64,000 nt of DNA from a virus. The translations under genes and the position numbers were made by a program. Every line of letters begins with the position of its first letter. Within the stretch, counting starts at the first letter, position 1. This document shows positions 1 to 64,000 of this stretch, piece by piece. The stretch covers positions 1 through 64,000 of IMG/VR virus record IMGVR_UViG_3300028840_002850; one strand, given 5' to 3'. The notes under the pieces were generated by a model. The model ran no database searches and was not told the origin of the DNA. It saw nothing but the letters and a program-made list of their open reading frames with translations.

Positions 1-1
1 A

Positions 2-3000
2 GGGTACGACGCACTGGAAATCTGGAACGGCACGGCTTCGGCTTATGTTGTGGCAACAACAGCTTCAGATACCCCCTCAAACGGGGAAATCCCGACTTTT
101 AATACTGGCGGCACGATAACATGGGAAACTGCCGGAACCGGGGATATCATAACTGTTGGCGATTGCACCGGTGTCTCTGGTGTTGCTTTCGGAGCGACGG
201 CCGGGGATGACGCAAGCACGACTTTATACTTCGAGGGCTCAACAGGCGATGCTTTCGAACTGGCCCTGACCACCGCTGATATTGCCACCGCCGACAGGAC
301 TGTAACCCTTAGAGATGCGACAGGAACCGTTTTGATTTCCGGTGATACCCTGACCGGTGATGTGACAGCAACCTTCGACACAGACGGAAGCACCGCGGCT
401 ACAATCGCAAATGACGCCGTGACAATGGCGAAACTCGATGAGGACGGCAATTTCACCGATTGGGTTGGGAATTGGACATTCGCCACCGGCACCGTGACCT
501 TCAGTAATGGCTTTAACTCAAGTGCCGCTATGGACTTTGGCGATGCAGATGTTGCCAGTATTGATAAGCTGGAAGGTGTTGACAATACGGTTTATATTGA
601 CCTCGGCTCGACAGATAAGATTGAAGTTGAAAGTGACGTTGCAATTCATCTGCTGTCTCCTGATGTCATTCAGTATGAAGCGGTTAATGACGCTAACCCC
701 GAATATCGTATAGGCGGGGCTGACGCGGAAGAAGGCATCATTCAAGCAGTTTTTGATTCAGGAGCACAGACTCTTGATTACCTCTTAATTCAAACCCAGA
801 CCGCCGATGCAACCGCCGATGAGGGCCGGATTGTTTTCAGCGTTGACGAGGCCACGATAGTCACCATTGACGACGGTGGTATTGAGTTTGGAGCCAGCAA
901 AGTAATCAGCGGAACCACGGCTATCACTCTCGGATCAGCGGGAGCTACAACCGCCATAACGTCTTCGGATTGGGCAATAGACGCTACCGGCTCGATCACA
1001 AATGTTAGTTTAGATGCCGATGGGACTGGCAATTCAATATCCAACATCGAAAACGCCGATATCAAGGCGCAGGCGGCCATCGATGCTACAAAAATCGGTG
1101 ACGGGACTGTATCAAGCACCGAATTTCAATCTCTTGCCAATGTGACCGATTCAGCACTCGGGACTTCGCTTACCACTGGAACAGTGACGATCTCGACCCT
1201 GTTGGATGTGAACGAGTCGGTGGATATAGATTTTAATGCCAATGACGAATACGTGACCATCAACAACTCTGCCGAATACGGTGCTGATGGTGCACAGGTA
1301 ACAATAGAGAACACTGATGCCGACATTGCCGGTGCAGCCATGTATCTATTAAGGTTGCGATATACTGCCGATGGGGTGGCTAACGCCGATTTTATGGTTA
1401 TGGAGGACAATAACGGCGATGATATGATTGCTTTCACTGATGGCGGCGCTGCAACATTCGCGGGGGTGGTTACTTCAACAGGTTTTACAATCGGATCTGC
1501 CGCAATCACCGAAACCGAATTGGAGATTTTAGACGGTGCGACCTTGAGTACCACGCAGGCCAACTATCTGTCTTCGGCAACTGGCACGACCGGAACTACC
1601 AATACCAATGTAGTATTTAGTGCTTCTCCAACTCTAACGGGAACCGCTGTTGTCGCCAATATTGACGGTTCCGGCACGATATCTGGGAATTTATTCACGC
1701 CTGATGCGGCTGGAGGGGCAGACATTGGTACTGTTGATCTCGAATTTAATGATATTTTTCTCAATAGTGGCGGTGTAATTAATTTTCAAGACGATCAATC
1801 CGTAAAAATTACCGGAGGAACAAACCAGATTATATTAACCGGCGGGATAGATATGGATAATGACTTAGTGTTGGATGACGATACGACCGATTCGCCTACT
1901 ATCACCCTGAAAGATTCTGATGAAGCCACACTAGTATTAACCAAACTTCAAGCTGGTGGATCTTCAATCGTTGATAGTGACGGAGCTATTCAAATTCAAC
2001 CATCCGGCGATACAGGTGACTATCTGACAATAAGCACTGCCTCAGACATAATCACTATTACTACAGTGGGTGGCACTGATGGTGACTTGGTAATCACGGC
2101 TGCTGGCGGTGAAATTTCGTTCGGTGATGAAAATCTTTCTACAACCGGAACTTTTGGGGCAGGAGAAACAACCCTAACCGGAGATTTGAATCTTCTTTCT
2201 TCAAATGCCGATGCCGGGGCTACCGCAGGAGCAATCAAACATGATAGCACCATTACAGGTATGACTGAAGGTGGTTTGAGATGGTATTCGGGAGCAACGC
2301 AAACTCAACGACTGATTGTTGACCTTGATACCGACCCGACAGGCGCAGGTCAGGATGACTACGTTGTTGCTTACGACAATGCAAACGGAGAATTCTATTT
2401 AAAACAGGATGCTGATTCCGGCGGTGCGCCAGCGTGGGACGCAATCGGGGCACCTACGGGTGCTGATGAAATCGACTTCGGTGCGTATTTTATCGAATTA
2501 AATGTCAGTAATTTTGCCATTGGAGACGGAGTAGACAGCAAAGCAAATGCGGTTGTTTTTACCGGTGCCGCTGGGGGTGAATTTCAACTTGGTTCTGCTG
2601 GTGTTTCCTTTACCGGCGACAATGATGGTGCTTTCACCATGAAGGGTTTAGGTGCCGGTTATGATGAAGACTTAACTCTTAACTTTGATGATACTAGCAA
2701 TGAAATAGTAGTATCCAGTTCGACAGGGGTTTCTAATATCGACTTCGGGGCAATTACGCTGGAAGTCGGCGGTATTACAATGGACGCCACTGCAACTCCT
2801 GCGTGGACATTTGACGATTCGGATTCAGGTTCAGAAACCACAGATGCCAAGATTTATGCCAATGCCACAGATGCCGGAGCCGGGTCGGAAGATGTTGACC
2901 TATTCTTTCAGGTTCAGATTGATTCTTCTCTAACCACAGCGCTGCAAATAGATGCTGACGGCAATGCGATTTTTGCCGCCCATCCAGTTCAGGCAGACAT

Positions 3001-4696
3001 GGGTGTGGATATCAACGAAGATGTAGACATTGATTTTGATAATGCCGATGAGGAAGTTCATATTGCCAACTCTGCTGAATATGGAGCGGGTAATGCCCAA
3101 GTGAACATAGTTAATTCTGATGCAGATGTCGGCGCACAGATGTACCTGTTGAATCTTGATTATTCCGCAGATGATGACCAGGCCAATGCTGACTATATCA
3201 TAGCACAAGACAGTGGCGGGGAAGTATTCAGACTTGCTCAGAATGGGGACATCGTTACAACCGGAGGCTTGGATATTACCGGAGCGACAGAGCTAACCCT
3301 GGCGAATGACGAGACTATTACTAACGCGGGTGACGATGTTGTGGTGATAGCATCCAATGACCAAGAAAAGATTGCTTTTGATCTGGACACCGCAACGGAT
3401 AACGAAGTTCTCATTACTGGTTCCGATGCCGGAGTAACTCAACTTGACATCCAGATTGCCACCTTAAAAACCGATGCAATGGATATAGACGGAGCAATTG
3501 ACCAAGATGGTGGAGTTATTACATCAACCCACACGGCACCAGCATTAACCCTTGAAGACCAGGACGATGCAGCTGGTACGGGCAATATCTTATTTGCCTC
3601 TGCTAACACACAGGATGTTGTAGGCACACTTCAAGTAGATATTGCTGGAAGCGCCACGACCTTTATCACTCTGGACGGAACGAATGAAGATGTGACCCTT
3701 AGCCCATCCGATGATGTTATTCTTGATCCCGGTGGAGATGTAATTCAATTTGTGTCCACAACCGAAACTATGACTCTAACCAATGCCACAAATGTATGGA
3801 CATTTGATTCGGCTGGAGACACCTTTGCATTCTCCGATGCTGTTGATGTTGACGGGGCTTTTACGGCAAGTACTGTTGCTGCCGACACTACGGTTTCCGG
3901 TACAACCATAACTGCTTCAACGGGATTCGCCATAGGTGATGGTGACTATATAGGTATAACCGGAAACGAAATTATGACATTCAATGCGGCTGGTAGTATT
4001 GCCGTTACGGGTGCTTCAATGGATGTTGATGGAGCCTTTTCGGCAACAACACTTGATGCCGATACCGATTTCACCGTAGACGGCCTTGTGCTAACCGCTG
4101 ACAATGTCACCAATGATGCTACTTTAAATATTGATTTGGATGGCACTCAAGATCAAGATCTCGTAGTTAAATTAAATGATGGCGGAACTGAGTGGTCTGT
4201 AACTTTTGATGGTTCTGAGAAAACAGTGGTGATCGGTGACGGTGATGCTGCTGATCTTCTTCTCAAATTTGATGCCAATACAACCGATCTAACATTGACG
4301 TGGGATGAATCAGTCGGAGTCCTTGAATCTTCGCATCCAATTGTTGCTCCGATAAAATCATCTGCCCACGATGCTGCCTATACGGTAGGAACAAATAACA
4401 CCGAAGAAGCATATGGGCATGTATTTCTAAACAGTGTTGGTGGTGCTTTTACTTTAACCTTACCGAGTGCGGTAGCTGGAATGAACCTGTGTGTCATGCA
4501 GGAACAGGGTGACACCGGAGCTATCACAGTGCAGCCTGCCGATGGTGATTATATCGTATATCAGGGTGCGCGGTCAGACACAGCGGCAGATTATTGGGTA
4601 TCGGGTGGAGCCGCAGGAGACAAGATGTGTATTGTAGCTCACGATGCCACCGACTGGTATGTAACTGGTTCTTATGGAACATGGACGGAGGAATAA
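2..4696 (+). CDS. Giant fibre-like protein, 5' end cut by window
   Basis: The frame is open from base 2, so the gene starts before the window; the first in-frame GTG (50) is just a codon inside it. The visible 1564 residues are rich in Asp, Thr, Gly, Ala and Ser and made of short beta-type modules typical of phage fibre shafts. Two modules of about 100 residues are paralogous: near residues 385-485 (motifs VDIDFNANDEYVTI, NSAEYGADGAQV) and 990-1090 (EDVDIDFDNADEEVHI, NSAEYGAGNAQV). A block with SGDTLTGDVTATFDTDGSTA (bases 350-410) recurs in the gene at 61735. Role as a virion fibre is inferred from composition and position before the lysis genes. No signal peptide can be judged because the N-terminus is missing. 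Confidence 0.75.
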   Translation, partial: GYDALEIWNGTASAYVVATTASDTPSNGEIPTFNTGGTITWETAGTGDIITVGDCTGVSGVAFGATAGDDASTTLYFEGSTGDAFELALTTADIATADRTVTLRDATGTVLISGDTLTGDVTATFDTDGSTAATIANDAVTMAKLDEDGNFTDWVGNWTFATGTVTFSNGFNSSAAMDFGDADVASIDKLEGVDNTVYIDLGSTDKIEVESDVAIHLLSPDVIQYEAVNDANPEYRIGGADAEEGIIQAVFDSGAQTLDYLLIQTQTADATADEGRIVFSVDEATIVTIDDGGIEFGASKVISGTTAITLGSAGATTAITSSDWAIDATGSITNVSLDADGTGNSISNIENADIKAQAAIDATKIGDGTVSSTEFQSLANVTDSALGTSLTTGTVTISTLLDVNESVDIDFNANDEYVTINNSAEYGADGAQVTIENTDADIAGAAMYLLRLRYTADGVANADFMVMEDNNGDDMIAFTDGGAATFAGVVTSTGFTIGSAAITETELEILDGATLSTTQANYLSSATGTTGTTNTNVVFSASPTLTGTAVVANIDGSGTISGNLFTPDAAGGADIGTVDLEFNDIFLNSGGVINFQDDQSVKITGGTNQIILTGGIDMDNDLVLDDDTTDSPTITLKDSDEATLVLTKLQAGGSSIVDSDGAIQIQPSGDTGDYLTISTASDIITITTVGGTDGDLVITAAGGEISFGDENLSTTGTFGAGETTLTGDLNLLSSNADAGATAGAIKHDSTITGMTEGGLRWYSGATQTQRLIVDLDTDPTGAGQDDYVVAYDNANGEFYLKQDADSGGAPAWDAIGAPTGADEIDFGAYFIELNVSNFAIGDGVDSKANAVVFTGAAGGEFQLGSAGVSFTGDNDGAFTMKGLGAGYDEDLTLNFDDTSNEIVVSSSTGVSNIDFGAITLEVGGITMDATATPAWTFDDSDSGSETTDAKIYANATDAGAGSEDVDLFFQVQIDSSLTTALQIDADGNAIFAAHPVQADMGVDINEDVDIDFDNADEEVHIANSAEYGAGNAQVNIVNSDADVGAQMYLLNLDYSADDDQANADYIIAQDSGGEVFRLAQNGDIVTTGGLDITGATELTLANDETITNAGDDVVVIASNDQEKIAFDLDTATDNEVLITGSDAGVTQLDIQIATLKTDAMDIDGAIDQDGGVITSTHTAPALTLEDQDDAAGTGNILFASANTQDVVGTLQVDIAGSATTFITLDGTNEDVTLSPSDDVILDPGGDVIQFVSTTETMTLTNATNVWTFDSAGDTFAFSDAVDVDGAFTASTVAADTTVSGTTITASTGFAIGDGDYIGITGNEIMTFNAAGSIAVTGASMDVDGAFSATTLDADTDFTVDGLVLTADNVTNDATLNIDLDGTQDQDLVVKLNDGGTEWSVTFDGSEKTVVIGDGDAADLLLKFDANTTDLTLTWDESVGVLESSHPIVAPIKSSAHDAAYTVGTNNTEEAYGHVFLNSVGGAFTLTLPSAVAGMNLCVMQEQGDTGAITVQPADGDYIVYQGARSDTAADYWVSGGAAGDKMCIVAHDATDWYVTGSYGTWTEE

Positions 4697-4697
4697 T

Positions 4698-5510
4698 ATG
4701 AAACGAGTATTATTTGCTTTGGCTTGTTTTCTTATTATTGCAGGGGTGTCTTCAAGTAAGATCATTGAGATTCCTGAAGCGGGCGCAAGGATGAATCTGA
4801 TGATTATGGGAAGCGAAGCGCCTGCTGCTGCTGGTGGTGGATATAGTTGTTCTGGTGACTTTTCAAGTGGTGCGATGGAGTCATTTGAAGCCAGCGAGGG
4901 AAGTTTTTGCACTTCGGATTGGACAGAATCAGACGGTTCCGGTGTCGTAAGCACCTACGACACAGCAGAGCCTTTTTGCGAATCTCACAATCTCAAGATT
5001 TCGGCAGATTCATCTGATGGTGGTGATGATATAATTTATGCCGATATGGGTTCAGAAGTTGATGGGTACTATATTCGATTTGTAATTATGAATCTACCGG
5101 ATGTTAGCGGTGATGACTATTATTTTTTTCATATGCAAAACGGAACTACTCCAAACGCTACAAGTAACCTTAGTTTGCGACTAACCGCTGGCGAATATCT
5201 TCGTCTAAAAAGTGGAAGTATAAATTCAGGCAATAATTTTGAATTAACAGCAGGCAACGATTATCTAATTGAAGTCAATTTCGACAATAGTGGTGGTACA
5301 CATAGCTTAAGGGTGTGGGGAACACCAGCAGGTGGCTGGGATGTAGTAAACCATGATGGTGCAGGATCAACGGCTACAGTAAGCGACAATACGTATGATT
5401 TTCGATATATATTATTCTCAAATTTCTTAGCAAGTAGTTCGGCAACACTATATATTGATGATGTTCAATTAAGCACCTCTGATTGGTTGGGAGCTTTGAC
5501 TTGTCCATAA
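4698..5510 (+). CDS. Exported jelly-roll-like protein
   Basis: A 270-residue protein. The ATG at 4698 is chosen for the GGAGG 6 bases upstream. It begins with a Sec signal peptide (MKRVLFALACFLIIAGVSSS) and a short linker, followed by a beta-rich body with Gly/Asp/Ser turns and a closing YIDDVQLSTSDW segment. That pattern is seen in concanavalin-like carbohydrate-binding folds. It lies 1 base after the fibre gene and is coupled to the beta-helix gene that follows. A role in glycan binding is inference; no catalytic motif is visible. Confidence 0.6.
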   Translation: MKRVLFALACFLIIAGVSSSKIIEIPEAGARMNLMIMGSEAPAAAGGGYSCSGDFSSGAMESFEASEGSFCTSDWTESDGSGVVSTYDTAEPFCESHNLKISADSSDGGDDIIYADMGSEVDGYYIRFVIMNLPDVSGDDYYFFHMQNGTTPNATSNLSLRLTAGEYLRLKSGSINSGNNFELTAGNDYLIEVNFDNSGGTHSLRVWGTPAGGWDVVNHDGAGSTATVSDNTYDFRYILFSNFLASSSATLYIDDVQLSTSDWLGALTCP

Positions 5511-7084
5511 AGAAAAAATATCTTTTTATATTTATACTGCTATTTATTTTAAGCTTTCCGATGTGGGGCTTTTCTGCGAATCATTACGTCCGAAGTGGTA
5601 GCAGTGGAGATGGTTCAAGCTGGTCAAGTGCATGGGACGACCTACCCTCAAGCCTAACTAGGGATGATACATATTATGTCGCAGATGGGTCTTATTCATC
5701 TTATACCTTCGACGATTCGGTAGATTCAACCAAACTCATTACGATAAAAAAAGCTACAGTAGCAGATCATGGGACATCTACCGGGTGGAGTGATTCTTAC
5801 GGAGATGGACAGGCGACTTTTGGAAGATTAACATTTTCCACCAGTTATTTTACCTTTACCGGAGTCACGCGAGATGCGGGCGATTGGTCTGATAATTCAG
5901 CCTATGGGTTTTACGTCGATGGAGGGACAAGTGGAAACGGCGCTAAACTTTTTAATGTGTCGGGTGCCGACAATATAACCATACGATACGTCTATGCAGC
6001 CTATGATTATGTGCTCGGCGGTGAGGACATTTCAGAAAATCAAAATCATGGGCTTTACAGCACTGGCGGTTCAAACAATATCACCATGGAGTATTGCTTT
6101 ATAAAAAATACTTCATGGAAAGCGGCTATTTTAATCAACTCTTCTACCGGACCATTTGTTGTTCGTTACAATAGATTTGAGAATATCGGCAAAAAAGAGC
6201 TGTGGTCTGCGCGTGGAACAGATAATGTTACTTTTGCCTATAATTACTGTAAAAATATTGCTGGCACCGGCGCAATAGTCGCTGACGATTCGGATGATTG
6301 GGATATATACGGGAATATCATTTGGAACCCATCGGAAAGTTACACGTTTTCAGATGTTACGATTGGGACATGGACAGGAGATCATCCCTCTCGAAATGAA
6401 ACTCTTAATAATTGGAAGATATATAATAATACTTTTTATGATGTTCACGACCAAATTCAAATTCAACACGGGACTGGAAACGAGGTTAGAAACACTCTTG
6501 TTATTGGGGAGAGTATCTCAATAAACGGGTCTTTAACGGCCTCCCACAATGACCAAAACGCATCTACCTCTGTTGTAACGGATGCTGCCAATGGCGACTT
6601 TACGCTATCTACTGCTACCACCGCAGGGTATTCTCTTTCTTCCCCGTATAACGTAGACATGAATGGCAACACTCGCGGTAGTGACGGCACTTGGGATCGA
6701 GGGGCTTATGAATATGTGGCTGAGGATTCAAGCCCCCCAACACTACAAAGCGCCACAATTGCTTCAAATGGAACTACCCTAACCCTCGTATTTGACGAAA
6801 ATGTAACTCAGGGATCTGGATACGATGACTCAGATTGGGATTTGGATTCAGGACAGCAAGGGGATAATGTAAGCATAACCTATGAAAGTGGAGATGGAAC
6901 CACCACTCATATTTATAACATTTCCAAAACTATCTGGATTGGCGACACAGCAAACATCGACTTCAATGGAGACGCGAACTCAGAGGAGGATGGCAGCGGG
7001 AACGATTTAGCGGCTATCGTATCAGACAGTGTTGTTAATAACTCAATAGTGAACCTAACTGCTTTGGGATTACAGATTCAATGA
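5501..7084 (+). CDS. Exported right-handed beta-helix protein
   Basis: A 527-residue protein. The likely start is TTG 5501, which has GGGAG 7 bases upstream and overlaps the previous stop; TTG 5483 is the alternative. A strong signal peptide ends at WGFSA|NHYV. Residues about 25-360 carry repeated N-x-T-I/V-x-Y and Y-N-x-F strands (NNITMEYCF, VRYNRFENI, WKIYNNTFYD) typical of parallel beta-helix polysaccharide lyases and tailspikes. The last 110 residues (SPPTLQSATIASNGTTLTLV) resemble an Ig-like SwmB-type domain. It may be a depolymerase-type spike; substrate unknown. A Sec signal is unusual for a tailspike. Confidence 0.65.
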   Translation: MSIKKKYLFIFILLFILSFPMWGFSANHYVRSGSSGDGSSWSSAWDDLPSSLTRDDTYYVADGSYSSYTFDDSVDSTKLITIKKATVADHGTSTGWSDSYGDGQATFGRLTFSTSYFTFTGVTRDAGDWSDNSAYGFYVDGGTSGNGAKLFNVSGADNITIRYVYAAYDYVLGGEDISENQNHGLYSTGGSNNITMEYCFIKNTSWKAAILINSSTGPFVVRYNRFENIGKKELWSARGTDNVTFAYNYCKNIAGTGAIVADDSDDWDIYGNIIWNPSESYTFSDVTIGTWTGDHPSRNETLNNWKIYNNTFYDVHDQIQIQHGTGNEVRNTLVIGESISINGSLTASHNDQNASTSVVTDAANGDFTLSTATTAGYSLSSPYNVDMNGNTRGSDGTWDRGAYEYVAEDSSPPTLQSATIASNGTTLTLVFDENVTQGSGYDDSDWDLDSGQQGDNVSITYESGDGTTTHIYNISKTIWIGDTANIDFNGDANSEEDGSGNDLAAIVSDSVVNNSIVNLTALGLQIQ

Positions 7085-8799
7085 AAAAATATCTCATTAT
7101 ATTATTACTCATTCCGGTATCGGCTTTTGGTGCTGAAACCTTTTATGTTTGCGCTGGCGGCGATGGAACTCTACCGGAAACCAACACCTGTGCAACTGCA
7201 TGGGATTGGGATGACGTGGACAACACAAATAACTGGGCTGCAACAGAAGCGGATGACACAAAGATAGGCCCGAATGATACAGTGATATTCAAAGATGACG
7301 GCGGCACATTTAACCTATCAAGCGATATTGACACCTATCAGGCGGGAAGTTCGGGGAGTGTCATAACATTCATTGCTGAATCTGGTGACACCCCGACCAT
7401 CACGGCGGGAACATCCCTAACCGGATGGACCGTGTATTCTGGAAATGTGTATTCTAAAAGTACGGGCAATATTGAAAGTACGGGCCTATATGAAGACGGA
7501 GTTGTGCTAAACGAAGAAATGAGTGCTGGCGCTGTTGATGCTGCCGGAGAGTGGCACTGTGACGAGTCAACCACTTATGTTTGGACTACTGACGACGCCG
7601 ACCCCGACACACACACCATGACCACTTCTGCTATAACGTGGCTGATGTCCATTAAGCATAGCTACATCATTGTAGATGGGTTGAAATTTAGCGATCACTA
7701 TGAGCCGATGGTCATTAACAGCGGTGCTGATAATGTAACAGTTCAAAACTGTACGTTTGAAGATGTATATTTTACCGCAATTCAGGTTGCAGATGGTAGC
7801 GGATCGAATAATTTAAACTTATCAGACAATGTGTTCACCCGTGTTGGTATGGGCGGTATATACGTTTACAGTCAAAACGATACTGGCATTGCCAATGGTA
7901 ATGTATGCACCGATATGAATTATCAAGAGTGGGCGGTCAATGCCAACAACACCACAAACTCTGACGGCCACTGTGTTGCAATATGGGGAAGTGATAGCTG
8001 GACTATCCACGAAAATAAAGTTGTCGATTTTAGGGACGCATTTGCGTTGTACGGACACAATGCAACCACACATACGGCTGCAAATAATTCTATTAAGTAC
8101 AATTATATCCAGGGAAGTGCCGCCCTAAAATCCCACTATGATGGTGGCTCTTACGGTAAGGGTATAACAATAGGAAGCACCAGCCAGCCGGACGAACATT
8201 ACAGCAATGTGGTAGCTTATAACATAATAGATCAAGCCCATATCGGCATGAGAATTAATAGGTCGAATACTTCAGGTAAGGGGAATCTGGTCTATAATAA
8301 CACCTTTTATGATTGTGATAGGGGTTTGGATTTAAGGCAGGAAGCAGACTACAATGTTGTCAAGAATAACATTTTTTCAGAAACAGACTCATATCATATC
8401 TATGAATATTCGGGAACTACGGGAGCCAATCTTGTTTCCGATGAAAACCAGTTTTATCCCGACACGGGCGGTTCTGCGGCACCAGATTTTGCAGATAGCG
8501 GAAGCGACAAAGATCAGCTAAGTGATTGGCAAACTTCAACATCTCAAGACGCAAATTCGGATGCCGGCGATCCAGGCTTAACTAATCCGTCGTCGGGCGA
8601 TTTTACACTAAGCTCCGATCTTGAGGGTGCTGACCTTGGAGCCACATACGATGACGGACTAGATCCAATCAACACAAACTGGACAAACACACCACCCACC
8701 ATCGGCACACTCGATCAAGATGATTACTTACCGTGGGATCGGGGCGCTTTTATATTTGCAGAAGAAGAAATTACAATACAGGGAGTAACAGTATATTGA
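7081..8799 (+). CDS. Second exported beta-helix protein
   Basis: A 572-residue protein whose ATG overlaps the preceding stop (ATGA). A short signal peptide is cleaved after FGA (MKKYLIILLLIPVSAFGA). The body has beta-helix coils with motifs such as VQNCTFEDVYFTAIQV, LNLSDNVFTRVGMGGI and VYNNTFYDCDRGLDL. It ends in WDRGAFIF, matching the WDRGAYEY end of the helix in the neighbouring protein, so the two are probable paralogues. Glycan depolymerase or surface-binding spike is the best guess. The gene runs directly into the lysis genes. Confidence 0.65.
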   Translation: MKKYLIILLLIPVSAFGAETFYVCAGGDGTLPETNTCATAWDWDDVDNTNNWAATEADDTKIGPNDTVIFKDDGGTFNLSSDIDTYQAGSSGSVITFIAESGDTPTITAGTSLTGWTVYSGNVYSKSTGNIESTGLYEDGVVLNEEMSAGAVDAAGEWHCDESTTYVWTTDDADPDTHTMTTSAITWLMSIKHSYIIVDGLKFSDHYEPMVINSGADNVTVQNCTFEDVYFTAIQVADGSGSNNLNLSDNVFTRVGMGGIYVYSQNDTGIANGNVCTDMNYQEWAVNANNTTNSDGHCVAIWGSDSWTIHENKVVDFRDAFALYGHNATTHTAANNSIKYNYIQGSAALKSHYDGGSYGKGITIGSTSQPDEHYSNVVAYNIIDQAHIGMRINRSNTSGKGNLVYNNTFYDCDRGLDLRQEADYNVVKNNIFSETDSYHIYEYSGTTGANLVSDENQFYPDTGGSAAPDFADSGSDKDQLSDWQTSTSQDANSDAGDPGLTNPSSGDFTLSSDLEGADLGATYDDGLDPINTNWTNTPPTIGTLDQDDYLPWDRGAFIFAEEEITIQGVTVY

Positions 8800-8804
8800 A
8801 TGGA

Positions 8805-9005
8805 ATGCAAATAAAAGAAGTAGAAATTTTTAAGTCTATGCCACTAGAAAAACAAATAGTCGTATTATTTAAAAATGTCGTTGAAGTAAAAGATGACGTT
8901 AAAAAACTCAAAGCCCGTAAATGGTTGAATACGGGAGCTTCGGCCACCGGCGGGATAGTTGGCGGTTTTGTTGCAATGCTTTTAAAAACGGCATTTTGGA
9001 AATGA
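8805..9005 (+). CDS. XhlA-like small membrane protein, lysis-associated
   Basis: A 66-residue protein. A charged coiled-coil-like N-terminal half (VVEVKDDVKKLKARKW) is followed by one Gly/Ala-rich transmembrane segment (GASATGGIVGGFVAMLL). This matches the layout of XhlA/hemolysin-type phage proteins that assist holins. ATG 8805 is used here; TTG 8796 is a rival with GGGAG 10 bases upstream. The stop overlaps the endolysin start, supporting a lysis role. Confidence 0.5.
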   Translation: MQIKEVEIFKSMPLEKQIVVLFKNVVEVKDDVKKLKARKWLNTGASATGGIVGGFVAMLLKTAFWK

Positions 9006-9355
9006 AATTGTTCCTTAAATTCAAAAGTGAAAATATATTTCGTAACTACCACATTGTTCCGCATCATCCGAATTTGATTGAGTTTGAATATTGGTGGTTG
9101 GGTGAGTTTGGGGAATCAATTGTCACTTCTGCTTATAGACATGGCGACAAGGGAGTCCACGGGCAAAATCCTCTCAGGGCAATAGATTTAAGGTCTTGGA
9201 TTTATAGCAACCCGGAAGGAATGGCGAGGTATGCTAATACTATCTGGATTTACTCTCCCCAAGAGCCTAAAAAGAAATCCGTACTCTATCATAACGTAAG
9301 AGATAAGGGCATTCATTTCCATCTGCAAGTTTGCGACCAAACAATAAAACTATAA
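9002..9355 (+). CDS. M15-like zinc peptidase, probable endolysin
   Basis: A 117-residue protein starting at ATG 9002, which overlaps the previous stop. The core SAYRHGDKGVHGQNPLRAID plus a C-terminal IHFHLQV fits the LAS/M15 fold. Zinc ligands would be His in GVHG, Asp in AIDL and the last His of HFH. Such enzymes cut peptide cross-links in peptidoglycan. Its size is that of a single catalytic domain and no signal peptide is present. Its place between a membrane protein and a holin-like gene supports the endolysin call. Confidence 0.65.
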   Translation: MKLFLKFKSENIFRNYHIVPHHPNLIEFEYWWLGEFGESIVTSAYRHGDKGVHGQNPLRAIDLRSWIYSNPEGMARYANTIWIYSPQEPKKKSVLYHNVRDKGIHFHLQVCDQTIKL

Positions 9356-9379
9356 AACTATCTTAATCCAATAATTTTA

Positions 9380-9409
9380 TTGACAAAATTCTCACTTTTT
9401 GTAAGAATC
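9380..9409 (+). promoter_or_regulatory. Lysis-side promoter overlapped by repressor-type operator
   Basis: A TTGACA -35 box (9380-9385) is followed at 16-17 bases by a TAAGAAT -10 region. The spacer holds TTCTCACTTTTTGTAAGAA, which closely matches the operators at 26888-26907 and 26321-26337 beside the repressor gene. It would start transcription about 20 bases before the holin SD (AGGAGG). The implication is that the immunity repressor silences this operon in the lysogen. Confidence 0.6.
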
Positions 9410-9432
9410 TATATAAACATAGGAGGTTTAAA

Positions 9433-9654
9433 ATGGCGAATGGCGAAACTCCGGTAAAACCCGGATGGCAAACGACAGAGTTCTGGGTAACATTGATAGT
9501 TCAACTTGTCGGCTTGGTGGCTGCGCTTGGCTATATAGTACCCGAACAGGCAAGTGCGCTGAGTCAAGCTGCCGTGCAAATCGGTGGCGCTATTTCAATG
9601 GTAGCGGCCGCTTTCGGCTACAATCTTAGCCGTGGCATGGCAAAGAAGCAATGA
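9433..9654 (+). CDS. Holin-like protein, two transmembrane segments
   Basis: A 73-residue protein with SD AGGAGG 7 bases upstream. It has a short polar N-terminus, TM1 (FWVTLIVQLVGLVAALGYIV), a turn, a second helix (VQIGGAISMVAAAFGY) and a basic tail (RGMAKKQ). This is the usual layout of a small class II holin. It sits just after the endolysin, behind its own promoter. The family cannot be named by eye. Confidence 0.6.
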   Translation: MANGETPVKPGWQTTEFWVTLIVQLVGLVAALGYIVPEQASALSQAAVQIGGAISMVAAAFGYNLSRGMAKKQ

Positions 9655-9657
9655 TGA

Positions 9658-9783
9658 ATGCTTGTGAACGCTCTAAAACTAAAGACACTCCTGAAAAGAA
9701 TGTGGGGCCGGATTGTTGACCAGCAAAAACAGATCAATCAATTAAGAATCGAACTCCATGGTCTAAAGGAAAAGCAGACGTGA
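9658..9783 (+). CDS. Small basic coiled-coil protein followed by an in-frame TGA
   Basis: A 41-residue ORF (MLVNALKLKTLLKRMWGRIV then a Q-rich helix) that starts 4 bases after the holin stop. It ends at TGA 9781-9783. The same frame then stays open for 44 more codons to TAA 9916 (9784-9918) with no ATG or GTG start, giving an acidic helical stretch (SLSQDLRHLEEEVLG). It could be a spanin-like gene broken by a nonsense mutation, or a readthrough product. No SD of note. Confidence 0.4.
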   Translation: MLVNALKLKTLLKRMWGRIVDQQKQINQLRIELHGLKEKQT

Positions 9784-9937
9784 CTGACTAAGGCTGTTGG
9801 CCGTGAAGTCAACGACTCTTTATCGCAGGACTTGAGACATCTTGAAGAAGAGGTCTTGGGTCCGAAGAGGCCGCGCAACTACCCTCACCCGTTAAGTCCA
9901 TCCGGTACGAAGGATTAACTCTAACCTATGTGACGTT

Positions 9938-10873
9938 ATGTACTATGGGAAACAGTATGCTGAAAGAATAAAGAGTTTAAAAGCAACTACAAACCTGAGT
10001 CATAGAGGAATCGCAGAAAAGTTAGGTTGTTCACCCCGCACAGTACGGCGATATGCTGAAAGCAGATGTCCGACAGAAAGAAGGCGAAGGGGGAAGATAT
10101 TATTATTTGATATAGAAACTTCTCCGATGGAAGTTTATGTTTGGGGGTTGCACGACAAGCGCAATCAATACATTTCACCGGAGAATGTAATTAAAGATTG
10201 GGCAGTACTGTCGTGGGCGGGGAAGTGGCTGTTTGAATCAGATGTTGTGTCACAGGTTGCCACACCGGAAGAAGCAGAAGCCAGAGACGACGCCAGAATA
10301 CTCAAGGGAATATGGGATTTATTTGAAAAGGCCGATATTATTGTAGCGCACAACGCATTTAACTTTGATGTTAGAAGATTAAATGCACGGTTCATCATTA
10401 ATGATTTCGGTCCCAACACACCTTACAGGGTAATAGACACACTAAAAGAAGCCCGAAAAGTGTTTGATTTTCCAAGCTACAAACTTGACGCGCTGAATGA
10501 AAGATTTGGCTTATCTAAAAAAGTTGAAACAAATTTCAAGTTGTGGGTGCGGTGCATTACGGGTGGCAGGAAAGCATTGCGGGAAATGCAACACTACAAC
10601 AAGTCTGACGTTGTAGCCCTTGAGGAACTATATCTTGCATTGAGGCCGTGGATTAAAAGTCATCCCCCAATGAGCTTGTATCACGATATGATAGATGCCA
10701 TATGCTGCCCGACTTGCGAATCCGAGAAACTCAACTGGAACGGGAACTATACTACACCAGCAGGGAAATACAAATCATTTAGATGTAATAATTGTGGCGC
10801 TATCGGCAGGAGTAGATATTCATGCCTGGAAAAAGACGAAAGGGAGAATCTGGTGATAAGCACCGCGAGATAA
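9938..10873 (+). CDS. HTH / DEDD 3'-5' exonuclease / zinc-ribbon fusion
   Basis: A 311-residue protein with three visible parts. Residues 18-45 form an HTH (LSHRGIAEKLGCSPRTVRRY). Residues 54-235 are an RNase H-like DEDD exonuclease: ExoI-type LLFDIETSP, ExoII-type IIVAHNAFNFDVRR, and a late HYNKSDVVALEEL supplying the final Asp. Residues 258-290 are a zinc ribbon (CCPTCES and RCNNCGA). It lies downstream of the lysis promoter rather than with replication genes. It may be a regulatory or homing-type nuclease; substrate unknown. Confidence 0.6.
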   Translation: MYYGKQYAERIKSLKATTNLSHRGIAEKLGCSPRTVRRYAESRCPTERRRRGKILLFDIETSPMEVYVWGLHDKRNQYISPENVIKDWAVLSWAGKWLFESDVVSQVATPEEAEARDDARILKGIWDLFEKADIIVAHNAFNFDVRRLNARFIINDFGPNTPYRVIDTLKEARKVFDFPSYKLDALNERFGLSKKVETNFKLWVRCITGGRKALREMQHYNKSDVVALEELYLALRPWIKSHPPMSLYHDMIDAICCPTCESEKLNWNGNYTTPAGKYKSFRCNNCGAIGRSRYSCLEKDERENLVISTAR

Positions 10874-10971
10874 ATTACAAGGTATGGAGCTCGCCTAGCG
10901 TTAAATTCCTTAGATGGCGTGTGAAGGATGCTCTTCAGCACCTTTCGGACGCTTACGAAAATAAAGAATGA
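10822..10971 (+). CDS. Hypothetical 49-residue basic protein
   Basis: Overlaps the 3' end of the exonuclease-fusion gene in another frame. It has a good SD (AGGAG, 9 bases before ATG) and its TGA overlaps the next ATG. The sequence is basic and Trp-containing (MPGKRRKGESGDKHREINYK). The SD and tight overlaps on both sides suggest it is a real gene. Function unknown. Confidence 0.45.
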   Translation: MPGKRRKGESGDKHREINYKVWSSPSVKFLRWRVKDALQHLSDAYENKE

Positions 10972-11177
10972 AATATCGAATTGAAGCAATAGAAAAAGAC
11001 GATATTTACACCTTCCTACTCCACCAAAATGGCCCCAAATATTTTAATGTACTCGAAGAAATCTATCGCACCTTGCGAAGCAAATGTAAATATACAGACG
11101 AAACGGGTTCATGGAAAGAGGCATATCAACTTGTAATTGATATTCTAAACGATGCCAATATTGATCTGTATGAATAG
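10968..11177 (+). CDS. Hypothetical 69-residue protein
   Basis: A small acidic alpha-helical protein (KYFNVLEEIYRTLRSKCKY), translationally coupled (ATGA) to the gene before it. It is the last rightward gene before a convergent, hairpin-rich intergenic stretch. No family recognised. Confidence 0.5.
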   Translation: MKYRIEAIEKDDIYTFLLHQNGPKYFNVLEEIYRTLRSKCKYTDETGSWKEAYQLVIDILNDANIDLYE

Positions 11178-11200
11178 CGTACACTTTCCTATAAAGTACA

Positions 11201-11357
11201 AATTTCTTGAACAAGAAATTCCTGCATGTACCGGAGAATAACATTTTTACGGCATAAAATGTGTTTTTTTGCCATTTTATGGTACGAATAAGGTGCTTTT
11301 TGTCGCAAAACTTGACAAAATTACCTGCACTTGTTTGTTTATGCAAACATGGTAATT
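11201..11357. repeat. Cluster of inverted repeats between convergent operons
   Basis: The 268-base gap 11178-11445 has no gene. It holds three inverted repeats: 11201-11220 (AATTTCTTG, AA, CAAGAAATT); 11253-11281 (CATAAAATG / CATTTTATG around a T-rich loop); and a nested pair 11319-11357 (AATTACC / GGTAATT enclosing GTTTG / CAAAC). They may be terminators for the rightward lysis operon, or protein-binding sites. Confidence 0.5.
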
Positions 11358-11361
11358 TAAA

Positions 11362-11400
11362 CAAAAAGGGAGCCCGCAACTTACACGGGCCCCCATCTTA
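11362..11400. terminator. Probable bidirectional terminator
   Basis: A hairpin GGGAGCCCG caacttac ACGGGCCCCC is preceded by an A-rich tract (plus strand), which reads as a U-rich tail on the minus strand. It lies 46 bases past the stop of the leftward lipoprotein gene, where the long leftward operon should end. Confidence 0.5.
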
Positions 11401-11445
11401 TCAACATCCTTTATTTCCTCTATTTTATATAATACCTCCTTTCTG

Positions 11446-12048
11446 TTACGGATTAATGGTTACAACAGGCAGGGAGTTCGGATTAAAGGCAGTTATCCAT
11501 CCGTGCTCAATGGCGAATCGGGCATCGAGTTCGGCTTCCGTCATCCCCGCCTGTTCTTGTAGTTGCAACCACAACGGCAACATTGCCTGGATGAGTTCAA
11601 TAAGTACCAAGAGAGCTTCGCTTATAGCTTGAGATTCATATTGTTCTATTAATCCCGCATCAACCATTGCCTTAACTACAGTCTCTTTAGAAGGCGCTAT
11701 TGCCTGCCTGGTATAAAGGTATCGCTTGACTTCCATAAGAGCAAGGTTGGCCGCATCAATCATTGCGATATTAATGGTTCCGCCAGCAGCAATAGTCTCA
11801 GAAATTGCCCTGATGGGCATATAAGCCGCCACAAGAGCATCCCTTCGTTTATTAAGCATTTCCTTGTGAGTTTCTTGGTCTGCCCATGCTGCTTCAATTA
11901 TGAATTCGTTTACAAGGCGATGATAAGACCCGTCAAAAAACGTAGCCTTGCCCTTCGGTGTTTCTGGATATTGAAGGGTAGCGCATCCAATAATGTTGAC
12001 GAAAAAGCTCAATACTACTAAGTAAATTACGTATTTCTTGATTTTCAT
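11446..12048 (-). CDS. Lipoprotein, possible lysogenic-conversion factor
   Basis: A 200-residue protein with SD AGGAGG and a lipoprotein signal peptide ending in the lipobox IIGC (Cys 22). The mature part is alpha-helical with many Ala, Glu and Ile residues (AISETIAAGGTINIAMIDAA; ALLVLIELIQAMLPLWLQLQ). It is the last gene of the leftward operon, next to a trypsin-like protease. Phage lipoproteins often act in superinfection exclusion, which is inference here. Confidence 0.6.
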   Translation of the reverse strand: MKIKKYVIYLVVLSFFVNIIGCATLQYPETPKGKATFFDGSYHRLVNEFIIEAAWADQETHKEMLNKRRDALVAAYMPIRAISETIAAGGTINIAMIDAANLALMEVKRYLYTRQAIAPSKETVVKAMVDAGLIEQYESQAISEALLVLIELIQAMLPLWLQLQEQAGMTEAELDARFAIEHGWITAFNPNSLPVVTINP

Positions 12049-12061
12049 TCAATACCTCCTG

Positions 12062-13015
12062 TTAAAAGTTAATATTAAAGTACGATTCTATATGTTTCCA
12101 CCGATTGATAACAGTTGTGTTATCCGATCCTGCAAATAGTAAACCTACTATTTTATCGCCAGATACCACGGCACTTCCACTATCCCCCGGTTGGCTCATG
12201 GCACCGGCTAATAGCTGATCTGTAAATACCGCTATTTTGCCATCGTATTGCACTTGAACTACTGCGTTGATCTGCTGGATTTCTCCCGTTGTAAAACCAC
12301 TCGTCCGTCCTGTTTTCTGAACAGGCATTGTAATAAAAGGGTCTTCTATAACACCGTGAATTTTGCCGATTTCAAGAATAGTGTCGTCAATATATTTTTC
12401 GTCTGCCACGTCTGCGATAGCCAAATCTACAAGATTGGCATCAGCATGGGGGACGATGGCAGACATTCTTGTTTTCCTTCCAAAGAACTTTGAGAGCTTA
12501 TTGAAGGAAAACGCCACCGCCTTTGAAAATGGGCAATCGCTATCTTCCCCTAAAAAATGGATAGGAACATAATCTAACAAATACCCAATGCAATCTTGAG
12601 GATATTCGCCCCCGTCGTGGTCGCCTGGTTGAAGAATTGCATCTCCTATGTCAGCCTCATTACTGTTTGCTAGAACGTGGTTGTTAGATAACATTACCTT
12701 TTTGTCACCCAGGCTTACCCAGCATCCGAGAGTTCCCGCCGAAATGTCAACATGGCCGACAGACACACCACCGGGAGCAGGACGATAGCGGTCTGTAAAA
12801 ATATCTAATGCTTTAATCTCTCCTGTTTCCACCACGTCAACACTGGATGATAATACGTGCTGGGGTGATATAAAATGTTTCGGCAGTTTCTTGCGAACAC
12901 CCACGACCGTACATTTTTCGTCAGTCGTTTTGTTCTTCCTGGTTCGTAATCCGTCCCCTACTGACCAAACGTGGGGGTTTTTGTAGATAAGGTCCAATTT
13001 TTCTTTTGTATCCAT
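12062..13015 (-). CDS. Trypsin-like serine protease
   Basis: A 317-residue protein with SD GGAG before ATG. The catalytic triad of a chymotrypsin-fold protease is visible: His in MLSNNHVLA (about residue 113), Asp in NLVDLAIADV (about 195-200) and Ser in SQPGDSGSAVV (about 279). The motif QKTGRTSGFTTG precedes the Ser. No signal peptide, so it is probably cytosolic. It lies in the distal cargo part of the leftward operon, far from structural genes, so it is more likely a conversion or defence protein than a prohead protease. Confidence 0.75.
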   Translation of the reverse strand: MDTKEKLDLIYKNPHVWSVGDGLRTRKNKTTDEKCTVVGVRKKLPKHFISPQHVLSSSVDVVETGEIKALDIFTDRYRPAPGGVSVGHVDISAGTLGCWVSLGDKKVMLSNNHVLANSNEADIGDAILQPGDHDGGEYPQDCIGYLLDYVPIHFLGEDSDCPFSKAVAFSFNKLSKFFGRKTRMSAIVPHADANLVDLAIADVADEKYIDDTILEIGKIHGVIEDPFITMPVQKTGRTSGFTTGEIQQINAVVQVQYDGKIAVFTDQLLAGAMSQPGDSGSAVVSGDKIVGLLFAGSDNTTVINRWKHIESYFNINF

Positions 13016-13078
13016 TTAATCTCCTTTAGTAAGTTTAAACCACCACCCATTTGGACAACATTACCAAACGGTAACAAT

Positions 13079-13117
13079 ATACAATGATTTGTATGAATCT
13101 ATACAAAGCTTTTGTAT
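13079..13117. promoter_or_regulatory. Tandem 22-bp operator-like repeats
   Basis: Two dyads lie exactly 22 bp apart: ATACAA-TGAT-TTGTAT (13079-13094) and ATACAAA-GCT-TTTGTAT (13101-13117). They occupy the intergenic region upstream of the protease gene, a spacing of two helical turns that suits a dimeric repressor. A nearby TTACC-AAAC-GGTAA dyad adds to the cluster. Confidence 0.45.
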
Positions 13118-13134
13118 GGTTTTACTGAACGGTA

Positions 13135-13251
13135 TTATTGTAATTCTGATCTGTAATCAGGTGTTTTTATGCGAAAGGGCATGGTGTTTGGGGGCGACCC
13201 AAACTTAGCTTTTTTAGCGTGTATCCGGCGAGGACCATGCCCTGTGGCCAC
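13135..13251 (-). CDS. Doubtful 38-residue ORF
   Basis: A GTG-initiated frame of 38 codons, basic and rich in Pro (KKAKFGSPPNTMPFRIKTPD). Its 3' end crosses a copy of the gene-junction element, read in the frame giving TPD. No SD is visible and the region also contains an inverted-repeat structure. It is included because it would fill an otherwise empty 250-base gap. Confidence 0.25.
   Translation of the reverse strand: MATGHGPRRIHAKKAKFGSPPNTMPFRIKTPDYRSELQ
13177..13242. repeat. Branched inverted-repeat structure
   Basis: A 9-bp outer stem (GGGCATGGT 13177-13185 with ACCATGCCC 13234-13242) encloses a 7-bp hairpin (GTTTGGG, GGCGA, CCCAAAC; 13186-13204). It is a possible structured RNA or protein site. 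Single stems of this size are expected by chance in 64 kb; only the nesting makes it worth recording. Confidence 0.3.
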
Positions 13252-13271
13252 CTTATTGTAGATAGGTAGCT

Positions 13272-13685
13272 TTACGCTACTGACCTTTTTTCTCTATGTA
13301 ATTTCTTATGACACTTCTGGCACAGCCACTCCACCTCAAGGGGCTTGTTGTAGTCTTCATGGTGTGCGTGGATTATGCCACCACTGCCACATTGAGAACA
13401 AATTCCCGGCTTCTTTATCCTGCCTGTTCGAGTTTTGCTGCTGACAGCCACAAATGCCGCTGCTCGCTTCTTGTGTCTTTCGCGGTAATTGCGAACCCGT
13501 TCAATTTGCCGATCAACATTTTTGCTATAATATTGTCGTGTCATTCTCAGGTTGTTTTCGTGGTCTTCATAATATTTCTCACTTCGACAATCACGACACA
13601 TATAATGTAATCCACCAGGGTTCCCACGATCCTTGTGATATGCACTTTCCGGTTTTTCTTTTTTACATCTGCAACAAGTTTTCAT
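13272..13685 (-). CDS. HNH-type zinc endonuclease
   Basis: A 137-residue protein with an N-terminal zinc ribbon (CCRCKKEKPES ... YMCRDCRSEKYYEDH), a basic linker, and a C-terminal CSQCGSGGIIHAHHEDY ... WLCQKCHKKLH. The latter is the classic HNH/zinc pattern of phage homing or packaging-type endonucleases. It sits alone among small accessory genes, which favours a free-standing homing-like nuclease. Activity is not proven by sequence. Confidence 0.65.
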   Translation of the reverse strand: MKTCCRCKKEKPESAYHKDRGNPGGLHYMCRDCRSEKYYEDHENNLRMTRQYYSKNVDRQIERVRNYRERHKKRAAAFVAVSSKTRTGRIKKPGICSQCGSGGIIHAHHEDYNKPLEVEWLCQKCHKKLHREKRSVA

Positions 13686-13707
13686 TTTCTGATCTACTAT
13701 CTGTTAA

Positions 13708-13836
13708 TCAGTATATTCCAATTGCTCTAAAAATATCTTTCCAGATGTCCATCAAAACACATCCGAATCCATAGCAAACGGGAATTGCAACAAATAAACT
13801 TAAAAATATAACAAGCACTACTATCATTTTTTCCAT
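13708..13836 (-). CDS. Small membrane peptide, 42 residues
   Basis: ATG at 13836, TGA inside a junction element. A single N-terminal transmembrane or uncleaved signal segment (MEKMIVVLVIFLSLFVAIPV) is followed by CYGFGC and an amphipathic end. SD is weak (AGGAAACCAGAACC). Unknown function; one of several tiny membrane peptides in this operon. Confidence 0.45.
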   Translation of the reverse strand: MEKMIVVLVIFLSLFVAIPVCYGFGCVLMDIWKDIFRAIGIY

Positions 13837-13861
13837 GGTTCTGGTTTCCTATCAGTTGTGT

Positions 13862-14098
13862 CTAATTAAAAAGAGATTGAACAAAAGCAAATATTAATAG
13901 ACAAATCATTGCATCGCTAAGTGTGATTTCCGATATAGGCTTTTCCCACATTGACCAATCACCTACCCCGCTAAGAGCCCATAAAAAGATACAAGCAACC
14001 ACAACCACAACCACAATAAGTACTGCTATTATTTTGTATTCTTTAAAAAAGTTCCACATTTTTTTCATAAAATCCTCCAAATCTAATTCTATTCTCAT
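13862..14098 (-). CDS. Two-segment small membrane protein, 78 residues
   Basis: ATG 14098 follows GGAGGGGGTT. A second in-frame ATG at 14068 has an equally good SD (GGAGGATTTT), so two forms of 78 and 68 residues are possible. TM1 is IIAVLIVVVVVVACIFLWAL and TM2 is AMICLLIFAFVQSLF. Unknown function. Confidence 0.5.
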   Translation of the reverse strand: MRIELDLEDFMKKMWNFFKEYKIIAVLIVVVVVVACIFLWALSGVGDWSMWEKPISEITLSDAMICLLIFAFVQSLFN

Positions 14099-14118
14099 AA
14101 CCCCCTCCATCGGCCTTA

Positions 14119-14280
14119 CTACTGGTCAGTTGATTCTGTCTCGTATGTAATTATAAATTTGTTCTTAGTTAAAGCATGGGCCTCTTCATAGCTGTAGGTT
14201 TTGCCCGTTACGGTTTGATGAGTAACATCTATAAATTTGACCCCATTAATCCAAACAATTGTATCCTCATAAGGTGCCAT
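14119..14280 (-). CDS. Hypothetical 53-residue protein
   Basis: Starts ATG 14280 after AAAGGATAAGA and ends STDQ-stop inside a junction element. It has a compact mixed fold with INGVKFIDVTHQTVTGKTYS and ALTKNKFIITYE. It shares its C-terminal TDQ with the gene at 15753 only because both read the same DNA element. No family recognised. Confidence 0.5.
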   Translation of the reverse strand: MAPYEDTIVWINGVKFIDVTHQTVTGKTYSYEEAHALTKNKFIITYETESTDQ

Positions 14281-14320
14281 TCTTATCCTTTCTAATCTGA
14301 CTTCCCATCAGAAGGCTATA

Positions 14321-14344
14321 GTTCGCTATTCTCGAATAGCGAAC
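14321..14344. repeat. 24-bp near-perfect palindrome, copy 1
   Basis: GTTCGCTATTC, TC, GAATAGCGAAC: 11-bp arms. It is flanked on both sides by junction elements and repeated in diverged form at 16590-16611. A hairpin this tight is not expected by chance in 64 kb. It may be an intra-operon terminator, an RNA-processing site or an operator; no U-tract follows. Confidence 0.6.
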
Positions 14345-14349
14345 CTGTA

Positions 14350-14574
14350 CTACTCAGTTGGTTTTGATAATTGTCGCGTTATTTCTTCATTGGTTGCTCT
14401 ACGGTTGCGTTCACATTCTTCGCCATGCCCCCATCCATGAATGAACGCTTCTTTATATAGATATTCGATGGTTGATACTCCAAATTGGGCTTTGTCAGGC
14501 AAACTAAATAATAACCCTTCAATAAAAGACCAATGATTTTCAGCCATCCGTTTTATTCCTTCGTAGTCTATCAT
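14350..14574 (-). CDS. Hypothetical 74-residue protein
   Basis: SD GGAAGG about 8 bases before ATG; ends SKPTE-stop in a junction element. Acidic/aromatic alpha-helical protein with AFIHGWGHGEECERNRRA. Unknown function, early-operon accessory gene. Confidence 0.5.
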   Translation of the reverse strand: MIDYEGIKRMAENHWSFIEGLLFSLPDKAQFGVSTIEYLYKEAFIHGWGHGEECERNRRATNEEITRQLSKPTE

Positions 14575-14602
14575 TCATTTTTCCTTCCGTTCTGATTACT
14601 AC

Positions 14603-15391
14603 TCAGTTGCTCCAAAGTTTGAGTTGTTTGCGTTCATTTTCGATTCTTTTGGCTGCTATCTCGCAATACTTTTCTTCTATTTCTATGCCTATCCAACGTC
14701 TATTTAAGCGCTCACAGGACAGGGGTGTCGTTCCCGAACCGGAAAAAGGGTCAAGCACGACATCATCTGGATAACAAAATAGCAAGATACATCTTCGGGG
14801 CAACTCGACAGGAAATTTAGTCGGGTGACCATTCTTTTTTGTGTCCGGTGAGAAATTCCAGACCTCAAGAGTAAATTCAAGAAACTCTTTTTTTTCCATT
14901 TCTGGCTCAAATTTTTTGGGTTCTTTTTTAAAGTCTGGTTTATAAAATTTACCCCCCTTTCCAGCTATTATAATGTATTCATGTAAACCCCTTAATCCTG
15001 GGGCAGACGGACTTCGCCAACTCCCCCAGGCGGTATTTGACATACAATTTTGCTTATTCCAAACGACAGTACCCATTAGAAACCATTTTTCCCTGATTCG
15101 GGCGGTTATATCCGAATGTATCGGAAAATATGGGTTTCTGCCCAAATCGGCCACATTAATGCACATTCTTCGCCCATCTTTTGCTAAAGAAAAACAACAA
15201 TCCCACACGCAATCGAGCCAATCCAAATAATCATTATATGCCTTAGAATCCTTATAGGAGTCACCATACTCTTTGCCACAATTATACGGTGGTGACGTAA
15301 CTATCAAATCAACCGACCCAAGCTCTGGCATAATCTCAAGACAATCCCCATGATAGAGTTTGCCCAATTCTGTTTCATAATATGGTTTCAA
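14603..15391 (-). CDS. Orphan DNA methyltransferase (N6A/N4C, beta class)
   Basis: A 262-residue protein. Catalytic motif IV TSPPY is in DLIVTSPPYNCGKEYGD (about residues 29-45) and the SAM-binding motif DPFSGSGTTPL lies near residues 217-227, giving the beta-class order of the N6_N4 methylase family. The gap between the motifs holds the target-recognition part. No restriction nuclease gene is adjacent. It probably protects phage DNA or alters its epigenetic state; the target site cannot be read from sequence. It ends LWSN-stop within a junction element. Confidence 0.85.
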   Translation of the reverse strand: MKPYYETELGKLYHGDCLEIMPELGSVDLIVTSPPYNCGKEYGDSYKDSKAYNDYLDWLDCVWDCCFSLAKDGRRMCINVADLGRNPYFPIHSDITARIREKWFLMGTVVWNKQNCMSNTAWGSWRSPSAPGLRGLHEYIIIAGKGGKFYKPDFKKEPKKFEPEMEKKEFLEFTLEVWNFSPDTKKNGHPTKFPVELPRRCILLFCYPDDVVLDPFSGSGTTPLSCERLNRRWIGIEIEEKYCEIAAKRIENERKQLKLWSN

Positions 15392-15397
15392 ATCTAC

Positions 15398-15559
15398 TTA
15401 TCCCATATCAGAAGGTTCTTTTTCAACTTGTTGGAATAAATCTAATAGGTGCTTCAACCCTTTAATAAATGCTTCTTCCCAAGTTGTACTTGGACCTTCG
15501 CCACGATTTTCTTCATGCCATTTAATTTCTTGTTTCGTTATTTCGATTGCCCTTTTCAT
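15398..15559 (-). CDS. Hypothetical 53-residue protein
   Basis: The ATG at 15559 follows GGAGAG; an in-frame ATG 24 bases upstream (15583) lacks an SD. Charged helical protein (EEAFIKGLKHLLDLFQQVEK) ending PSDMG-stop in a junction element. Family unknown. Confidence 0.45.
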   Translation of the reverse strand: MKRAIEITKQEIKWHEENRGEGPSTTWEEAFIKGLKHLLDLFQQVEKEPSDMG

Positions 15560-15582
15560 ACTCTCTCCAAACCTATCGGACA

Positions 15583-15741
15583 TCAGGTGGCTAGTAATTT
15601 TGCGAGGCTATCCAGAAAATTTGTTGCTCCGAATAACGCCAAAATTATCCACCAAAAGCGAGTAAGTTTAGCATCGGAAATAAAACAAAGAACCATCATA
15701 AAGGTAAAGATTGAATGAATAACTATTCCGACGATTGCCAT
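15583..15741 (-). CDS. Small membrane protein, 52 residues
   Basis: Strong SD GGAGG before ATG 15741. Two hydrophobic stretches (MAIVGIVIHSIFTFMMVLCF and FWWIILALFGATNFL) are separated by a short charged loop. It ends LLAT-stop inside a junction element. Unknown function. Confidence 0.5.
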   Translation of the reverse strand: MAIVGIVIHSIFTFMMVLCFISDAKLTRFWWIILALFGATNFLDSLAKLLAT

Positions 15742-15752
15742 TGTTCCTCCTT

Positions 15753-15923
15753 CTACTGGTCAGTTGTCCATAGGCCAAATTCTCTGCCCACTCGATCAAC
15801 TACCTTATTGATGCTTGCCATGCGAACAATCTGTTTGTCGATATTCATTTGGAGTGTGATCCAAATTTCTTCGTCCAGTATTTGTTTCAATCTGTCGGCT
15901 GTTAGTTTCTTTTTTCTTCCCAT
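15753..15923 (-). CDS. Hypothetical 56-residue basic protein
   Basis: ATG 15923 follows a junction element whose GGGAGG would be the SD. N-terminal MGRKKKLTADRLKQILDEEI looks like the start of a DNA-binding helical protein; it ends TTDQ-stop in the next element. Function unknown. Confidence 0.5.
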   Translation of the reverse strand: MGRKKKLTADRLKQILDEEIWITLQMNIDKQIVRMASINKVVDRVGREFGLWTTDQ

Positions 15924-15928
15924 CGGCC

Positions 15929-16153
15929 CTACCTCCCATCAGTTGCTTCTTTTCGACATTGTTCCAGAAATTCAGGGTTTACCTTTTTGTCTGGTACCTT
16001 TATTAGTTTTAGCTGGTAGACTTTTTCGCATTTGGGACAAAACATGGCTTTTGAAAACCAACCATTTGAAACCATCTTGAGATTGTTTCCACACTTACAA
16101 TATGCGTGACTAATGAACGGGGCGGCGTTTATTTCAAAATCATCAAATTTCAT
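15929..16153 (-). CDS. Zinc-ribbon protein, 74 residues
   Basis: Two Cys knuckles, CKCGN and FCPKCEKVYQL, separated by about 19 residues, predict a zinc ribbon. ATG 16153 is preceded by GGGAAG of a junction element (spacing 8). It ends ATDGR-stop in the following element. Probably a small nucleic-acid-binding protein; unassigned. Confidence 0.55.
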   Translation of the reverse strand: MKFDDFEINAAPFISHAYCKCGNNLKMVSNGWFSKAMFCPKCEKVYQLKLIKVPDKKVNPEFLEQCRKEATDGR

Positions 16154-16168
16154 AGTTCTGACTTCCCA

Positions 16169-16351
16169 TCAGTTGCCCCAGAGTTTTAATTGTCCCTTCT
16201 CAGCTTTTTCTAAGGGGCATTTATTTAAACGAACAATCCATTCCTTGGCCTTTTTGCAAAAAACCCCTTCGCGCACTGTAACCTGGCCCGTTGGTTTCAA
16301 ACAGGAATACTGGCAAGGAGCATAATTTATTTTACTGCACGGATATTCCAT
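16169..16351 (-). CDS. Cys-rich small protein, 60 residues
   Basis: Five Cys residues (YPCSK, APCQYSCLK, VFCKK, NKCPLEK) suggest metal binding. Ends LWGN-stop in a junction element, the same tail codons as the methyltransferase (LWSN). Unknown function. Confidence 0.5.
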   Translation of the reverse strand: MEYPCSKINYAPCQYSCLKPTGQVTVREGVFCKKAKEWIVRLNKCPLEKAEKGQLKLWGN

Positions 16352-16357
16352 CTAAGC

Positions 16358-16558
16358 TTACCATCGGTCGGTTGATCTTAATAATTTTGTATGGCGTTCA
16401 AATTCTGATTTAATCGCATCATATAATTCGATTTTTGTATGGAATTCTGGTCCCTCTACCAAAAGACATGATATTGATTCAAAGAAGTCTTTATATATTT
16501 CCGGCTTGCCCTTGGCCCCCTTATATCCATGCCCATAATCATTTAGCATATCATTCAT
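16358..16558 (-). CDS. Hypothetical 66-residue protein
   Basis: A soluble helical protein (KIELYDAIKSEFERHTKLLR) ending STDRW-stop in a junction element. Upstream of it lies the second copy of the palindrome found at 14321. No family recognised. Confidence 0.45.
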   Translation of the reverse strand: MNDMLNDYGHGYKGAKGKPEIYKDFFESISCLLVEGPEFHTKIELYDAIKSEFERHTKLLRSTDRW

Positions 16559-16589
16559 GGTCTATACCCTCCCCGCCGTTTGGCTGTAA

Positions 16590-16611
16590 TTCGCTATTTG
16601 AGAATAGCGAA
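16590..16611. repeat. Palindrome, copy 2
   Basis: TTCGCTATT, TGAG, AATAGCGAA: 9-bp arms matching the palindrome at 14321-14344, together with the flanking GGCTRTA context. It too lies between small genes and next to a junction element, so the two copies form a composite repeat about 2.3 kb apart. Confidence 0.55.
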
Positions 16612-16623
16612 CCCCATTATTAC

Positions 16624-16824
16624 TCATCGGTAGTTATTTTTCATTGCGTTTAATATTAAATCGTGAAGCAAACTTATCCAACCGTCTTTTCGATTATGAC
16701 CCCTAATCATACCACTGGCGATTCTTCTTTCATTAACAAAAACACCATAGGTATAATTGGCAGATTCATTAGTACCCGTACTATCATTATGTATTTTGAT
16801 GATAAGCGTTTTATTACTACTCAG
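16624..16824 (-). CDS. Small protein in a frame without ATG, GTG or TTG start
   Basis: An open frame of 66 codons whose protein (KTLIIKIHNDSTGTNESANY ... RGHNRKDGWISLLHDLIL) looks real and resembles small phage proteins carrying a GHNRxDGW motif. The only initiation-like codon is CTG 16824, overlapping the previous gene's TAG. Either translation starts at CTG by coupling, or the start is altered. Stop TGA lies in a junction element. Confidence 0.45.
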   Translation of the reverse strand: MSSNKTLIIKIHNDSTGTNESANYTYGVFVNERRIASGMIRGHNRKDGWISLLHDLILNAMKNNYR

Positions 16825-16984
16825 ATGTTCGCAATGAGGTCAAAATAGACTTCATCGATTTGGTAATTGTTTCTCGCCGTATCTTTTCGCAACGGTCACA
16901 CCAATATTTTGATTTCGGTCGCAGATTACCGCCGGCATTGTTCTCACATTTATTTTCGTACTGTGCGTATCCTATACATTTCAT
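16817..16984 (-). CDS. Cys-rich zinc-finger-like protein, 55 residues
   Basis: ATG 16984 is favoured (AATAGG 7 bases upstream) over TTG 17002. Cys residues at KCIGY, NKCENN and YWCDRCEKIRRE suggest a zinc site with a basic helix. It ends LRTSE-stop in a junction element. Probable nucleic-acid binder, unassigned. Confidence 0.5.
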   Translation of the reverse strand: MKCIGYAQYENKCENNAGGNLRPKSKYWCDRCEKIRRETITKSMKSILTSLRTSE

Positions 16985-17010
16985 GGATATACCTATTCCC
17001 AATCAGTTGC

Positions 17011-17826
17011 TCAGTCTTTGCTGTAAAAATTACCCTTCCCAATATACCAATTATTAAGGAAGGTTTTGAAATCAATCGGTTCGGCGTACTTCAAAGATAC
17101 GCGCCAATTATTGTTCATGTGGAATTTCCGAATAGATGGTATCGTCCCTGTTAAGTAAAATTTTTTCATAGCACGTTCAAACGTGGCATAAATTTTAGGC
17201 CAGCGGTCTTTGTGAACTTGAAGTTGCCACTTAGCAAATTTTGGTTTGGGGTTACAAATAAACGGGCACACCACGCAACCAATCCGGTTAAAACCCTCAT
17301 CGTAAAGCGAAGAATAGGGCAGATTGTGGCGCTCGATGTACTCCCATATTTCCCATTCGTTCCAGTAGAATATTGGTTTATAAATCGTATCGCCATTTTT
17401 ATAGGCATCAATTTGAGGGCGCTTTCCCCTTCGGCCTTCTTCTGCCCTGAGCCCCATAAGCCTGTGTTTATATGGCACATCAGCGGTTGGGTCTTTTTTG
17501 AGGAAATCACAGCACCAGCGGGTGCGCTTAGTCGGAAAACCCCTGATTTGTAATTCTTGATAGAATGACTGTTTAGGTTTCTTGATAATAACATCAGGGT
17601 AAAACCGCTTAATGTGCTTAACAATCTCTGGTGGATCAATCCCTGTTGCTGAATAATAGTATCGACATTCAACCCCCGATTTTTCGCATAAATCATAGAG
17701 TACGGCTGAATCTTTGCCACCAGACACGCCAACAACCCAAGGGGCGTCTTCGGGTTTATGTCTAATGATAAATTCAAGGGCTTCTTCTTCCTTCGTTTTT
17801 CCTGATATGGCAATTTGTTGTGCAAT
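17011..17826 (-). CDS. PAPS-reductase-family PP-loop ATPase
   Basis: The PP-loop SGGKDSA is near residue 38 if the frame is read from ATT 17826, the only usable start after a well-placed GGGAGT. Starting at GTG 17727 would delete the WVVGV strand before the loop. Cys pairs (TRWCCDF, GCVVCPF) resemble Fe-S ligands of DndC-like and phage PAPS-reductase-like enzymes. Such proteins activate a substrate with ATP, often in sulfur chemistry. True sulfate reduction, DNA phosphorothioation or nucleoside thiolation cannot be told apart here. The same phage carries a sulfotransferase-like gene at 35694. Confidence 0.7.
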   Translation of the reverse strand: MAQQIAISGKTKEEEALEFIIRHKPEDAPWVVGVSGGKDSAVLYDLCEKSGVECRYYYSATGIDPPEIVKHIKRFYPDVIIKKPKQSFYQELQIRGFPTKRTRWCCDFLKKDPTADVPYKHRLMGLRAEEGRRGKRPQIDAYKNGDTIYKPIFYWNEWEIWEYIERHNLPYSSLYDEGFNRIGCVVCPFICNPKPKFAKWQLQVHKDRWPKIYATFERAMKKFYLTGTIPSIRKFHMNNNWRVSLKYAEPIDFKTFLNNWYIGKGNFYSKD

Positions 17827-17842
17827 ATCTACTTACTCCCGA

Positions 17843-18001
17843 TCAGGCGTTCTTAGATTTTTCAAGCATTTTCAAGCCGGCGTGCAGGCTGCCCGATAAA
17901 TTATTTACAGCCTGCGTCCACCTCACGGCATCCTCACTCTTTTCGCAAGATTGAATTTTCTGTAATAACACCTCAATGGATTTCCTTATTGATTCTTTCA
18001 T
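17843..18001 (-). CDS. Hypothetical 52-residue protein
   Basis: SD AAGGAG before ATG 18001. Amphipathic helical protein (SIEVLLQKIQSCEKSEDAVR) ending KSKNA-stop inside a junction element. Function unknown. Confidence 0.5.
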   Translation of the reverse strand: MKESIRKSIEVLLQKIQSCEKSEDAVRWTQAVNNLSGSLHAGLKMLEKSKNA

Positions 18002-18024
18002 GTTTTTTCTCCTTGTTTAAAAGT

Positions 18025-18198
18025 TTAAATAAAATTATATTCCGGGTAGCCTGGTGGATCACCAGCATCCTCAATAAATCTTTTCTGGCAGTCTTCATCT
18101 TGGCAATAATAATGATGACCGAACCTTCCATAGATACCATTACATTCTGAGGTGCTTTTTTCTTCACCACATATCCAACATTTTACTTTTACCTTCAT
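18025..18198 (-). CDS. Zinc-finger-like protein, 57 residues
   Basis: Cys motifs CWICGEE, ECNG and YYCQDEDCQKRF form a treble-clef-like zinc site. SD AGGTGATTT precedes ATG 18198. It borders the gene-free att/regulatory region. Unassigned. Confidence 0.5.
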   Translation of the reverse strand: MKVKVKCWICGEEKSTSECNGIYGRFGHHYYCQDEDCQKRFIEDAGDPPGYPEYNFI

Positions 18199-18342
18199 AA
18201 ATCACCTGACTGTAAGCAAGGCGGTCACGGAGTACCTTTCGGCATATGTCCCGTTTAGTTTTGTATGCACAACCACCTATTTGAACACAAGTTGCTTATT
18301 TTCGTACTGTTGCCCACTTGGACAACAATAGCTTTTGAACTC

Positions 18343-18370
18343 TTGACAATTTATTGTTATTGTCTACAAT
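18343..18370 (+). promoter_or_regulatory. Rightward promoter in att region
   Basis: TTGACA (18343-18348), 16-base spacer, TACAAT (18365-18370). A GACAAT/ATTGTC dyad overlaps the spacer. It points rightward toward the att core and then antisense to the integrase, with no rightward gene downstream. It may yield an antisense or processed RNA. The stretch 18199-18528 otherwise holds no gene. A CCCACTTGGACAACA motif at 18312 resembles CCCATTTGGACAACA at 13048. Confidence 0.4.
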
Positions 18371-18503
18371 GAAATCATAACGTGAATTATCACCGAACGG
18401 CTTGGATACCGTAACCGATAATTTATCAACGACCCTTAACAATTTTTTAACACTCATAATTTGCTATTAATAATTTCGGGTAGTTAGCTTCGGGAGCGGG
18501 GAT

Positions 18504-18526
18504 TTCAAGTCTCCCCTCTCGCACCA
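18504..18526 (+). other. Probable attP core: 3' end of a tRNA gene
   Basis: The bases read as a T-loop (TTCAAGT), T-stem 3' strand (CTCCC), acceptor 3' strand (CTCTCGC), discriminator A and CCA. The matching 5' acceptor (GCGAGAG) is absent upstream, so this is a fragment and not a tRNA. T53 (18503) breaks the conserved G53-C61 pair, suggesting identity with the host gene begins at 18504. It lies about 400 bases from the integrase. tRNA-Leu is a guess from the acceptor sequence. Confidence 0.6.
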
Positions 18527-18528
18527 TT

Positions 18529-18630
18529 CTATTCAAAAAAATTAACAAGACAATAAACCACCAACACACTGAAATGTAATATTAATTGAAACAATATTTG
18601 AACTACAATATATGTTTTTAGCCAGTCCAT
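18529..18630 (-). CDS. 33-residue transmembrane peptide
   Basis: GGAGG lies 4 bases before ATG 18630. The peptide is almost all one hydrophobic helix (VVQILFQLILHFSVLVVYCL). Its stop lies 2 bases from the att core, so integration would leave it beside the attachment junction. Unknown function. Confidence 0.4.
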   Translation of the reverse strand: MDWLKTYIVVQILFQLILHFSVLVVYCLVNFFE

Positions 18631-18696
18631 TTTACCTCCGAAATCTTTAACACATCTTTAACAGGTCTGTGACCCACCATTTCCCAATCAGTGGGT

Positions 18697-18912
18697 TTAT
18701 ATCGTTACATGATCCGGGTATTTTGTTGCAAGGGGTCGATAATTGTCTGATGCTGTTTTTCCACATTTGGGGCATTTCATCGCAGGAATAACATTTTGGT
18801 GAAAATTGGCATCATCATAACCAGAACCCTCTCTTTCAAAACTACAATGTTCACATTCGTAAACTGCTATAAAATCTCTTCTCATTTGTGATTTTATTTC
18901 TTTGATTTTCAT
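18697..18912 (-). CDS. Zinc-ribbon protein, 71 residues
   Basis: SD GGAGG before ATG. Zinc knuckles YECEHCSFE and KCPKCGKTA are separated by about 25 residues. Directly follows the integrase gene. Small nucleic-acid-binding or regulatory protein; not the usual excisionase fold. Confidence 0.55.
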   Translation of the reverse strand: MKIKEIKSQMRRDFIAVYECEHCSFEREGSGYDDANFHQNVIPAMKCPKCGKTASDNYRPLATKYPDHVTI

Positions 18913-18922
18913 AAAATCCTCC

Positions 18923-20002
18923 TTACTCCCGATCAGCCGCCTTCTTCATTGGCGCAACCTCGCCCCGGGTTTGCGCATAAATAGCCCTCAGTTCATCTCC
19001 CTGGATTTCCAAATATCGGTCAAAGGCTGTTTGTGTCCGATGGCCAGTAGCCCGTTTTATTTCTTCTGGTGTTAGTCCTTGTCTGAGGGCGATAGCACTG
19101 GAATGTCGGGTTCCACCATACAGGTCAACATCTTCGATTCGTAGATTTGAACATGCTTTTTTCCACCACTTGTATAAATAACCCTTACCAAAAGGCGACC
19201 CTGGTGCATTTCCGCCTCGACCTTTAATATGTCTGAAGAAACAAAGTGTCGGAAATCCTTTAGGTTGTTGTCGTAAAAGCTTAACATCGTCCGGCAAGAG
19301 ATAGATGTATTTGGGTTCTCCTGTTTTTGATTCATTTATTAAAATCCTTCCGTTGTGGAGGTCGATGTCTCTTTCTCTGATACCGATAAGCTCACCCGGT
19401 CTGATATTGATGTAGGTGGAAAGAAAAAGGACGGCCACATATATCCGTGGGTTGAATGCCGTGATCCGTCTGATTTCCTCCAAAATACGGCACTGATCTT
19501 CTTTGGTGATAATTTTTCGATACGGGCTTGACGCCTTGACGATTGGGAATCTTGGAATTTGCTCATGCGTTATTTCTCCTGATTGGTAGAGCCAGCGATA
19601 AAACATCTTGACAGTATCTCGTATGTCCTTGATATATTTAGACGCATAGCCCATTTCAAAAAGATTGGCGACAAGATGCTCCACGTCACAAAATCCAATT
19701 GTTTTAACATTGCGATTTCCCCAAGAGTTAGTTGCTTTGTCCAATCGTTGTTCATATTTTTTAACTCCTTTCAAAAGCCTCTTTGAATGTAAAAATTTCT
19801 CAACCAGATTGGCAAAGCCCAACGGGTTGTCTTTGCGATAATCCCGGCCATCCAAAGTGCCCTCGTCGTGTTTAAATCTGAGACCTGTTAGAAATCGTTC
19901 TGCCTGCTCATAATGTTTAAACCGTTGCCTGATGTCCTTTTCAGACCCCATTGGAAACCAAACTAAATAGCCATGCTTTGTTTGATAAATATTCCCTTTC
20001 AT
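18923..20002 (-). CDS. int: Tyrosine integrase
   Basis: A 359-residue protein from ATG 20002, which has GGAGGG 6 bases upstream. An N-terminal AP2-like segment and a SAM-like core-binding domain (FANLVEKFLHSKRLLKGVKK) precede the catalytic domain. Active-site residues seen: Arg in NIRPGELIGI, Lys region in ESKTGEPK, TRHSSAI (His/Arg box), GHRTQTAFDRYL (His and nucleophile Tyr). Length is normal for lambda-type integrases. It would catalyse site-specific recombination at the tRNA-like core at 18504. Confidence 0.9.
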   Translation of the reverse strand: MKGNIYQTKHGYLVWFPMGSEKDIRQRFKHYEQAERFLTGLRFKHDEGTLDGRDYRKDNPLGFANLVEKFLHSKRLLKGVKKYEQRLDKATNSWGNRNVKTIGFCDVEHLVANLFEMGYASKYIKDIRDTVKMFYRWLYQSGEITHEQIPRFPIVKASSPYRKIITKEDQCRILEEIRRITAFNPRIYVAVLFLSTYINIRPGELIGIRERDIDLHNGRILINESKTGEPKYIYLLPDDVKLLRQQPKGFPTLCFFRHIKGRGGNAPGSPFGKGYLYKWWKKACSNLRIEDVDLYGGTRHSSAIALRQGLTPEEIKRATGHRTQTAFDRYLEIQGDELRAIYAQTRGEVAPMKKAADRE

Positions 20003-20076
20003 AGTTAGCCCTCCCTCCATGTATTTTGGAGATTGGGTACTATATGCTATGGCATTTTGCAACATTTTCGATATTC

Positions 20077-20256
20077 TTATCCGTGATCAGGTGCTTCTTT
20101 TTTCGCTTTTTCTAATTCGGTTAAGTGTAGTTCGATATTTACATATTTTCGATAATCAGTGGTATCTTCCACTTTTTTTATTTGAACTAAAAAATCTCCA
20201 CCTAATGATTCGGCAAGAATCATATTTACCCTGCTTGCTATTTCTAAGGCTGTCAT
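20077..20256 (-). CDS. Hypothetical 59-residue protein
   Basis: ATG 20256 with GGAG 6 bases upstream. Helix-strand-helix composition (MILAESLGGDFLVQIKKVED; ELHLTELEKAKKE); ends APDHG-stop in a junction element. Unassigned. Confidence 0.5.
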   Translation of the reverse strand: MTALEIASRVNMILAESLGGDFLVQIKKVEDTTDYRKYVNIELHLTELEKAKKEAPDHG

Positions 20257-20283
20257 GGTTTTCTCCAATCTTCTATTACGCTA

Positions 20284-20457
20284 TCAGGCGGTTGTTAAAT
20301 TAAATTTTCCCGAATATTTTAAATTTGGTCGTTCATAAAAATATTTTCTTTTTCGATAACATTCCCTACAAATAGTTGGGTACGCCATGTAAAAAAGACG
20401 GTTTATGTTTCTGCTATCTTCGATACCGCATTTGTGGCATTTAAATTCTGCTCTCAT
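20284..20457 (-). CDS. Zinc-finger-like basic protein, 57 residues
   Basis: ATG 20457. KCHKCGIED and TICRECYRKRKYFYE form a zinc-ribbon/HNH-like half. The C-terminus (NLTTA-stop) lies in a junction element. Probable nucleic-acid binder. Confidence 0.5.
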   Translation of the reverse strand: MRAEFKCHKCGIEDSRNINRLFYMAYPTICRECYRKRKYFYERPNLKYSGKFNLTTA

Positions 20458-20494
20458 TAGCCTACCTATTAGATGTCAGTTGCTTCCGCTCATG

Positions 20495-20926
20495 TTATTT
20501 AAATGCTTTTACAATATCAGGAATAACTTCTTCCCATTCAACCCGATAGTCTTTGATAATTGTAATGCGGGAGTATTCAATCACAACCGTATTGAATTTA
20601 AACCAGCCATCTTCGTTTTTTAGGTTGATTAGATATTCATACAGACCCAAACCGGCAGCAGTGATTTTATTCTTATCGGCTTTATTTACCCTTCGGCTAC
20701 GGGTTTTAGGATCTTCAATTACATTCCCGTATTTGGCATACCTTTCGGTAGCCAAGGGACTATCTGGAAGTAAAATCATAATGTTTTCGGTTTTATCCTG
20801 CCCCAAGAGATATTTTCCGCCTTCAAACTCTACCCATCCAGGTGTTTCAGCGGGTTTCGGTTCAACAACAGCATGAGCTAAAAACGGTACAACACAAAAA
20901 GCTAAAATTAGTGCGATTTTTTTCAT
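20495..20926 (-). CDS. Exported hypothetical protein, 143 residues
   Basis: Sec signal peptide MKKIALILAFCVVPFLAHA, cleaved before VVEPKP. The mature part is a mixed alpha/beta domain (GWVEFEGGKYLLGQDKTENI; WFKFNTVVIEYSRITIIKDY). AAGGAAA precedes ATG 20926. A periplasmic protein in the early/lysogenic operon could be a conversion factor; function unknown. Confidence 0.55.
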   Translation of the reverse strand: MKKIALILAFCVVPFLAHAVVEPKPAETPGWVEFEGGKYLLGQDKTENIMILLPDSPLATERYAKYGNVIEDPKTRSRRVNKADKNKITAAGLGLYEYLINLKNEDGWFKFNTVVIEYSRITIIKDYRVEWEEVIPDIVKAFK

Positions 20927-20939
20927 TGGTTTTCCTTTC

Positions 20940-21071
20940 TTAATGTACAAGTAGATAGAGTTTAATAAACCCTGGTATTATTATATACATCATAAGTAGA
21001 GCAAAAGCTGCACCCATTATAAGACCCATTGAAAGACCTATTGAAAATTTTTCTGTTTCTTTTTCATTCAT
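20940..21071 (-). CDS. 43-residue membrane peptide
   Basis: Starts in the TAATG overlap with the gene before it. One long Met-rich hydrophobic helix (LIMGAAFALLMMYIIIPGFI). Coupling to the fibre-headed membrane protein suggests a shared role at the membrane. Confidence 0.5.
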   Translation of the reverse strand: MNEKETEKFSIGLSMGLIMGAAFALLMMYIIIPGFIKLYLLVH

Positions 21072-21685
21072 TACTCAGCCTTTGCTTTCTCCCATTCCGA
21101 TTCAATTTCTTCCACTTTCTTCTTGCCGGGTTTGTAAACCAGATTTGCGAATTTACGCAGAATGTATTTAATGGTTAGTTTGGGCATTACGAATTTTACG
21201 GTGACAACACAGATAAGCATAATGATTAATGTGTTCATTACGGTAAACATGGGTTGATCCTCCTTCTTTTCAAGGTTTAATATTTTTTGTTCTATGGATT
21301 CAAAATATTCTTTACTCAGTTCCTTGCCATTTAATAATACAATTGGAGCTTCAAGACTTATATATTCTGGTGCTTCTATCGTATCTAGGGCTGGGGCATC
21401 TGTTCCATCGGAAAATGTTATTGTGCCATCAACGTCCAAGACCAAGTAATCATCTGTTCCAGTAGCAAAATCTATAGTAGTAGTGTCAGCCGAAGTCGCA
21501 ATTTCAATAGCTGAATCATCGGTTATACTTGTTGAGCTTCCACTCCCCACGTCTAAAATAACCCATCCGCTATCGTGATACAAAACAAGGTTTTTAGAAT
21601 CTCTATTATAAGCCACTTGACCATTATATTCTCCGGGTTCATCGAGCGAATCAATTACTCTGATACCATAACTATTTGAGTCCAT
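21071..21685 (-). CDS. Fibre-headed membrane protein, copy 1
   Basis: A 204-residue protein. Residues 1-125 look like phage-fibre modules (SGWVILDVGSGSSTSITDDS; DGTITFSDGTDAPALDTIEA). Residues 125-145 form a short coiled coil, then comes TM NTLIIMLICVVTVKFV and a Lys-rich tail (KPGKKKVEEIESEWEKAKAE). The last 75-80 residues nearly match the protein at 21953-22660, whose head is different. An in-frame ATG at 21250, behind GGAGGATCAACCC, would give a 59-residue membrane-only form. The positive-inside rule places the head outside the inner membrane (inference). Confidence 0.65.
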   Translation of the reverse strand: MDSNSYGIRVIDSLDEPGEYNGQVAYNRDSKNLVLYHDSGWVILDVGSGSSTSITDDSAIEIATSADTTTIDFATGTDDYLVLDVDGTITFSDGTDAPALDTIEAPEYISLEAPIVLLNGKELSKEYFESIEQKILNLEKKEDQPMFTVMNTLIIMLICVVTVKFVMPKLTIKYILRKFANLVYKPGKKKVEEIESEWEKAKAE

Positions 21686-21953
21686 CTATCACATCATCAA
21701 TAGAATAAGCCACAATCGCAATACCACCATTGTTTCTTACCTGAGATAAAAAGATTTCTTGATACTTACTTAATTTGCCGTTAGGCGATTTCACTTCGAT
21801 TGCCAGAAAGCGTTTTTTGTATATTCCAATAATATCAGCTATGCCTTTGTATGCTCCCAAACCCTGAAGGGCATGGAAATGAAATACCCCTATTGCCTTC
21901 AGGTATTGCTTAATGGCCTTCTTTAATCTAGTTTCTGGTGTCAGTTTTGGCAT
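21672..21953 (-). CDS. VRR-NUC nuclease
   Basis: A 93-residue protein starting at ATG 21953 in a TAATG overlap. Core motifs GLGAYKGIADIIGIYKKRF and AIEVKSPNGKLSKYQEIF carry the Asp and E-x-K residues of the PD-(D/E)XK VRR-NUC family, found as stand-alone phage resolvase-type nucleases. It sits between the two fibre-headed paralogues, overlapping both. Confidence 0.75.
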   Translation of the reverse strand: MPKLTPETRLKKAIKQYLKAIGVFHFHALQGLGAYKGIADIIGIYKKRFLAIEVKSPNGKLSKYQEIFLSQVRNNGGIAIVAYSIDDVIDGLK

Positions 21954-22660
21954 TATTCGGTCTTTGCTTTTTCCCATTCAGTCTCAACTTCTTCAATCTT
22001 CTTTTTTCCGGGCTTGTAAACCAAATTGGCAAACTTCCGTAGAATGTATTTTATAGTTAGTTTGGGAATTACGAATTTAACAGTGACAACACAAATAAGC
22101 ATGATGATTAAAATGTTCGTTGTTGTAAACATGGTTTGATCCTCCCTATTTTCAAGGTTAATGATTCGTTGTTCTATTGATTCAAAATGTTGTTTATTAT
22201 ACCTACTGCCACCATCTGACACAGCCACCCAATTATTGCCATTATGTATGCAGATGTTAATTAGTCTACCTCCACCTATTGAACAATCGTGGGGTGTCAG
22301 ACCATCTTTTATAATTACAATATCTCCTTCTTTGCCCACAGCCAGGTCCGATATTTTATTTTGTTTAATATTAATCGGGGCAACCCACTCAAAAGTTCCA
22401 TCTTCATATGTTAAAATTTGGTCAGGTGAGGGATGGCTAAGAACTAAAAGATCGGTGTCTACCCATTCTTCGCCAGTAGCAGTAACAATCCATTCGGAGT
22501 CGGTTGGTGCACCAATTTCTATATCTACCATTGTGTTATTTTTTAATACAAAACAATCAGTTGAAGAATCAAAAGTAAGAGTAGCGTCTGTAGCTGACTC
22601 TATTGTGGAATCCGCGTCTATCAGGGTATTGCTAAATATAATCCAGGAATCATCGCCCAT
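21953..22660 (-). CDS. Fibre-headed membrane protein, copy 2
   Basis: A 235-residue paralogue of the protein at 21071. The head is unrelated in detail but also fibre-like (HPSPDQILTYEDGTFEWVAP; IHNGNNWVAVSDGGSRYNK). The tail from HFESIEQRIINLENREDQ onward matches copy 1, including the TM segment LIIMLICVVTVKFVIP. It has the same internal SD and ATG (GGGAGGATCAAACC, ATG 22132). The pair reads as a duplicated membrane anchor with exchanged heads. Confidence 0.65.
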   Translation of the reverse strand: MGDDSWIIFSNTLIDADSTIESATDATLTFDSSTDCFVLKNNTMVDIEIGAPTDSEWIVTATGEEWVDTDLLVLSHPSPDQILTYEDGTFEWVAPINIKQNKISDLAVGKEGDIVIIKDGLTPHDCSIGGGRLINICIHNGNNWVAVSDGGSRYNKQHFESIEQRIINLENREDQTMFTTTNILIIMLICVVTVKFVIPKLTIKYILRKFANLVYKPGKKKIEEVETEWEKAKTE

Positions 22661-22838
22661 CAGGTATTCGGGTATCCTCTCCTATCAAATCCCCACATAT
22701 CGGGCATTTATATAGCCGTATGGGAGGGTCGGGGAATTTTTTTGCTTTCCCGTTATGGTCAAAGTCCCCTTGTTTCAAGGCTCCGGTGGAAGCCTCAATT
22801 ACTATCATGGGCTTTCCGCAACAAAGTCGTGTGGCCAC
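22650..22838 (-). CDS. Zinc-ribbon protein, 62 residues
   Basis: GTG start in a TAGTG overlap with the upstream gene. CCGKPM and YKCPICGDLIGED give a zinc ribbon; ends RIPDGR-stop in a junction element. Small phage nucleic-acid-binding protein, unassigned. Confidence 0.5.
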   Translation of the reverse strand: MATRLCCGKPMIVIEASTGALKQGDFDHNGKAKKFPDPPIRLYKCPICGDLIGEDTRIPDGR

Positions 22839-23152
22839 TATTTCTCGCTTTCCCTAAACAGAAATTCATTTACATATTCCAGACATCTCAAGGGCAGGGT
22901 TTCCCACATGCTACCCCAGAATGTCTGACCGCCTTTCTGGTGTTCCCACGCCTGATGTTCACTCCAAAGTAACGGAACTGCGTAAATGTCAGGAGCTTTT
23001 AAAGATGTTCCCTTTCTTCCAAAGCCCTGATGTGCTGGCACTATCGGATCATCCTTAATCCCGGGCAACCCCGAATATAGCGACCGCTTGGTTCTGATGA
23101 AGTCCAAGTATTTTTTCGACCGGAAGTTTTTTATTTTGGGATAGGCTGTCAT
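22838..23152 (-). CDS. DUF968-like recombination-associated protein
   Basis: A 104-residue protein. The stretch VPAHQGFGRKGTSLKAPDIY followed by AVPLLWSEHQAWEHQKGG and a TFW motif follows the pattern of DUF968/HNH-like phage proteins. The usual N-terminal Cys pair and one active-site His are replaced, so it may lack nuclease activity. Lies with ERF and exonuclease genes, where such proteins are common. Confidence 0.5.
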   Translation of the reverse strand: MTAYPKIKNFRSKKYLDFIRTKRSLYSGLPGIKDDPIVPAHQGFGRKGTSLKAPDIYAVPLLWSEHQAWEHQKGGQTFWGSMWETLPLRCLEYVNEFLFRESEK

Positions 23153-23577
23153 GGATTAGAATTCTCCAAAAGCTTATTGACCGTTACCCCTATCTTTGCG
23201 GCCATAATTTCTAACGCTCGGCTGAAATAGTCACATGCCTTAATATGGCTCAGGTTGCGAAAGGCAATTGAGCGATACTTGAAGTGCATCCGTTTTCCGT
23301 CCCATACCGACTCTTTCATATTGACAAAATTAGTTGCTATCCGGCATTGAAAATCAACCTTCTTTTTTGTGTCCCAATCTTTGTCTTCGCAGTTGTCAGC
23401 AACGGTTTGACAGCAGGCCCAGTATCCGTTAATCTGCCGTAAGCTCCGGGGGCTTTTCACTCCGTAAACCTGAAGCCTTAAAACCTTGTCGGTCGGGTAT
23501 TCCCGTATGATATCCTCATCCCCTTGCGAGATGGGTTCGAACCGACCGTGCTTTCTTTGTACGAATACCTCTTGCAT
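23149..23577 (-). CDS. DUF1367-like / NinB-type protein
   Basis: A 142-residue protein between the DUF968-like and YqaJ-like genes. The segment PRSLRQINGYWACCQTVADN and later FVNMKESVWDGKRMHFKYRS recall phage DUF1367 or NinB recombination-accessory proteins. Family call rests on overall pattern and context only. Confidence 0.45.
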   Translation of the reverse strand: MQEVFVQRKHGRFEPISQGDEDIIREYPTDKVLRLQVYGVKSPRSLRQINGYWACCQTVADNCEDKDWDTKKKVDFQCRIATNFVNMKESVWDGKRMHFKYRSIAFRNLSHIKACDYFSRALEIMAAKIGVTVNKLLENSNP

Positions 23578-24182
23578 TATTTCGCTTTTAGTTCCTGAAT
23601 AGTAGCGGCCAGCACATAGCAGAATTTGTCAAGTTCGGCTTCCAGCTTTTTAAGAAATTCCTTGTCGCGTTCAACCCGGAAAATAAACGGCTTTATGCCG
23701 GGATGGTAGCTCACGAAGTCGCACCATTCGCGGCCGGTGATCAAAAGCCCCCCCTGCACTTGGCGGTGATACGCCGCGGGAAGTTTGTCCTTTAACAGAT
23801 ATTCTACATGGGTTGAGATGATGGGGCACTTGATTTCAATTTGCCCATCCTCACCGATAAGTCCATCTGGTGAATAGCTGTATTTCTTTTGTTCATCGGG
23901 ATAACAAAGACCGACCTCTTGAACTTCAACATCATTAATGAGTTCATATAACCCTCTGGCCTCTGGCTCCATTTCAACGCCACGCTCAATAATGGCATTC
24001 GAATAACCATCAGCCTTTTTTCCGGTAATCGCCTCTCCCGCTAGTTGAAATAGATATTTTTCAGCCTGCTTTGATGGCTTGCCGTCAGAGGTTATGATTT
24101 TATCGAAGCAACTTGCAGTGGGGATGCCGGCCCTTGCCGCGAACCATTCATTCGAAAGTTGGGGAACATCTAAGGTTATCAT
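23577..24182 (-). CDS. YqaJ-like recombination exonuclease
   Basis: A 201-residue protein with the lambda-exonuclease/YqaJ layout: NEWFAARAGIPTASCFDKII at the N-terminus, ERGVEMEPEARGLYEL, then SPDGLIGEDGQIEIKCP holding the Asp and E-x-K catalytic residues, and YHRQVQGGLLITGREWCDFV. It resects DNA 5'-3' and should partner with the ERF annealase encoded just before it. Confidence 0.85.
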   Translation of the reverse strand: MITLDVPQLSNEWFAARAGIPTASCFDKIITSDGKPSKQAEKYLFQLAGEAITGKKADGYSNAIIERGVEMEPEARGLYELINDVEVQEVGLCYPDEQKKYSYSPDGLIGEDGQIEIKCPIISTHVEYLLKDKLPAAYHRQVQGGLLITGREWCDFVSYHPGIKPFIFRVERDKEFLKKLEAELDKFCYVLAATIQELKAK

Positions 24183-24956
24183 TTATTTCCCCTTCCGCTT
24201 GTCTTCTAGCTTCGCTTTAAGCCATGCCATTGCGGTATCGAATTTTTCCGCTGGCAGAAGATCGAGCTTTTCAACCCCACCTAGTTTTAGAAATTTATCA
24301 AGGTTTGTTTCGGTTTCGTTGATCATATCTACGAGTTGACTTAGCTGCTTTTCGCTGATAACAACCGTTCCCCCGGTTTTTACATCATCATCCATATCCT
24401 TGCTTGCCAATCCGGTAAGAGCTAAAACCGTGTATCTTTCCAAATAGCTTACAGTTGAGCCAATAGCCTGTATGGGGTTTTTGCTGCCGGAATTGTCGGG
24501 CGATGCGGTTAGGGTGGTTTCTTCGCTGTGCCCCATTACATGAGTAATTTTACACGTTACGCTGATGGTTCCGTTTTCCTGGTGGGTGGTCCAGGCCGCA
24601 GACAATCTATGTTTACTCAGGGCTGCATTAATCTTTTCGGTTACATTGGCAAGGGTGGCGTGACTGTATTCAGTCTGGCCCTTGCCCGTTGGGTATGACA
24701 CCCGCTTGTCCTTGTTGATTTCGGGTGGATTCGCTTTGAAATTCGCCATAGCCTCAACATAGGCTTTTTTGGCTTCATTCGCTTCATACCGCTCCTGTAA
24801 CGCCATGAGCTTTTCCAGCTTGTCAAGATCGGCTTTATTAGAGATCGCCATCTGAATTAAGGCCGCTGGTGTGTTCTCGGGTGTGGTTGCCGGTAGGTTC
24901 TCCTCTCCTGAAACCCGGCCCTCGAATTTGACAAGGTCTGTTTCTTGTTGCGTCAT
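24183..24956 (-). CDS. ERF-family single-strand annealing protein
   Basis: A 257-residue protein from ATG 24956, with GGAGG 5 bases upstream. The ERF core is visible: PEINKDKRVSYPTGKGQTEY, SHATLANVTEKINAALSKH and the signature KNPIQAIGSTVSYLERYTVL followed by a DMDDD acid cluster. It anneals ssDNA during phage recombination with the adjacent exonuclease. C-terminal region is variable, as usual. Confidence 0.85.
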   Translation of the reverse strand: MTQQETDLVKFEGRVSGEENLPATTPENTPAALIQMAISNKADLDKLEKLMALQERYEANEAKKAYVEAMANFKANPPEINKDKRVSYPTGKGQTEYSHATLANVTEKINAALSKHRLSAAWTTHQENGTISVTCKITHVMGHSEETTLTASPDNSGSKNPIQAIGSTVSYLERYTVLALTGLASKDMDDDVKTGGTVVISEKQLSQLVDMINETETNLDKFLKLGGVEKLDLLPAEKFDTAMAWLKAKLEDKRKGK

Positions 24957-25219
24957 AGTGTCCTCCATATTCTAAAACCGTTTTTCCCTTCCATTTCATT
25001 GATTTTTTCGGTTGACCTATTTATTCTGTCAACAATCTCATCCAACTGCTTGTCTATTTCTGCAAGTTCTGGATCTTTATGGTTAGCTGCTTGATGCAAA
25101 CACCCATTGTGACATTCTTCATCTTCCCATCTGGGCTTTACCCAATCCCTGCAATCATATAGCGCCGCACCACAATTTTCGCAGAAGTCAATTATTGCTG
25201 GCTGGAATTCGTTTAGCAT
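24953..25219 (-). CDS. Cys-rich / coiled-coil protein, 88 residues
   Basis: ATG 25219 overlaps the preceding TGA; the stop overlaps the ERF start (ATGA). CENCGAALYDC and EECHNGCLHQ bind metal, followed by a helix (AEIDKQLDEIVDRINRSTEK). Small early protein of unknown role. Confidence 0.5.
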   Translation of the reverse strand: MLNEFQPAIIDFCENCGAALYDCRDWVKPRWEDEECHNGCLHQAANHKDPELAEIDKQLDEIVDRINRSTEKINEMEGKNGFRIWRTL

Positions 25220-25404
25220 CAAAGCCGTCCTTTCAGATTGGTGTAAAAATAAATCCTATCGCTCCGTTCGCATGTCAGCAAAAAACAAAGCAATGCCGTC
25301 CGCGCTTCAGGCGTAAGCCTTACCCTTCTTTTTTTGCGCCGCTCTGGAAGCTCCGTGATACCAACAAAATTTTGCTTGGCCGACTTCGGCTCGTTTTTGC
25401 TCAT
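25219..25404 (-). CDS. Overlapping 61-residue basic protein
   Basis: ATG 25404 follows AAGGACGGAA. The frame overlaps the 3' part of the gene at 25307 and ends in a TGATG coupling to the next gene, which supports expression. Basic stretch PERRKKRRVRLTPEARTALL. Uncertain because of the overlap. Confidence 0.4.
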   Translation of the reverse strand: MSKNEPKSAKQNFVGITELPERRKKRRVRLTPEARTALLCFLLTCERSDRIYFYTNLKGRL

Positions 25405-25534
25405 TTCCGTCCTTGTCTTTTTCGGTGAACCACCTGACAATGTGGCCGGCCTGCAACTGGCACTCCGGGAACCTGCATATTTTTCCCGCTTTGAGCAAGG
25501 CTTTGTAAAGAGGATCACCGGTCTTTACACCCAT
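25307..25534 (-). CDS. Zinc-binding small protein, 75 residues
   Basis: The Cys/His set KICRFPECQLQAGHIVRWF plus FCWYHGASRAA predicts a zinc site. Basic C-terminus QKKKGKAYA. It follows a 26-residue membrane peptide in the leftward early operon. Unassigned. Confidence 0.5.
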   Translation of the reverse strand: MGVKTGDPLYKALLKAGKICRFPECQLQAGHIVRWFTEKDKDGNEQKRAEVGQAKFCWYHGASRAAQKKKGKAYA

Positions 25535-25536
25535 TG

Positions 25537-25617
25537 TTATTTATACAACTCCAATGCAAACCACAGAACTGCCGTGATCGAATACGCGATTACGAGTGAC
25601 CAAAATAGTTTCCTCAT
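25537..25617 (-). CDS. 26-residue membrane peptide
   Basis: A very short ORF made of one hydrophobic helix (LFWSLVIAYSITAVLWFALE), coupled by ATGA to the gene before it. Credible only because of the coupling and the many similar peptides in this operon. Confidence 0.35.
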   Translation of the reverse strand: MRKLFWSLVIAYSITAVLWFALELYK

Positions 25618-25745
25618 AGTCTCGACCAAGGCGAATTAAATTTTTCGTGAATTACAAAATATTTTTTCGTGCTGTGATTGTAAAAAAGATAGCCGAAATT
25701 TGCATATTTAATGAATTCACAATCGGTTATTAAAAGTTTTGGCAT
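25614..25745 (-). CDS. Hypothetical 43-residue protein
   Basis: ATG 25745 after GGGGG; TGA overlaps the next ATG. Aromatic beta-type sequence (FIKYANFGYLFYNHSTKKYF). Preceded by a large hairpin structure in its leader. Unknown. Confidence 0.4.
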   Translation of the reverse strand: MPKLLITDCEFIKYANFGYLFYNHSTKKYFVIHEKFNSPWSRL

Positions 25746-25764
25746 TTATTCCCCCTTTTAAAAG

Positions 25765-25843
25765 ACGCCGGGGACCATTCAAGGCCTGGAGACACGGGGG
25801 GTGGTGGCCACCCAATCCTTACGGTATTGGGAATCCCCGGCGT
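25765..25843 (-). ncRNA. Candidate structured RNA / leader
   Basis: A perfect 10-bp GC-rich outer stem (ACGCCGGGGA 25765-25774 with TCCCCGGCGT 25834-25843) encloses two further hairpins. One is CCCAATCC-TTAC-GGTATTGGG (25811-25831); the other is a GGGTGG/CCACCC stem (25799-25813). It fills the gap between two leftward genes. No U-tract follows, so it is not a simple terminator. No known riboswitch class was recognised. Confidence 0.35.
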
Positions 25844-25844
25844 T

Positions 25845-26060
25845 CTATCTTTCCAGAGAGTTTAAAAGCGCCAGTAGCGCCGGTTTATCTTTCGGGCAAT
25901 CCCATTTTTTCGTCTTTGCGTCAAAGCCCTTAGCCTTTAATTCTTTCCGATCCTTCCTGGCATCAGCTTCGGTGCCCGACCAGTGCCGCCTGCTTTTTTC
26001 CCCGAAGTTGGCAATGGTCGCCTTGCTCGACTTAATCCCCATCGTGCAATATAAAGCCAT
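25845..26060 (-). CDS. Hypothetical 71-residue protein, first of the leftward operon
   Basis: ATG 26060 has GGAGG 8 bases upstream. Basic, Lys-rich protein (KDRKELKAKGFDAKTKKWDC), first gene after the P_L-like promoter. Position recalls lambda N-type or host-takeover genes, but no such motif is clear. Confidence 0.5.
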   Translation of the reverse strand: MALYCTMGIKSSKATIANFGEKSRRHWSGTEADARKDRKELKAKGFDAKTKKWDCPKDKPALLALLNSLER

Positions 26061-26317
26061 TTCTCGTACCTCCATTTTTGAGTGTGTGGGGCCAGCACCG
26101 GGCTCACCGGCCTTTATCCGCTATTACTGACCCCGCTTTTTAGACCCTATCCCTGATGCTTTTACCCCGTCTGCCGTCGCATGTCGGGGCGTCAGGGCTT
26201 CGGGTTTTACCACCCACTCCCCCGCCGCTGGTAGGGTTGACCCTTTACGCTATTAAAGCACCTGGCCAACGGGCGTGTGGGTGGTCTGGGCCGTGGTTGA
26301 TTTTTTATCTCACATGC
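26061..26317 (-). other. GC-rich leader of the leftward operon, no clear gene
   Basis: About 255 bases between the P_L-like promoter and the first gene. Several short GC hairpins are possible, for example CCCCG/CGGGG near 26165-26197 and a GGCCGG/CCGGCC-type pair near 26092-26113. Only very short frames exist. It could act as an antitermination or attenuation leader. Confidence 0.35.
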
Positions 26318-26346
26318 AGTATCTCAAAAAGTGAGATGCTTGTCAA
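26307..26346 (-). promoter_or_regulatory. P_L-like promoter with repressor operator
   Basis: On the minus strand: TTGACA (26346-26341), 17-base spacer, GATACT (26323-26318). The palindrome ATCTCA-AAAAG-TGAGAT (26321-26337) covers the spacer, and a half-site ATCTCACA lies at 26307-26314. It matches operators at 26888 and 9390. It would drive the leftward early operon and be shut by the repressor. Confidence 0.65.
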
Positions 26347-26416
26347 GAAAAAATTGCCCTTAGGAAGAAAAAAATTGATTGTGGTTTTCCGCGATCTATC
26401 TCACGGGGGGGGGGTG

Positions 26417-26776
26417 TTACTTTTTTTCTATGGAATTAACTGCCTGTTGGGTAAGGAATTCAATAGTTTTCAGATGTTCGGAGTTGGGTTCGTCTTCGAT
26501 AAGCGTGGTCAGGTTTGAAAATAACTTTAAATGCCGTTTGTCGAACTCCTTGTCACTCATCAAAATAGCCGGATGAATGCCCAGAACTCTAGCCGCATTG
26601 ATCAATTTTTCTTTGCCCATACCTCGGTCCCCAGATTCGATCTGGCTGATGGCTCCTGTTGAGTTGTAACCTAATTTATATGCCAAATCCATTTGAGACA
26701 TACCCTTTATTTCCCGGAGTGTCCTGATTTTATTTCCCAAGATCTGGTTAAATGTTTTTGCAACTTTCGTGCCCAT
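26417..26776 (-). CDS. CI-like HTH immunity repressor
   Basis: A 119-residue protein from ATG 26776 (AAAGGAAAG upstream). Residues 12-70 form an XRE-type HTH (IRTLREIKGMSQMDLAYKLG; GAISQIESGDRGMGKEKLI). The C-terminal part is short and helical and lacks an S24 autocleavage domain, so induction would not be by RecA-stimulated self-cleavage. Encoded between P_L and P_R as in lambda. A half-operator (TTCTCACA, 26788-26795) lies in its own leader. A run of ten G (26405-26414) follows its stop. Confidence 0.75.
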   Translation of the reverse strand: MGTKVAKTFNQILGNKIRTLREIKGMSQMDLAYKLGYNSTGAISQIESGDRGMGKEKLINAARVLGIHPAILMSDKEFDKRHLKLFSNLTTLIEDEPNSEHLKTIEFLTQQAVNSIEKK

Positions 26777-26826
26777 TATACTTTCCTTTCTCACAAAAAG
26801 CAAGGCTTTTGATATGGGTTACGTTA

Positions 26827-26841
26827 TAGGAATAATTCCTA
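26827..26841. promoter_or_regulatory. 15-bp palindrome between repressor and P_R
   Basis: TAGGAAT-A-ATTCCTA, perfect 7-bp arms. It differs from the ATCTCACA-type operators. It lies where the repressor's own promoter should be, so it may be the site of the Cro-like protein. Confidence 0.4.
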
Positions 26842-26878
26842 AAAGTAAATCACAAACGGAAAGAACTTCAATTTTTTA

Positions 26879-26907
26879 TTGACAACCTATCTCACATTTT
26901 GTAAGAT
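26879..26907 (+). promoter_or_regulatory. P_R-like promoter with operator; near-leaderless transcript
   Basis: TTGACA (26879-26884), 17-base spacer, TAAGAT (26902-26907). The spacer and -10 contain ATCTCACATTTTGTAAGAT, a dyad shared with P_L and the lysis promoter. The ATG of the Cro-like gene lies only 10 bases past the -10 and has no SD, so its mRNA would be leaderless or nearly so. Confidence 0.65.
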
Positions 26908-26916
26908 AGCCTTGTT

Positions 26917-27111
26917 ATGAAGCTAAATCCATATATCAAAGAGGTAAGGAAAATCTCGATTACCAAAGCGGCCGCCGAAATCGGCATTACGAAACAGTGG
27001 GTGTCTAAGCTATGCAGCGGGTCTCCTGGCGGCAAAAAGCTAGCTCGGGTAATACAGAACTGGTCCGGTGGTTACGTGACCGCTGACGAGATCATGTTTC
27101 CAGACGATTAA
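26917..27111 (+). CDS. Cro-like HTH protein
   Basis: A 64-residue protein whose HTH (ITKAAAEIGITKQWVSKLCS) resembles YdaS/Cro-type phage regulators. It is the first gene of the rightward early operon, divergent from the repressor. No SD; probable leaderless mRNA. It would oppose the repressor at the shared control region. Confidence 0.65.
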   Translation: MKLNPYIKEVRKISITKAAAEIGITKQWVSKLCSGSPGGKKLARVIQNWSGGYVTADEIMFPDD

Positions 27112-27122
27112 TCTAAGGGGGG

Positions 27123-27410
27123 ATGATGGACAAAGACAAACCTTTGTTTGTGCCACTGGATTCCAAGATGAAAGAAAAAAAGGTGGTTGAGTCCAAAGAT
27201 GTCATCTTGAAACTCCGCACCACCGAAACCCGTGCAGAGCAAATCAAGTCGCATTGTTACGACCGCACCCAACGATGGGGCCGTGTCTATACGGTCAGCG
27301 ATTGGTTTAGAGACGGCGACGCTCTTATGGAGCATTTCGGTGATGTCCAAGATCGGCTGTTGGCAAACCGTGATTTGATATTCCATCTTGCCTCAAGACT
27401 ACCAAAATAA
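27123..27410 (+). CDS. Hypothetical 95-residue early protein
   Basis: Two adjacent ATGs (27123, 27126) follow a GGGGGG SD. Soluble, charged protein with KLRTTETRAEQIKSHCYDRT. Lies between Cro-like and replication genes; lambda CII-like position but no HTH is clear. Confidence 0.5.
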   Translation: MMDKDKPLFVPLDSKMKEKKVVESKDVILKLRTTETRAEQIKSHCYDRTQRWGRVYTVSDWFRDGDALMEHFGDVQDRLLANRDLIFHLASRLPK

Positions 27411-27416
27411 TGAACG

Positions 27417-27686
27417 ATGGTCTATGGCACGTATGTGTCACATTTTAGGGGAACTGTGATTCAAGACCGCGATACAATATCTAAGGCATTAAAACTAATC
27501 CAGTTATTTGAATCCGGGAAACCAGTTACGGTCAGAGATGTAATGAACAAGCTGGATATTTCAAAGTCGAGCGCCCGAAGGTGGATAGACCGCATGAGTC
27601 TGCACCTCCCAATATATGAATACACTACCCCAGATACTAAAATAAGCTGGCTGAACCCTATCAGATACATATTGCGGAAAAATTAA
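27417..27686 (+). CDS. Winged-helix-like DNA-binding protein
   Basis: An 89-residue protein with a helix-turn-helix core KPVTVRDVMNKLDISKSSAR followed by RWIDRMSLHLPIYEY. It resembles the product at 28996 (ALKLIQLFESGKP versus AIKFLQVFYELKP), so the two are probable paralogues. A regulator or replication accessory protein. Confidence 0.5.
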   Translation: MVYGTYVSHFRGTVIQDRDTISKALKLIQLFESGKPVTVRDVMNKLDISKSSARRWIDRMSLHLPIYEYTTPDTKISWLNPIRYILRKN

Positions 27687-27689
27687 TAG

Positions 27690-28475
27690 ATGGAACGTGG
27701 ATATTTCGCTCTATGGAGAAAATTTCAAGATCACGCATTCTGGAAGGAGCGGAGGGTGTTTTCTAAAGCCGAGGCATGGATTGACATCTTGTGGAATGTT
27801 CAATGGAAGGAGGAGCCACAGGATGTCGTTTTGGGCATGACAGTACTGAAACAACACTATGGGGAGTGTTTAAAGTCAGCAAGGACGTGGGCTTACAGAT
27901 GGAACTGGTCGCCAAGCAAGGTCAGACGCTTTCTTGCATTTTTGGAAAAAAAATTAGGTCAAATTCGTATCAAGAATGAAGGTGTGACGACCCGCATATT
28001 TGTAATAAATTTCGAGCAATACGACCCAAGGCGAAACACTAATGGAGCTTCAGTGGAACGCGAGCGACCCACTTCCGACCCACAAGTGGTGACTAATAAT
28101 AAAGATAAGAAGGTTAATAAAGAAAGAATACCTTTTGTTGAGATCGTAAACTATCTCAACGCTAAATCAGGAAAGAATTTTAAAAACAACACAAAGGAAA
28201 CGAGACGTGCTATTCGGGCGCGGTGGAACGAGGGTTTTCGTTTACCTGATTTTAAGCGGGTTATTGTTACTAAATGTGCGAAATGGAAATCAGACGAAAA
28301 AATGGTGGACTATCTCAGGCCCCAGACGTTATTTGGCACCAAATTTGAGGGCTATTTAAACGAGTCTCCACCAATTCAACAAAAATCAGTTAAAACTTCA
28401 GAACAGGAGGATCTCGAAAGATGGCAGAGAATAGTGCAGCAGCGCAAATCGAATACAACGTCCATGAAGACCTGA
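27690..28475 (+). CDS. Replication initiator (replisome organizer, Phg_2220_C-like)
   Basis: A 261-residue protein. The N-terminal half (YFALWRKFQDHAFWKERRVF; WIDILWNVQW; SPSKVRRFLAFLEKKLGQI) is the winged-helix type of phage replisome organizers. The C-terminal region VEIVNYLNAKSGKNFKNNTK ... VTKCAKWKSDE ... YLRPQTLFG matches the Phg_2220_C pattern. It should load host helicase at the phage origin. No helicase loader gene (DnaC type) is obvious next to it. Confidence 0.75.
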   Translation: MERGYFALWRKFQDHAFWKERRVFSKAEAWIDILWNVQWKEEPQDVVLGMTVLKQHYGECLKSARTWAYRWNWSPSKVRRFLAFLEKKLGQIRIKNEGVTTRIFVINFEQYDPRRNTNGASVERERPTSDPQVVTNNKDKKVNKERIPFVEIVNYLNAKSGKNFKNNTKETRRAIRARWNEGFRLPDFKRVIVTKCAKWKSDEKMVDYLRPQTLFGTKFEGYLNESPPIQQKSVKTSEQEDLERWQRIVQQRKSNTTSMKT

Positions 28476-28693
28476 GATTCCCAATCGGTCTATTATACAA
28501 AGCATCGTGGATTTTAGAAAATCATGGATATGCTAAATTTCGCAATTATGTAGACAGGGTAAATATGCCAAATCAAGATATTGAGCGTGTCATCAATAAA
28601 CACAAATATAATTCTGACCCTGAATTTAGAGAATCCATCGAGCAAAAGTGTAAATACATCAAGGATAAGTGGGGGATAGAGATTAAGCCATGA
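28421..28693 (+). CDS. Hypothetical 90-residue protein
   Basis: Overlaps the initiator's 3' end; AGGAGG lies about 10 bases upstream of ATG. Helical acidic/basic protein (IGLLYKASWILENHGYAKFR; ESIEQKCKYIKDKWG). Its place after the initiator suggests a replication accessory, unproven. Confidence 0.5.
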   Translation: MAENSAAAQIEYNVHEDLRFPIGLLYKASWILENHGYAKFRNYVDRVNMPNQDIERVINKHKYNSDPEFRESIEQKCKYIKDKWGIEIKP

Positions 28694-28890
28694 ACGAACT
28701 AATCATAACTAACGAAGTAGTTGCTGTAATTGTATTATGGATTCTTTTAAGTTTCGCTCTGTGGGGTGTGATTGATTTAATGAACCGACTCAGTTTTTGG
28801 GGTGAACGAATTGTTAAGCGGTTTATTGATAGAATTCGTAATTTTAGTTTTCAATGTGAATTCCCGGATATCGAAGATATTGAACCATGA
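28690..28890 (+). CDS. Small membrane protein, 66 residues
   Basis: ATGA overlap with the previous gene. TM segment VVAVIVLWILLSFALWGVID, then an amphipathic basic helix and an acidic end (CEFPDIEDIEP). Unknown role. Confidence 0.5.
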   Translation: MNELIITNEVVAVIVLWILLSFALWGVIDLMNRLSFWGERIVKRFIDRIRNFSFQCEFPDIEDIEP

Positions 28891-29084
28891 TTGAAAAGGT
28901 ATTCATAGCTTTGGGGCTGGCTGTTTTAGCTTGCTACATTCCGATATATTGGAGGGCATTACGCAGAGAGATTGATGCTGAAGACGATAGGGAAAATGAG
29001 TCCGAATCTAATTCACGGTCGAGCAGTGGGGGAGTGGGAGGCGAGAATCAAGTCGAACGAACAGACGATAGTGAATGCGATTAA
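28887..29084 (+). CDS. Small membrane protein, 65 residues
   Basis: ATGA overlap. N-terminal TM helix (VFIALGLAVLACYIPIYW) and a Ser/Glu-rich polar tail (ENESESNSRSSSGG). The tail overlaps the next gene in another frame, so the overlapped half may be constrained by that gene. Confidence 0.45.
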   Translation: MIEKVFIALGLAVLACYIPIYWRALRREIDAEDDRENESESNSRSSSGGVGGENQVERTDDSECD

Positions 29085-29292
29085 ATTTCTGCAAGTTTTT
29101 TATGAACTCAAACCCCACGGCAGGGAAGTATCAAGGAGTCACATCGATGATGCCTGTGATTTTAAACCGTGGACATCTCGCAGATGGCTTGAAGCGGCTT
29201 CTCGGGTTCTGCCACTTACACGTAGGGCTACTGTTGGCAATGAGTATCCTAAAAACTATTACAGATGGAAAACTATAAAGACTGATGATTAA
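28996..29292 (+). CDS. Winged-helix-like protein, paralogue of 27417
   Basis: ATG 28996 after AGGGAAA, inside the preceding gene. HTH-like core REVSRSHIDDACDFKPWTSR then RWLEAASRVLPL mirrors the product at 27417. Two such regulators flanking the initiator suggest a duplication. Confidence 0.5.
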   Translation: MSPNLIHGRAVGEWEARIKSNEQTIVNAIKFLQVFYELKPHGREVSRSHIDDACDFKPWTSRRWLEAASRVLPLTRRATVGNEYPKNYYRWKTIKTDD

Positions 29293-29302
29293 AATTATTT
29301 AG

Positions 29303-29485
29303 ATGAACAGATGCGAGCGCCCAACACACAAATGCAAAATGTTCCGATGCACCGCTGAAACTTATAAAGAGCAACAGGAATGTGAATATTTTGATAAAGC
29401 AACTCGGGTGAAAAGATGTTTTTACCAAGTTCCGCTCGACGATTTCGTTCATTGCGGTTCGTGCGAAGCGCAAAATAATGCTTAA
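29303..29485 (+). CDS. Cys-rich small protein, 60 residues
   Basis: Eight Cys residues (RCERPTHKCKMFRC, ECEYF, RCFYQ, HCGSC) predict one or two metal sites. ORF overlaps the next by 8 bases. Unknown function. Confidence 0.5.
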   Translation: MNRCERPTHKCKMFRCTAETYKEQQECEYFDKATRVKRCFYQVPLDDFVHCGSCEAQNNA

Positions 29486-29849
29486 AAACAAAGCTGAAAT
29501 AAATCAAAGCATTACCATAGACGATGAGGCTCTTGACAAACTCAGCCACGTCCAGGGTAATGTCTATATAATCAACAGCAACGATGGCTCGATCAACACC
29601 CAGATAAATGCGTCTGCTCTTTCTGATTGCTTAGAGCGATATTACAAGGACGGTATAAGCTTCAAGGAAATTGTTACTGAGGTAAAACGACTTTATCTCA
29701 GCTTCGCTGTTAGGGATAGCGTTAATTACAGTCAGGCCGCACGGCGTATCAAGCTGGACCGCAAGGCAATAGAATATTATTTTTACCCAAACGACAGGCT
29801 CGGGGTCTTTAAAGACAAGAAGCTCATAACCGATGGGGGCAAGAAATGA
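29478..29849 (+). CDS. Fis-type HTH regulator
   Basis: A 123-residue protein. The C-terminal segment SVNYSQAARRIKLDRKAIEY is a Fis-like HTH. The N-terminal half has a beta-rich stretch (GNVYIINSNDGSINTQINAS). It is near the end of the rightward early operon, where late-gene activators (Q-like) are found; that role is inference. Confidence 0.5.
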   Translation: MLKNKAEINQSITIDDEALDKLSHVQGNVYIINSNDGSINTQINASALSDCLERYYKDGISFKEIVTEVKRLYLSFAVRDSVNYSQAARRIKLDRKAIEYYFYPNDRLGVFKDKKLITDGGKK

Positions 29850-30058
29850 AATGCCCTAGTTGTGGCAAAAGACTCTATGTAGCCGATAGCTTTTCGACCG
29901 AAGATCCCCCGGGACTCATAGAGCGAATCAGGTATATGGAATGCAAGAGTTGTGATTATACGAGGAAGAACGGGAATATAAAGGACATCTGGTATCTATC
30001 ACGAACGAAATCTTGGGTTGAGGATATGGGGTATAAAAAAGCCCCACTTGCTGAGTAG
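29846..30058 (+). CDS. Zinc-ribbon protein, 70 residues
   Basis: KCPSCGKRL and ECKSCDYTRK form a zinc ribbon like those of small phage transcription factors. ATGA overlap with the Fis-like gene. The stop lies inside the operon's terminator hairpin. Confidence 0.5.
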   Translation: MKCPSCGKRLYVADSFSTEDPPGLIERIRYMECKSCDYTRKNGNIKDIWYLSRTKSWVEDMGYKKAPLAE

Positions 30059-30066
30059 GGCTTTTC
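30037..30066. terminator. Bidirectional intrinsic terminator
   Basis: AAAAGCCC-C-ACT-TGCTG-AGT-A-GGGCTTTT: stem with flanking A and T tracts on both sides. It ends the rightward early operon, overlapping its last stop codon, and also faces the leftward 30.1-30.7 kb operon. Confidence 0.7.
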
Positions 30067-30085
30067 GGGAGTTGTTTATTCCAAG

Positions 30086-30256
30086 TCAGGTGTTTTTCTT
30101 TTTGCGATAAATTTTCTTTTTTGGCGTTATAATGTTTGACCGATCTTCCTTAACTTCAACAAATCGGCAAACATGACCATCAGTCCATTTGATAGGTTCG
30201 GGTTTTCTGTTGGAAATAACCTCATGGTTACAATAGGCGCAGACATATGATTTCAT
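30086..30256 (-). CDS. Zinc-ribbon-like protein, 56 residues
   Basis: AGGAGAACACC precedes ATG 30256. CAYCNHEV and a later HVC give a partial zinc site; Lys-rich tail (TPKKKIYRKKKNT). Its TGA lies in a copy of the junction element otherwise confined to the main leftward operon. Confidence 0.5.
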   Translation of the reverse strand: MKSYVCAYCNHEVISNRKPEPIKWTDGHVCRFVEVKEDRSNIITPKKKIYRKKKNT

Positions 30257-30265
30257 GGTGTTCTC

Positions 30266-30487
30266 CTAAAAGTGATAGGTACAATCTTCTGTTGGATCGT
30301 AATTGTGTTTGATGTCATTATACGCCGATTTAAAGCTTTGGAAGTCCAGATTAAGTTTTTTGGCATAGGCTCGGAGGTATTTATCTTTAATGTTTTTATG
30401 ATCGACTTCGCCGTATGCTCGGATTATTAGTTCTTTGGCGTATCCTGCACAAACGTCATAGCTTTTTGATGGTGGGTATTTTTTCAT
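30266..30487 (-). CDS. Hypothetical 73-residue protein
   Basis: Basic helical protein (DKYLRAYAKKLNLDFQSFKS), middle gene of a three-gene leftward operon with an excisionase-like gene. Unassigned. Confidence 0.5.
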   Translation of the reverse strand: MKKYPPSKSYDVCAGYAKELIIRAYGEVDHKNIKDKYLRAYAKKLNLDFQSFKSAYNDIKHNYDPTEDCTYHF

Positions 30488-30505
30488 AGATAACCTGCTT
30501 TCTAA

Positions 30506-30682
30506 CTATATGCTTTTCGGCCTTCCCGCAGGAAGGCGCTTGAAGTTTTTGAGATCATCCTCTTTGACAAACCAATCCCGGCCTATCTTCTCGGCGGGGA
30601 GTCTCCCGCTTTGGACTAGCTGCCATACTCGGACCCTTGTGAGTCTGAGTTTTTGGGCAACTTCTGGAAGTGTTTTCAACAT
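30506..30682 (-). CDS. Excisionase-like HTH_17 DNA-binding protein
   Basis: A 58-residue protein from ATG 30682 (AGGA 8 bases upstream). MLKTLPEVAQKLRLTRVRVW, then QSGRLPAEKIGRDWFVKEDD, is the MerR/excisionase-type winged HTH (HTH_17). It is far from the integrase (10 kb), so it could be a directionality factor in trans or an operon regulator. It has its own strong promoter. Confidence 0.65.
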   Translation of the reverse strand: MLKTLPEVAQKLRLTRVRVWQLVQSGRLPAEKIGRDWFVKEDDLKNFKRLPAGRPKSI

Positions 30683-30726
30683 AGGCGAATCCTTTCTTTT
30701 TCTGGGTAATTTTATTATCCAAGATT

Positions 30727-30755
30727 AATATATATGCTCGTAAATAGTTTGTCAA
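30727..30755 (-). promoter_or_regulatory. Strong leftward promoter
   Basis: Minus strand TTGACA (30755-30750), 17-base spacer, TATATT (30732-30727): 6/6 and 5/6 matches. It drives the excisionase-like operon. The 30683-30980 stretch otherwise has no gene. Confidence 0.7.
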
Positions 30756-30822
30756 GTCTTTTTTTGAAAAAAAAATGAACTTTTTTAAAATATTTTTCTT
30801 TCGTATTTTCCGATAGACCCTC

Positions 30823-30860
30823 TTGCATCCCCTTTCCCTGTTTACGATAATAATATCGTA
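30823..30860 (+). promoter_or_regulatory. Rightward promoter with dyad, candidate late promoter
   Basis: TTGCAT (30823-30828), 17-base spacer, GATAAT (30846-30851). A dyad TACGATA-ATAA-TATCGTA (30843-30860) covers the -10. It points toward the terminase and structural genes. A GCCCCGG/CCGGGGC hairpin without U-tract lies at 30881-30908. Confidence 0.45.
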
Positions 30861-30980
30861 CACGTGTCCTCCTTAACAGAGCCCCGGTTTTCCTCCTTTC
30901 GCCGGGGCCACGCAAACTACCCCAACGCTTTCGAGCTTGGGCGCGGGTGGGGTGTAACAGCCCCGCCCTGCTTTAAATTT

Positions 30981-31109
30981 ATGGAACAAGTCTTTAAGCA
31001 AAACAGATCGGTTTTGGGGCCTTATGTTCTGCATGTAATACTGTGCGCGGCTCTCGCAATAGGTCTGATAGTCAAGCTGTGTTGGGATAGGGTATGCCGC
31101 AACCGATAG
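30981..31109 (+). CDS. 42-residue membrane peptide
   Basis: The frame is longer upstream (GTG 30864) but ATG 30981 excludes the terminator-like hairpin. A single TM helix (YVLHVILCAALAIGLIVKLC). Overlaps the next gene by 16 bases. Weak SD. Confidence 0.35.
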   Translation: MEQVFKQNRSVLGPYVLHVILCAALAIGLIVKLCWDRVCRNR

Positions 31110-31498
31110 ACCCATCAACTGCGATTAGACGTGCATTGATAGTTATCCTGTGCATCTTTGTCTGTGCGGGTTTTGTGGTTTGGGCAACCATCAGTCAGGC
31201 GTTTACATTTAAGATAGAAAACAACTTGGACGCCACCGTTGTCTGTGGACTGTTTGAAAGAGATCACGACCTATCGGAATACCCCGGACCGATAAACCGA
31301 TTTACAGGAGAAATCAAGGGGCATTCAAGTCGGCAGCTAATCGGTGCATTTGAATCCGGTAAGTATTTTGTATTCTGGCATGACATCAATGAACTCTGGG
31401 ATACAAGAGCAGAGTTTGAAATCCCGCCCCATGTTACTAACGAGATCGTCACGGTATCAATTGATTTCATCCCAATGAAGATCACGGTAATTAAGTAA
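31094..31498 (+). CDS. Membrane-anchored hypothetical protein, 134 residues
   Basis: N-terminal TM helix (ALIVILCIFVCAGFVVWATI) followed by a beta-rich domain (FKIENNLDATVVCGLFERDH; FVFWHDINELWDTRAEFEIP). It precedes the terminase genes; function unknown. Confidence 0.5.
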   Translation: MPQPIDPSTAIRRALIVILCIFVCAGFVVWATISQAFTFKIENNLDATVVCGLFERDHDLSEYPGPINRFTGEIKGHSSRQLIGAFESGKYFVFWHDINELWDTRAEFEIPPHVTNEIVTVSIDFIPMKITVIK

Positions 31499-31508
31499 GA
31501 AATTAAAA

Positions 31509-32027
31509 ATGCCAGTTAAAAAGAAACCAACCCGCAAACCAGCCAAAAAGAAACGCCCGATGGGTGCTCCTACCAAGTACACCAAAAGATACTGTACTGC
31601 AATTATCAAATACTTCGATGTCCCTCATTCTAAGATAATAACCGAAACATACGCATATAAAAACGGCGATACACGCGAAAGGGAAATTGAGGTTGCAAAC
31701 GACATACCGTTAATATCGGAATTTGCAAATAGCATTGGAGTAAGCAAAACAACACTATTGGCGTGGACTGAGAGGCATCCCGACTTCCTGAACGCCTATA
31801 ATAAAGCCAAAGAAATGCAGTTGGCCTTTTGGATGAAAAACGGGCTCAAGGGGCTTTACAATGCACCTTTCGCTATCTTTACAGGAAAGAATATGTTCGG
31901 GTGGCGTGATCAGAAGGATATCGACCTGAAAACAGACAATAAACACAAGCTTGAACTGAGCGACGAGGACCGGCAGCTAATCAAAGAGCTTGCCAAGCAG
32001 ATGGCGATAACGAGATCTAAGGGGTAA
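31509..32027 (+). CDS. terS: Terminase small subunit
   Basis: A 172-residue protein. Lys-rich N-terminus, then GAPTKYTKRYCTAIIKYFDV and the HTH ISEFANSIGVSKTTLLAWTE with RHPDFLNAYNKAKEMQ, the usual pattern of P22/Nu1-type small subunits. It should recognise the packaging site; gene is 1 base from the large subunit. Confidence 0.75.
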   Translation: MPVKKKPTRKPAKKKRPMGAPTKYTKRYCTAIIKYFDVPHSKIITETYAYKNGDTREREIEVANDIPLISEFANSIGVSKTTLLAWTERHPDFLNAYNKAKEMQLAFWMKNGLKGLYNAPFAIFTGKNMFGWRDQKDIDLKTDNKHKLELSDEDRQLIKELAKQMAITRSKG

Positions 32028-32028
32028 G

Positions 32029-33690
32029 ATGCCAGACACAGCTGAAGATTTGACCTACAAGATGATGGAGATCGACCCCTGGGCCTGGGCTGAATATTCA
32101 AAGATTTCTCTTGTTGATGGGCAGTTTGGCATTGAGGATCGGGCATACCAGATCGAGCCCCTTCAATCTGAAGCACAAAGGATGTGCGCTCGGAAGGCCA
32201 CTCAGGGTGGATGGACGCTTATTGAGGTTATCCGGTGTCTGCACCGCATGATCAAGGGCGTTTATCCCAAAGGCATTCTTTACCTGTTTCCAACCGCTGA
32301 TGACGTGACCGATTTTAGTTCATCCCGTTTTAAACCTCTCATTAATGACAATCCCCAGGCGATAGGCCGCTATGTCCGGGATACCAACCGCGACAACCTA
32401 AAGCGAATAGGCGACGGCTTCCTGTATTTCCGTGGTGCGAAGCTGGCAAATCCTGTCAAGGGCCACCAGAAGACATCAGCCAAGCTTAAATCTATTCCGG
32501 TGGATTCGGTTGTATTCGATGAGTTTGACGAAATGGACGTAGGGGCGCAGGGATTGGCCCGGGCACGTATGGCTGACTCGTCGTTTAAGGACGAGGCTTA
32601 CCTTGCAAACCCCACCATACCTGATTACGGCATCGATTATCTGTATGAAACCAAGTCAGACCGCAGGGTATGGACTATCAAATGCCAAGCGTGTGGCAAA
32701 GATGCGTGTTTAGAGCTGGAATTTCCTAATTGCCTGAAGCGCAGGACCGATGGCAGTGTTTACCTTGCATGTATCAAGTGTGGCCGGGAAGTGTTTGTCA
32801 AAGACGGCCGGTGGATTGCCCGGAACCCCGAGCGCAGCAACTACATGCACGGCTACTGGAACTCGCAGCTTATCCAGCCGAACACCGATCTGACCGATTT
32901 GCTCAATGAATACGAGCAGATGTCCTTCGCCCAGAATGTATCAAAAGCTACCACCGACTTTTACAATCTTCGGATGGGTATGGCTTACATTGCGGCTGAA
33001 AACAGGCTTACCGTCAATGATGTCTACCATGTTTGCACAATGGACCCCATGATGCACACCCATATCGGTCCTTGTGCGGCTGGCATCGATGTTGGCAGCA
33101 AGCTTCACGTGGTTATCGGCTACCGGCCGGCAGACTATGGGTTAAGAATTGTCAGGGTTGCCCGGGTATCTACATTTAATGATGTTTACGATTTATGTAG
33201 TAAATTCAACGTATCCACCGCAGTTTTTGACCTAAAGCCTGAGATTCACAAGGTACGTGAATTCCGGGATAATGTGAACTTTGAGGTGTTTGGCTGCGAT
33301 TATCAGGAAAACCAGCGCACTGCACCAGCCTTTGATTCGAATAGAGGCATTGTCACCATTAACAGAACGGAAGTGTGCGACGCCACGCACGACCTAATCA
33401 CCGTACCCGGCAGGGTTGAGCTTCCCAGGCGAGACGATGAGATAGAGCAATATGCCGTTGAGATGGCCAATATCGCTAAAGTGCTTGAAGAAGACGAGCA
33501 GACCGGTTCGAAACAATACGTCTACCGCAAGTTAGGGGACGATCATTACCGCCATGCCACCAACTATTTCTTATTGGCTGCAATGCGGATAGGCGTATGT
33601 GACCCTGAATTTGAGAAGAACAGACCCAAAGACGGATGGGCCGACGCCTTTCAGGATGTCGGTGAATTCGGTGGGTTTATGGGAGCGTAA
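32029..33690 (+). CDS. terL: Terminase large subunit, GpA-like
   Basis: A 553-residue protein. The ATPase domain has a degenerate Walker A (CARKATQGGWTLIEV, near residue 45) and Walker B VDSVVFDEFDEMD (near 165). A zinc module (CQACGK and CIKCGR) follows. The nuclease domain has AGIDVGSKLHVVIG (near 352) and a late DDHYRHATNYFLLA. This order fits the Terminase_GpA superfamily. It packages DNA into proheads through the portal encoded next. Confidence 0.85.
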   Translation: MPDTAEDLTYKMMEIDPWAWAEYSKISLVDGQFGIEDRAYQIEPLQSEAQRMCARKATQGGWTLIEVIRCLHRMIKGVYPKGILYLFPTADDVTDFSSSRFKPLINDNPQAIGRYVRDTNRDNLKRIGDGFLYFRGAKLANPVKGHQKTSAKLKSIPVDSVVFDEFDEMDVGAQGLARARMADSSFKDEAYLANPTIPDYGIDYLYETKSDRRVWTIKCQACGKDACLELEFPNCLKRRTDGSVYLACIKCGREVFVKDGRWIARNPERSNYMHGYWNSQLIQPNTDLTDLLNEYEQMSFAQNVSKATTDFYNLRMGMAYIAAENRLTVNDVYHVCTMDPMMHTHIGPCAAGIDVGSKLHVVIGYRPADYGLRIVRVARVSTFNDVYDLCSKFNVSTAVFDLKPEIHKVREFRDNVNFEVFGCDYQENQRTAPAFDSNRGIVTINRTEVCDATHDLITVPGRVELPRRDDEIEQYAVEMANIAKVLEEDEQTGSKQYVYRKLGDDHYRHATNYFLLAAMRIGVCDPEFEKNRPKDGWADAFQDVGEFGGFMGA

Positions 33691-35586
33691 ATGAGTGAAA
33701 TAGACTCCATAGAAAATAAAACCCTGAAAACAGGAAGGAAACGCTTTAAGGAAGTCAGAGAATGCCCTGCTGAAAAGACCTTCAGGGAGCAGAGCAACAA
33801 AGACCTCCATTATTTTACCGGGGAGGATCAGGGATGGGACGATGAGGGCGCCCGGGCCAAGCTAACCGAAGAGGGCCGGCCGGCAATGACCTTGAACCGG
33901 GAAGCACCTATCATTCGCTTGATTCAGGGAGCCAGACCCCAAGCTGATGCTCGTTTCACCGCTGTTGAAGAGGGAGATGTCGAAACCGCTGATATTCTTA
34001 ACTCTGTTAAGGATCATGTTGACGGTGTAAACCGCTGGAAATTTATGGAATCAGACTGGTTTAGGGACAGCTTGATTAAAAGCAGGGCAGTGGTGGGCAT
34101 ATTCCCAAGCTATGATAAGGACATCAGGGGTGAGATTGAGCTTAATGTCGAGGATGGCCACAAGTTTTACTTTGACCCCAACGCCAAGAGGCGGGATCGC
34201 TCGGATGGCGATTATATGTTCAAGGTTGAGTCCATGTCCCCCGACCAGGCCAAGCGCATGTGGCCCAAGTCAAAGGGCAAAATAGAAGAACTGACCATAA
34301 ACGCCGATGAGGATGTTAGCGGCCACGTGTCGCGGCAGGAGTCAAAACCCGATGATTACGAGGATTTAAGGTCTGATTACTACGATTCAGCCAACAACCG
34401 GCTTACCGTCGTTTATTACTGGCACAAAGAATACGAGAACGTAACCAAGATTATCGACCTGATGGACCCGGCTAATTCGGTCTTTGAGTCACCCAAGAGC
34501 AAGGAAGAGGTCGAAAACGAACTGGCTGAGATTTCCGATGCGCCCGAAAGATTCAGGGTTGTCTCGGTTGAGTATGTGAACGTGCGCTTTATGGTTTTCT
34601 GCCACGACATCATATTTGAAGAGGGCGACACCCCCTGGTTGCGTGAGGATGGTAAAAGAACGCTGTTAAGCGAGAACTTCCCATATATCTGTGCCGAGCC
34701 CGAAAGAATACACGCTGGAACCCGGCAGGAGCTTATCTCGATCTTAAATCCCCTGCACGACCCTCAGAAGTTTCACAATAAGCTGGCCAGCGCAATTATC
34801 CATATCATCGGCACTACTGCGAATACCGGCTGGGAATACGAAAAAGGCGCTATTTCCCGCAAGGAAGCCCAGAAGCTAAAGAAATACGGCTCCAAGCCCG
34901 GTGTTAACATTACGTGGGAAAAAGATGCACTGGCACAGAACAGAGCCAGGAAGATTCAGCCGACCATACCGCCCCAGTCTCACATGATGCAGGCAAAGCA
35001 GATGGCCGCTGATATTCTGGATATTTCAGGGGTTGAATCACTGGTGAGCACAGAATCATTAGGTAAAGGGGCTTCCGGCAAGGCGATTGACCTGAAACAA
35101 AGGCAGGGCGGCAATATCATCGATTGGGTGTTCGAGTCCTTCAGGTTCTTCCAGCATGTTTTAACCGAGTATGTACGGGATGCCATTCAGGTGCTTTACA
35201 ACTACGAGAAGGTTATCAGGATTACCGGGCCCAACACTCGCTATGTCCGAATTAATGAGAACGTCTACGATCAGATGGGCGCAATTGCGGAGGTTCTAAA
35301 CGATGTTACCATCGGGGATTATGATGTGTCTATCGTGGACAAGGAAGTGCTGCCAACGATGAGGCTTGAGCGATTTCGGGAGTTTGTATCACTGGTCAAA
35401 GAGGGTGCCTTGCAGCTGCCACCGCCCGTTTTAACCAAGGTTGTCATGGAACTAATGGAAGATCCGCAGCTTAAACAGATAGTCGAGGAAGAAATGTCGG
35501 TCTTCGAGCAGCAAATGGCTCAGATGATGCAACAGCAACAGGGCATGGGCGCACAACCTCAACAGATGGGGATGCAGGGGTTTTAA
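33691..35586 (+). CDS. Portal protein, P22-like
   Basis: A 631-residue protein. FREQSNKDLHYFTGEDQGWD, RPAMTLNREAPIIRLIQGAR and SVKDHVDGVNRWKFMESDWF are typical of the P22-type podovirus portal; the C-terminus is Gln/Met-rich (EQQMAQMMQQQQGMGAQPQQ). Somewhat shorter than P22 gp1 (725). Forms the dodecameric DNA gate. Confidence 0.85.
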   Translation: MSEIDSIENKTLKTGRKRFKEVRECPAEKTFREQSNKDLHYFTGEDQGWDDEGARAKLTEEGRPAMTLNREAPIIRLIQGARPQADARFTAVEEGDVETADILNSVKDHVDGVNRWKFMESDWFRDSLIKSRAVVGIFPSYDKDIRGEIELNVEDGHKFYFDPNAKRRDRSDGDYMFKVESMSPDQAKRMWPKSKGKIEELTINADEDVSGHVSRQESKPDDYEDLRSDYYDSANNRLTVVYYWHKEYENVTKIIDLMDPANSVFESPKSKEEVENELAEISDAPERFRVVSVEYVNVRFMVFCHDIIFEEGDTPWLREDGKRTLLSENFPYICAEPERIHAGTRQELISILNPLHDPQKFHNKLASAIIHIIGTTANTGWEYEKGAISRKEAQKLKKYGSKPGVNITWEKDALAQNRARKIQPTIPPQSHMMQAKQMAADILDISGVESLVSTESLGKGASGKAIDLKQRQGGNIIDWVFESFRFFQHVLTEYVRDAIQVLYNYEKVIRITGPNTRYVRINENVYDQMGAIAEVLNDVTIGDYDVSIVDKEVLPTMRLERFREFVSLVKEGALQLPPPVLTKVVMELMEDPQLKQIVEEEMSVFEQQMAQMMQQQQGMGAQPQQMGMQGF

Positions 35587-35693
35587 TGTCGAATCTAATG
35601 TGCAGTGATCATAAGGCCACCAACCCGGAATACCGGAAACGGTATGATACCGTTCGGTGGAATAAAACTAAAGATCGGAAGAAAAAGAAATAA
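35586..35693 (+). CDS. 35-residue Lys-rich peptide
   Basis: ATG overlaps the portal stop and follows AGGGGTTTTA. Basic peptide (YDTVRWNKTKDRKKKK) between portal and sulfotransferase-like gene; abutting both supports translation. Unknown. Confidence 0.45.
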   Translation: MSNLMCSDHKATNPEYRKRYDTVRWNKTKDRKKKK

Positions 35694-36140
35694 ATGCCAA
35701 GCTTTCTATCACATAAGCTCAAGCTGATATTCTGCCATATACCGAGAACGGGCGGAACATCATTCACGAAAGCCATTGAACCGTATTTAGGGTTTGATGT
35801 CGAAAACGATTTTCCCCAGCACATACCAATGTCTGATTTTGCTATCGGCAGACTCGGCAGGTATTTCGATCAGTACCTAAAGGTTTCGATATGGCGGGAT
35901 GACAGGGAGCGATTTGCCAGTCTGTCGATTGGCGCAGCCCTAGCCCCGCAACTGATTCCAAAGGATGACCCTTACTACTGGCGAACCAACGAGCAGTGGC
36001 TTAACGATCATAAAAATAAGAATCTTGCAGATGTTTTGATTAATTTCGACAGATTACCGGGGAGCGCAGTACGGTTTATCCAAGCCATAACAGGTATTCG
36101 TGTTGATGAATATCCTCATCTGAATAAGAGGGATACATGA
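35694..36140 (+). CDS. Sulfotransferase-like protein
   Basis: A 148-residue protein with the 5'-phosphosulfate-binding loop FCHIPRTGGTSFTKAI (residues 13-28), a 3'-phosphate-type motif VSIWRDDRERFASLS (about 63-77) and the closing PHLNK seen in Sulfotransfer_2-type proteins. It is shorter than the usual 220-300 residues. It would transfer sulfate from PAPS to a sugar or Tyr; acceptor unknown. Odd to find it between portal and scaffold; a PAPS-reductase-like gene lies at 17011. Confidence 0.7.
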   Translation: MPSFLSHKLKLIFCHIPRTGGTSFTKAIEPYLGFDVENDFPQHIPMSDFAIGRLGRYFDQYLKVSIWRDDRERFASLSIGAALAPQLIPKDDPYYWRTNEQWLNDHKNKNLADVLINFDRLPGSAVRFIQAITGIRVDEYPHLNKRDT

Positions 36141-36535
36141 ATCAACCCATTAAACACTGGTCAATCATAGCAATTTCCGGGCCTGAGATAGAGACACGGA
36201 AGGCCAGGCACGACATTCTTTCAGAGCAACTTTATAACAAAGTACTTGCATTTGGTCATCCAGACGATTACGGGCTATACCCCGACACTTCCGGGTATGA
36301 TTCGGATAATTGGGAAGATGTTGAGCTTTTAGACGAGGACGGCAACCTGTTCAGGCACATGACTAAGTGCATGGACGCCGTTTTAGAGTATGTCAACAAA
36401 AAATACAAAAAAGCCAGCAACCTGTACCCTGGGGAGATTGAAAAGTCAATCCACTGGCCGAAAAAAGGTGGCAAGATGTTCTTTGTCACTGGCCACGTTA
36501 CGGTTATGCCGGGAAAGGTAGGGTTACTTCATTGA
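36137..36535 (+). CDS. Hypothetical 132-residue protein
   Basis: Overlaps the sulfotransferase stop (ATGA). Acidic middle (GYDSDNWEDVELLDEDGN) and C-terminal KSIHWPKKGGKMFFVTGHVT. Coupling suggests a shared function with its neighbour, unproven. Confidence 0.5.
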   Translation: MNQPIKHWSIIAISGPEIETRKARHDILSEQLYNKVLAFGHPDDYGLYPDTSGYDSDNWEDVELLDEDGNLFRHMTKCMDAVLEYVNKKYKKASNLYPGEIEKSIHWPKKGGKMFFVTGHVTVMPGKVGLLH

Positions 36536-36717
36536 GTCTTGAATTCGACACATTTGACATTGATGTAACAACCAAAAAAGATGATGTTAATAACTTTCTA
36601 AAGGGTTGTCAGATGTTTTTTATCATAGATTTGCCGAATGGCAAGAAAAGAATATGGGCATCTTTTAGGTACGATGCCATTGACGATAAATTTAGAGAGA
36701 AAGAAACGATCAACTAA
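36532..36717 (+). CDS. Hypothetical 61-residue protein
   Basis: TTG start overlapping the previous TGA. Beta-rich protein (CQMFFIIDLPNGKKRIWASF). Unassigned. Confidence 0.4.
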   Translation: MSLEFDTFDIDVTTKKDDVNNFLKGCQMFFIIDLPNGKKRIWASFRYDAIDDKFREKETIN

Positions 36718-36727
36718 GGAGATGATA

Positions 36728-37060
36728 ATGCCAGAAAAAGCCAAGAAAGAAAAAAAGGTCGAAATGACGGCCGAGATCAAGGACGTTCAGCCAGCGCCAG
36801 AACCGCCATTTTACGAGGCAGACCTTGAGTTTACAAGGATCAACAAGTTCACAGCCCGTTATCGGGTACTAAATTCCGCAGGTGCGCCGCTTGACCTCCA
36901 TCATTTAGAATTCGATAGGAGCGCATTTCCCGAAGACGATGATTTCAACCCTGATTTCATTAACCGGGAACTGCCCAACGATAAGGATCATGCGTCATTA
37001 AGGGAAAAGCAGGCGTATTTCCGGTCATTTATGCGCCTTGCGATGGCGATTGCAAAGTAG
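36728..37060 (+). CDS. Hypothetical 110-residue acidic protein
   Basis: The ATG at 36728 has AAGGAG 6 bases upstream; an earlier in-frame ATG (36638) lies inside the previous gene. Lys/Glu-rich start then YEADLEFTRINKFTARYRVL and a helical C-terminus. Late operon, possibly a minor virion or scaffold-associated protein. Confidence 0.5.
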   Translation: MPEKAKKEKKVEMTAEIKDVQPAPEPPFYEADLEFTRINKFTARYRVLNSAGAPLDLHHLEFDRSAFPEDDDFNPDFINRELPNDKDHASLREKQAYFRSFMRLAMAIAK

Positions 37061-37061
37061 G

Positions 37062-37220
37062 ATGCCAACACCCCGCAAAGGCGAAAGCCGGGACGATTAT
37101 CTGAAACGCTGTATTCCAATTGTCCTGAACGAAGGTGAAGTGAAATCTGTTGAACATGCAGCTGGCAAGTGCGGAGGTATGTACGACCATTGGAAGGAAA
37201 AAAATGTTAAAAATAATTAG
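37062..37220 (+). CDS. Hypothetical 52-residue protein
   Basis: MPTPRKGESRDDYLKRCIPI and KSVEHAAGKCGGMYDHWKEK resemble the short phage 'prohead core/scaffold-associated' peptides with a DDYLxRC motif. ATG follows the previous TAG by 1 base. Confidence 0.5.
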   Translation: MPTPRKGESRDDYLKRCIPIVLNEGEVKSVEHAAGKCGGMYDHWKEKNVKNN

Positions 37221-37554
37221 CATTGCAATCATAATTTCAATCGTTTCTGTTGCGATGATTGCAATCATAATTTCAATCGCTTCTGTTGCGATGGGTGAAG
37301 GTGAAGATGTGCGTCTCGATCTTGAAGATGAGAATATTAGTTCCATAAGGGAAGACGAAAAATTAAGAATAGCGGAAGCAGGGTTTGTGGTTTTTCAAGA
37401 GTACGATAACGATGAGATATTCAGAGTACTAATGCCCGAGGGATACCCAGAGACGGAATTAACGACAAGTAATGTTTTTATTACATTTCCAGATATGTAC
37501 GGCAAATATTCTATAGAAGAAATTAAATCAGCATTAAGGCAAAAGCGCCGATGA
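37204..37554 (+). CDS. Membrane protein with duplicated TM segment
   Basis: 116 residues from ATG 37204 (GGAAGG upstream). The N-terminus holds two copies of a 12-residue unit (IAIIISIVSVAM / IAIIISIASVAM) from a 36-bp tandem repeat, making one long hydrophobic helix. The remainder is acidic (ISSIREDEKLRIAEAGFVVF). Function unknown. Confidence 0.5.
   Translation: MLKIISIAIIISIVSVAMIAIIISIASVAMGEGEDVRLDLEDENISSIREDEKLRIAEAGFVVFQEYDNDEIFRVLMPEGYPETELTTSNVFITFPDMYGKYSIEEIKSALRQKRR
37222..37293 (+). repeat. 36-bp tandem duplication
   Basis: Two units, 37222-37257 and 37258-37293, differ at one base (GTT versus GCT). In frame, it doubles the hydrophobic segment of the membrane protein at 37204. 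High identity implies a recent slippage event. Confidence 0.8.
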
Positions 37555-37649
37555 CTGAAGACACCCGCAAGCTAATTAAAGTTTTAAAACGTGGCTTGAA
37601 GTTTATCATTTCCCTGTTAGAGAAGATAGAAAGGGGAGAGGAAGTCTAA
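37551..37649 (+). CDS. 32-residue helical peptide
   Basis: ATGA overlap with the membrane protein gene. Amphipathic helix (LKRGLKFIISLLEKIERGEE). Lies just before the intergenic leader/terminator. Low support beyond coupling. Confidence 0.4.
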   Translation: MTEDTRKLIKVLKRGLKFIISLLEKIERGEEV

Positions 37650-37760
37650 AAACATAACCACCCCCGGCCTCCGTTGAACGCCGAGGGTTAAAGTCCATAA
37701 CGCTTTTTAACCGAAGCCTCATGGAGTCAATCAAGATTATGACTCTATGGGGCTTTTTTA
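37648..37760 (+). terminator. Leader plus terminator before the scaffold gene
   Basis: Begins AAAAACATAAC, then a CCTC/GAGG-type hairpin, then a 14-bp stem GCCTCATGGAGTCA (37716-37729) with TGACTCTATGGGGC (37740-37753) and a T6 run. The scaffold SD follows at 37771. The same order (AAAAACATAAC, hairpin, GGGGCTTTTT terminator, SD) occurs at 61604-61717. It may limit readthrough or be an antitermination target, or create a processed 5' end for abundant capsid mRNA. Confidence 0.7.
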
Positions 37761-37783
37761 TTTCAAACTAAGGAGAAAAAAAC

Positions 37784-38791
37784 ATGGCTAGAAAGATTCA
37801 GACTTTCGGGAGAGCCTTTAATATATGGGGTTCTCTCAGGAAAATCACAACGGTCCTTCAACCGCTAATGAACGAAAGAGGTATGGCAGGTGAACCTGAT
37901 GACCCCACCAATCCAGGTGACGATGCGCTCGAACACGACACCCCTGATGATGCTCCTGGGACTGGCGATGACAAAACTCCCGCGGTCCCAGATCAGGAAC
38001 CCTCTGAGGATGCGCCCGGCGATGAGCCCGGAGCGGAACCGCCAGACAAGACCCCGGCTGATCAAACACCACCGGATGACACACCACCACCGGAAGTTGA
38101 ACAGCTAAATCAGCGTATCGCGCAAATGGAAGCCGACCTGAAGCAGCAGACTGAAATGGCTCAGTTTTACGGCCAGTTCTATCAAGATCACCTTCAGGCG
38201 CAACAGCAACCGGGACAGCAGCAGCAACCGCAGCTTGGACCCGGCCAAGTGGCAGATGGCCAGCCACCGGAAGGCGTTATCAATCCCGGTGATTGGGATT
38301 CACAGGAACATACGGCTAATTGGGTCAACCATACGGTTCAAACCCGACTTGAGCAGGGTTACCAGCAAACGGTTTTGCCAGTTTTGCAGAAGATAACCAC
38401 TGCATTGCAGGGCTTACAGCTGCATTCTGCTAAAGCCGGCAAGGATGATTGGGACGATGTTTACGGTGAGACGATGAACGAGATTTTCACAATGGGGCCT
38501 GACGGCAAGGTTCTCGGCGTGAAAAACCAGGCACTTCTCACATATTTCCAGTCTCAAGGCAACCCGTTTGAATCGATGTATGAGTACGGTCTGACCAAAA
38601 AGACGCCGGAAAAAATTAAAAAACAGGTTCAAGATCAGACCAAAAAAACTGTTGAGAAGCTTTCCAACCGCCCGAAAGGGCCAAAGCAGCCGAAAGCCGG
38701 GGAAACTCCCAAAGATTCACCCGATCTTGATTGGGATACACCCTCAAGTGAGGCTGAGAAGATTCTCGATAAAAGAGGCCTGATCGGTTGA
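37784..38791 (+). CDS. Scaffolding protein
   Basis: 335 residues, AAGGAG upstream. Acidic, Pro-rich N-terminal third (DDAPGTGDDKTPAVPDQEPS), a coiled coil (LNQRIAQMEADLKQQTEMAQ), Gln-rich linker and a basic C-terminal region (KTVEKLSNRPKGPKQPKAGE), as expected for a capsid-binding scaffold. Sits between portal and coat genes, the normal place. Confidence 0.7.
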   Translation: MARKIQTFGRAFNIWGSLRKITTVLQPLMNERGMAGEPDDPTNPGDDALEHDTPDDAPGTGDDKTPAVPDQEPSEDAPGDEPGAEPPDKTPADQTPPDDTPPPEVEQLNQRIAQMEADLKQQTEMAQFYGQFYQDHLQAQQQPGQQQQPQLGPGQVADGQPPEGVINPGDWDSQEHTANWVNHTVQTRLEQGYQQTVLPVLQKITTALQGLQLHSAKAGKDDWDDVYGETMNEIFTMGPDGKVLGVKNQALLTYFQSQGNPFESMYEYGLTKKTPEKIKKQVQDQTKKTVEKLSNRPKGPKQPKAGETPKDSPDLDWDTPSSEAEKILDKRGLIG

Positions 38792-38817
38792 ACCTCATAA
38801 CTTAGGAGGTTTTTCAC

Positions 38818-39846
38818 ATGGCACTTATTCAATTTACAGGTGGTGTCAACAACAGCCACCGAGTTCAAAGATGGGCCAAAGAATTGTGGCATACCCATCA
38901 AAGGGACCAGTTTTTCAGCGGTTTCCAGGGCAAAGGAACAAATAACATTGTCCAGCTGAAAACTGACTTTGCTAAAAAAGCCGGTTATCAGATGACCGAA
39001 GGCCTGATCATGCCGTTTGAGGGCGCAGGCGTGATCAATGACGAGCTTTTGGAAGACAACGAAGAAGCTCCCGATTTTCACAGCATGACTTGGACCATTA
39101 GCCAGCTGAGAAATGCCGGGCGTCTGGCCGGCGAGGAAACCGAGCAGGCTGTTGAGTACAATCTGCCGGTTGAAATCAAAGACGGTCTTGGCGATTGGAT
39201 GAAGGAAAAGCGCGATGAGGACATCTTTACCGCTATCGCAGCTTCATGTACCAAGATTTATTACGTCAACAGCCGGGCCGGTACGTCTACGGTAGTGGCA
39301 ACCGACCTTTTAACTCTGGCCGATATTTCCAAGGCTAAAACCTATGCCAAATCAACAGCAAACCCGAAGATCCCGCCGCTCAAGATTTCTAAAGTCGGCA
39401 AAAAGACCGTGTATCGCTATCTATTCCTGATGCACGACCATGTTTCTTACGATCTTCTGATAAACGACGCTACCTATCAGCAAGCCACCAGGGAAGCGCA
39501 GCGCAGAGGCGGGGGAAATCCGCTATTCTCCGGTGCGTTGATTGATTGGGACGGCGCGATGCTGTTTGACCATGACAACTGCTCGATTTTCACCGGATGG
39601 GGATCTGGATCTGATGTTTACGGTGCAGAGTCCTACCTGTTAGGTCGCCAGGCGGTTATCGTGGGTGTCGGCGGTTACAGAATAGCCAACAAAAACGGTT
39701 ATCTGAAATGGGTCGAGAAGAAGTTCGACTATGAAAACCAGTTTGGTGTGGCCGTGGGTATCATCAAGGGAGAGGCCAAGTCAGTGTTTAATTCCAAAGA
39801 CTTCTCCGTTGTTGCATATCGTTCAGCCCGTACCAACGTATCTTAA
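38818..39846 (+). CDS. Major capsid protein, N4-gp56/DUF4043-like
   Basis: 342 residues with the best SD of the late region (TTAGGAGG). The opening RVQRWAKELWHTHQRDQFFS, KTDFAKKAGYQMTEGLIMPF and later RYLFLMHDHVSYDLLINDAT, EAQRRGGGNPLFSGALIDWD fit the N4-gp56/DUF4043 capsid family (HK97-type fold). Position after the scaffold supports it. Confidence 0.8.
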   Translation: MALIQFTGGVNNSHRVQRWAKELWHTHQRDQFFSGFQGKGTNNIVQLKTDFAKKAGYQMTEGLIMPFEGAGVINDELLEDNEEAPDFHSMTWTISQLRNAGRLAGEETEQAVEYNLPVEIKDGLGDWMKEKRDEDIFTAIAASCTKIYYVNSRAGTSTVVATDLLTLADISKAKTYAKSTANPKIPPLKISKVGKKTVYRYLFLMHDHVSYDLLINDATYQQATREAQRRGGGNPLFSGALIDWDGAMLFDHDNCSIFTGWGSGSDVYGAESYLLGRQAVIVGVGGYRIANKNGYLKWVEKKFDYENQFGVAVGIIKGEAKSVFNSKDFSVVAYRSARTNVS

Positions 39847-39874
39847 ACCCTAATGGGAATAAGGAGATAAAACC

Positions 39875-40780
39875 ATGAGCGGAGATAAAAACATATCTCG
39901 GGAGGCTCCAACTCCTGATGAGGGTAAAATCCTCAATAGTTTCAAAAGGCTGGGAAAGGATAGGTTTCTTGAATTTATATCCGATCCCGAAAAACTCAAT
40001 GCAGTCAAAACTGCTTCTGAGGAAACTCGGAAGGAATTTGATGACAAATGTGTAAAGATGAGTATTACAGATCCCTTTAATCGCACCTTCGCACCGGGTT
40101 CTATGGCTCAAAAGGCTCCCGCGACTATCAAAGAGCGTGACAAGAGCGGTCCACCTAAAATTCCCGAAAGCCAGGATGTCGAATATCTCAACTATCAGGA
40201 AATCACGGTGGAAGACGAGATTAACACGCTTCGAGAGCGTTTAGTGGAAGCCCCGGAACTGGGTAATAGCGCCAATTGCTTTATCGAGCGTTGCATGGGC
40301 CGCAACCCCGAAACCAACAAGCTGATGGTGGTGCGTATCCCGGCTAAAGCAGAAAAGATCCTGCCCGGCCAGGTCATGCGGTATCTTGGAAACGTGGTTA
40401 TGGACTTAAACTCGGTTCATACCGGCAATATCGTGTTCCAGCGCAGGCGCTTCGGGTACGTCTTTGATCGGTTTTTCTATCACAACAACAAGAAATTAAC
40501 CCGTTGCTGCATGGTTGAAGACCGAATTCATCAGGCGGGGTTGATGTATGAGAAATTCGTGCATCGGAAATCCCAGAAAGCAATGGCCCGGATTAGAAGG
40601 ATACCGGGACAGGGAGATGCGCCGATGTACGAAGTAGTTGGAGCGAAAGAAACCGACTACCGGGATTTGAAGCGTCTGTATGAAAGGCATTTTCTCAATC
40701 GCAGCGACCGTATCGTTGTTGACGATCCGGCTTTTACGAAACTCATTGAGGGTGCAATGCCCTTAATCCCAACTGAATAA
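39875..40780 (+). CDS. Virion-associated hypothetical protein, 301 residues
   Basis: AAGGAG before ATG. Long charged N-terminus, then a domain with NCFIERCMGRNPETNKLMVV, VFQRRRFGYVFDRFFYHNNK and a Cys pair (RCCMVED). Between coat and small virion genes; maybe a capsid decoration or head-completion protein. No recognised family. Confidence 0.45.
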   Translation: MSGDKNISREAPTPDEGKILNSFKRLGKDRFLEFISDPEKLNAVKTASEETRKEFDDKCVKMSITDPFNRTFAPGSMAQKAPATIKERDKSGPPKIPESQDVEYLNYQEITVEDEINTLRERLVEAPELGNSANCFIERCMGRNPETNKLMVVRIPAKAEKILPGQVMRYLGNVVMDLNSVHTGNIVFQRRRFGYVFDRFFYHNNKKLTRCCMVEDRIHQAGLMYEKFVHRKSQKAMARIRRIPGQGDAPMYEVVGAKETDYRDLKRLYERHFLNRSDRIVVDDPAFTKLIEGAMPLIPTE

Positions 40781-40792
40781 GGAGATTTTAAT

Positions 40793-41053
40793 ATGGCAGA
40801 CATTAATCTGACCAGCAGCACCGCAAACCTGGTCTACTTGAAAGCAAAACTGAAAGAAACCGGGATCGGGCAACAGGAACTTGCTGCGGCCATTTATAAT
40901 CTAACCCAGGCGGTCTATGCCATCTGTAACAATCTGGATGAAGATTCAGGGACTCTGGGTACTGATTATCTGGCTAAAATCGGCACTCCACTGGCAAGCG
41001 CACAGTACACATCGCTGGTGGCAAAGCCTCACGGCAAGACAACTGCGGCCTAA
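40793..41053 (+). CDS. Small virion-region protein, 86 residues
   Basis: AAGGAG SD. NLVYLKAKLKETGIGQQELA and YNLTQAVYAICNNLDEDSG, Thr/Ala-rich; typical of small capsid-adjacent proteins. Unassigned. Confidence 0.45.
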   Translation: MADINLTSSTANLVYLKAKLKETGIGQQELAAAIYNLTQAVYAICNNLDEDSGTLGTDYLAKIGTPLASAQYTSLVAKPHGKTTAA

Positions 41054-41098
41054 AACCGGTATAAACTTAAACAACTAAACGTATCAAGGAGATTTATA

Positions 41099-41959
41099 AT
41101 GAAGAAACTTTTTACTTTTCTTACAGTCTTTTTGGTTTTAGCTGCATTTTGTGTAGCTCCGGCTGACGCCGCAGTGCAACATTTTATAGCTAAAGTTTAC
41201 AAACAGACAACTGAACGAGCCGACCAGCTGACTGAGATTACCTCCAATATCACCTATCAGGTCTTGGCGACTGATTCTGACACGGAGGAAACTCTTTACA
41301 GCGACACGGCTTTAACCTCAAAAACCAACGCGGTCACGACAACGGTGTTTAACACCCAGGACCGGATTGATTTTTACTGCGACCCGACCGATAGCGGAGA
41401 TGTGCAGGTTGATTTAGTCGTTACGCATACAGACGGTGGGTTTTCGGTATTTGTCGAGGATTTTGATATTTACACCCATAGCATCGTCATCGATGAGAGG
41501 CCCAATATCCTGCATCATGGCATGGTGCTTTTTGAAGATGCCGATGGCGCTTCAACCGATACCGGTGTGGATTTTCTGCCCGATACAGTCATTTTCAACA
41601 TGGCTGTCGAGGTCGTTACCATTGATAACGGCCAGGTCATCGATATTGAGACAGCCGATACCGCCAATGGTTTTGCGGTAGCTGTCCCGATGACAACCGC
41701 GGGTTATTACTGGATCGGCAAGCCGACTATCACTGCCGGTGGAACTGAAACCTATGTTTCCACCGCTGCCTATGCCGGTTCGTTGATGGGAAGCTCGCTG
41801 GCTGGCGCAAACACCGCCACCGATGAGGGTTCTTCCTATCTGTGGCCTCATACTGTCATAACTTCCGGGACTGACGATGATCTGTATTTCGACACAGACG
41901 CCAGTTCTGGTTTTGCGGCAACCGGATATATTCATTACTTTTTTATCCGTATGAGATAA
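41099..41959 (+). CDS. Exported beta-rich protein in the structural operon
   Basis: 286 residues. Clear Sec signal peptide (FTFLTVFLVLAAFCVAPADA|AVQHF), then beta-rich Thr/Asp/Val sequence (TVIFNMAVEVVTIDNGQVID; GYYWIGKPTITAGGTETYVS). AAGGAG SD. An exported product between coat and adaptor genes is unexpected; it may be a periplasmic or surface protein rather than a capsid part. Confidence 0.55.
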   Translation: MKKLFTFLTVFLVLAAFCVAPADAAVQHFIAKVYKQTTERADQLTEITSNITYQVLATDSDTEETLYSDTALTSKTNAVTTTVFNTQDRIDFYCDPTDSGDVQVDLVVTHTDGGFSVFVEDFDIYTHSIVIDERPNILHHGMVLFEDADGASTDTGVDFLPDTVIFNMAVEVVTIDNGQVIDIETADTANGFAVAVPMTTAGYYWIGKPTITAGGTETYVSTAAYAGSLMGSSLAGANTATDEGSSYLWPHTVITSGTDDDLYFDTDASSGFAATGYIHYFFIRMR

Positions 41960-41963
41960 CCGA

Positions 41964-42293
41964 TTGAAACTACGCAACAAACGGTACAGTGTCAGCAGAT
42001 GGCTTTTGTTCCTGGCGCTGGCCTGTACCGTTTTTCTCGGATTCTATATCGGTCATTATGAAGTGGACCGGAAGCCAACCCCGAGAAGCCTGTTAAACCT
42101 CGGGGGCAGTTACCTTGAATCCGGCGATATGCTGAATGCTTTAAAGTATTGGCGAATATGTGCTCTTTACAACGAGATTTACGGCACCAATTATGATTAC
42201 GATACCTATCCAGAGGGTAAGTATATAAAAACATGCCGTGATAATCTTTCGCACATAATTGTAAACGAACCACTTTTGAGGCGTGGTAAATGA
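41964..42293 (+). CDS. Membrane-anchored protein, 109 residues
   Basis: TTG start. N-terminal TM (WLLFLALACTVFLGFYIGHY) and a periplasmic domain with a TPR-like helix pair (LLNLGGSYLESGDMLNALKY). Coupled to the next gene by ATGA. Confidence 0.45.
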   Translation: MKLRNKRYSVSRWLLFLALACTVFLGFYIGHYEVDRKPTPRSLLNLGGSYLESGDMLNALKYWRICALYNEIYGTNYDYDTYPEGKYIKTCRDNLSHIIVNEPLLRRGK

Positions 42294-44593
42294 AAAAATA
42301 TATTATCCTATCTGTTCTTTTTATTTTACTTCTCGCGGCCAGTGTCGGCATTTCCGTCACTATCACAAAGGGTTTAATCGGAAAGCAGGATTTATCCCTT
42401 TGGAACGGCACTTCAACCAAGACCTTCACCCGCACCACTGAAGACAGCTACACTTTGACCTTAAATCAGTTCGATTGGGTTGGGGTTGATGTGCTTCAAA
42501 AATTTGGCGGTGGGGTAAGCCGAACCGATACGACCATTACCTCTGCCAAGGGAACCGTGGGTTCGTCAAATGATGTTGCGTTGTGGTTTTCTCCCGGTAC
42601 CTGGACGATTACCGATGATTTAACCATTACTTCAAATATTACGATGGTTTTGCCCCCGGGAACTGTGTTTTCCATTACTGCTGGAAAGACGTTGACAATT
42701 AATGGGCCGTTTAAGTCGGGTTTGTATCAGGTGTTTTCGGGTAGCGGGTCGGTTGCGTTCGGTAATTTTGTCAAAAAAGTATATCCCGAATGGTGGGGAG
42801 AGAACACGACTCCCGGCACAACAGATATGACAGCGGAAATACAGGCAGCTATTGACTCAGTAGGGGACGACGCTATTACTTATTTCTCACCTACATCCTA
42901 TTTGATTTCAGATGTTATTGATGTCGATCAGGGATCTAATGTCTCCCTAATAGGTGAAAGCGGTGCAGAAATAATTTTATCCGTTGCTGACAAAGACGGA
43001 TTTAATATCACCCAAAATAATGTAACTGTCAGAAACCTAACAATGGAGGGAGAGGGGACTTATGTCACTTCTGGAAGTTCTGGCAAATCTCTTATTGTTA
43101 CAAGTGGTGATCATACAATAATTAGAGATTGTTATCTGAAAGAACCAGAGCAAAGAGGGATTGAGATAACTGGTGATTATGCAGTAATAGAAGATAATGT
43201 TATAGAGGGTGGTGACTATTTTGCTGATGCGGGTGCAATTGGTTCAGACAGACAGCATTACGGTATTTACCTTGCGAGTGGAGCCGATTATGCGAAAATT
43301 ACAGGTAATAAAATTATCCCCAACTCAGATGCCAATGCAGGGGTTGTTATTCAAGGAATTACAAACTCAAGTTATGCTCAAGATGCGCGAGTACAAAACA
43401 ACTATGTTAAAAATGCTTGGGATCATGGAATTTATTTAGTTGTTGAAAACTCCGTGATTTCCCAAAATGTTGTTGTGGGATGTGGAATAAAGACTGGGAT
43501 GAGGGTATCGGGCACTTCTGTTAAGGGAAATGTTATTTCTGGGAACAGTGTGGACGTTAATGATCTTACTCGTCCTCTGGCGGGGGATGATGGGATTATT
43601 TTAATTAACCCTAAATGGACGGTGGTTATAAACAATACTGTACGAAGAACAGCTGATTCGGGAATCGCTGTAAGTTGTGCGAGTCCCTATGTGGTATCTC
43701 ATAATTCCATTGTCGGTAATGTGATAGATAATGTGAGAGACGGCGCTGGATCGGATTCAGCAGGAATAGGGATAGACGATAGCAATATTACTATTTTCGC
43801 TCACAATGTTATATCGGGAAATGTCATATCTGACATAGGAGATGACACTGATGGTACACAGGCGGCTATTTATATAAATGTCGCGGATAATGCCAACCAT
43901 ATAGGTAATGTGATTACAGGTAACACCATAGATACCTCGCAGGAAAATGGTATTTACGCAAAACATCTAACGGGATCTATTATTGGCAATAATATTTTTT
44001 ACGATGTCGGGCAGGGAGCAGCATCAGCAGCTATTGAGGTTGACGATCTTCAAAGGTCTAGAGTGGAAGGTAACATAACCTATGGAGATGGGTCAACACT
44101 AAGCTATGGATATACGGAGACCAACTCGGATTATAATATTATTGATGGAAATACTTTTTATAACCCAGCTACGGCGATGATAAAAACAAGTGAATTCGGT
44201 TCTAATTCATCTGCAAGAAATAACTCATTGGGCAATGGGGATATTAGTGTTGATTCAACAGCAGATGCGCGGAGCATTCTCTACGGAGATTTAAATAAGA
44301 GTGTTCATTTAAGAGATCCCAACGGAGCGAGTAGGACAGATACAACAGACACGGCAGCTAATATTAATGCCCAATTACTTTTTAACGATGGAGCCAGCTT
44401 TGAAATTATCTATATAAACACTGGCGGTGCTGGTGAAACGATCACAATTGCCGGTGGAAGCAATGTTACTATTTACAATAATGAGGGAGCAGCCGATTTG
44501 GTTATTCCCGCACAAAGCGGAGCGAGATTAATTTTTATTAGAGATTCTTCTACAACCGTCCGAGTGTTTGGGACGGTATTTGAGGCTGCATAA
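42290..44593 (+). CDS. Tailspike-like parallel beta-helix protein with signal peptide
   Basis: 767 residues. N-terminal hydrophobic signal (IILSVLFILLLAASVGISVT), then a head-binding-like region ending VKKVYPEWWGE and a pectate-lyase-type beta-helix with DMTAEIQAAIDSVGDDAITY, VTVRNLTMEGEGTYV, ARVQNNYVKNAWDHGI, VISGNVISDIGDD, VITGNTIDTSQENGI. The YPEWWG motif is common at the start of phage beta-helix spikes. Probably binds or cleaves host glycan. The Sec signal is unusual for a spike. Confidence 0.7.
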   Translation: MKKYIILSVLFILLLAASVGISVTITKGLIGKQDLSLWNGTSTKTFTRTTEDSYTLTLNQFDWVGVDVLQKFGGGVSRTDTTITSAKGTVGSSNDVALWFSPGTWTITDDLTITSNITMVLPPGTVFSITAGKTLTINGPFKSGLYQVFSGSGSVAFGNFVKKVYPEWWGENTTPGTTDMTAEIQAAIDSVGDDAITYFSPTSYLISDVIDVDQGSNVSLIGESGAEIILSVADKDGFNITQNNVTVRNLTMEGEGTYVTSGSSGKSLIVTSGDHTIIRDCYLKEPEQRGIEITGDYAVIEDNVIEGGDYFADAGAIGSDRQHYGIYLASGADYAKITGNKIIPNSDANAGVVIQGITNSSYAQDARVQNNYVKNAWDHGIYLVVENSVISQNVVVGCGIKTGMRVSGTSVKGNVISGNSVDVNDLTRPLAGDDGIILINPKWTVVINNTVRRTADSGIAVSCASPYVVSHNSIVGNVIDNVRDGAGSDSAGIGIDDSNITIFAHNVISGNVISDIGDDTDGTQAAIYINVADNANHIGNVITGNTIDTSQENGIYAKHLTGSIIGNNIFYDVGQGAASAAIEVDDLQRSRVEGNITYGDGSTLSYGYTETNSDYNIIDGNTFYNPATAMIKTSEFGSNSSARNNSLGNGDISVDSTADARSILYGDLNKSVHLRDPNGASRTDTTDTAANINAQLLFNDGASFEIIYINTGGAGETITIAGGSNVTIYNNEGAADLVIPAQSGARLIFIRDSSTTVRVFGTVFEAA

Positions 44594-45658
44594 ATGCCAA
44601 TTCAACCACAGCAAACAGGACTTTACGAGGGCTTGATCCTTTCTGATTTAAAAAACAGATCGCTGGACCGGCTGAAAATCGCCCGGGGGAACTATGACCG
44701 GTACTCTGCGGCTACCATATTAGACGCTCTAATCGACTCTGAAGTTGAAGCGGCTAGACTTACTAAATGTATTCGCTCGTTTGCGTTTATCGTTTTAAAA
44801 GAAGGTTACGCTCAATACCGGCCACCGAGCAACTTCTTAATGCTCGATAAGGTCTTTTTTTACAAATCCAATACCAATTATTACGAACTTAAACAAAAAA
44901 CACGCCGATGGCTGGACAAGCATAAAAGAGGATGGCGAACCGTTACCGGCGACTCGCTGATCACGTTTCCGGGCGATAATTACGGTAACATGCGGAAAAT
45001 AGGGGTTTATCCAACTCCTGACACGGACTCCGGATTTGAGATCGACCCTGACACCGGGGCTTACGAGAGGTCTTCGGCTGGGGCTCCTTCGGGTAATGTC
45101 TCAGGGGCCAACGAGGCCGCACACGCCACTATCTGCACAAAAGCCGCGGGGGATTTTATCAACAACGGTGTCCAGGTCGGCATGATGGCGCTAAACGTCA
45201 CAGACGGCAGTTCGGGCCAGATATCAGCTGTTTCCTCAACTACTTTCACCGTAACCTTAACCGGGGGAACAAATAACACCTGGGCGCTCGGAGACAGCTT
45301 CACGATTCTGGCTGGTGAGTACGGTGTGGTCACAGATTGGGATACGGATGAATCATATGTATTTACAACCGATTATGGGGTAATGACCGGTATTACGAAT
45401 GAAAACAACCTTTACGTCGAATATTTCAGGCGTCCGATACCATTGCAGTATGACGGTCAATACCCCGAAATTCCACCTGAACTGCATCAATATCTGCCCG
45501 ATAATGTTGTTTATCTTTTAAAAAGAAACGCCCCGAAGGGTTCGGGGGATTACAATGAGGCGGTTATCGGCCGGCAGGCGTTTTTAAACGGCATTTTTGG
45601 CTACGACGACCTTGACGACAGCATGGAAGATGATGTCGCAATGGATTGGAGCTTATAA
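44594..45658 (+). CDS. Head-tail adaptor-like protein
   Basis: 354 residues, starts 1 codon after the spike stop. N-terminal helical half (DLKNRSLDRLKIARGNYDRY; EAARLTKCIRSFAFIVLKEG) and a beta insert rich in Thr/Gly. It resembles podovirus connector/adaptor proteins placed after coat genes. Family not certain. Confidence 0.5.
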   Translation: MPIQPQQTGLYEGLILSDLKNRSLDRLKIARGNYDRYSAATILDALIDSEVEAARLTKCIRSFAFIVLKEGYAQYRPPSNFLMLDKVFFYKSNTNYYELKQKTRRWLDKHKRGWRTVTGDSLITFPGDNYGNMRKIGVYPTPDTDSGFEIDPDTGAYERSSAGAPSGNVSGANEAAHATICTKAAGDFINNGVQVGMMALNVTDGSSGQISAVSSTTFTVTLTGGTNNTWALGDSFTILAGEYGVVTDWDTDESYVFTTDYGVMTGITNENNLYVEYFRRPIPLQYDGQYPEIPPELHQYLPDNVVYLLKRNAPKGSGDYNEAVIGRQAFLNGIFGYDDLDDSMEDDVAMDWSL

Positions 45659-45669
45659 GGAGAATATTC

Positions 45670-45936
45670 ATGGCGAAAGGACTAAATTTAGTCAGCACAA
45701 ACATTCGTGAATGGCGCGGCACTGTAAACGACCCGGGAGACGACGCAACCTTGAAGATTCTGGTAGAGGTAAATGATGATACCGGTGCGTATGTGAAGTC
45801 TACGAGTTTAAATTGCAGATTCACCACCTTACCGGCTCAAGCGAAAGCCGCATTGAATAATTTCCTGCGCCTTATGAGCAGGGAAATCAATAACGATTTG
45901 GTAGAAGAAGACTCTATTACGTGGTCTGATCTATAA
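45670..45936 (+). CDS. Small virion-region protein, 88 residues
   Basis: ATG 45670 after AAGGAG, preferred over 45646 inside the previous gene. Beta-rich N-terminus (STNIREWRGTVNDPGDDATL) and helical end. Located among tail-connector genes. Confidence 0.45.
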   Translation: MAKGLNLVSTNIREWRGTVNDPGDDATLKILVEVNDDTGAYVKSTSLNCRFTTLPAQAKAALNNFLRLMSREINNDLVEEDSITWSDL

Positions 45937-45939
45937 AAA

Positions 45940-47643
45940 ATGCCGAAGGATCTCATACCGATAAGGTTAGTTGGCGGGATTAACAATCGCCATACGCCGA
46001 TTGATCTTTTCCTGATGGGCAAAGGCGATCTGGTTGATCTTGTCAACGCCGACACCACTTATTACGGTGAAATTCGTCCTTTACGGCCCCTGACGGCGCT
46101 AAATGCAACCGCTGAATCAAGTGCAATACACAGTTTGTTCAGGGCGAATTCGGTTCTTTTAGTTGGCACCAGCACCACCTTGAAGTATCTAAACGGCACG
46201 GCTTTAACCACTCTTTTATCCAGCCTTGCCAGTGCGAATATGTCTTTTGCTCATGCCGGGAATTGGGTGTTTTTCGGAGAGGGCACAAATAAAGGGGCGG
46301 TATATACGACAACTCCAGTGGGAACCGATTGGGGTCTTGCAATCCCGGCAGCTGGGCCGACAACCGCGACCGGGGCTGCTGGCAACCCTGACGGGACTTA
46401 CACGTGTTATTACCGCTATCGAATTACCCTGCCGGATGGCACGGTGATTCTTACGGCTCTGTCAACGGTGTCCTCTCAGATTTCACCGTCAGCGCAGAAA
46501 ATTTCATGGTCTGATATTGTTCACGCTTCTTTTACCGGCGCAACCTCTGTGCAGGTTGATCTTTTTCGCACTTATACCGGGGCCGGGGGAACTTATCTCG
46601 TTGCTACACTGGACGAAGGCACGACAACCTACACCGATGATTTAAGCGATGCCGATCTGATCACCCAGACGGCATACGCAGAGACAGGATACTGGCCACC
46701 GCCCTCTAACCCTTCGATAGTCCGGTATCATCCCGGCGCTGACAGGGTGTTTGCCGCGGTTGACAATGCTTTATATTGGAGCGAGGCCGCAAAGTATCAC
46801 ACATTTTTATACGACGAGGACGCCAGCGAGTACACCAATATAAACGATGTGTTTCTATCGGGGGAAGATATCACGGCATTGGAAATGCTCGATGAGCAGA
46901 TGTATATCGGCTCCCCGAACACGTGGAGAAGGTTAAAGGGGACTGATCCTGATTCGTGGTCATTCGAGGACACCAGCGCCAGCAAGGGGCCGGTATCCAA
47001 AAGGGCAACTGTAAGAACCCGTTGGGGTTTAATCTATCCTGGAAATGACGGCCGTATGTGGCTGTTTAACGGTTTTGACGCAGTTCCGTTTTTAGAACGG
47101 TTTGTGTTCGACACTGACCCTGATTCCACCTGTCACGCGACTTTCGACGGAAGATTCTACCGGTTATTTTACGGCGACAGCACATATCCCGAACTGGTGA
47201 TCGATCTTTACGGTTTTCCCGAGATTTCTCCGAGGGCTATCAAGAGTACCAGGGATGCAGAGGCGTCTTTCTACGACAACCACAATGATGAATTTTATCT
47301 TGGCGATTCAGATGGTTATGTGAGAAACAGTGCGGATACCGACGAGTCGGTGACTATTACAATAGAAACTCCTGAAATTCCAGTGGAAGATTTAACCCGA
47401 TTCGGTGATATGGCCAAGCTGGTTTTAAGATGCGATACCGATAGTTCCGATTTAACCGTAACCCCGAAACGCGATGGTGTCTCGGGCAGTGCGCTTACGG
47501 CTATAAACAATTCTGCCTTGACATTCGAGCACGTTCCGCTTGACTTGAACATATCGCATACACTGTCTTTCATTCTGAGCATTACATCAAGCGGGTCGGT
47601 GCTAATCAGAGATCCGCTTCTAATCGGCAAGGAAGATGGGTAA
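45940..47643 (+). CDS. Tail hub / DNA-stabilisation-like protein
   Basis: 567 residues. Starts IRLVGGINNRHTPIDLFLMG, then beta-propeller-like repeats with FFGEGTNKGAVYTTTPVGTD and an Fn3-like part (TATGAAGNPDGTYTCYYRYR). The whole pattern resembles P22 gp10-type tail-needle/hub factors. Position after the adaptor fits a tail-tube or hub. Confidence 0.5.
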   Translation: MPKDLIPIRLVGGINNRHTPIDLFLMGKGDLVDLVNADTTYYGEIRPLRPLTALNATAESSAIHSLFRANSVLLVGTSTTLKYLNGTALTTLLSSLASANMSFAHAGNWVFFGEGTNKGAVYTTTPVGTDWGLAIPAAGPTTATGAAGNPDGTYTCYYRYRITLPDGTVILTALSTVSSQISPSAQKISWSDIVHASFTGATSVQVDLFRTYTGAGGTYLVATLDEGTTTYTDDLSDADLITQTAYAETGYWPPPSNPSIVRYHPGADRVFAAVDNALYWSEAAKYHTFLYDEDASEYTNINDVFLSGEDITALEMLDEQMYIGSPNTWRRLKGTDPDSWSFEDTSASKGPVSKRATVRTRWGLIYPGNDGRMWLFNGFDAVPFLERFVFDTDPDSTCHATFDGRFYRLFYGDSTYPELVIDLYGFPEISPRAIKSTRDAEASFYDNHNDEFYLGDSDGYVRNSADTDESVTITIETPEIPVEDLTRFGDMAKLVLRCDTDSSDLTVTPKRDGVSGSALTAINNSALTFEHVPLDLNISHTLSFILSITSSGSVLIRDPLLIGKEDG

Positions 47644-47914
47644 ACACTGGAAATATCAGGATACCGGCAACGGGGTTGCCAATATATTTTGCCCGACTTT
47701 AACAGAAGCCAGGGTTGATAGCTTTACGGTTAAAAAGGAAATATATAAAGAATTTCAGGTATTTGAGAGAAAACTCAGAGAGAAATTTTCCGGGTGGGTT
47801 TCCTGGACTGAGTTACAAAACGATCATATCATGCTGTTTTGCGCCAAGAGTGGTGCGAAGCCGTTTGACATAGATATAAAAACCAAGCGCATTTGGTTTT
47901 ATAAAAAATTTTAG
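47636..47914 (+). CDS. Hypothetical 92-residue protein with predicted DNA-binding fold
   Basis: Overlaps the hub gene by 8 bases. Beta/alpha protein with KEFQVFERKLREKFSGWVSW and ELQNDHIMLFCAKSGAKPFD. Small tail-connector-region protein; unassigned, and the fold guess is weak. Confidence 0.4.
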   Translation: MGKHWKYQDTGNGVANIFCPTLTEARVDSFTVKKEIYKEFQVFERKLREKFSGWVSWTELQNDHIMLFCAKSGAKPFDIDIKTKRIWFYKKF

Positions 47915-47923
47915 GAGGTAGTT

Positions 47924-48499
47924 ATGTGTGGTCCAGATGGTGGCGGCGGCGGTGCTGGTGGAGGGTTTGGTTTGTCTAACCCCGATTCAGCCGCTTTGGC
48001 TCTTGCAGGGGCTTCCCCTCAAGATATTGGAATGATGGGCGGCAACCCGGCTGCAACAGGTATGCCCGGTACTCCGGGAATGGATATCGGTGGCCAGGAG
48101 GGTGGTGTCGGTAAAATACTTAAAAAGGGGTTGACAGGTGCAGCGGCTGGCGCACAGCTGGGTACAGGTTTGGGCTTGCTTAATCCAACATTAGCTGTTC
48201 CCGGCATGATCGGCGGTGGCATTCTCGGCGGGGGAATTGGTATGCTATCGGATATGGAGATGGGTAATATGTCTGCCCCACAACCCATGTCGCCGGGCGG
48301 TCCAGTAGGTGGCCAACACCCTGAAGCGGCACCGATGCGTCCTTTTTCACCAATGCCGGTACCGCCCCCGGTTGATCAAGTAACGGCTCCGGGGTTTCCA
48401 TCACCACAACCGGTTCCGGGGCAATATACAAACAGATTAACCGGGCAGGCTCTAACTCCCGAAGAATTCTTTAACCTCTTATCAATGGCGAGGCAATAA
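47924..48499 (+). CDS. Gly/Met/Pro-rich internal virion protein candidate
   Basis: 191 residues, TTAGGAGG SD. Starts MCGPDGGGGGAGGGFGLSNP. A central Gly/Ala hydrophobic stretch (GAAAGAQLGTGLGLLNPTLA; GMIGGGILGGGIGML) could insert in membrane, and a Pro-rich tail follows. It resembles small ejection-type proteins that open with MCG/MCW. Confidence 0.5.
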   Translation: MCGPDGGGGGAGGGFGLSNPDSAALALAGASPQDIGMMGGNPAATGMPGTPGMDIGGQEGGVGKILKKGLTGAAAGAQLGTGLGLLNPTLAVPGMIGGGILGGGIGMLSDMEMGNMSAPQPMSPGGPVGGQHPEAAPMRPFSPMPVPPPVDQVTAPGFPSPQPVPGQYTNRLTGQALTPEEFFNLLSMARQ

Positions 48500-48501
48500 T
48501 T

Positions 48502-48963
48502 ATGTGTGGCGAAGCAACAATGCCTTTAATGTATGTCGGGTCTAATCTTGCGGGTGCATATACCCAATCGAAGATGGCCAAAGATGCAGCTAAAAAGGCA
48601 GAAAAAAGTTACGATAAATATTTGGACACGATTAATCCACCCAAGAATGTGCTCGACGCCAGATATGCAGAAGCTAAAGATTATATTACCGGTTCTGCAC
48701 CGACAGCCAGACGGCGGCTTGAAAACAGGCTTGCATCAAGAGGCATTCGGGGCCGCGGGGCGACATCTCCGATATCAGATCAGGAACAGGCAATTCAGGA
48801 CCAGCTAAACGACGCCTATTTTAATGTTTACACGAATTACAATGTTCCTTCTCAGACACCCCCGGCAGTGCCGACTCCGAGTATGGGCCAGATGTTCGGC
48901 ACGAATATAGCGCAGGGTATGAATTACATGCTTCCGCTTTGGTGGATGAATCAGACTAAATAG
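48502..48963 (+). CDS. Internal virion (ejection) protein, gp14/gp7-like
   Basis: 153 residues, also beginning MCG. A hydrophobic N-terminal turn (LMYVGSNLAGAYTQSKMAKD) leads to an Ala/Lys helix and an Arg-rich part (TARRRLENRLASRGIRGRGA). Layout matches T7 gp14/P22 gp7-type ejection proteins. It follows another MCG protein, so the two may work together. Confidence 0.5.
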   Translation: MCGEATMPLMYVGSNLAGAYTQSKMAKDAAKKAEKSYDKYLDTINPPKNVLDARYAEAKDYITGSAPTARRRLENRLASRGIRGRGATSPISDQEQAIQDQLNDAYFNVYTNYNVPSQTPPAVPTPSMGQMFGTNIAQGMNYMLPLWWMNQTK

Positions 48964-48973
48964 GATTTGAATC

Positions 48974-49864
48974 ATGCCAGTTTATTGGAATTTTCTTAAT
49001 CCGTACATGCGGCCCCTGTCAGAGAGTTTCAAGCAGGGTGCGGCGCACGGCTTGCAGTTTAAGCAGCACCGGGAAGACCTGGGAGAAAGGAGACGGCAGT
49101 TTGACGCAAGGGAGCCCTACCGCAATGCTTTAGTTCAACAGATGATGCAGCAAAACGCCCAAAGAACTGCGGCGCAGGACGCTTACAATTGGGCGATGGG
49201 GGGTTCGGGTCAGATGTTTACAAAGCCTTACACGCGAGAAAGCGCAAACCAGATGTTGCTCAATCCGTTTATCACCGGATATTTGGGAATTACGGGACAG
49301 CAACCTTCGAAACCTCAGTGGGATCTGATCAGAACAGGGCCGAAAACAAAGAAGTATGTCGAAAAAGGTACACCGGGGGATATCCCATATTATGAAAAGC
49401 CGGACGAGCCGGATAAAAAAACATGGGATCTCATTAGGACGGGACGAAAAACCAAAAGATATTACGAAAAGGGTACACCGGGAGACATCCCGTTTTATGA
49501 TGAGGATATCGAAGGCGAAGGGCCGGGCGGCGTCAAGGGCAAATACACCATCCAGCAGATGGTTGACGATAATCTCGCACATTATAAAGCCGAATTTTCA
49601 CAACGCACAGCTAATATGACTGATCCGGTCAGCGGTATCCCTTATAAGGAATACAAAGACCAATACGCTCAAATACAGCAGGAAATTTTTAAGAGGTTTC
49701 AGGAAGATAATTACCGAATCAACCAGGGCCAGCGTCCGAGTTGGCTAACCGGTGTGGGAGATGAGGACCAGAAGCAGAAGCGGTATTTTCAATTAATGGA
49801 TCAATACGGCGGGGATCGAGGAAAAGTCGAGCAAATAATGAGAGCCGAGGGTTTTGAGGGATAA
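48974..49864 (+). CDS. Internal virion protein candidate with internal repeat
   Basis: 296 residues. Helical, Gln/Arg-rich N-terminus (LQFKQHREDLGERRRQFDAR). Residues about 116-172 hold a duplicated unit (TWDLIRTGRKTKRYYEKGTP and QWDLIRTGPKTKKYVEKGTP, then GDIP). Ends just before the giant ejection gene. Probable ejection-apparatus component. Confidence 0.5.
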   Translation: MPVYWNFLNPYMRPLSESFKQGAAHGLQFKQHREDLGERRRQFDAREPYRNALVQQMMQQNAQRTAAQDAYNWAMGGSGQMFTKPYTRESANQMLLNPFITGYLGITGQQPSKPQWDLIRTGPKTKKYVEKGTPGDIPYYEKPDEPDKKTWDLIRTGRKTKRYYEKGTPGDIPFYDEDIEGEGPGGVKGKYTIQQMVDDNLAHYKAEFSQRTANMTDPVSGIPYKEYKDQYAQIQQEIFKRFQEDNYRINQGQRPSWLTGVGDEDQKQKRYFQLMDQYGGDRGKVEQIMRAEGFEG

Positions 49865-52800
49865 ATGACGACCTCTTTTCACGAATTATATCAGCTTTAC
49901 CAAAAGTCAAGACAACCAAGAAGAAGTAGTTTTGACGACCTTTACGAGCAGTACAATGCTTCTAAAGGGATTACTGCGCCTTTGGGTCAACCCCAAACAC
50001 CATCAGCCATAACTCCTGAACTTCGCAACCAATTAGCCGTTCAGCAGGGATATCCTGCTTTAAGACAAGCTCCCCCGGAAGATAAATCTCTTGTTCGAAA
50101 GGGCATAGAATATCTTTTGGATTTTTTCGGCAAGGAAGCCCCACCGGTCCAGATGACACCTGAACAACGGGCAAGGGCGGTTGTGGAACTTGAAGCTGGT
50201 TTAGAGGGCATTCCGGTATCAGAATATAGAGAAGGAAGCGAGATACCAGAACAAATCTCAGCTAATTTTGTGAATGCGTTTTTAGCCGGACTTCCCGGAG
50301 CACTAGAAAAAGCACTTACAGGAGAAGGCTTGGCACCCCCACCTACTACGACAGGTGGTAAAATCGGTGCGGGTATCGGTGAATTGGGCGGTTTTATTGC
50401 CGGTGTCCCCGGTGGTGTAACTAAAGGGGTTGCTGGAGCATTGATGCCAGCTACCGGGAAATTGGCCCTGCCCTCTTTTAAACAAGCGGGTACAATAGGT
50501 GAAAAACTGGTCAATATCGCCATGAGGTCGATAGCGACAGCTGGTGGCCTTGGCGCTGGATACGGAGTTAGAAATATCGGGGAAGCTCTTGAAGAACCCA
50601 CTTTAACCGAAGCGGCTAAATCAACCGGGCAGGCATTATCGGAAGGGGCCGGGACCGGAGCCGTTTTCGGGGTGGCAGGGCATATTCCCAACAGGATTGC
50701 TAGGATTGCGGCTGGAATCGGGATGCTTGAGGCTGAAAGGGCAACAGACCTAAAAGCTCCCATATTTGACGACAGGCCGATTGAAGAAAAGGTTTACGAT
50801 ATTGCCCAGTCAATTTTCTTCCTGTGGAACAAACACGGCACTCCGATTCTGACAAATATTGAAAGCCGGGTCAATGATTATGCCAAAAACCCCACAGCTG
50901 ACACCCCTGTAAAATTAATCGAATACGCCGCTAAAGAATGGCAGACAAAGGAAGTCGTACCCCGCAGCCGCACAATAAAGATGGGTCGGGGCCAGATTTC
51001 AACGCCAGAAGAAGCTTTTCCAACGCCCGATGAATTGAAACCCATCACACCTCAACCGACCTTGCAGCCGAGAATTGAAGGGGGAATGCAACGGCCGGCA
51101 GCATTGCCCCCGGGACAGGGATTCGTTATGCGGGAGCCTTCGATCAATCGCCAGCTTATTAGCCAAAAAGGACAAGCGATTTCGCAGACTCCCCAACTTC
51201 CCCCGGGGCAGGGATTTCAAACCATAGGTGAGCCGTTTACGCCGCCGCCACCGGTCAAACCCGCAGTACCCGGCCCTGCTCAAAAGTCGGCAGATGTCTT
51301 TGCAAAAGAATTTGCCACCATTCAAGGGCCGAAGGGCAAAGAGTTACTTGAGCAACGCCTAGGAGCAGAGCAAGGGGTAAAACCGAGTGATTCTCAGGTG
51401 GAATCTATCTTAAACCAGATCGTTCCCGGTCACAATTTTAGGTTCGAAGGATTCGGTGAGAAGGGAGTTGCGCCTGAAGGCTATTCGTTTCATGCTGAAA
51501 ACACCGAAAGTCCGATTCATGGTTCGTCCATAGCCGTGCCCGATTTGGCCCCGGATACTATCAGGAAGACCATTGAAGACCGGATTAAACTTTACGAGTC
51601 CACCAACGAAAGGGTTTACAATGAAGAATTAAATGAATATAATAAGCTACAAAAGAAGGCCAAAGATGAAGGACACACCGAGCAAGACATTAGAGCAGTT
51701 GAAAGCGAAGCGGATTCTGTTGAACCGCCTCCGCAAGAAGCTGGGGTACGCCCCGAAACCCGACCTGAAGTTAGTCAAGCCCGCCCTGCCGCCGAAAAAC
51801 AACCAGTAGTTCCAAAACAAGCCATACCCCCCACCGAAAAGGCAGTGGAGGGTGTTAATTTAACAAGAGTCAAAGAATATAAAGGCCGCGAGGGTGACAG
51901 GAAACACATAACGAGGGTTGAAGAAGGTACTGTTGATCCTAATTTAATTTCTCACCTAAAGGGTGAAATGGGTGAAGTTCGCGGCGAACACAGAAACCGT
52001 ACTGGTGAGAAGTGGGAAGAATTTAAGGAGGATATAAAAAAGAATGGAATAAAGGAAGCGATTTTCATTCTTAAAGACCCCGGCAAAGAAGCGGTTATTT
52101 CTGAGGGTAATCATCGTCTTGATGCCGCCATTGAGCTTGGCATGAAAGAGGTGCCTGTTGAAATTCGCTATTTCGGTCATTCGGAAAGAACGGGATTGGC
52201 ATATAAAAAACTCAAACCCAAAACCGCCGCTCAACTTAAAGCCGAAGGCGAAGCCCTTGACAGGGAGATAGCCGAAGCCGCCAAAGAGGTTGAAGCTCCC
52301 AAACTGGCCGCTATTGGTGGCGCAAAGGCAGTTCCCGCACCCAAGCAAGAACCCCCGAAACCCAAAGAAAAGCCAGAACACGGCTATGCGTGGATAGACA
52401 ACCAGAAGCGCCCGATCTATGATGCCAATAAGATTACCAGAGGTAAAAACAAAGGCAAATATCGGGTTACGCTGGCACTTGGCAAGGAGAAGATAGTTCC
52501 CGCTGAAGATATTGAGAAATTTCCAGAAAAGAAGGCTGAAGCGAAACCCGTCCTCGCCAAGAAACCGAAGAAGACGCTGCCTGATAAAACCAAACCCAAG
52601 GCGGTGCCGAGTAAGAAGGAAAAAGCTAAAAAACCAAAGAAAGCAAAACCGGCGTCCGACATCTTCAAATCCGAACGCGGCTCCCTTGACATCGATATTG
52701 ACGATATCAAAAAGGGTGTTAAGAATCTCAAGCTGAACCTTCCCAAGAAGGATATGTCTCTCATCGAGCAGTGGACCGCTTTGCCAACATGGGTGTCTGA

Positions 52801-55147
52801 TAAATACGGCAAGGACTATAAACCCATTCAAGACGTAATCGACAACCGGTTTAGAAATAAAAACATCATCCGAAACCAGTACACCAAGGAGCTTTTGGAA
52901 TCGTGGGGTCCGTTGAGCAAGGCTGAGATTAAAAAAGTCGGTGACATGCTCTGGAAGGGTGATCAGCTTGGGATGGTTCTGAAAAAATCCGGTCTTTCCA
53001 AACTCAACGAAAGAGAGCGCAAGGCTTATCTGGTAACAAGGGAGATCCTTGATTACATCTGGTTTGAAGACAGGCCCGGGTTGATGAAAGAACTCGAAGT
53101 AAGCGATTCTGACATTCAGAAGTTCCGCAACGAAGCCGGTCGTCAGATTGGGTACATGCCGCACCCGAGGGAGGGACGGTATTTTGTCCGGGCGAAAAAG
53201 GCTGATAAAGTCTTACACCGTGAGCATTTCCACGATATCATAGCGACCTTAACCAAGAGAACTCCTGTTCCGTTGGGGCCAAAGACCAAACTGAAGGTTC
53301 GCAAAATCGAAAAGATGTTTGACGATGCCATTATCGAATACGGTGAAAACACCAAAGATTTAGCTGAATCAGCTTATTTTGACGTTTCACCGGAAGTGAC
53401 TCAGGAATTGTTAAATGCCGCTATTAAAAGAGCCGAAGGCACCCCCGAACAAAAAGAAAAGCTTAAAAAAGCAATGTCGAAAGCCGTTTCCGATATCTTT
53501 AAAATCAGGGGTTTTATGTCTCATGCTGTTGAAAGGCAGAAGATACCGGGATTTGATAAATCCAACTGGCAGGATGCGGTTTTAAGCTATGTGTCCTCAT
53601 GGGCAGGGTATAAATCAAAGCTTATCGCCGCAAGGGAGATGTGGGACGCCTGGGGTAATATAGACTGGAAGGGCAAAGAAAGGCTCCGTGCATTTGCCGA
53701 TAAGCAGGTTAGAGACACTTTTGCAAACGACACCTTGACCGACAGGGCAATTGACAAGGCCAGAGCATTGCTATTCAGGCAGTTTCTATCGGGTAACGTC
53801 AAGTCTGCCGCACTCCAGCTTACACAGAACTATATCGCGGCTGTTCCAAGGCTCACCATAGAAACCAACTGGGCCGGTGTGAAGATTCAAAACCAGATGA
53901 TCAGGGCCGCAAAGGATATTCTGACAACTATTCCAGGGCCGGGATGGGAGAAGCGCAGGCAGCTAAAACAGTCAAAGCGTTTAAGTAAAGAGGAAGCAAG
54001 AGCCATCAACCGGGCTCGGGAGAACGGCATTATCTCAACGCAGACCACAGACGAGCTTTTAGGCCAGAAATTAGGTAAGTTCGGTTCTAAGCTTCAGAAG
54101 GTTGACGCCACGCTTGCATGGATGTTTCGCAACGCAGAGCTATACAACCGCGAAACAACCTTTTTAGCATCGTTTCGGATAGGCAAGAAGCAGGGTAAAA
54201 CATACGAGCAAGCCGCTGATTTCGCAGAGAAAATCATTGACGAAACCCATTTCAGGTACGGAAAGCTAAACCTTCCCGCAATCACCAGGGGAGATTATAA
54301 GGCACTTCGAGCCCCTTACGCTTTCAGGCATTTTGTACGCAATTTATTTCACCTTTGGGGTAAATTGGGGTCCAGAACCGGTATGCGGGGAAAATGGGGT
54401 CTTGCAAAGAGTTTTGCTGCATTGCTGTTTTTCGGCGGGGCAATGGCATGGCCGTTTATCGAAACTATTGATTGGGCCTATTCTAAGATCACAGGAAAAA
54501 GTCTATTAAGCGAGATTGCCGACATGGCTGGTAAATGGTCTAAATATGCACTGTACGGCGCACCTGGGGGCGCTTTAGACATAGATATAACCGGATCATT
54601 GGGAACTGATATCCCGACCAGCGCAGAGGATATCCTCGGAGCCCCTACCGAATGGGTCAAGCGGTCCAAGCAAACTGCTGAAGATGTTAAAGCCGGTGAT
54701 ATGCCAAGAGCCGTTGAGGATTTTCCCCTGATGCCGACTTTTGCGCGAAATGTCGCTAAAGCCATCCGGTTAAAAGAAAGGGGTTTGGAAAAGCGAAGTG
54801 GCGCTCCTGTGATGGACGATGATTACGAAAAGATCAAATTAACCACCAAGGAAGCGGCGCAACAGGCGATTGGATTTAGACCGCCTAAACTTTCCGAGCA
54901 TTACAGAAGGGGTCAATCTGAAAGATTAGTGGAAAAATACTGGCAGGATAAAAAATCTGAAATCGTAAAACGGTGGGTGATCGCCCGGAACAGGGGGAAA
55001 TCAACCGATAAAATGCGGGACGAAATAGACGATTACAACTATTCAAAACCCGATTTCATCCCGGCCATCACCCGTGCGGATTTAAGGCGTCGGGTAGTAC
55101 CGAGAAGGTCAAAGCGCAAGAGTCTAATGCGAGAGGTTATTAAGTAA
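49865..55147 (+). CDS. Giant polyvalent internal virion protein with ParB-like domain
   Basis: 1760 residues. Pro/Gln-rich N-terminus with a hydrophobic Gly-rich stretch (IGELGGFIAGVPGGVTKGVA). A ParB/sulfiredoxin-type domain lies near residues 665-775 (HRNRTGEKWEEFKEDIKKNG; VISEGNHRLDAAIELGMKEV). A long Lys/Pro linker follows, then helical domains (WTALPTWVSDKYGKDYKPIQ; ERERKAYLVTREILDYIW) and a membrane-active segment (WGLAKSFAALLFFGGAMAWP). Such proteins are injected with the DNA. The ParB fold may act on host NTPs or DNA on entry. Confidence 0.65.
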   Translation: MTTSFHELYQLYQKSRQPRRSSFDDLYEQYNASKGITAPLGQPQTPSAITPELRNQLAVQQGYPALRQAPPEDKSLVRKGIEYLLDFFGKEAPPVQMTPEQRARAVVELEAGLEGIPVSEYREGSEIPEQISANFVNAFLAGLPGALEKALTGEGLAPPPTTTGGKIGAGIGELGGFIAGVPGGVTKGVAGALMPATGKLALPSFKQAGTIGEKLVNIAMRSIATAGGLGAGYGVRNIGEALEEPTLTEAAKSTGQALSEGAGTGAVFGVAGHIPNRIARIAAGIGMLEAERATDLKAPIFDDRPIEEKVYDIAQSIFFLWNKHGTPILTNIESRVNDYAKNPTADTPVKLIEYAAKEWQTKEVVPRSRTIKMGRGQISTPEEAFPTPDELKPITPQPTLQPRIEGGMQRPAALPPGQGFVMREPSINRQLISQKGQAISQTPQLPPGQGFQTIGEPFTPPPPVKPAVPGPAQKSADVFAKEFATIQGPKGKELLEQRLGAEQGVKPSDSQVESILNQIVPGHNFRFEGFGEKGVAPEGYSFHAENTESPIHGSSIAVPDLAPDTIRKTIEDRIKLYESTNERVYNEELNEYNKLQKKAKDEGHTEQDIRAVESEADSVEPPPQEAGVRPETRPEVSQARPAAEKQPVVPKQAIPPTEKAVEGVNLTRVKEYKGREGDRKHITRVEEGTVDPNLISHLKGEMGEVRGEHRNRTGEKWEEFKEDIKKNGIKEAIFILKDPGKEAVISEGNHRLDAAIELGMKEVPVEIRYFGHSERTGLAYKKLKPKTAAQLKAEGEALDREIAEAAKEVEAPKLAAIGGAKAVPAPKQEPPKPKEKPEHGYAWIDNQKRPIYDANKITRGKNKGKYRVTLALGKEKIVPAEDIEKFPEKKAEAKPVLAKKPKKTLPDKTKPKAVPSKKEKAKKPKKAKPASDIFKSERGSLDIDIDDIKKGVKNLKLNLPKKDMSLIEQWTALPTWVSDKYGKDYKPIQDVIDNRFRNKNIIRNQYTKELLESWGPLSKAEIKKVGDMLWKGDQLGMVLKKSGLSKLNERERKAYLVTREILDYIWFEDRPGLMKELEVSDSDIQKFRNEAGRQIGYMPHPREGRYFVRAKKADKVLHREHFHDIIATLTKRTPVPLGPKTKLKVRKIEKMFDDAIIEYGENTKDLAESAYFDVSPEVTQELLNAAIKRAEGTPEQKEKLKKAMSKAVSDIFKIRGFMSHAVERQKIPGFDKSNWQDAVLSYVSSWAGYKSKLIAAREMWDAWGNIDWKGKERLRAFADKQVRDTFANDTLTDRAIDKARALLFRQFLSGNVKSAALQLTQNYIAAVPRLTIETNWAGVKIQNQMIRAAKDILTTIPGPGWEKRRQLKQSKRLSKEEARAINRARENGIISTQTTDELLGQKLGKFGSKLQKVDATLAWMFRNAELYNRETTFLASFRIGKKQGKTYEQAADFAEKIIDETHFRYGKLNLPAITRGDYKALRAPYAFRHFVRNLFHLWGKLGSRTGMRGKWGLAKSFAALLFFGGAMAWPFIETIDWAYSKITGKSLLSEIADMAGKWSKYALYGAPGGALDIDITGSLGTDIPTSAEDILGAPTEWVKRSKQTAEDVKAGDMPRAVEDFPLMPTFARNVAKAIRLKERGLEKRSGAPVMDDDYEKIKLTTKEAAQQAIGFRPPKLSEHYRRGQSERLVEKYWQDKKSEIVKRWVIARNRGKSTDKMRDEIDDYNYSKPDFIPAITRADLRRRVVPRRSKRKSLMREVIK

Positions 55148-55788
55148 TGCCAGACAGTCAACCAGCAGTAATAAATGTCAAAGACGAAAAGAATCAGGAA
55201 TTGATTCGCCAGCTGAATTTTATCTTTAAAGACATCTATCGCTGGGTTGATTATATGCGGGGCATTCGAAACAACACCTTTGATCCGGTATCAATGGGGG
55301 GGCACGACCATCAATCAGACGATGCCGGGGGTGATTATGACTGGGCCGACTTTGAGGCAGCTGATGTTGTCTATCTTCAAGCATTAAGAGCGGCTATTTT
55401 AGTTTCAAACCTGCTTGACAAATCTGCGGCTGAAACCGTCACTGGTGCGTGGACATTTAACGATCTAATCATAGATATCACAGATGGTGTTGTTACATTC
55501 CAGAAAGAGGATGGAACCGGCCAGCCTGCTTATTTTCAGTTGTTTCCGGGTGCCGCATCAAATCAAGGTCCGATAATCGGGCTTTATACCTGCGACGATC
55601 ACGATAGCAATATTCCGTGGTACGGCTTACAGGTTCGTTATGACGATCTTTATCTTGGCCCGTCAACTGATCAGGACGCCTTGAAGTATGATGGAGGCAA
55701 CAATCAGTGGGAATTTAGCAAGCCGGTAAAATTTTCCGACGATATCATTGGCGGCGGTGCAAAAGCATACTTTTTTGGAACTATGTAA
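55147..55788 (+). CDS. Virion protein, fibre-attachment candidate, 213 residues
   Basis: Overlaps the giant gene stop by one base. N-terminal helix (QELIRQLNFIFKDIYRWVDY), a GGHDHQSDDAGG turn like those linking fibre shafts, and a beta-rich C-terminus. Probably a fibre or appendage base protein. Confidence 0.5.
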   Translation: MPDSQPAVINVKDEKNQELIRQLNFIFKDIYRWVDYMRGIRNNTFDPVSMGGHDHQSDDAGGDYDWADFEAADVVYLQALRAAILVSNLLDKSAAETVTGAWTFNDLIIDITDGVVTFQKEDGTGQPAYFQLFPGAASNQGPIIGLYTCDDHDSNIPWYGLQVRYDDLYLGPSTDQDALKYDGGNNQWEFSKPVKFSDDIIGGGAKAYFFGTM

Positions 55789-56112
55789 ATGGCAGAAACA
55801 TATACAAGATTAGCGGCATTAAGGCCAACAGATACAAACGAAGCTGAATTATATGCGGTTTCGGCAAGTCAATATATCGTTGCGACTTTGTTTATTTGCA
55901 ACCAAGATAGCGTAGCCAGAACTTACCGGGTGGCGCTTTGTGACGATTCGGGTGCAGCAAGTGGGGAAGAATGGCTTGAATATGATACCGTAATTCCGGC
56001 AAATACAACATATTCTCTAAAATTCCCGGCAGGAGATGGAGACACAATAAGGGTTAAGGCAAGTGCGGCAGATGTTATAAGTTTCGTTTTGGCCGGATTG
56101 AAAATAACATGA
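55789..56112 (+). CDS. Beta-sandwich virion protein, 107 residues
   Basis: YIVATLFICNQDSVARTYRV and TVIPANTTYSLKFPAGDGDT look like a small Ig-like appendage domain. Directly before the Ser-Glu repeat protein. Unassigned. Confidence 0.45.
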   Translation: MAETYTRLAALRPTDTNEAELYAVSASQYIVATLFICNQDSVARTYRVALCDDSGAASGEEWLEYDTVIPANTTYSLKFPAGDGDTIRVKASAADVISFVLAGLKIT

Positions 56113-56147
56113 GATGAAATTGTTTTTCTTTTACATAGGAGTAGGAT

Positions 56148-58091
56148 ATGGCGACTAATATCACCGGCGTTACAATGCCTACTCCTGGTGGCGACCCCGC
56201 CATTAATGCCAATGGCAACTTCGCAATGGGGGGGCAGATAACCACAGCTGGTGGTGGCGGTTGGAGCGAGTCTGGTGATATGTATTTCCAGTGGGATCAG
56301 GGCCTTGGCGACAGTGAGGGAAATTACGCTGACCTTGGTTCTACCGGCGATTTAAACATAGCGGCTCAGACCAATCCGATAACCGGGTTGCAGACGGAAA
56401 CCGAGCAGCAAGTTACCGTTTACAACGACGGAACAGCCGGTACTTTTTATATTCGTGTTAAACTGATCGAAGACGACTTGACGGAGCATACCACCGCTGG
56501 ACAACAGGTTACGGTAAGTGCTCAAGAACAGCAATCGGAATCGGTTAGCGAGAGCGCTAGCGAGAGTGCCAGCGAATCGGCGTCCGAATCCGCATCTGAG
56601 TCGGCTTCAGAGTCGGCGTCTGAGTCTGCCAGTGAAAGTCAATCAGAGTCAGCCTCAGAGAGTGCTTCTGAATCTGGATCATACAGCGCCTCAGAATCAG
56701 AATCCGCGTCGGAATCCGCTTCTGAGAGCGCCAGCGAAAGCGCAAGCGAGTCTGCCTCCGAATCGGCGTCAGAAAGTGCCTCAGAAAGCGCCTCAGAGTC
56801 AGCTTCGGAAAGTGCTAGTTATTCTGCCTCAGAGTCAGAATCAGCATCCGAATCGGCGTCAGAATCAGCTTCCGAAAGTGCTTCCGAATCTGCCTCAGAA
56901 TCAGCTTCGGAGAGCGCATCCGAGTCGGCCTCATATTCAGCATCAGAATCCGAAAGCCAAAGCGAATCCGCATCAGAAAGCGCGAGTGAGAGTGCCAGCG
57001 AATCGGCCTCAGAAAGCGCGTCGGAATCTGCAAGTGAGAGCGCAAGTGAATCGGCTAGCGAATCTGGTTCATATTCAGCTTCCGAGTCAGAGTCGACCTC
57101 AGAAAGCCAATCGGAATCTGCGTCAGAGTCGGCCAGTGAAAGCGTGTCGGAAAGCGCTTCGGAGAGCGCATCTGAATCGGCATCTGAATCAGCAAGCCCG
57201 TCAGCATCCGGTGGAATATCCGAGAGTGCAAGCGAGAGCGCATCGGAATCGGCTTCAGAGAGTGCGTCAGAAAGTGGCAGCTATTCGGCATCGGAATCAG
57301 AATCTCAATCCGAATCTGCCTCAGAGAGTGCCTCAGAGTCGGCATCGGAGTCACAATCAGAAAGCGCGTCCGAATCTGCCAGCGAGTCAGCTTCAGAGTC
57401 GGCGTCAGAAAGTGGCAGCTATTCGGCATCAGCATCCGAATCGGCCTCTGAGTCTGTCAGTGAGTCTGCCAGCGAATCGGCATCGTACAGCGCATCTGAA
57501 TCAGAATCAGCTTCTGAAAGTGCGTCTGAATCGGCAAGTGAGTCAGCGTCCGAAAGCGCATCGTATTCTGCTTCTGAATCCGAATCGGCATCTGAATCCG
57601 CTTCTGAGAGTGCGTCAGAGAGCGCGTCAGAGAGCGCCAGTTATTCGGCATCTGAGTCTGAATCAGCATCGGAGTCTGCCAGTGAGAGTGCCAGTGAATC
57701 AGCAAGCGAATCAGAGTCGTATTCAGCATCTGAATCAGAATCGGCATCTGAAAGCGCATCAGAGTCAGCATCCGAATCGGCCAGTGAGAGTCAGTCTGAA
57801 TCCGCATCAGAATCCGCATCAGAAAGTGCTTCTGAGAGTGCGTCTGAGAGCGCATCGGAGTCTGAGAGCGAATCTGCATCAGAATCAGCTTCAGAAAGCG
57901 CAAGTGAGAGCGCCAGCGAATCAGCGTCATATTCCGCATCAGAGTCGGAGTCGGCTAGCGAGTCGGTTTCGGAATCGGCTTCTGAGAGCGTGTCTGAGTC
58001 GGCATCACCAAGCGAATCATCTGCAAGCGCATCGGGCGGTGGGTCTGCTACCGGTGGCTGCGTATTTGTGAGTACTATATTAATTGGCTAA
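56148..58091 (+). CDS. Ser-Glu repeat virion/surface protein
   Basis: 647 residues. Residues 1-125 are an Ig-like head ([40 protein letters not shown]). Residues about 127-630 are almost only S, E and A in 4-residue SESA/SASE steps, broken at intervals by SYSASESES. It ends [20 protein letters not shown], a Cys and a hydrophobic tail. Ser codons are freely mixed (agc, agt, tca, tcg, tct, tcc), so protein and not DNA sequence is conserved. Extended acidic stalk; hundreds of Ser could be glycosylated. The next gene is a glycosyltransferase overlapping by 8 bases. Confidence 0.7.
56525..58020 (+). repeat. Degenerate 12-bp coding repeat (SESA units)
   Basis: About 125 units encoding Ser-Glu-Ser-Ala with strong synonymous variation. 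Long antisense and off-frame ORFs here (for example 56518-58071) are by-products of the repeat. Not a CRISPR: no conserved repeat with unique spacers. Confidence 0.85.
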
Positions 58092-60306
58092 AGTATCTGT
58101 CATAATAGCAGGAAGATGTGAACAATATTTTCAAAAAACCGTTGAGTCGGTTTTTGAGTCAGCTAAAGAAGACGTTGAGGTTATGGCTGTTGTTGATGGG
58201 CCGGGGCAAGACCCACCCGTCAAGGAAACAAAAAACACAAAGGTTATAAATCTTCCAGAATCCATCGGGCAGAGGGCAGCTTATAACATGGGTGTTAAAG
58301 AATCATGTGGTGAATATGTAATGAAGATAGATGCTCATGCCTTATTGTCGCCTGGATTTGATGTTAAGTTGAAAAACAACTGCCCACCCAAAACGGTAGT
58401 CTTGCCGGAAATGAGAAGGCTTGATCATAGGAAATGGAAACCAAAACCAAGGGGTAAAACTCTTTTCATGTATCCCGGCCTTGATTTGTACTGTCATTAC
58501 TGGAAGGATTACAAAAAACGACCAGAGGCAAAGGTTGACTATCCCGAAGTTATGACAGGGCAGGGATCGTGCTGGTTTACAACAAGGGAATGGAACGATT
58601 ATATAGGATTGCTCGATGAGGGTGTGGGATCATGGGGCAATGTCGGGATCGAGGTTTCTTTAAGAACATGGCTTTGCGGTGGTCGGCAAATAGCAAATAA
58701 AAATTGCTGGCAAGCCCACTGGTTTAGGGTTTCAGAGGGTGGTTTCCCATATCCGTTTTCAGGAAGACAGGTAGCCAGGGCGCACAAGTACACATGGGAA
58801 AACTACTATTTTAAAGATAACGCCTTTAAAAATCAAGTTAGACCGTTTCATTGGTATATTAAAAAATTTGCTCCTGTACCTTCGTGGGAAGTTTATTTAA
58901 AAGATCAATACAAACCCAATAGAGTTATCGTATATTACACAGATAACAATCTTGAGAGATCACTTGCTGATGCGGCAAGGAAGAATTTGATAAAAGCGGC
59001 TGGGCCAATTCCGATTATAAGCGTTTCTCAGGAACCTTTAAATTTCGGTCAAAATATATGTGTCGGCAAAAAACCAAAAACAAAGTTGTCAATGTACGAG
59101 CAAATGCTTGAGGGTGTAAAAGCCGCACCGGATGATTCTTTTATTTATCTATGTGAACACGATGTATTTTATCATTATAGCCATTTTGAAAAAGTACCGC
59201 CCAAAGATGATGCTGTATGGATAAACCAAAATAAATATCACTGGCAGCAGGGAAATCATTTTTATCTAAAGGCGAAGGACCAGAAAGCATGGAGCATGGC
59301 AACTGGTTCTAAAAAATATTTATTAGAAAAACTTGAAACCACCGTTAAAAATAAAATGGGTGAAATGAAGGTTAGGTGGTTTAAGTATAATAGTGAACGG
59401 CCAAACATTGATATACGGCATGATAGGAACTTAACAAAAGGAATAAAAGCACACAAGAAACAGATTTTTAATATCGCAGGGTGGGGAAGCCCTAAACATT
59501 TTAAATCCGTTGCAAAATATAAAGGGACAATGCGGTTTGATATAATTCAATGGCTAATAGATTTTTATGATTTTACATCGTACCTTGAGATTGGAGTAAA
59601 TAAGGGGCATACGTTTAAAGTTATAAAATGCGAGTTAAAGCATGGCGTTGATCCCAAAAGTAAATTTGCAACACACAAGGTAACAAGTGACGAATATTTT
59701 AAAGGTTGTGATTTAAAATACGATATTATTTTCGTAGACGGGTTGCATGAACACTCACAGGTAAAGCGGGACATCTTAAATTCACTTGATCATTTAAAGC
59801 CGGGTGGGGTTATTGTGGTTCACGATTGTAAACCCCGTAATGAAAAAGAGCAGCACGTTCCCAAGCTTCCTAACCAAAAAATATGGGTTGGAGATGGGTG
59901 GAAAGCATTTGTTGAGTTACGCGAACGCAATGATCTTTATATGTATGTTGTGGATACAAATAATGGCGTTGGAATAATCCGGCGCGGTTTTCAGGTGCCA
60001 CTAAAAAGAGATTGCCCTCTTGATTGGGTAAATTTTCAAAGAAATACAAAACGATGGTTGAAATTAAAAACGCCGGATGAATTTAAAAAATTTGAGCATG
60101 ACCTTTTTGAAGTTAAGAAATACAAACCGATGTCGCTTAAAATGATGGAAAAGCAGGGTGGTCGGCCAGGAACCATTTGTCAAGAATTAAGGGAAGTGTA
60201 TTACAACATAGACAGTGAAGACCTAAAATATAAACTTCGGGTTTGTATGGCAATGGTTAAGTCGATGCACAGGCGCTTAAACGAATACAAAGAAAACTTG
60301 TCTTAA
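58084..60306 (+). CDS. Glycosyltransferase-methyltransferase fusion
   Basis: 740 residues from TTG 58084, overlapping the Ser-Glu gene. Residues 1-260 are a GT-A family 2 domain ([31 protein letters not shown]; DxD-like [13 protein letters not shown]). Residues 280-430 form a second sugar-transferase-like domain ([37 protein letters not shown]). Residues 475-640 are a class I SAM methyltransferase ([52 protein letters not shown]). It probably builds and caps a glycan, plausibly on the preceding Ser-rich protein (inference). Confidence 0.75.
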
Positions 60307-60797
60307 TGCACGAAAACAGCTATAAATTAATGAGGGGATTTGTCAGAAAGTATGTTGATTTGGACAAGCCGTTATTAGTTGCCGAAATTGGCAGTATGCA
60401 ATACCACGACCAGCCCTGGTTATATAGGAATCTTTTTCACGACAAGCACGTTTATTTGGGAATTGATATTGAAGATGGGCCAAATGTAGATTGTGTTTTG
60501 AAAAATCCTTACGATTGGAAAGAGCTTAGAGACACTTCTTTTGATATCATCGTAAGTGGCCAGATGCTTGAACATTGCGAAAAATTCTGGTTAGTGGCTA
60601 AAGAGATGAAAAAAATCATAAAACCCGGTGGTTTGATTTGCCTTGTCGCTCCCTGGATGATGGGCAAGCACAAGGCTCCGGTTGATTGTTGGAGGATTTT
60701 ACCGGACGGGATGAAGGTTATTGGGGATTTGATGGGTGCGGATACTGTTGAGGCCCGAAGGTCAAAAAAAGATTGCATAGGTATTTTTAAGGTGTAG
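60306..60797 (+). CDS. SAM-dependent methyltransferase
   Basis: 163 residues. LLVAEIGSMQYHDQPWLYRN (motif I region), YLGIDIEDGPNVD, FDIIVSGQMLEHCEKFWLVA and IIKPGGLICLVAPWM are the Methyltransf_11 pattern. Overlaps the glycosyltransferase stop by one base, so probably modifies the same glycan. Confidence 0.75.
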   Translation: MHENSYKLMRGFVRKYVDLDKPLLVAEIGSMQYHDQPWLYRNLFHDKHVYLGIDIEDGPNVDCVLKNPYDWKELRDTSFDIIVSGQMLEHCEKFWLVAKEMKKIIKPGGLICLVAPWMMGKHKAPVDCWRILPDGMKVIGDLMGADTVEARRSKKDCIGIFKV

Positions 60798-60800
60798 CTA

Positions 60801-61136
60801 ATGGGATGCCCTGCTGAAGTAGCAATAGAAGACAATTTGGTTTTTTCGGTTTGCTCACATGATCCCGACACAGGGGTTTTAACTGATGCCGATGCTGTAC
60901 CTTCTTATCGACTGTATGAAGACGAAACCGGAACCCCAATTTTAACCGGAAATATGGATAAGATAGATGATGCCAACACCACCGGATTCTATACCGAACT
61001 TATAGCGTGTACCCTGGCAAACGGATTTGAGAGTGGAAAGTCCTACACCATTTACATTACAGGGGCGGTAGATGGCGATACGGGTGGTATTTGCTTTGGA
61101 TTTAAAGTTGCACCAATTAAACGATATATATCTTGA
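60801..61136 (+). CDS. Beta-sandwich hypothetical protein, 111 residues
   Basis: FSVCSHDPDTGVLTDADAVP and SYRLYEDETGTPILTGNMDK resemble small virion proteins with a dP-like BppU-type or Ig fold. Follows the methyltransferase by 3 bases. Unassigned. Confidence 0.45.
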   Translation: MGCPAEVAIEDNLVFSVCSHDPDTGVLTDADAVPSYRLYEDETGTPILTGNMDKIDDANTTGFYTELIACTLANGFESGKSYTIYITGAVDGDTGGICFGFKVAPIKRYIS

Positions 61137-61148
61137 TAGGAGTAAAAC

Positions 61149-61601
61149 ATGAAAAAATTATTGATCGCCTTTTTAATTCTTTTCGCATGGGTTAGTATCA
61201 GCTTTGCCGCAGGCACGGTTGTACCCTCAATCGGTGACGAGCAGGACGGAAGCATTACCGTTACGTTAGTGTGTACGAGTGACGGCAGTGGTGTTATATC
61301 CGACACCGACTTTGCAGGGCCAGGGACGGATCTAACAAAAAATCTGCACGGCTATTACCTGTATGAAGTCAAGGTTGTCCCGGGAGCTACCGGCCCAAAA
61401 GATGATTCAGACCTTTACATTAAGGATGCAAATGGTATAGACTTATTGGGCGGAACTGGTGTGAACAGGATAGACGAAACCACCAACAGCCATTTTCAGC
61501 CTCCATTTTATTCGAGGATTAACTCGACCCTGACTCTGGATGTTGATAATAATGATGTGGACAGTTCCACCTATACCATAACATTAGTATTCGCTAAATA
61601 A
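61149..61601 (+). CDS. Exported beta-rich protein, 150 residues
   Basis: Signal peptide LLIAFLILFAWVSISFA|AGTVV. The mature part holds ITVTLVCTSDGSGVISDTDF and YLYEVKVVPGATGPKDDSDL, a small beta-sandwich often seen beside phage appendage genes. SD AGGAG. Unknown role. Confidence 0.5.
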   Translation: MKKLLIAFLILFAWVSISFAAGTVVPSIGDEQDGSITVTLVCTSDGSGVISDTDFAGPGTDLTKNLHGYYLYEVKVVPGATGPKDDSDLYIKDANGIDLLGGTGVNRIDETTNSHFQPPFYSRINSTLTLDVDNNDVDSSTYTITLVFAK

Positions 61602-61603
61602 AT

Positions 61604-61717
61604 AAAAACATAACGACCCACTGCCTCAGTAACACTTACGCTTTGGGTTTGTAAGCCAGCCGCAGCTTCTTAAAAGCCCCGCTGGAACAAAAACCTTTGT
61701 TCTTGTGGGGCTTTTTG
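61604..61717 (+). terminator. Leader plus terminator before the last fibre gene
   Basis: Begins AAAAACATAAC; the terminator is AAAAGCCCC (61672-61680) with GGGGCTTTT (61707-61715), enclosing an inner GAACAAA-AACC-TTTGTTC hairpin, then a T5 run. SD AAGGAG for the fibre gene follows at 61722. Same order of parts as 37648-37760. Confidence 0.7.
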
Positions 61718-61734
61718 CCTCAAGGAGTTGCGAT

Positions 61735-64000
61735 ATGAAGAAAAGATTTTTAGCCCTAACGCTTTTAATTATCTTTACCGCTGGTCTGGCTTACGCGATA
61801 CCCCCATCCCCGCCTGTGCCTACCACCGGTCTTAAAACGTATGCAGTAGCAGATCTGCCTGCTGCTTCGGACAATGCTAATATGGCGGTCATTGTCATCG
61901 ATGGCGATGGAGCCGGAGATTGTACGACCGGGCTCCAAAGCACAAGGGTAATTTGCGTATCAAACGGAAGTTCTTGGGAAGCTGCCGGTGATGGGACCGG
62001 TGGAGAAGGATCGGGATCTGTAACCACGATTCAAATTGGGGATGATTCTCTCGATACTGATATTGTGGTTGTGGATTTCAATGCCACAGTGTTTTCGGGG
62101 GTAGAAGCACCGGAAAACGAAGCCAATATTGATCTCGATCTAACACCGTCTAGCGGAAATGCCACTTTAATAGCAGAAGAAGATGCACTCCAAGTTAAGT
62201 ATGACAGCACTTTAACAGAGGGTGCAAGTGGTCTGGGCATAGCCGCCGATGCGATTGACGAGGCTTATCTTGCCGACGATAGTATCGATTCAGAGCATTA
62301 TAATGACGGCTCGATTGACGCAGCGCATTTAGCCGCTGATGTTATCGATGAAACCAAAATCGCAGATGACGGTATCGACTCCGAGCACTATAACGCCGAC
62401 TCAATAGACAACGAGCATATCAACTGGGCAGATATTGATAATCTTGGAGACGAAGGGGCCATAACGGTTGCCGATACGACAGACGCCACTGCTTACGTGG
62501 CTTTGTGGGAATCGGCTACCGGCGACCTGGCCGCTAGATCCGATGCGGGTTTAACCTATAACGCCGAAACAGGGGTTCTTACCGCCACGGGCTTTTCCGG
62601 TCCACTTACGGGCAATGTCACAGGAACCGCCTCTCTCGCCACAACCCTGACAATCACAGACAATGAAAGTGAAAACGAAAACAATGCCGTTATATTCGCT
62701 TCCGGTGGCGCAGTGGAGGGCGGGGATATCGGTCTGGAGTCGGATGGAACCTTTTACTATAATCCGTCAACGGGAACCGTCACCTCTACCGCATTTGCGG
62801 GAGCATTAACCGGCAATGTCACAGGAACCGCTGACACAGCGACAGTTGCCACCACCGTTACGATTACCGACAACGAAGATACCGCAGAAACAAACGCCAT
62901 TATATTTGCAGAAGGCGGGGATTTAGACGGCGGTGATCTGGGTCTGGAATCAGATGGAAATCTTACCTATAACCCGGGAGCCGGTCAGCTTCAAGCAACC
63001 TCCCTCACCGATGGCACTTCGGTTATCACCGGAGGCGAAATTGAACTCGGCGCAGCCGCAGACACCACGCTTGCCCGGGCTGCTGCTGGCGCTGTCACCG
63101 TGGAAGGCGATTATATCATTCTTTCCGGTGACACACTAACCGGAGAAGTCACGGCAACTTTCGATACGGACGGATCAACAGCGACCACTATCGCAGATAG
63201 CGTAGCGGTTTCCAGCTGGAACCTCACCACCCCGACAATTACGAGCGGTGCGGTTTTTACCGGTGCCGATGCCTCCCCCGATGCAGATGGGGAATTGGTT
63301 TATGACAATGTAACCGCAGGGGTAGATGACGGCCAATTCGCCTACTATGGTGGCGGCGACACGGTATATTATTTACCCTCTTATGTCACATTACCGACAG
63401 ACTCAGAGGACGATTACCATCTTGCTTACGATAAGGATATCGACCGCCTGTATTGGCGTGCTGATGCCACAGCCGGGGCTCCAACCCTTGATTCGGTAGG
63501 CGACCCGGACGCAGAGTGGACACCGGTACATGCAGACGAGGAAAAAATAACCATCTCAACGGCACAGGACACTGCCGGCAGCTTTATGGTTATCGATGAT
63601 ACCGACACGGCAATCGGTAACAATGTCTACCTATTGGAACTTCAGCACTCCGATGATGGCGAAGCCAATGCGGATTTCTTCAAATGTGTGGATAACAACA
63701 CCGATGTCTGGTTTTCCATTCAGGAAGAAGGCAAGACTTCCATTGGTAACGCACCGGCCACAACCGGGGCGCTCAACCTCGAAAATGCAGCCGCTATCGC
63801 ATGGCTGGATGCCACCCCCGCTACAATCACCCACGTAGACGATACCGGATTAGCCTTTAATCTTGGCATTGACGTTCAGGGTTCGGGTGGAATCACTCTT
63901 GAAAATGATGAGACGATTACAAATTCAAGTGACGGATATATAGCCCTTAGTGGACATCTGGTTATCCCGGATGCGGGTAATATCGGCTCGGCTTCAGATA
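61735..64000 (+). CDS. Signal-peptide fibre-like protein, 3' end cut by window
   Basis: 755 residues visible with no stop before the window end. Signal peptide RFLALTLLIIFTAGLAYA|IPP, then VPTTGLKTYAVADLPAASDN and fibre-type modules: three DSIDSEHYN/DAAHLA-like collagen-free repeats (residues 180-225), ITDNE blocks near 300 and 380, and SGDTLTGEVTATFDTDGSTA (about residue 463), nearly identical to the block in the gene at 2-4696. It could be a paralogue, or the front part of the same gene if the molecule is circular and longer than the window. Confidence 0.7.
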   Translation, partial: MKKRFLALTLLIIFTAGLAYAIPPSPPVPTTGLKTYAVADLPAASDNANMAVIVIDGDGAGDCTTGLQSTRVICVSNGSSWEAAGDGTGGEGSGSVTTIQIGDDSLDTDIVVVDFNATVFSGVEAPENEANIDLDLTPSSGNATLIAEEDALQVKYDSTLTEGASGLGIAADAIDEAYLADDSIDSEHYNDGSIDAAHLAADVIDETKIADDGIDSEHYNADSIDNEHINWADIDNLGDEGAITVADTTDATAYVALWESATGDLAARSDAGLTYNAETGVLTATGFSGPLTGNVTGTASLATTLTITDNESENENNAVIFASGGAVEGGDIGLESDGTFYYNPSTGTVTSTAFAGALTGNVTGTADTATVATTVTITDNEDTAETNAIIFAEGGDLDGGDLGLESDGNLTYNPGAGQLQATSLTDGTSVITGGEIELGAAADTTLARAAAGAVTVEGDYIILSGDTLTGEVTATFDTDGSTATTIADSVAVSSWNLTTPTITSGAVFTGADASPDADGELVYDNVTAGVDDGQFAYYGGGDTVYYLPSYVTLPTDSEDDYHLAYDKDIDRLYWRADATAGAPTLDSVGDPDAEWTPVHADEEKITISTAQDTAGSFMVIDDTDTAIGNNVYLLELQHSDDGEANADFFKCVDNNTDVWFSIQEEGKTSIGNAPATTGALNLENAAAIAWLDATPATITHVDDTGLAFNLGIDVQGSGGITLENDETITNSSDGYIALSGHLVIPDAGNIGSASD

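Follow-up and report, generated by a model that had tools for sequence, protein, structure and literature searches.

What is encoded by a 148-codon gene that lies between the portal gene and the putative scaffold gene of a phage head operon, and why it is found there, are the questions raised by this locus. The window, i.e. the whole stretch of DNA analysed, covers 64,000 nt of a viral record of 64,697 bases. The ORF runs from an ATG at 35694 to a stop codon at 36138-36140. It begins directly after a short ORF behind the portal gene, and its stop codon overlaps the start of the next gene (ATG 36137). As proposed in an earlier sequence-only reading, it is a real gene in this position, flanked by genes with portal and capsid family matches; the gene at 37784-38791, between it and the capsid gene, had zero family matches and is called scaffold by its position. 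The features of the locus are listed in Table 1. Elsewhere in the late operon, the protein encoded at 41099-41959 has a signal-peptide-like N-terminus (MKKLFTFLTVFLVLAAFCVAPADA), which is unusual for a gene adjoining capsid genes. This protein is conserved in L118 (13539-14399) and also in L132 and L134.

Table 1 Features of the sulfotransferase locus and of the corresponding loci in related phages. Coordinates are those of the window unless a record is named; A4 is an alignment of 40 sequences
Feature	Position	Strand	Basis or remark
PAPS_reduct-family PP-loop protein (SGGKDS)	17011-17832	-	PF01507 match
Portal gene, left edge of the putative cargo slot	33691-35586	+	P22_portal, E 5.2e-80
Mini-sulfotransferase gene, 148 aa	35694-36140	+	ORF, homologues, alignment, AlphaFold2 model, shuffle tests
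Predicted PAPS-binding loop (5'-PSB) FCHIPRTGGTSF, residues 13-24, Arg18 at the catalytic Lys/Arg position	35730-35765	+	Identity in A4; PMC11625862
His43, candidate catalytic base	35820-35822	+	Identity in A4; role from the family His base, PMC11625862
Predicted 3'-phosphate-binding motif R68-x4-R73-x2-S76	35895-35921	+	R68 and S76 identical in A4
PHLNK, protein end just after	36114-36128	+	Residues 141-145
132-aa gene overlapping the sulfotransferase stop, without family	36137-36535	+	ORF list, family searches
Small gene, slot landmark	36638-37060	+	37% homologue in sister-phage slot (L214 9594-9953)
Putative scaffold gene, right edge of slot	37784-38791	+	Position ahead of capsid; homologues likewise in L131, L132, L134
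Major capsid protein gene	38818-39846	+	Phage_capsid_3, E 4.3e-33
Glycosyltransferase-2 / Methyltransf_24 fusion	58084-60306	+	Methyltransferase homologues beside mini-sulfotransferases in L035, L049, L050, L063
SAM methyltransferase	60306-60797	+	34% homologue in sulfotransferase locus L028
L110, gene order	portal 3071-5005, sulfotransferase 8001-8441, putative scaffold 9026-10003, capsid 10021-11028
L165, gene order	portal 3725-5632, sulfotransferase 6282-6881, putative scaffold 6952-7965, capsid from 8001
Sister phage G011, first slot genes			GT2, PIG-L deacetylase, ATP-grasp, GT4, homologue of window 36638-37060
Sister phage G011, next slot genes			NDP-sugar epimerase/dehydratase, Bac_transf sugar transferase, TPP-enzyme subunits, DegT aminotransferase
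Sister phage G011, end of slot			FkbM methyltransferase, hexapeptide protein, another methyltransferase; then scaffold, capsid

Searched with the 148-aa protein, Pfam returned Sulfotransfer_2 (PF03567) with an E-value of 0.041 and 14.4 bits, below the gathering cut-off of 22, and PHROGs returned a galactose-3-O-sulfotransferase family with an E-value of 0.034. Scanned as a single protein, the query had no match in viral or genome contigs; the portal protein likewise gave none in the viral contigs, and only alignment queries were successful. By tblastn against GenBank phages, neither the query nor the L049 protein was matched and the L110 protein had one marginal match, and the query alone had no match in a PDB sequence search. 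Scans driven by an alignment identified relatives of the query in phages and bacteria. With A4, the PDB search found sulfotransferases at an E-value of 2e-5, and 34 of the 40 aligned sequences match PF03567 at E≤0.01.

As the relatives in A4 were found through the P-loop, the remainder of the protein was tested separately. For this, a profile of 23 sulfotransferases picked on the P-loop region only was relied on, since one other profile had partly been picked by query similarity and another was very diverse. Residues 26-148 of the query scored 12.4 bits against the P-loop-picked profile (maximum of 2000 shuffles, 7.8), and the whole query scored 50.9; shuffles that left the P-loop intact and scrambled the rest reached 41.1 at most. 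The result was weaker for a more diverse motif-only set, where the tail score was reached in 5 of 1767 shuffles and the full score in 19 of 2000. The strongest evidence for homology is transitive. The protein has a short orthologue in L110 (47% identity) and a longer one of 199 aa in L165 (29% identity, E 8e-18), the latter matching PF03567 end to end with 54.4 bits (E 2.7e-14), above the Pfam cut-off. These two orthologues settle the relationship, and the 148-aa protein is best described as related to the PAPS-dependent Sulfotransfer_2 family but divergent and shortened at its C-terminus. The sulfotransferase homology and the PAPS-loop residues that had been claimed before are thus borne out by the alignment, the shuffle tests and the orthologues. 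On another phage contig (L041), two sulfotransferase-like ORFs are arranged in tandem (4390-5007 and 4977-5636).

The motifs that had been named from the letters are present in the protein: the PAPS-type loop lies within FCHIPRTGGTSF, the R..R..S motif is RDDRERFAS (residues 68-76), and PHLNK is found at residues 141-145. The residues H15, P17, T19, G21, H43, R68 and S76 are identical in 40/40 sequences of A4. The loop HIPRTGGTS combines the conserved Lys/Arg, here Arg18, with the conserved Gly of a PSB loop, and the roles of the PSB Lys/Arg and of the His base in the sulfotransferase family have been described (PMC11625862). The position of a His (or Glu) base is presumably taken by His43, and the Ser on the 3'-phosphate-binding helix is Ser76. 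The full PxxRxxS consensus is not found, as Asp70 replaces Pro; Arg73 and Ser76 are kept.

AlphaFold2 with A4 predicted a sulfotransferase fold with a pLDDT of 93.5 and a pTM of 0.87. In this model, strands are located at residues 4-6, 11-14, 62-67 and 114-117, in keeping with the central sheet of the family, which has 3-5 strands together with strand-loop-helix and strand-turn-helix elements. The model from the single sequence was uninformative (pLDDT 44), and the fold therefore rests on the alignment. Most BFVD matches at E≤0.001 carry a sulfotransferase annotation and come from phages or giant viruses; Foldseek found zero matches in the PDB at this threshold. With VIA-align, a heparan sulfate (HS) 6-O-sulfotransferase (5t03) had a Z-score of 7.8 over 139 residues, level with guanylate kinases at 7.9, and SULTs reached 6.4-7.5. 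This tie is expected because the P-loop core is common to both, and it is the sequence that decides for a sulfotransferase over a guanylate kinase. Structure prediction had been proposed as a check on the sulfotransferase assignment; the predicted fold is of sulfotransferase type and contains the PAPS pocket residues, rather than a different fold or a pocket without them.

The PF03567 match in the query extends no further than profile position 160 of 192, a truncation that the sequence-only reading did not mention. The query and the L110 protein both stop just past PHLN, while full-length relatives run about 34 profile positions further. No remnant of the C-terminal segment was found downstream of the gene in any forward frame, and an error in the sequencing of a single phage therefore does not account for the shortening. 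Between the query and L110, pN is 0.35 and pS is 0.71 with synonymous sites near saturation, which indicates constraint. A tree without L165 supports one origin of all short forms (100/83). With L165 added, the capsid-slot proteins of the query phage, L110 and L165 fall into one clade (96/89), which would make the short forms products of independent losses; a single clade of short forms was not rejected in this tree (AU p 0.405).

To the position of the gene, a comparison across phages is informative. The order in the window is portal, sulfotransferase, small genes, putative scaffold and capsid, and a sulfotransferase is found between portal and putative scaffold in L110 and L165 as well (Table 1). 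The capsid proteins of these two are only about 34% identical to that of the query phage, so the arrangement is either old or repeatedly exchanged. Among 50 relatives with portal and capsid visible, most carry in the slot the scaffold gene with no more than a few small genes besides, and L165 is the only one with a sulfotransferase in it. In the sister phage G011 (L134/L214), whose portal and capsid proteins are 55% and 80% identical to those of the window phage, the interval from portal to scaffold extends over about 14.6 kb and consists largely of polysaccharide genes. The homologue of the small gene at 36638 is a shared landmark, and the sulfotransferase of the window thus lies in the same interval, between the portal gene and this landmark, as the first glycan genes of the sister phage. 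The portal-scaffold slot has the look of a site at which surface-glycan genes are carried as cargo. Within the glycan cluster of the sister phage, an 84-aa ORF (L214 12295-12549) is 47% identical over 49 aa to part of the window capsid protein; it looks like a capsid-gene remnant from recombination in the slot.

A second group of mini-sulfotransferases (L035, L049, L050, L063 and L114) is encoded in phages amid genes for glycosyltransferases (GTs), FkbM and Methyltransf_24 proteins; the cluster of L049 is located between the terminase and a PF04860-type portal gene. Identity between the Methyltransf_24 neighbours of this group and the methyltransferase part of the 58084-60306 protein in the window reaches 48%. 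The G+C content of the 58084-60306 fusion gene is 0.387 compared to 0.45 for the window, which suggests a recent gain. In the L110 record (44.7 kb), which contains the closest orthologue, nothing matched GT2, Methyltransf_24 or PAPS_reduct, and an adjacent glycan pathway is therefore not obligatory.

The reading that we favour, with somewhat better than even confidence, is that the gene is cargo of the slot and encodes a small PAPS-dependent Sulfotransfer_2-type enzyme whose C-terminal segment has been lost and which sulfates a glycan of the virion or the cell surface. Its activity, glycan acceptor, late timing and biological effect are what we infer from sequence and gene neighbourhood. The sulfotransferase would be expressed together with the late head genes and would bind host PAPS via the HIPRTGGTS loop, with Arg18 contacting the bridging oxygen and Arg68 and Ser76 the 3'-phosphate. 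His43 would deprotonate the acceptor hydroxyl, and a sugar residue in a virion or cell-surface glycan would receive the sulfate. The sulfated glycan could then differ in charge and recognition, with effects on e.g. adsorption or superinfection. Of the glycan sulfation that the sequence-only reading had suggested, the glycan part gains from the polysaccharide cluster in the sister slot and from the mini group in glycan clusters; the acceptor may belong to the virion, be a host glycan or be something else. More tentatively, and with less than even confidence, the slot may be a swappable site for coat-glycan genes, one form of which is a single minimal sulfotransferase that sulfates a virion or host glycan late.

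An active sulfotransferase could also act on something other than a glycan, either a protein of phage or host, such as a head protein modified at a tyrosine, or a small molecule. In the query phage, L110 and L165, the gene between portal and scaffold is without glycosyltransferase neighbours, the L110 record as a whole has no GT2 or Methyltransf_24 match, and so short a protein would leave little room for a polysaccharide groove. However, glycan genes fill the same slot in the sister phage and the other mini group is located in glycan clusters, and we regard this alternative as unlikely, at about one chance in a handful. Catalysis may instead have been lost with the C-terminal segment, leaving a protein of the head operon that binds PAP/PAPS or has a structural role. 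The missing 34 or so family positions without a downstream remnant, the replaced Pro of the 3'-phosphate motif and the Pfam score below cut-off would fit such a loss. Yet the P-loop, His43, Arg68 and Ser76 are kept throughout A4, minis included, pN between query and L110 is well below pS, and conservation of His43 is unneeded for binding alone; a loss of catalysis is accordingly given a low probability.

The suggestion that the gene and the PAPS-reductase-like protein jointly control the PAPS pool as part of sulfur metabolism did not hold up. It started from the PF01507 match on the minus strand at 17011-17832. CysH PAPS reductases have a C-terminal catalytic cysteine in an ECGxH motif. This motif is absent from the translated 17011 protein, which carries CC and CxxC cysteine pairs and is probably not a true PAPS reductase. 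PAPS_reduct was found in one of the 11 records searched, that of the window, and not in the 10 other records of sulfotransferase-bearing phages, many of these records being fragments. Moreover, a sulfotransferase uses up PAPS only by modifying an acceptor, and control of the pool is thus highly improbable. A chance ORF with a P-loop-like string has a negligible probability: the Pfam match alone is weak, but the same-slot orthologues refute this explanation, and the shuffle tests also speak against it. Sulfation of a surface glycan remains the preferred reading.

The protein resembles PF03567 enzymes such as HS2ST and HS6ST in the PSB loop with a basic residue, the position of the His base, the Arg/Ser of the 3'-phosphate site and the order of strands and helices, and its full-length L165 orthologue lies above the Pfam cut-off. 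It differs in size (148 aa compared to about 200-300), in the loop Arg in place of Lys, in the Asp for Pro in PxxRxxS, and in the lack of the C-terminal segment with a score under the cut-off. Annotated phage sulfotransferases with a similar fold by structure match are those of phiRSL1 (B2ZYD5) and Prochlorococcus phage P-SSM7 (E3SP23); Gp5.1 of Roseobacter phage SIO1 (Q9G0I0) is a further structure match. These phage proteins have 188-285 aa. Mycobacterial Stf0 shares an Arg as PSB basic residue and a reduced three-strand central sheet (PMC11625862); it is a larger, glycolipid sulfotransferase, and the comparison concerns these two features.

Many phages are annotated with sulfotransferases. 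Sulfotransfer_3 occurs in OM43 phages, and the function of phage sulfotransferases is described as unclear (PMC10580990). In the open-licence literature, neither experimental work on any phage sulfotransferase nor a description of such a short form or of its constant position in the capsid operon was found. Phage sulfotransferases are already known in annotation; here the gene occupies one capsid-operon place in three diverged phages. The polysaccharide cluster of the sister phage in the same place provides a concrete, testable class of substrate, namely surface glycans, and the 148-aa protein raises the question of the minimal size of a PAPS sulfotransferase. Concerning the supply of PAPS, an unsystematic look at the window identified no APS kinase. 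The annotation of Ralstonia phage phiRSL1 includes a sulfotransferase-like protein as well as an APS kinase (BFVD B2ZYD5, B2ZYE1), and some phages may therefore supply PAPS for their own sulfotransferase.
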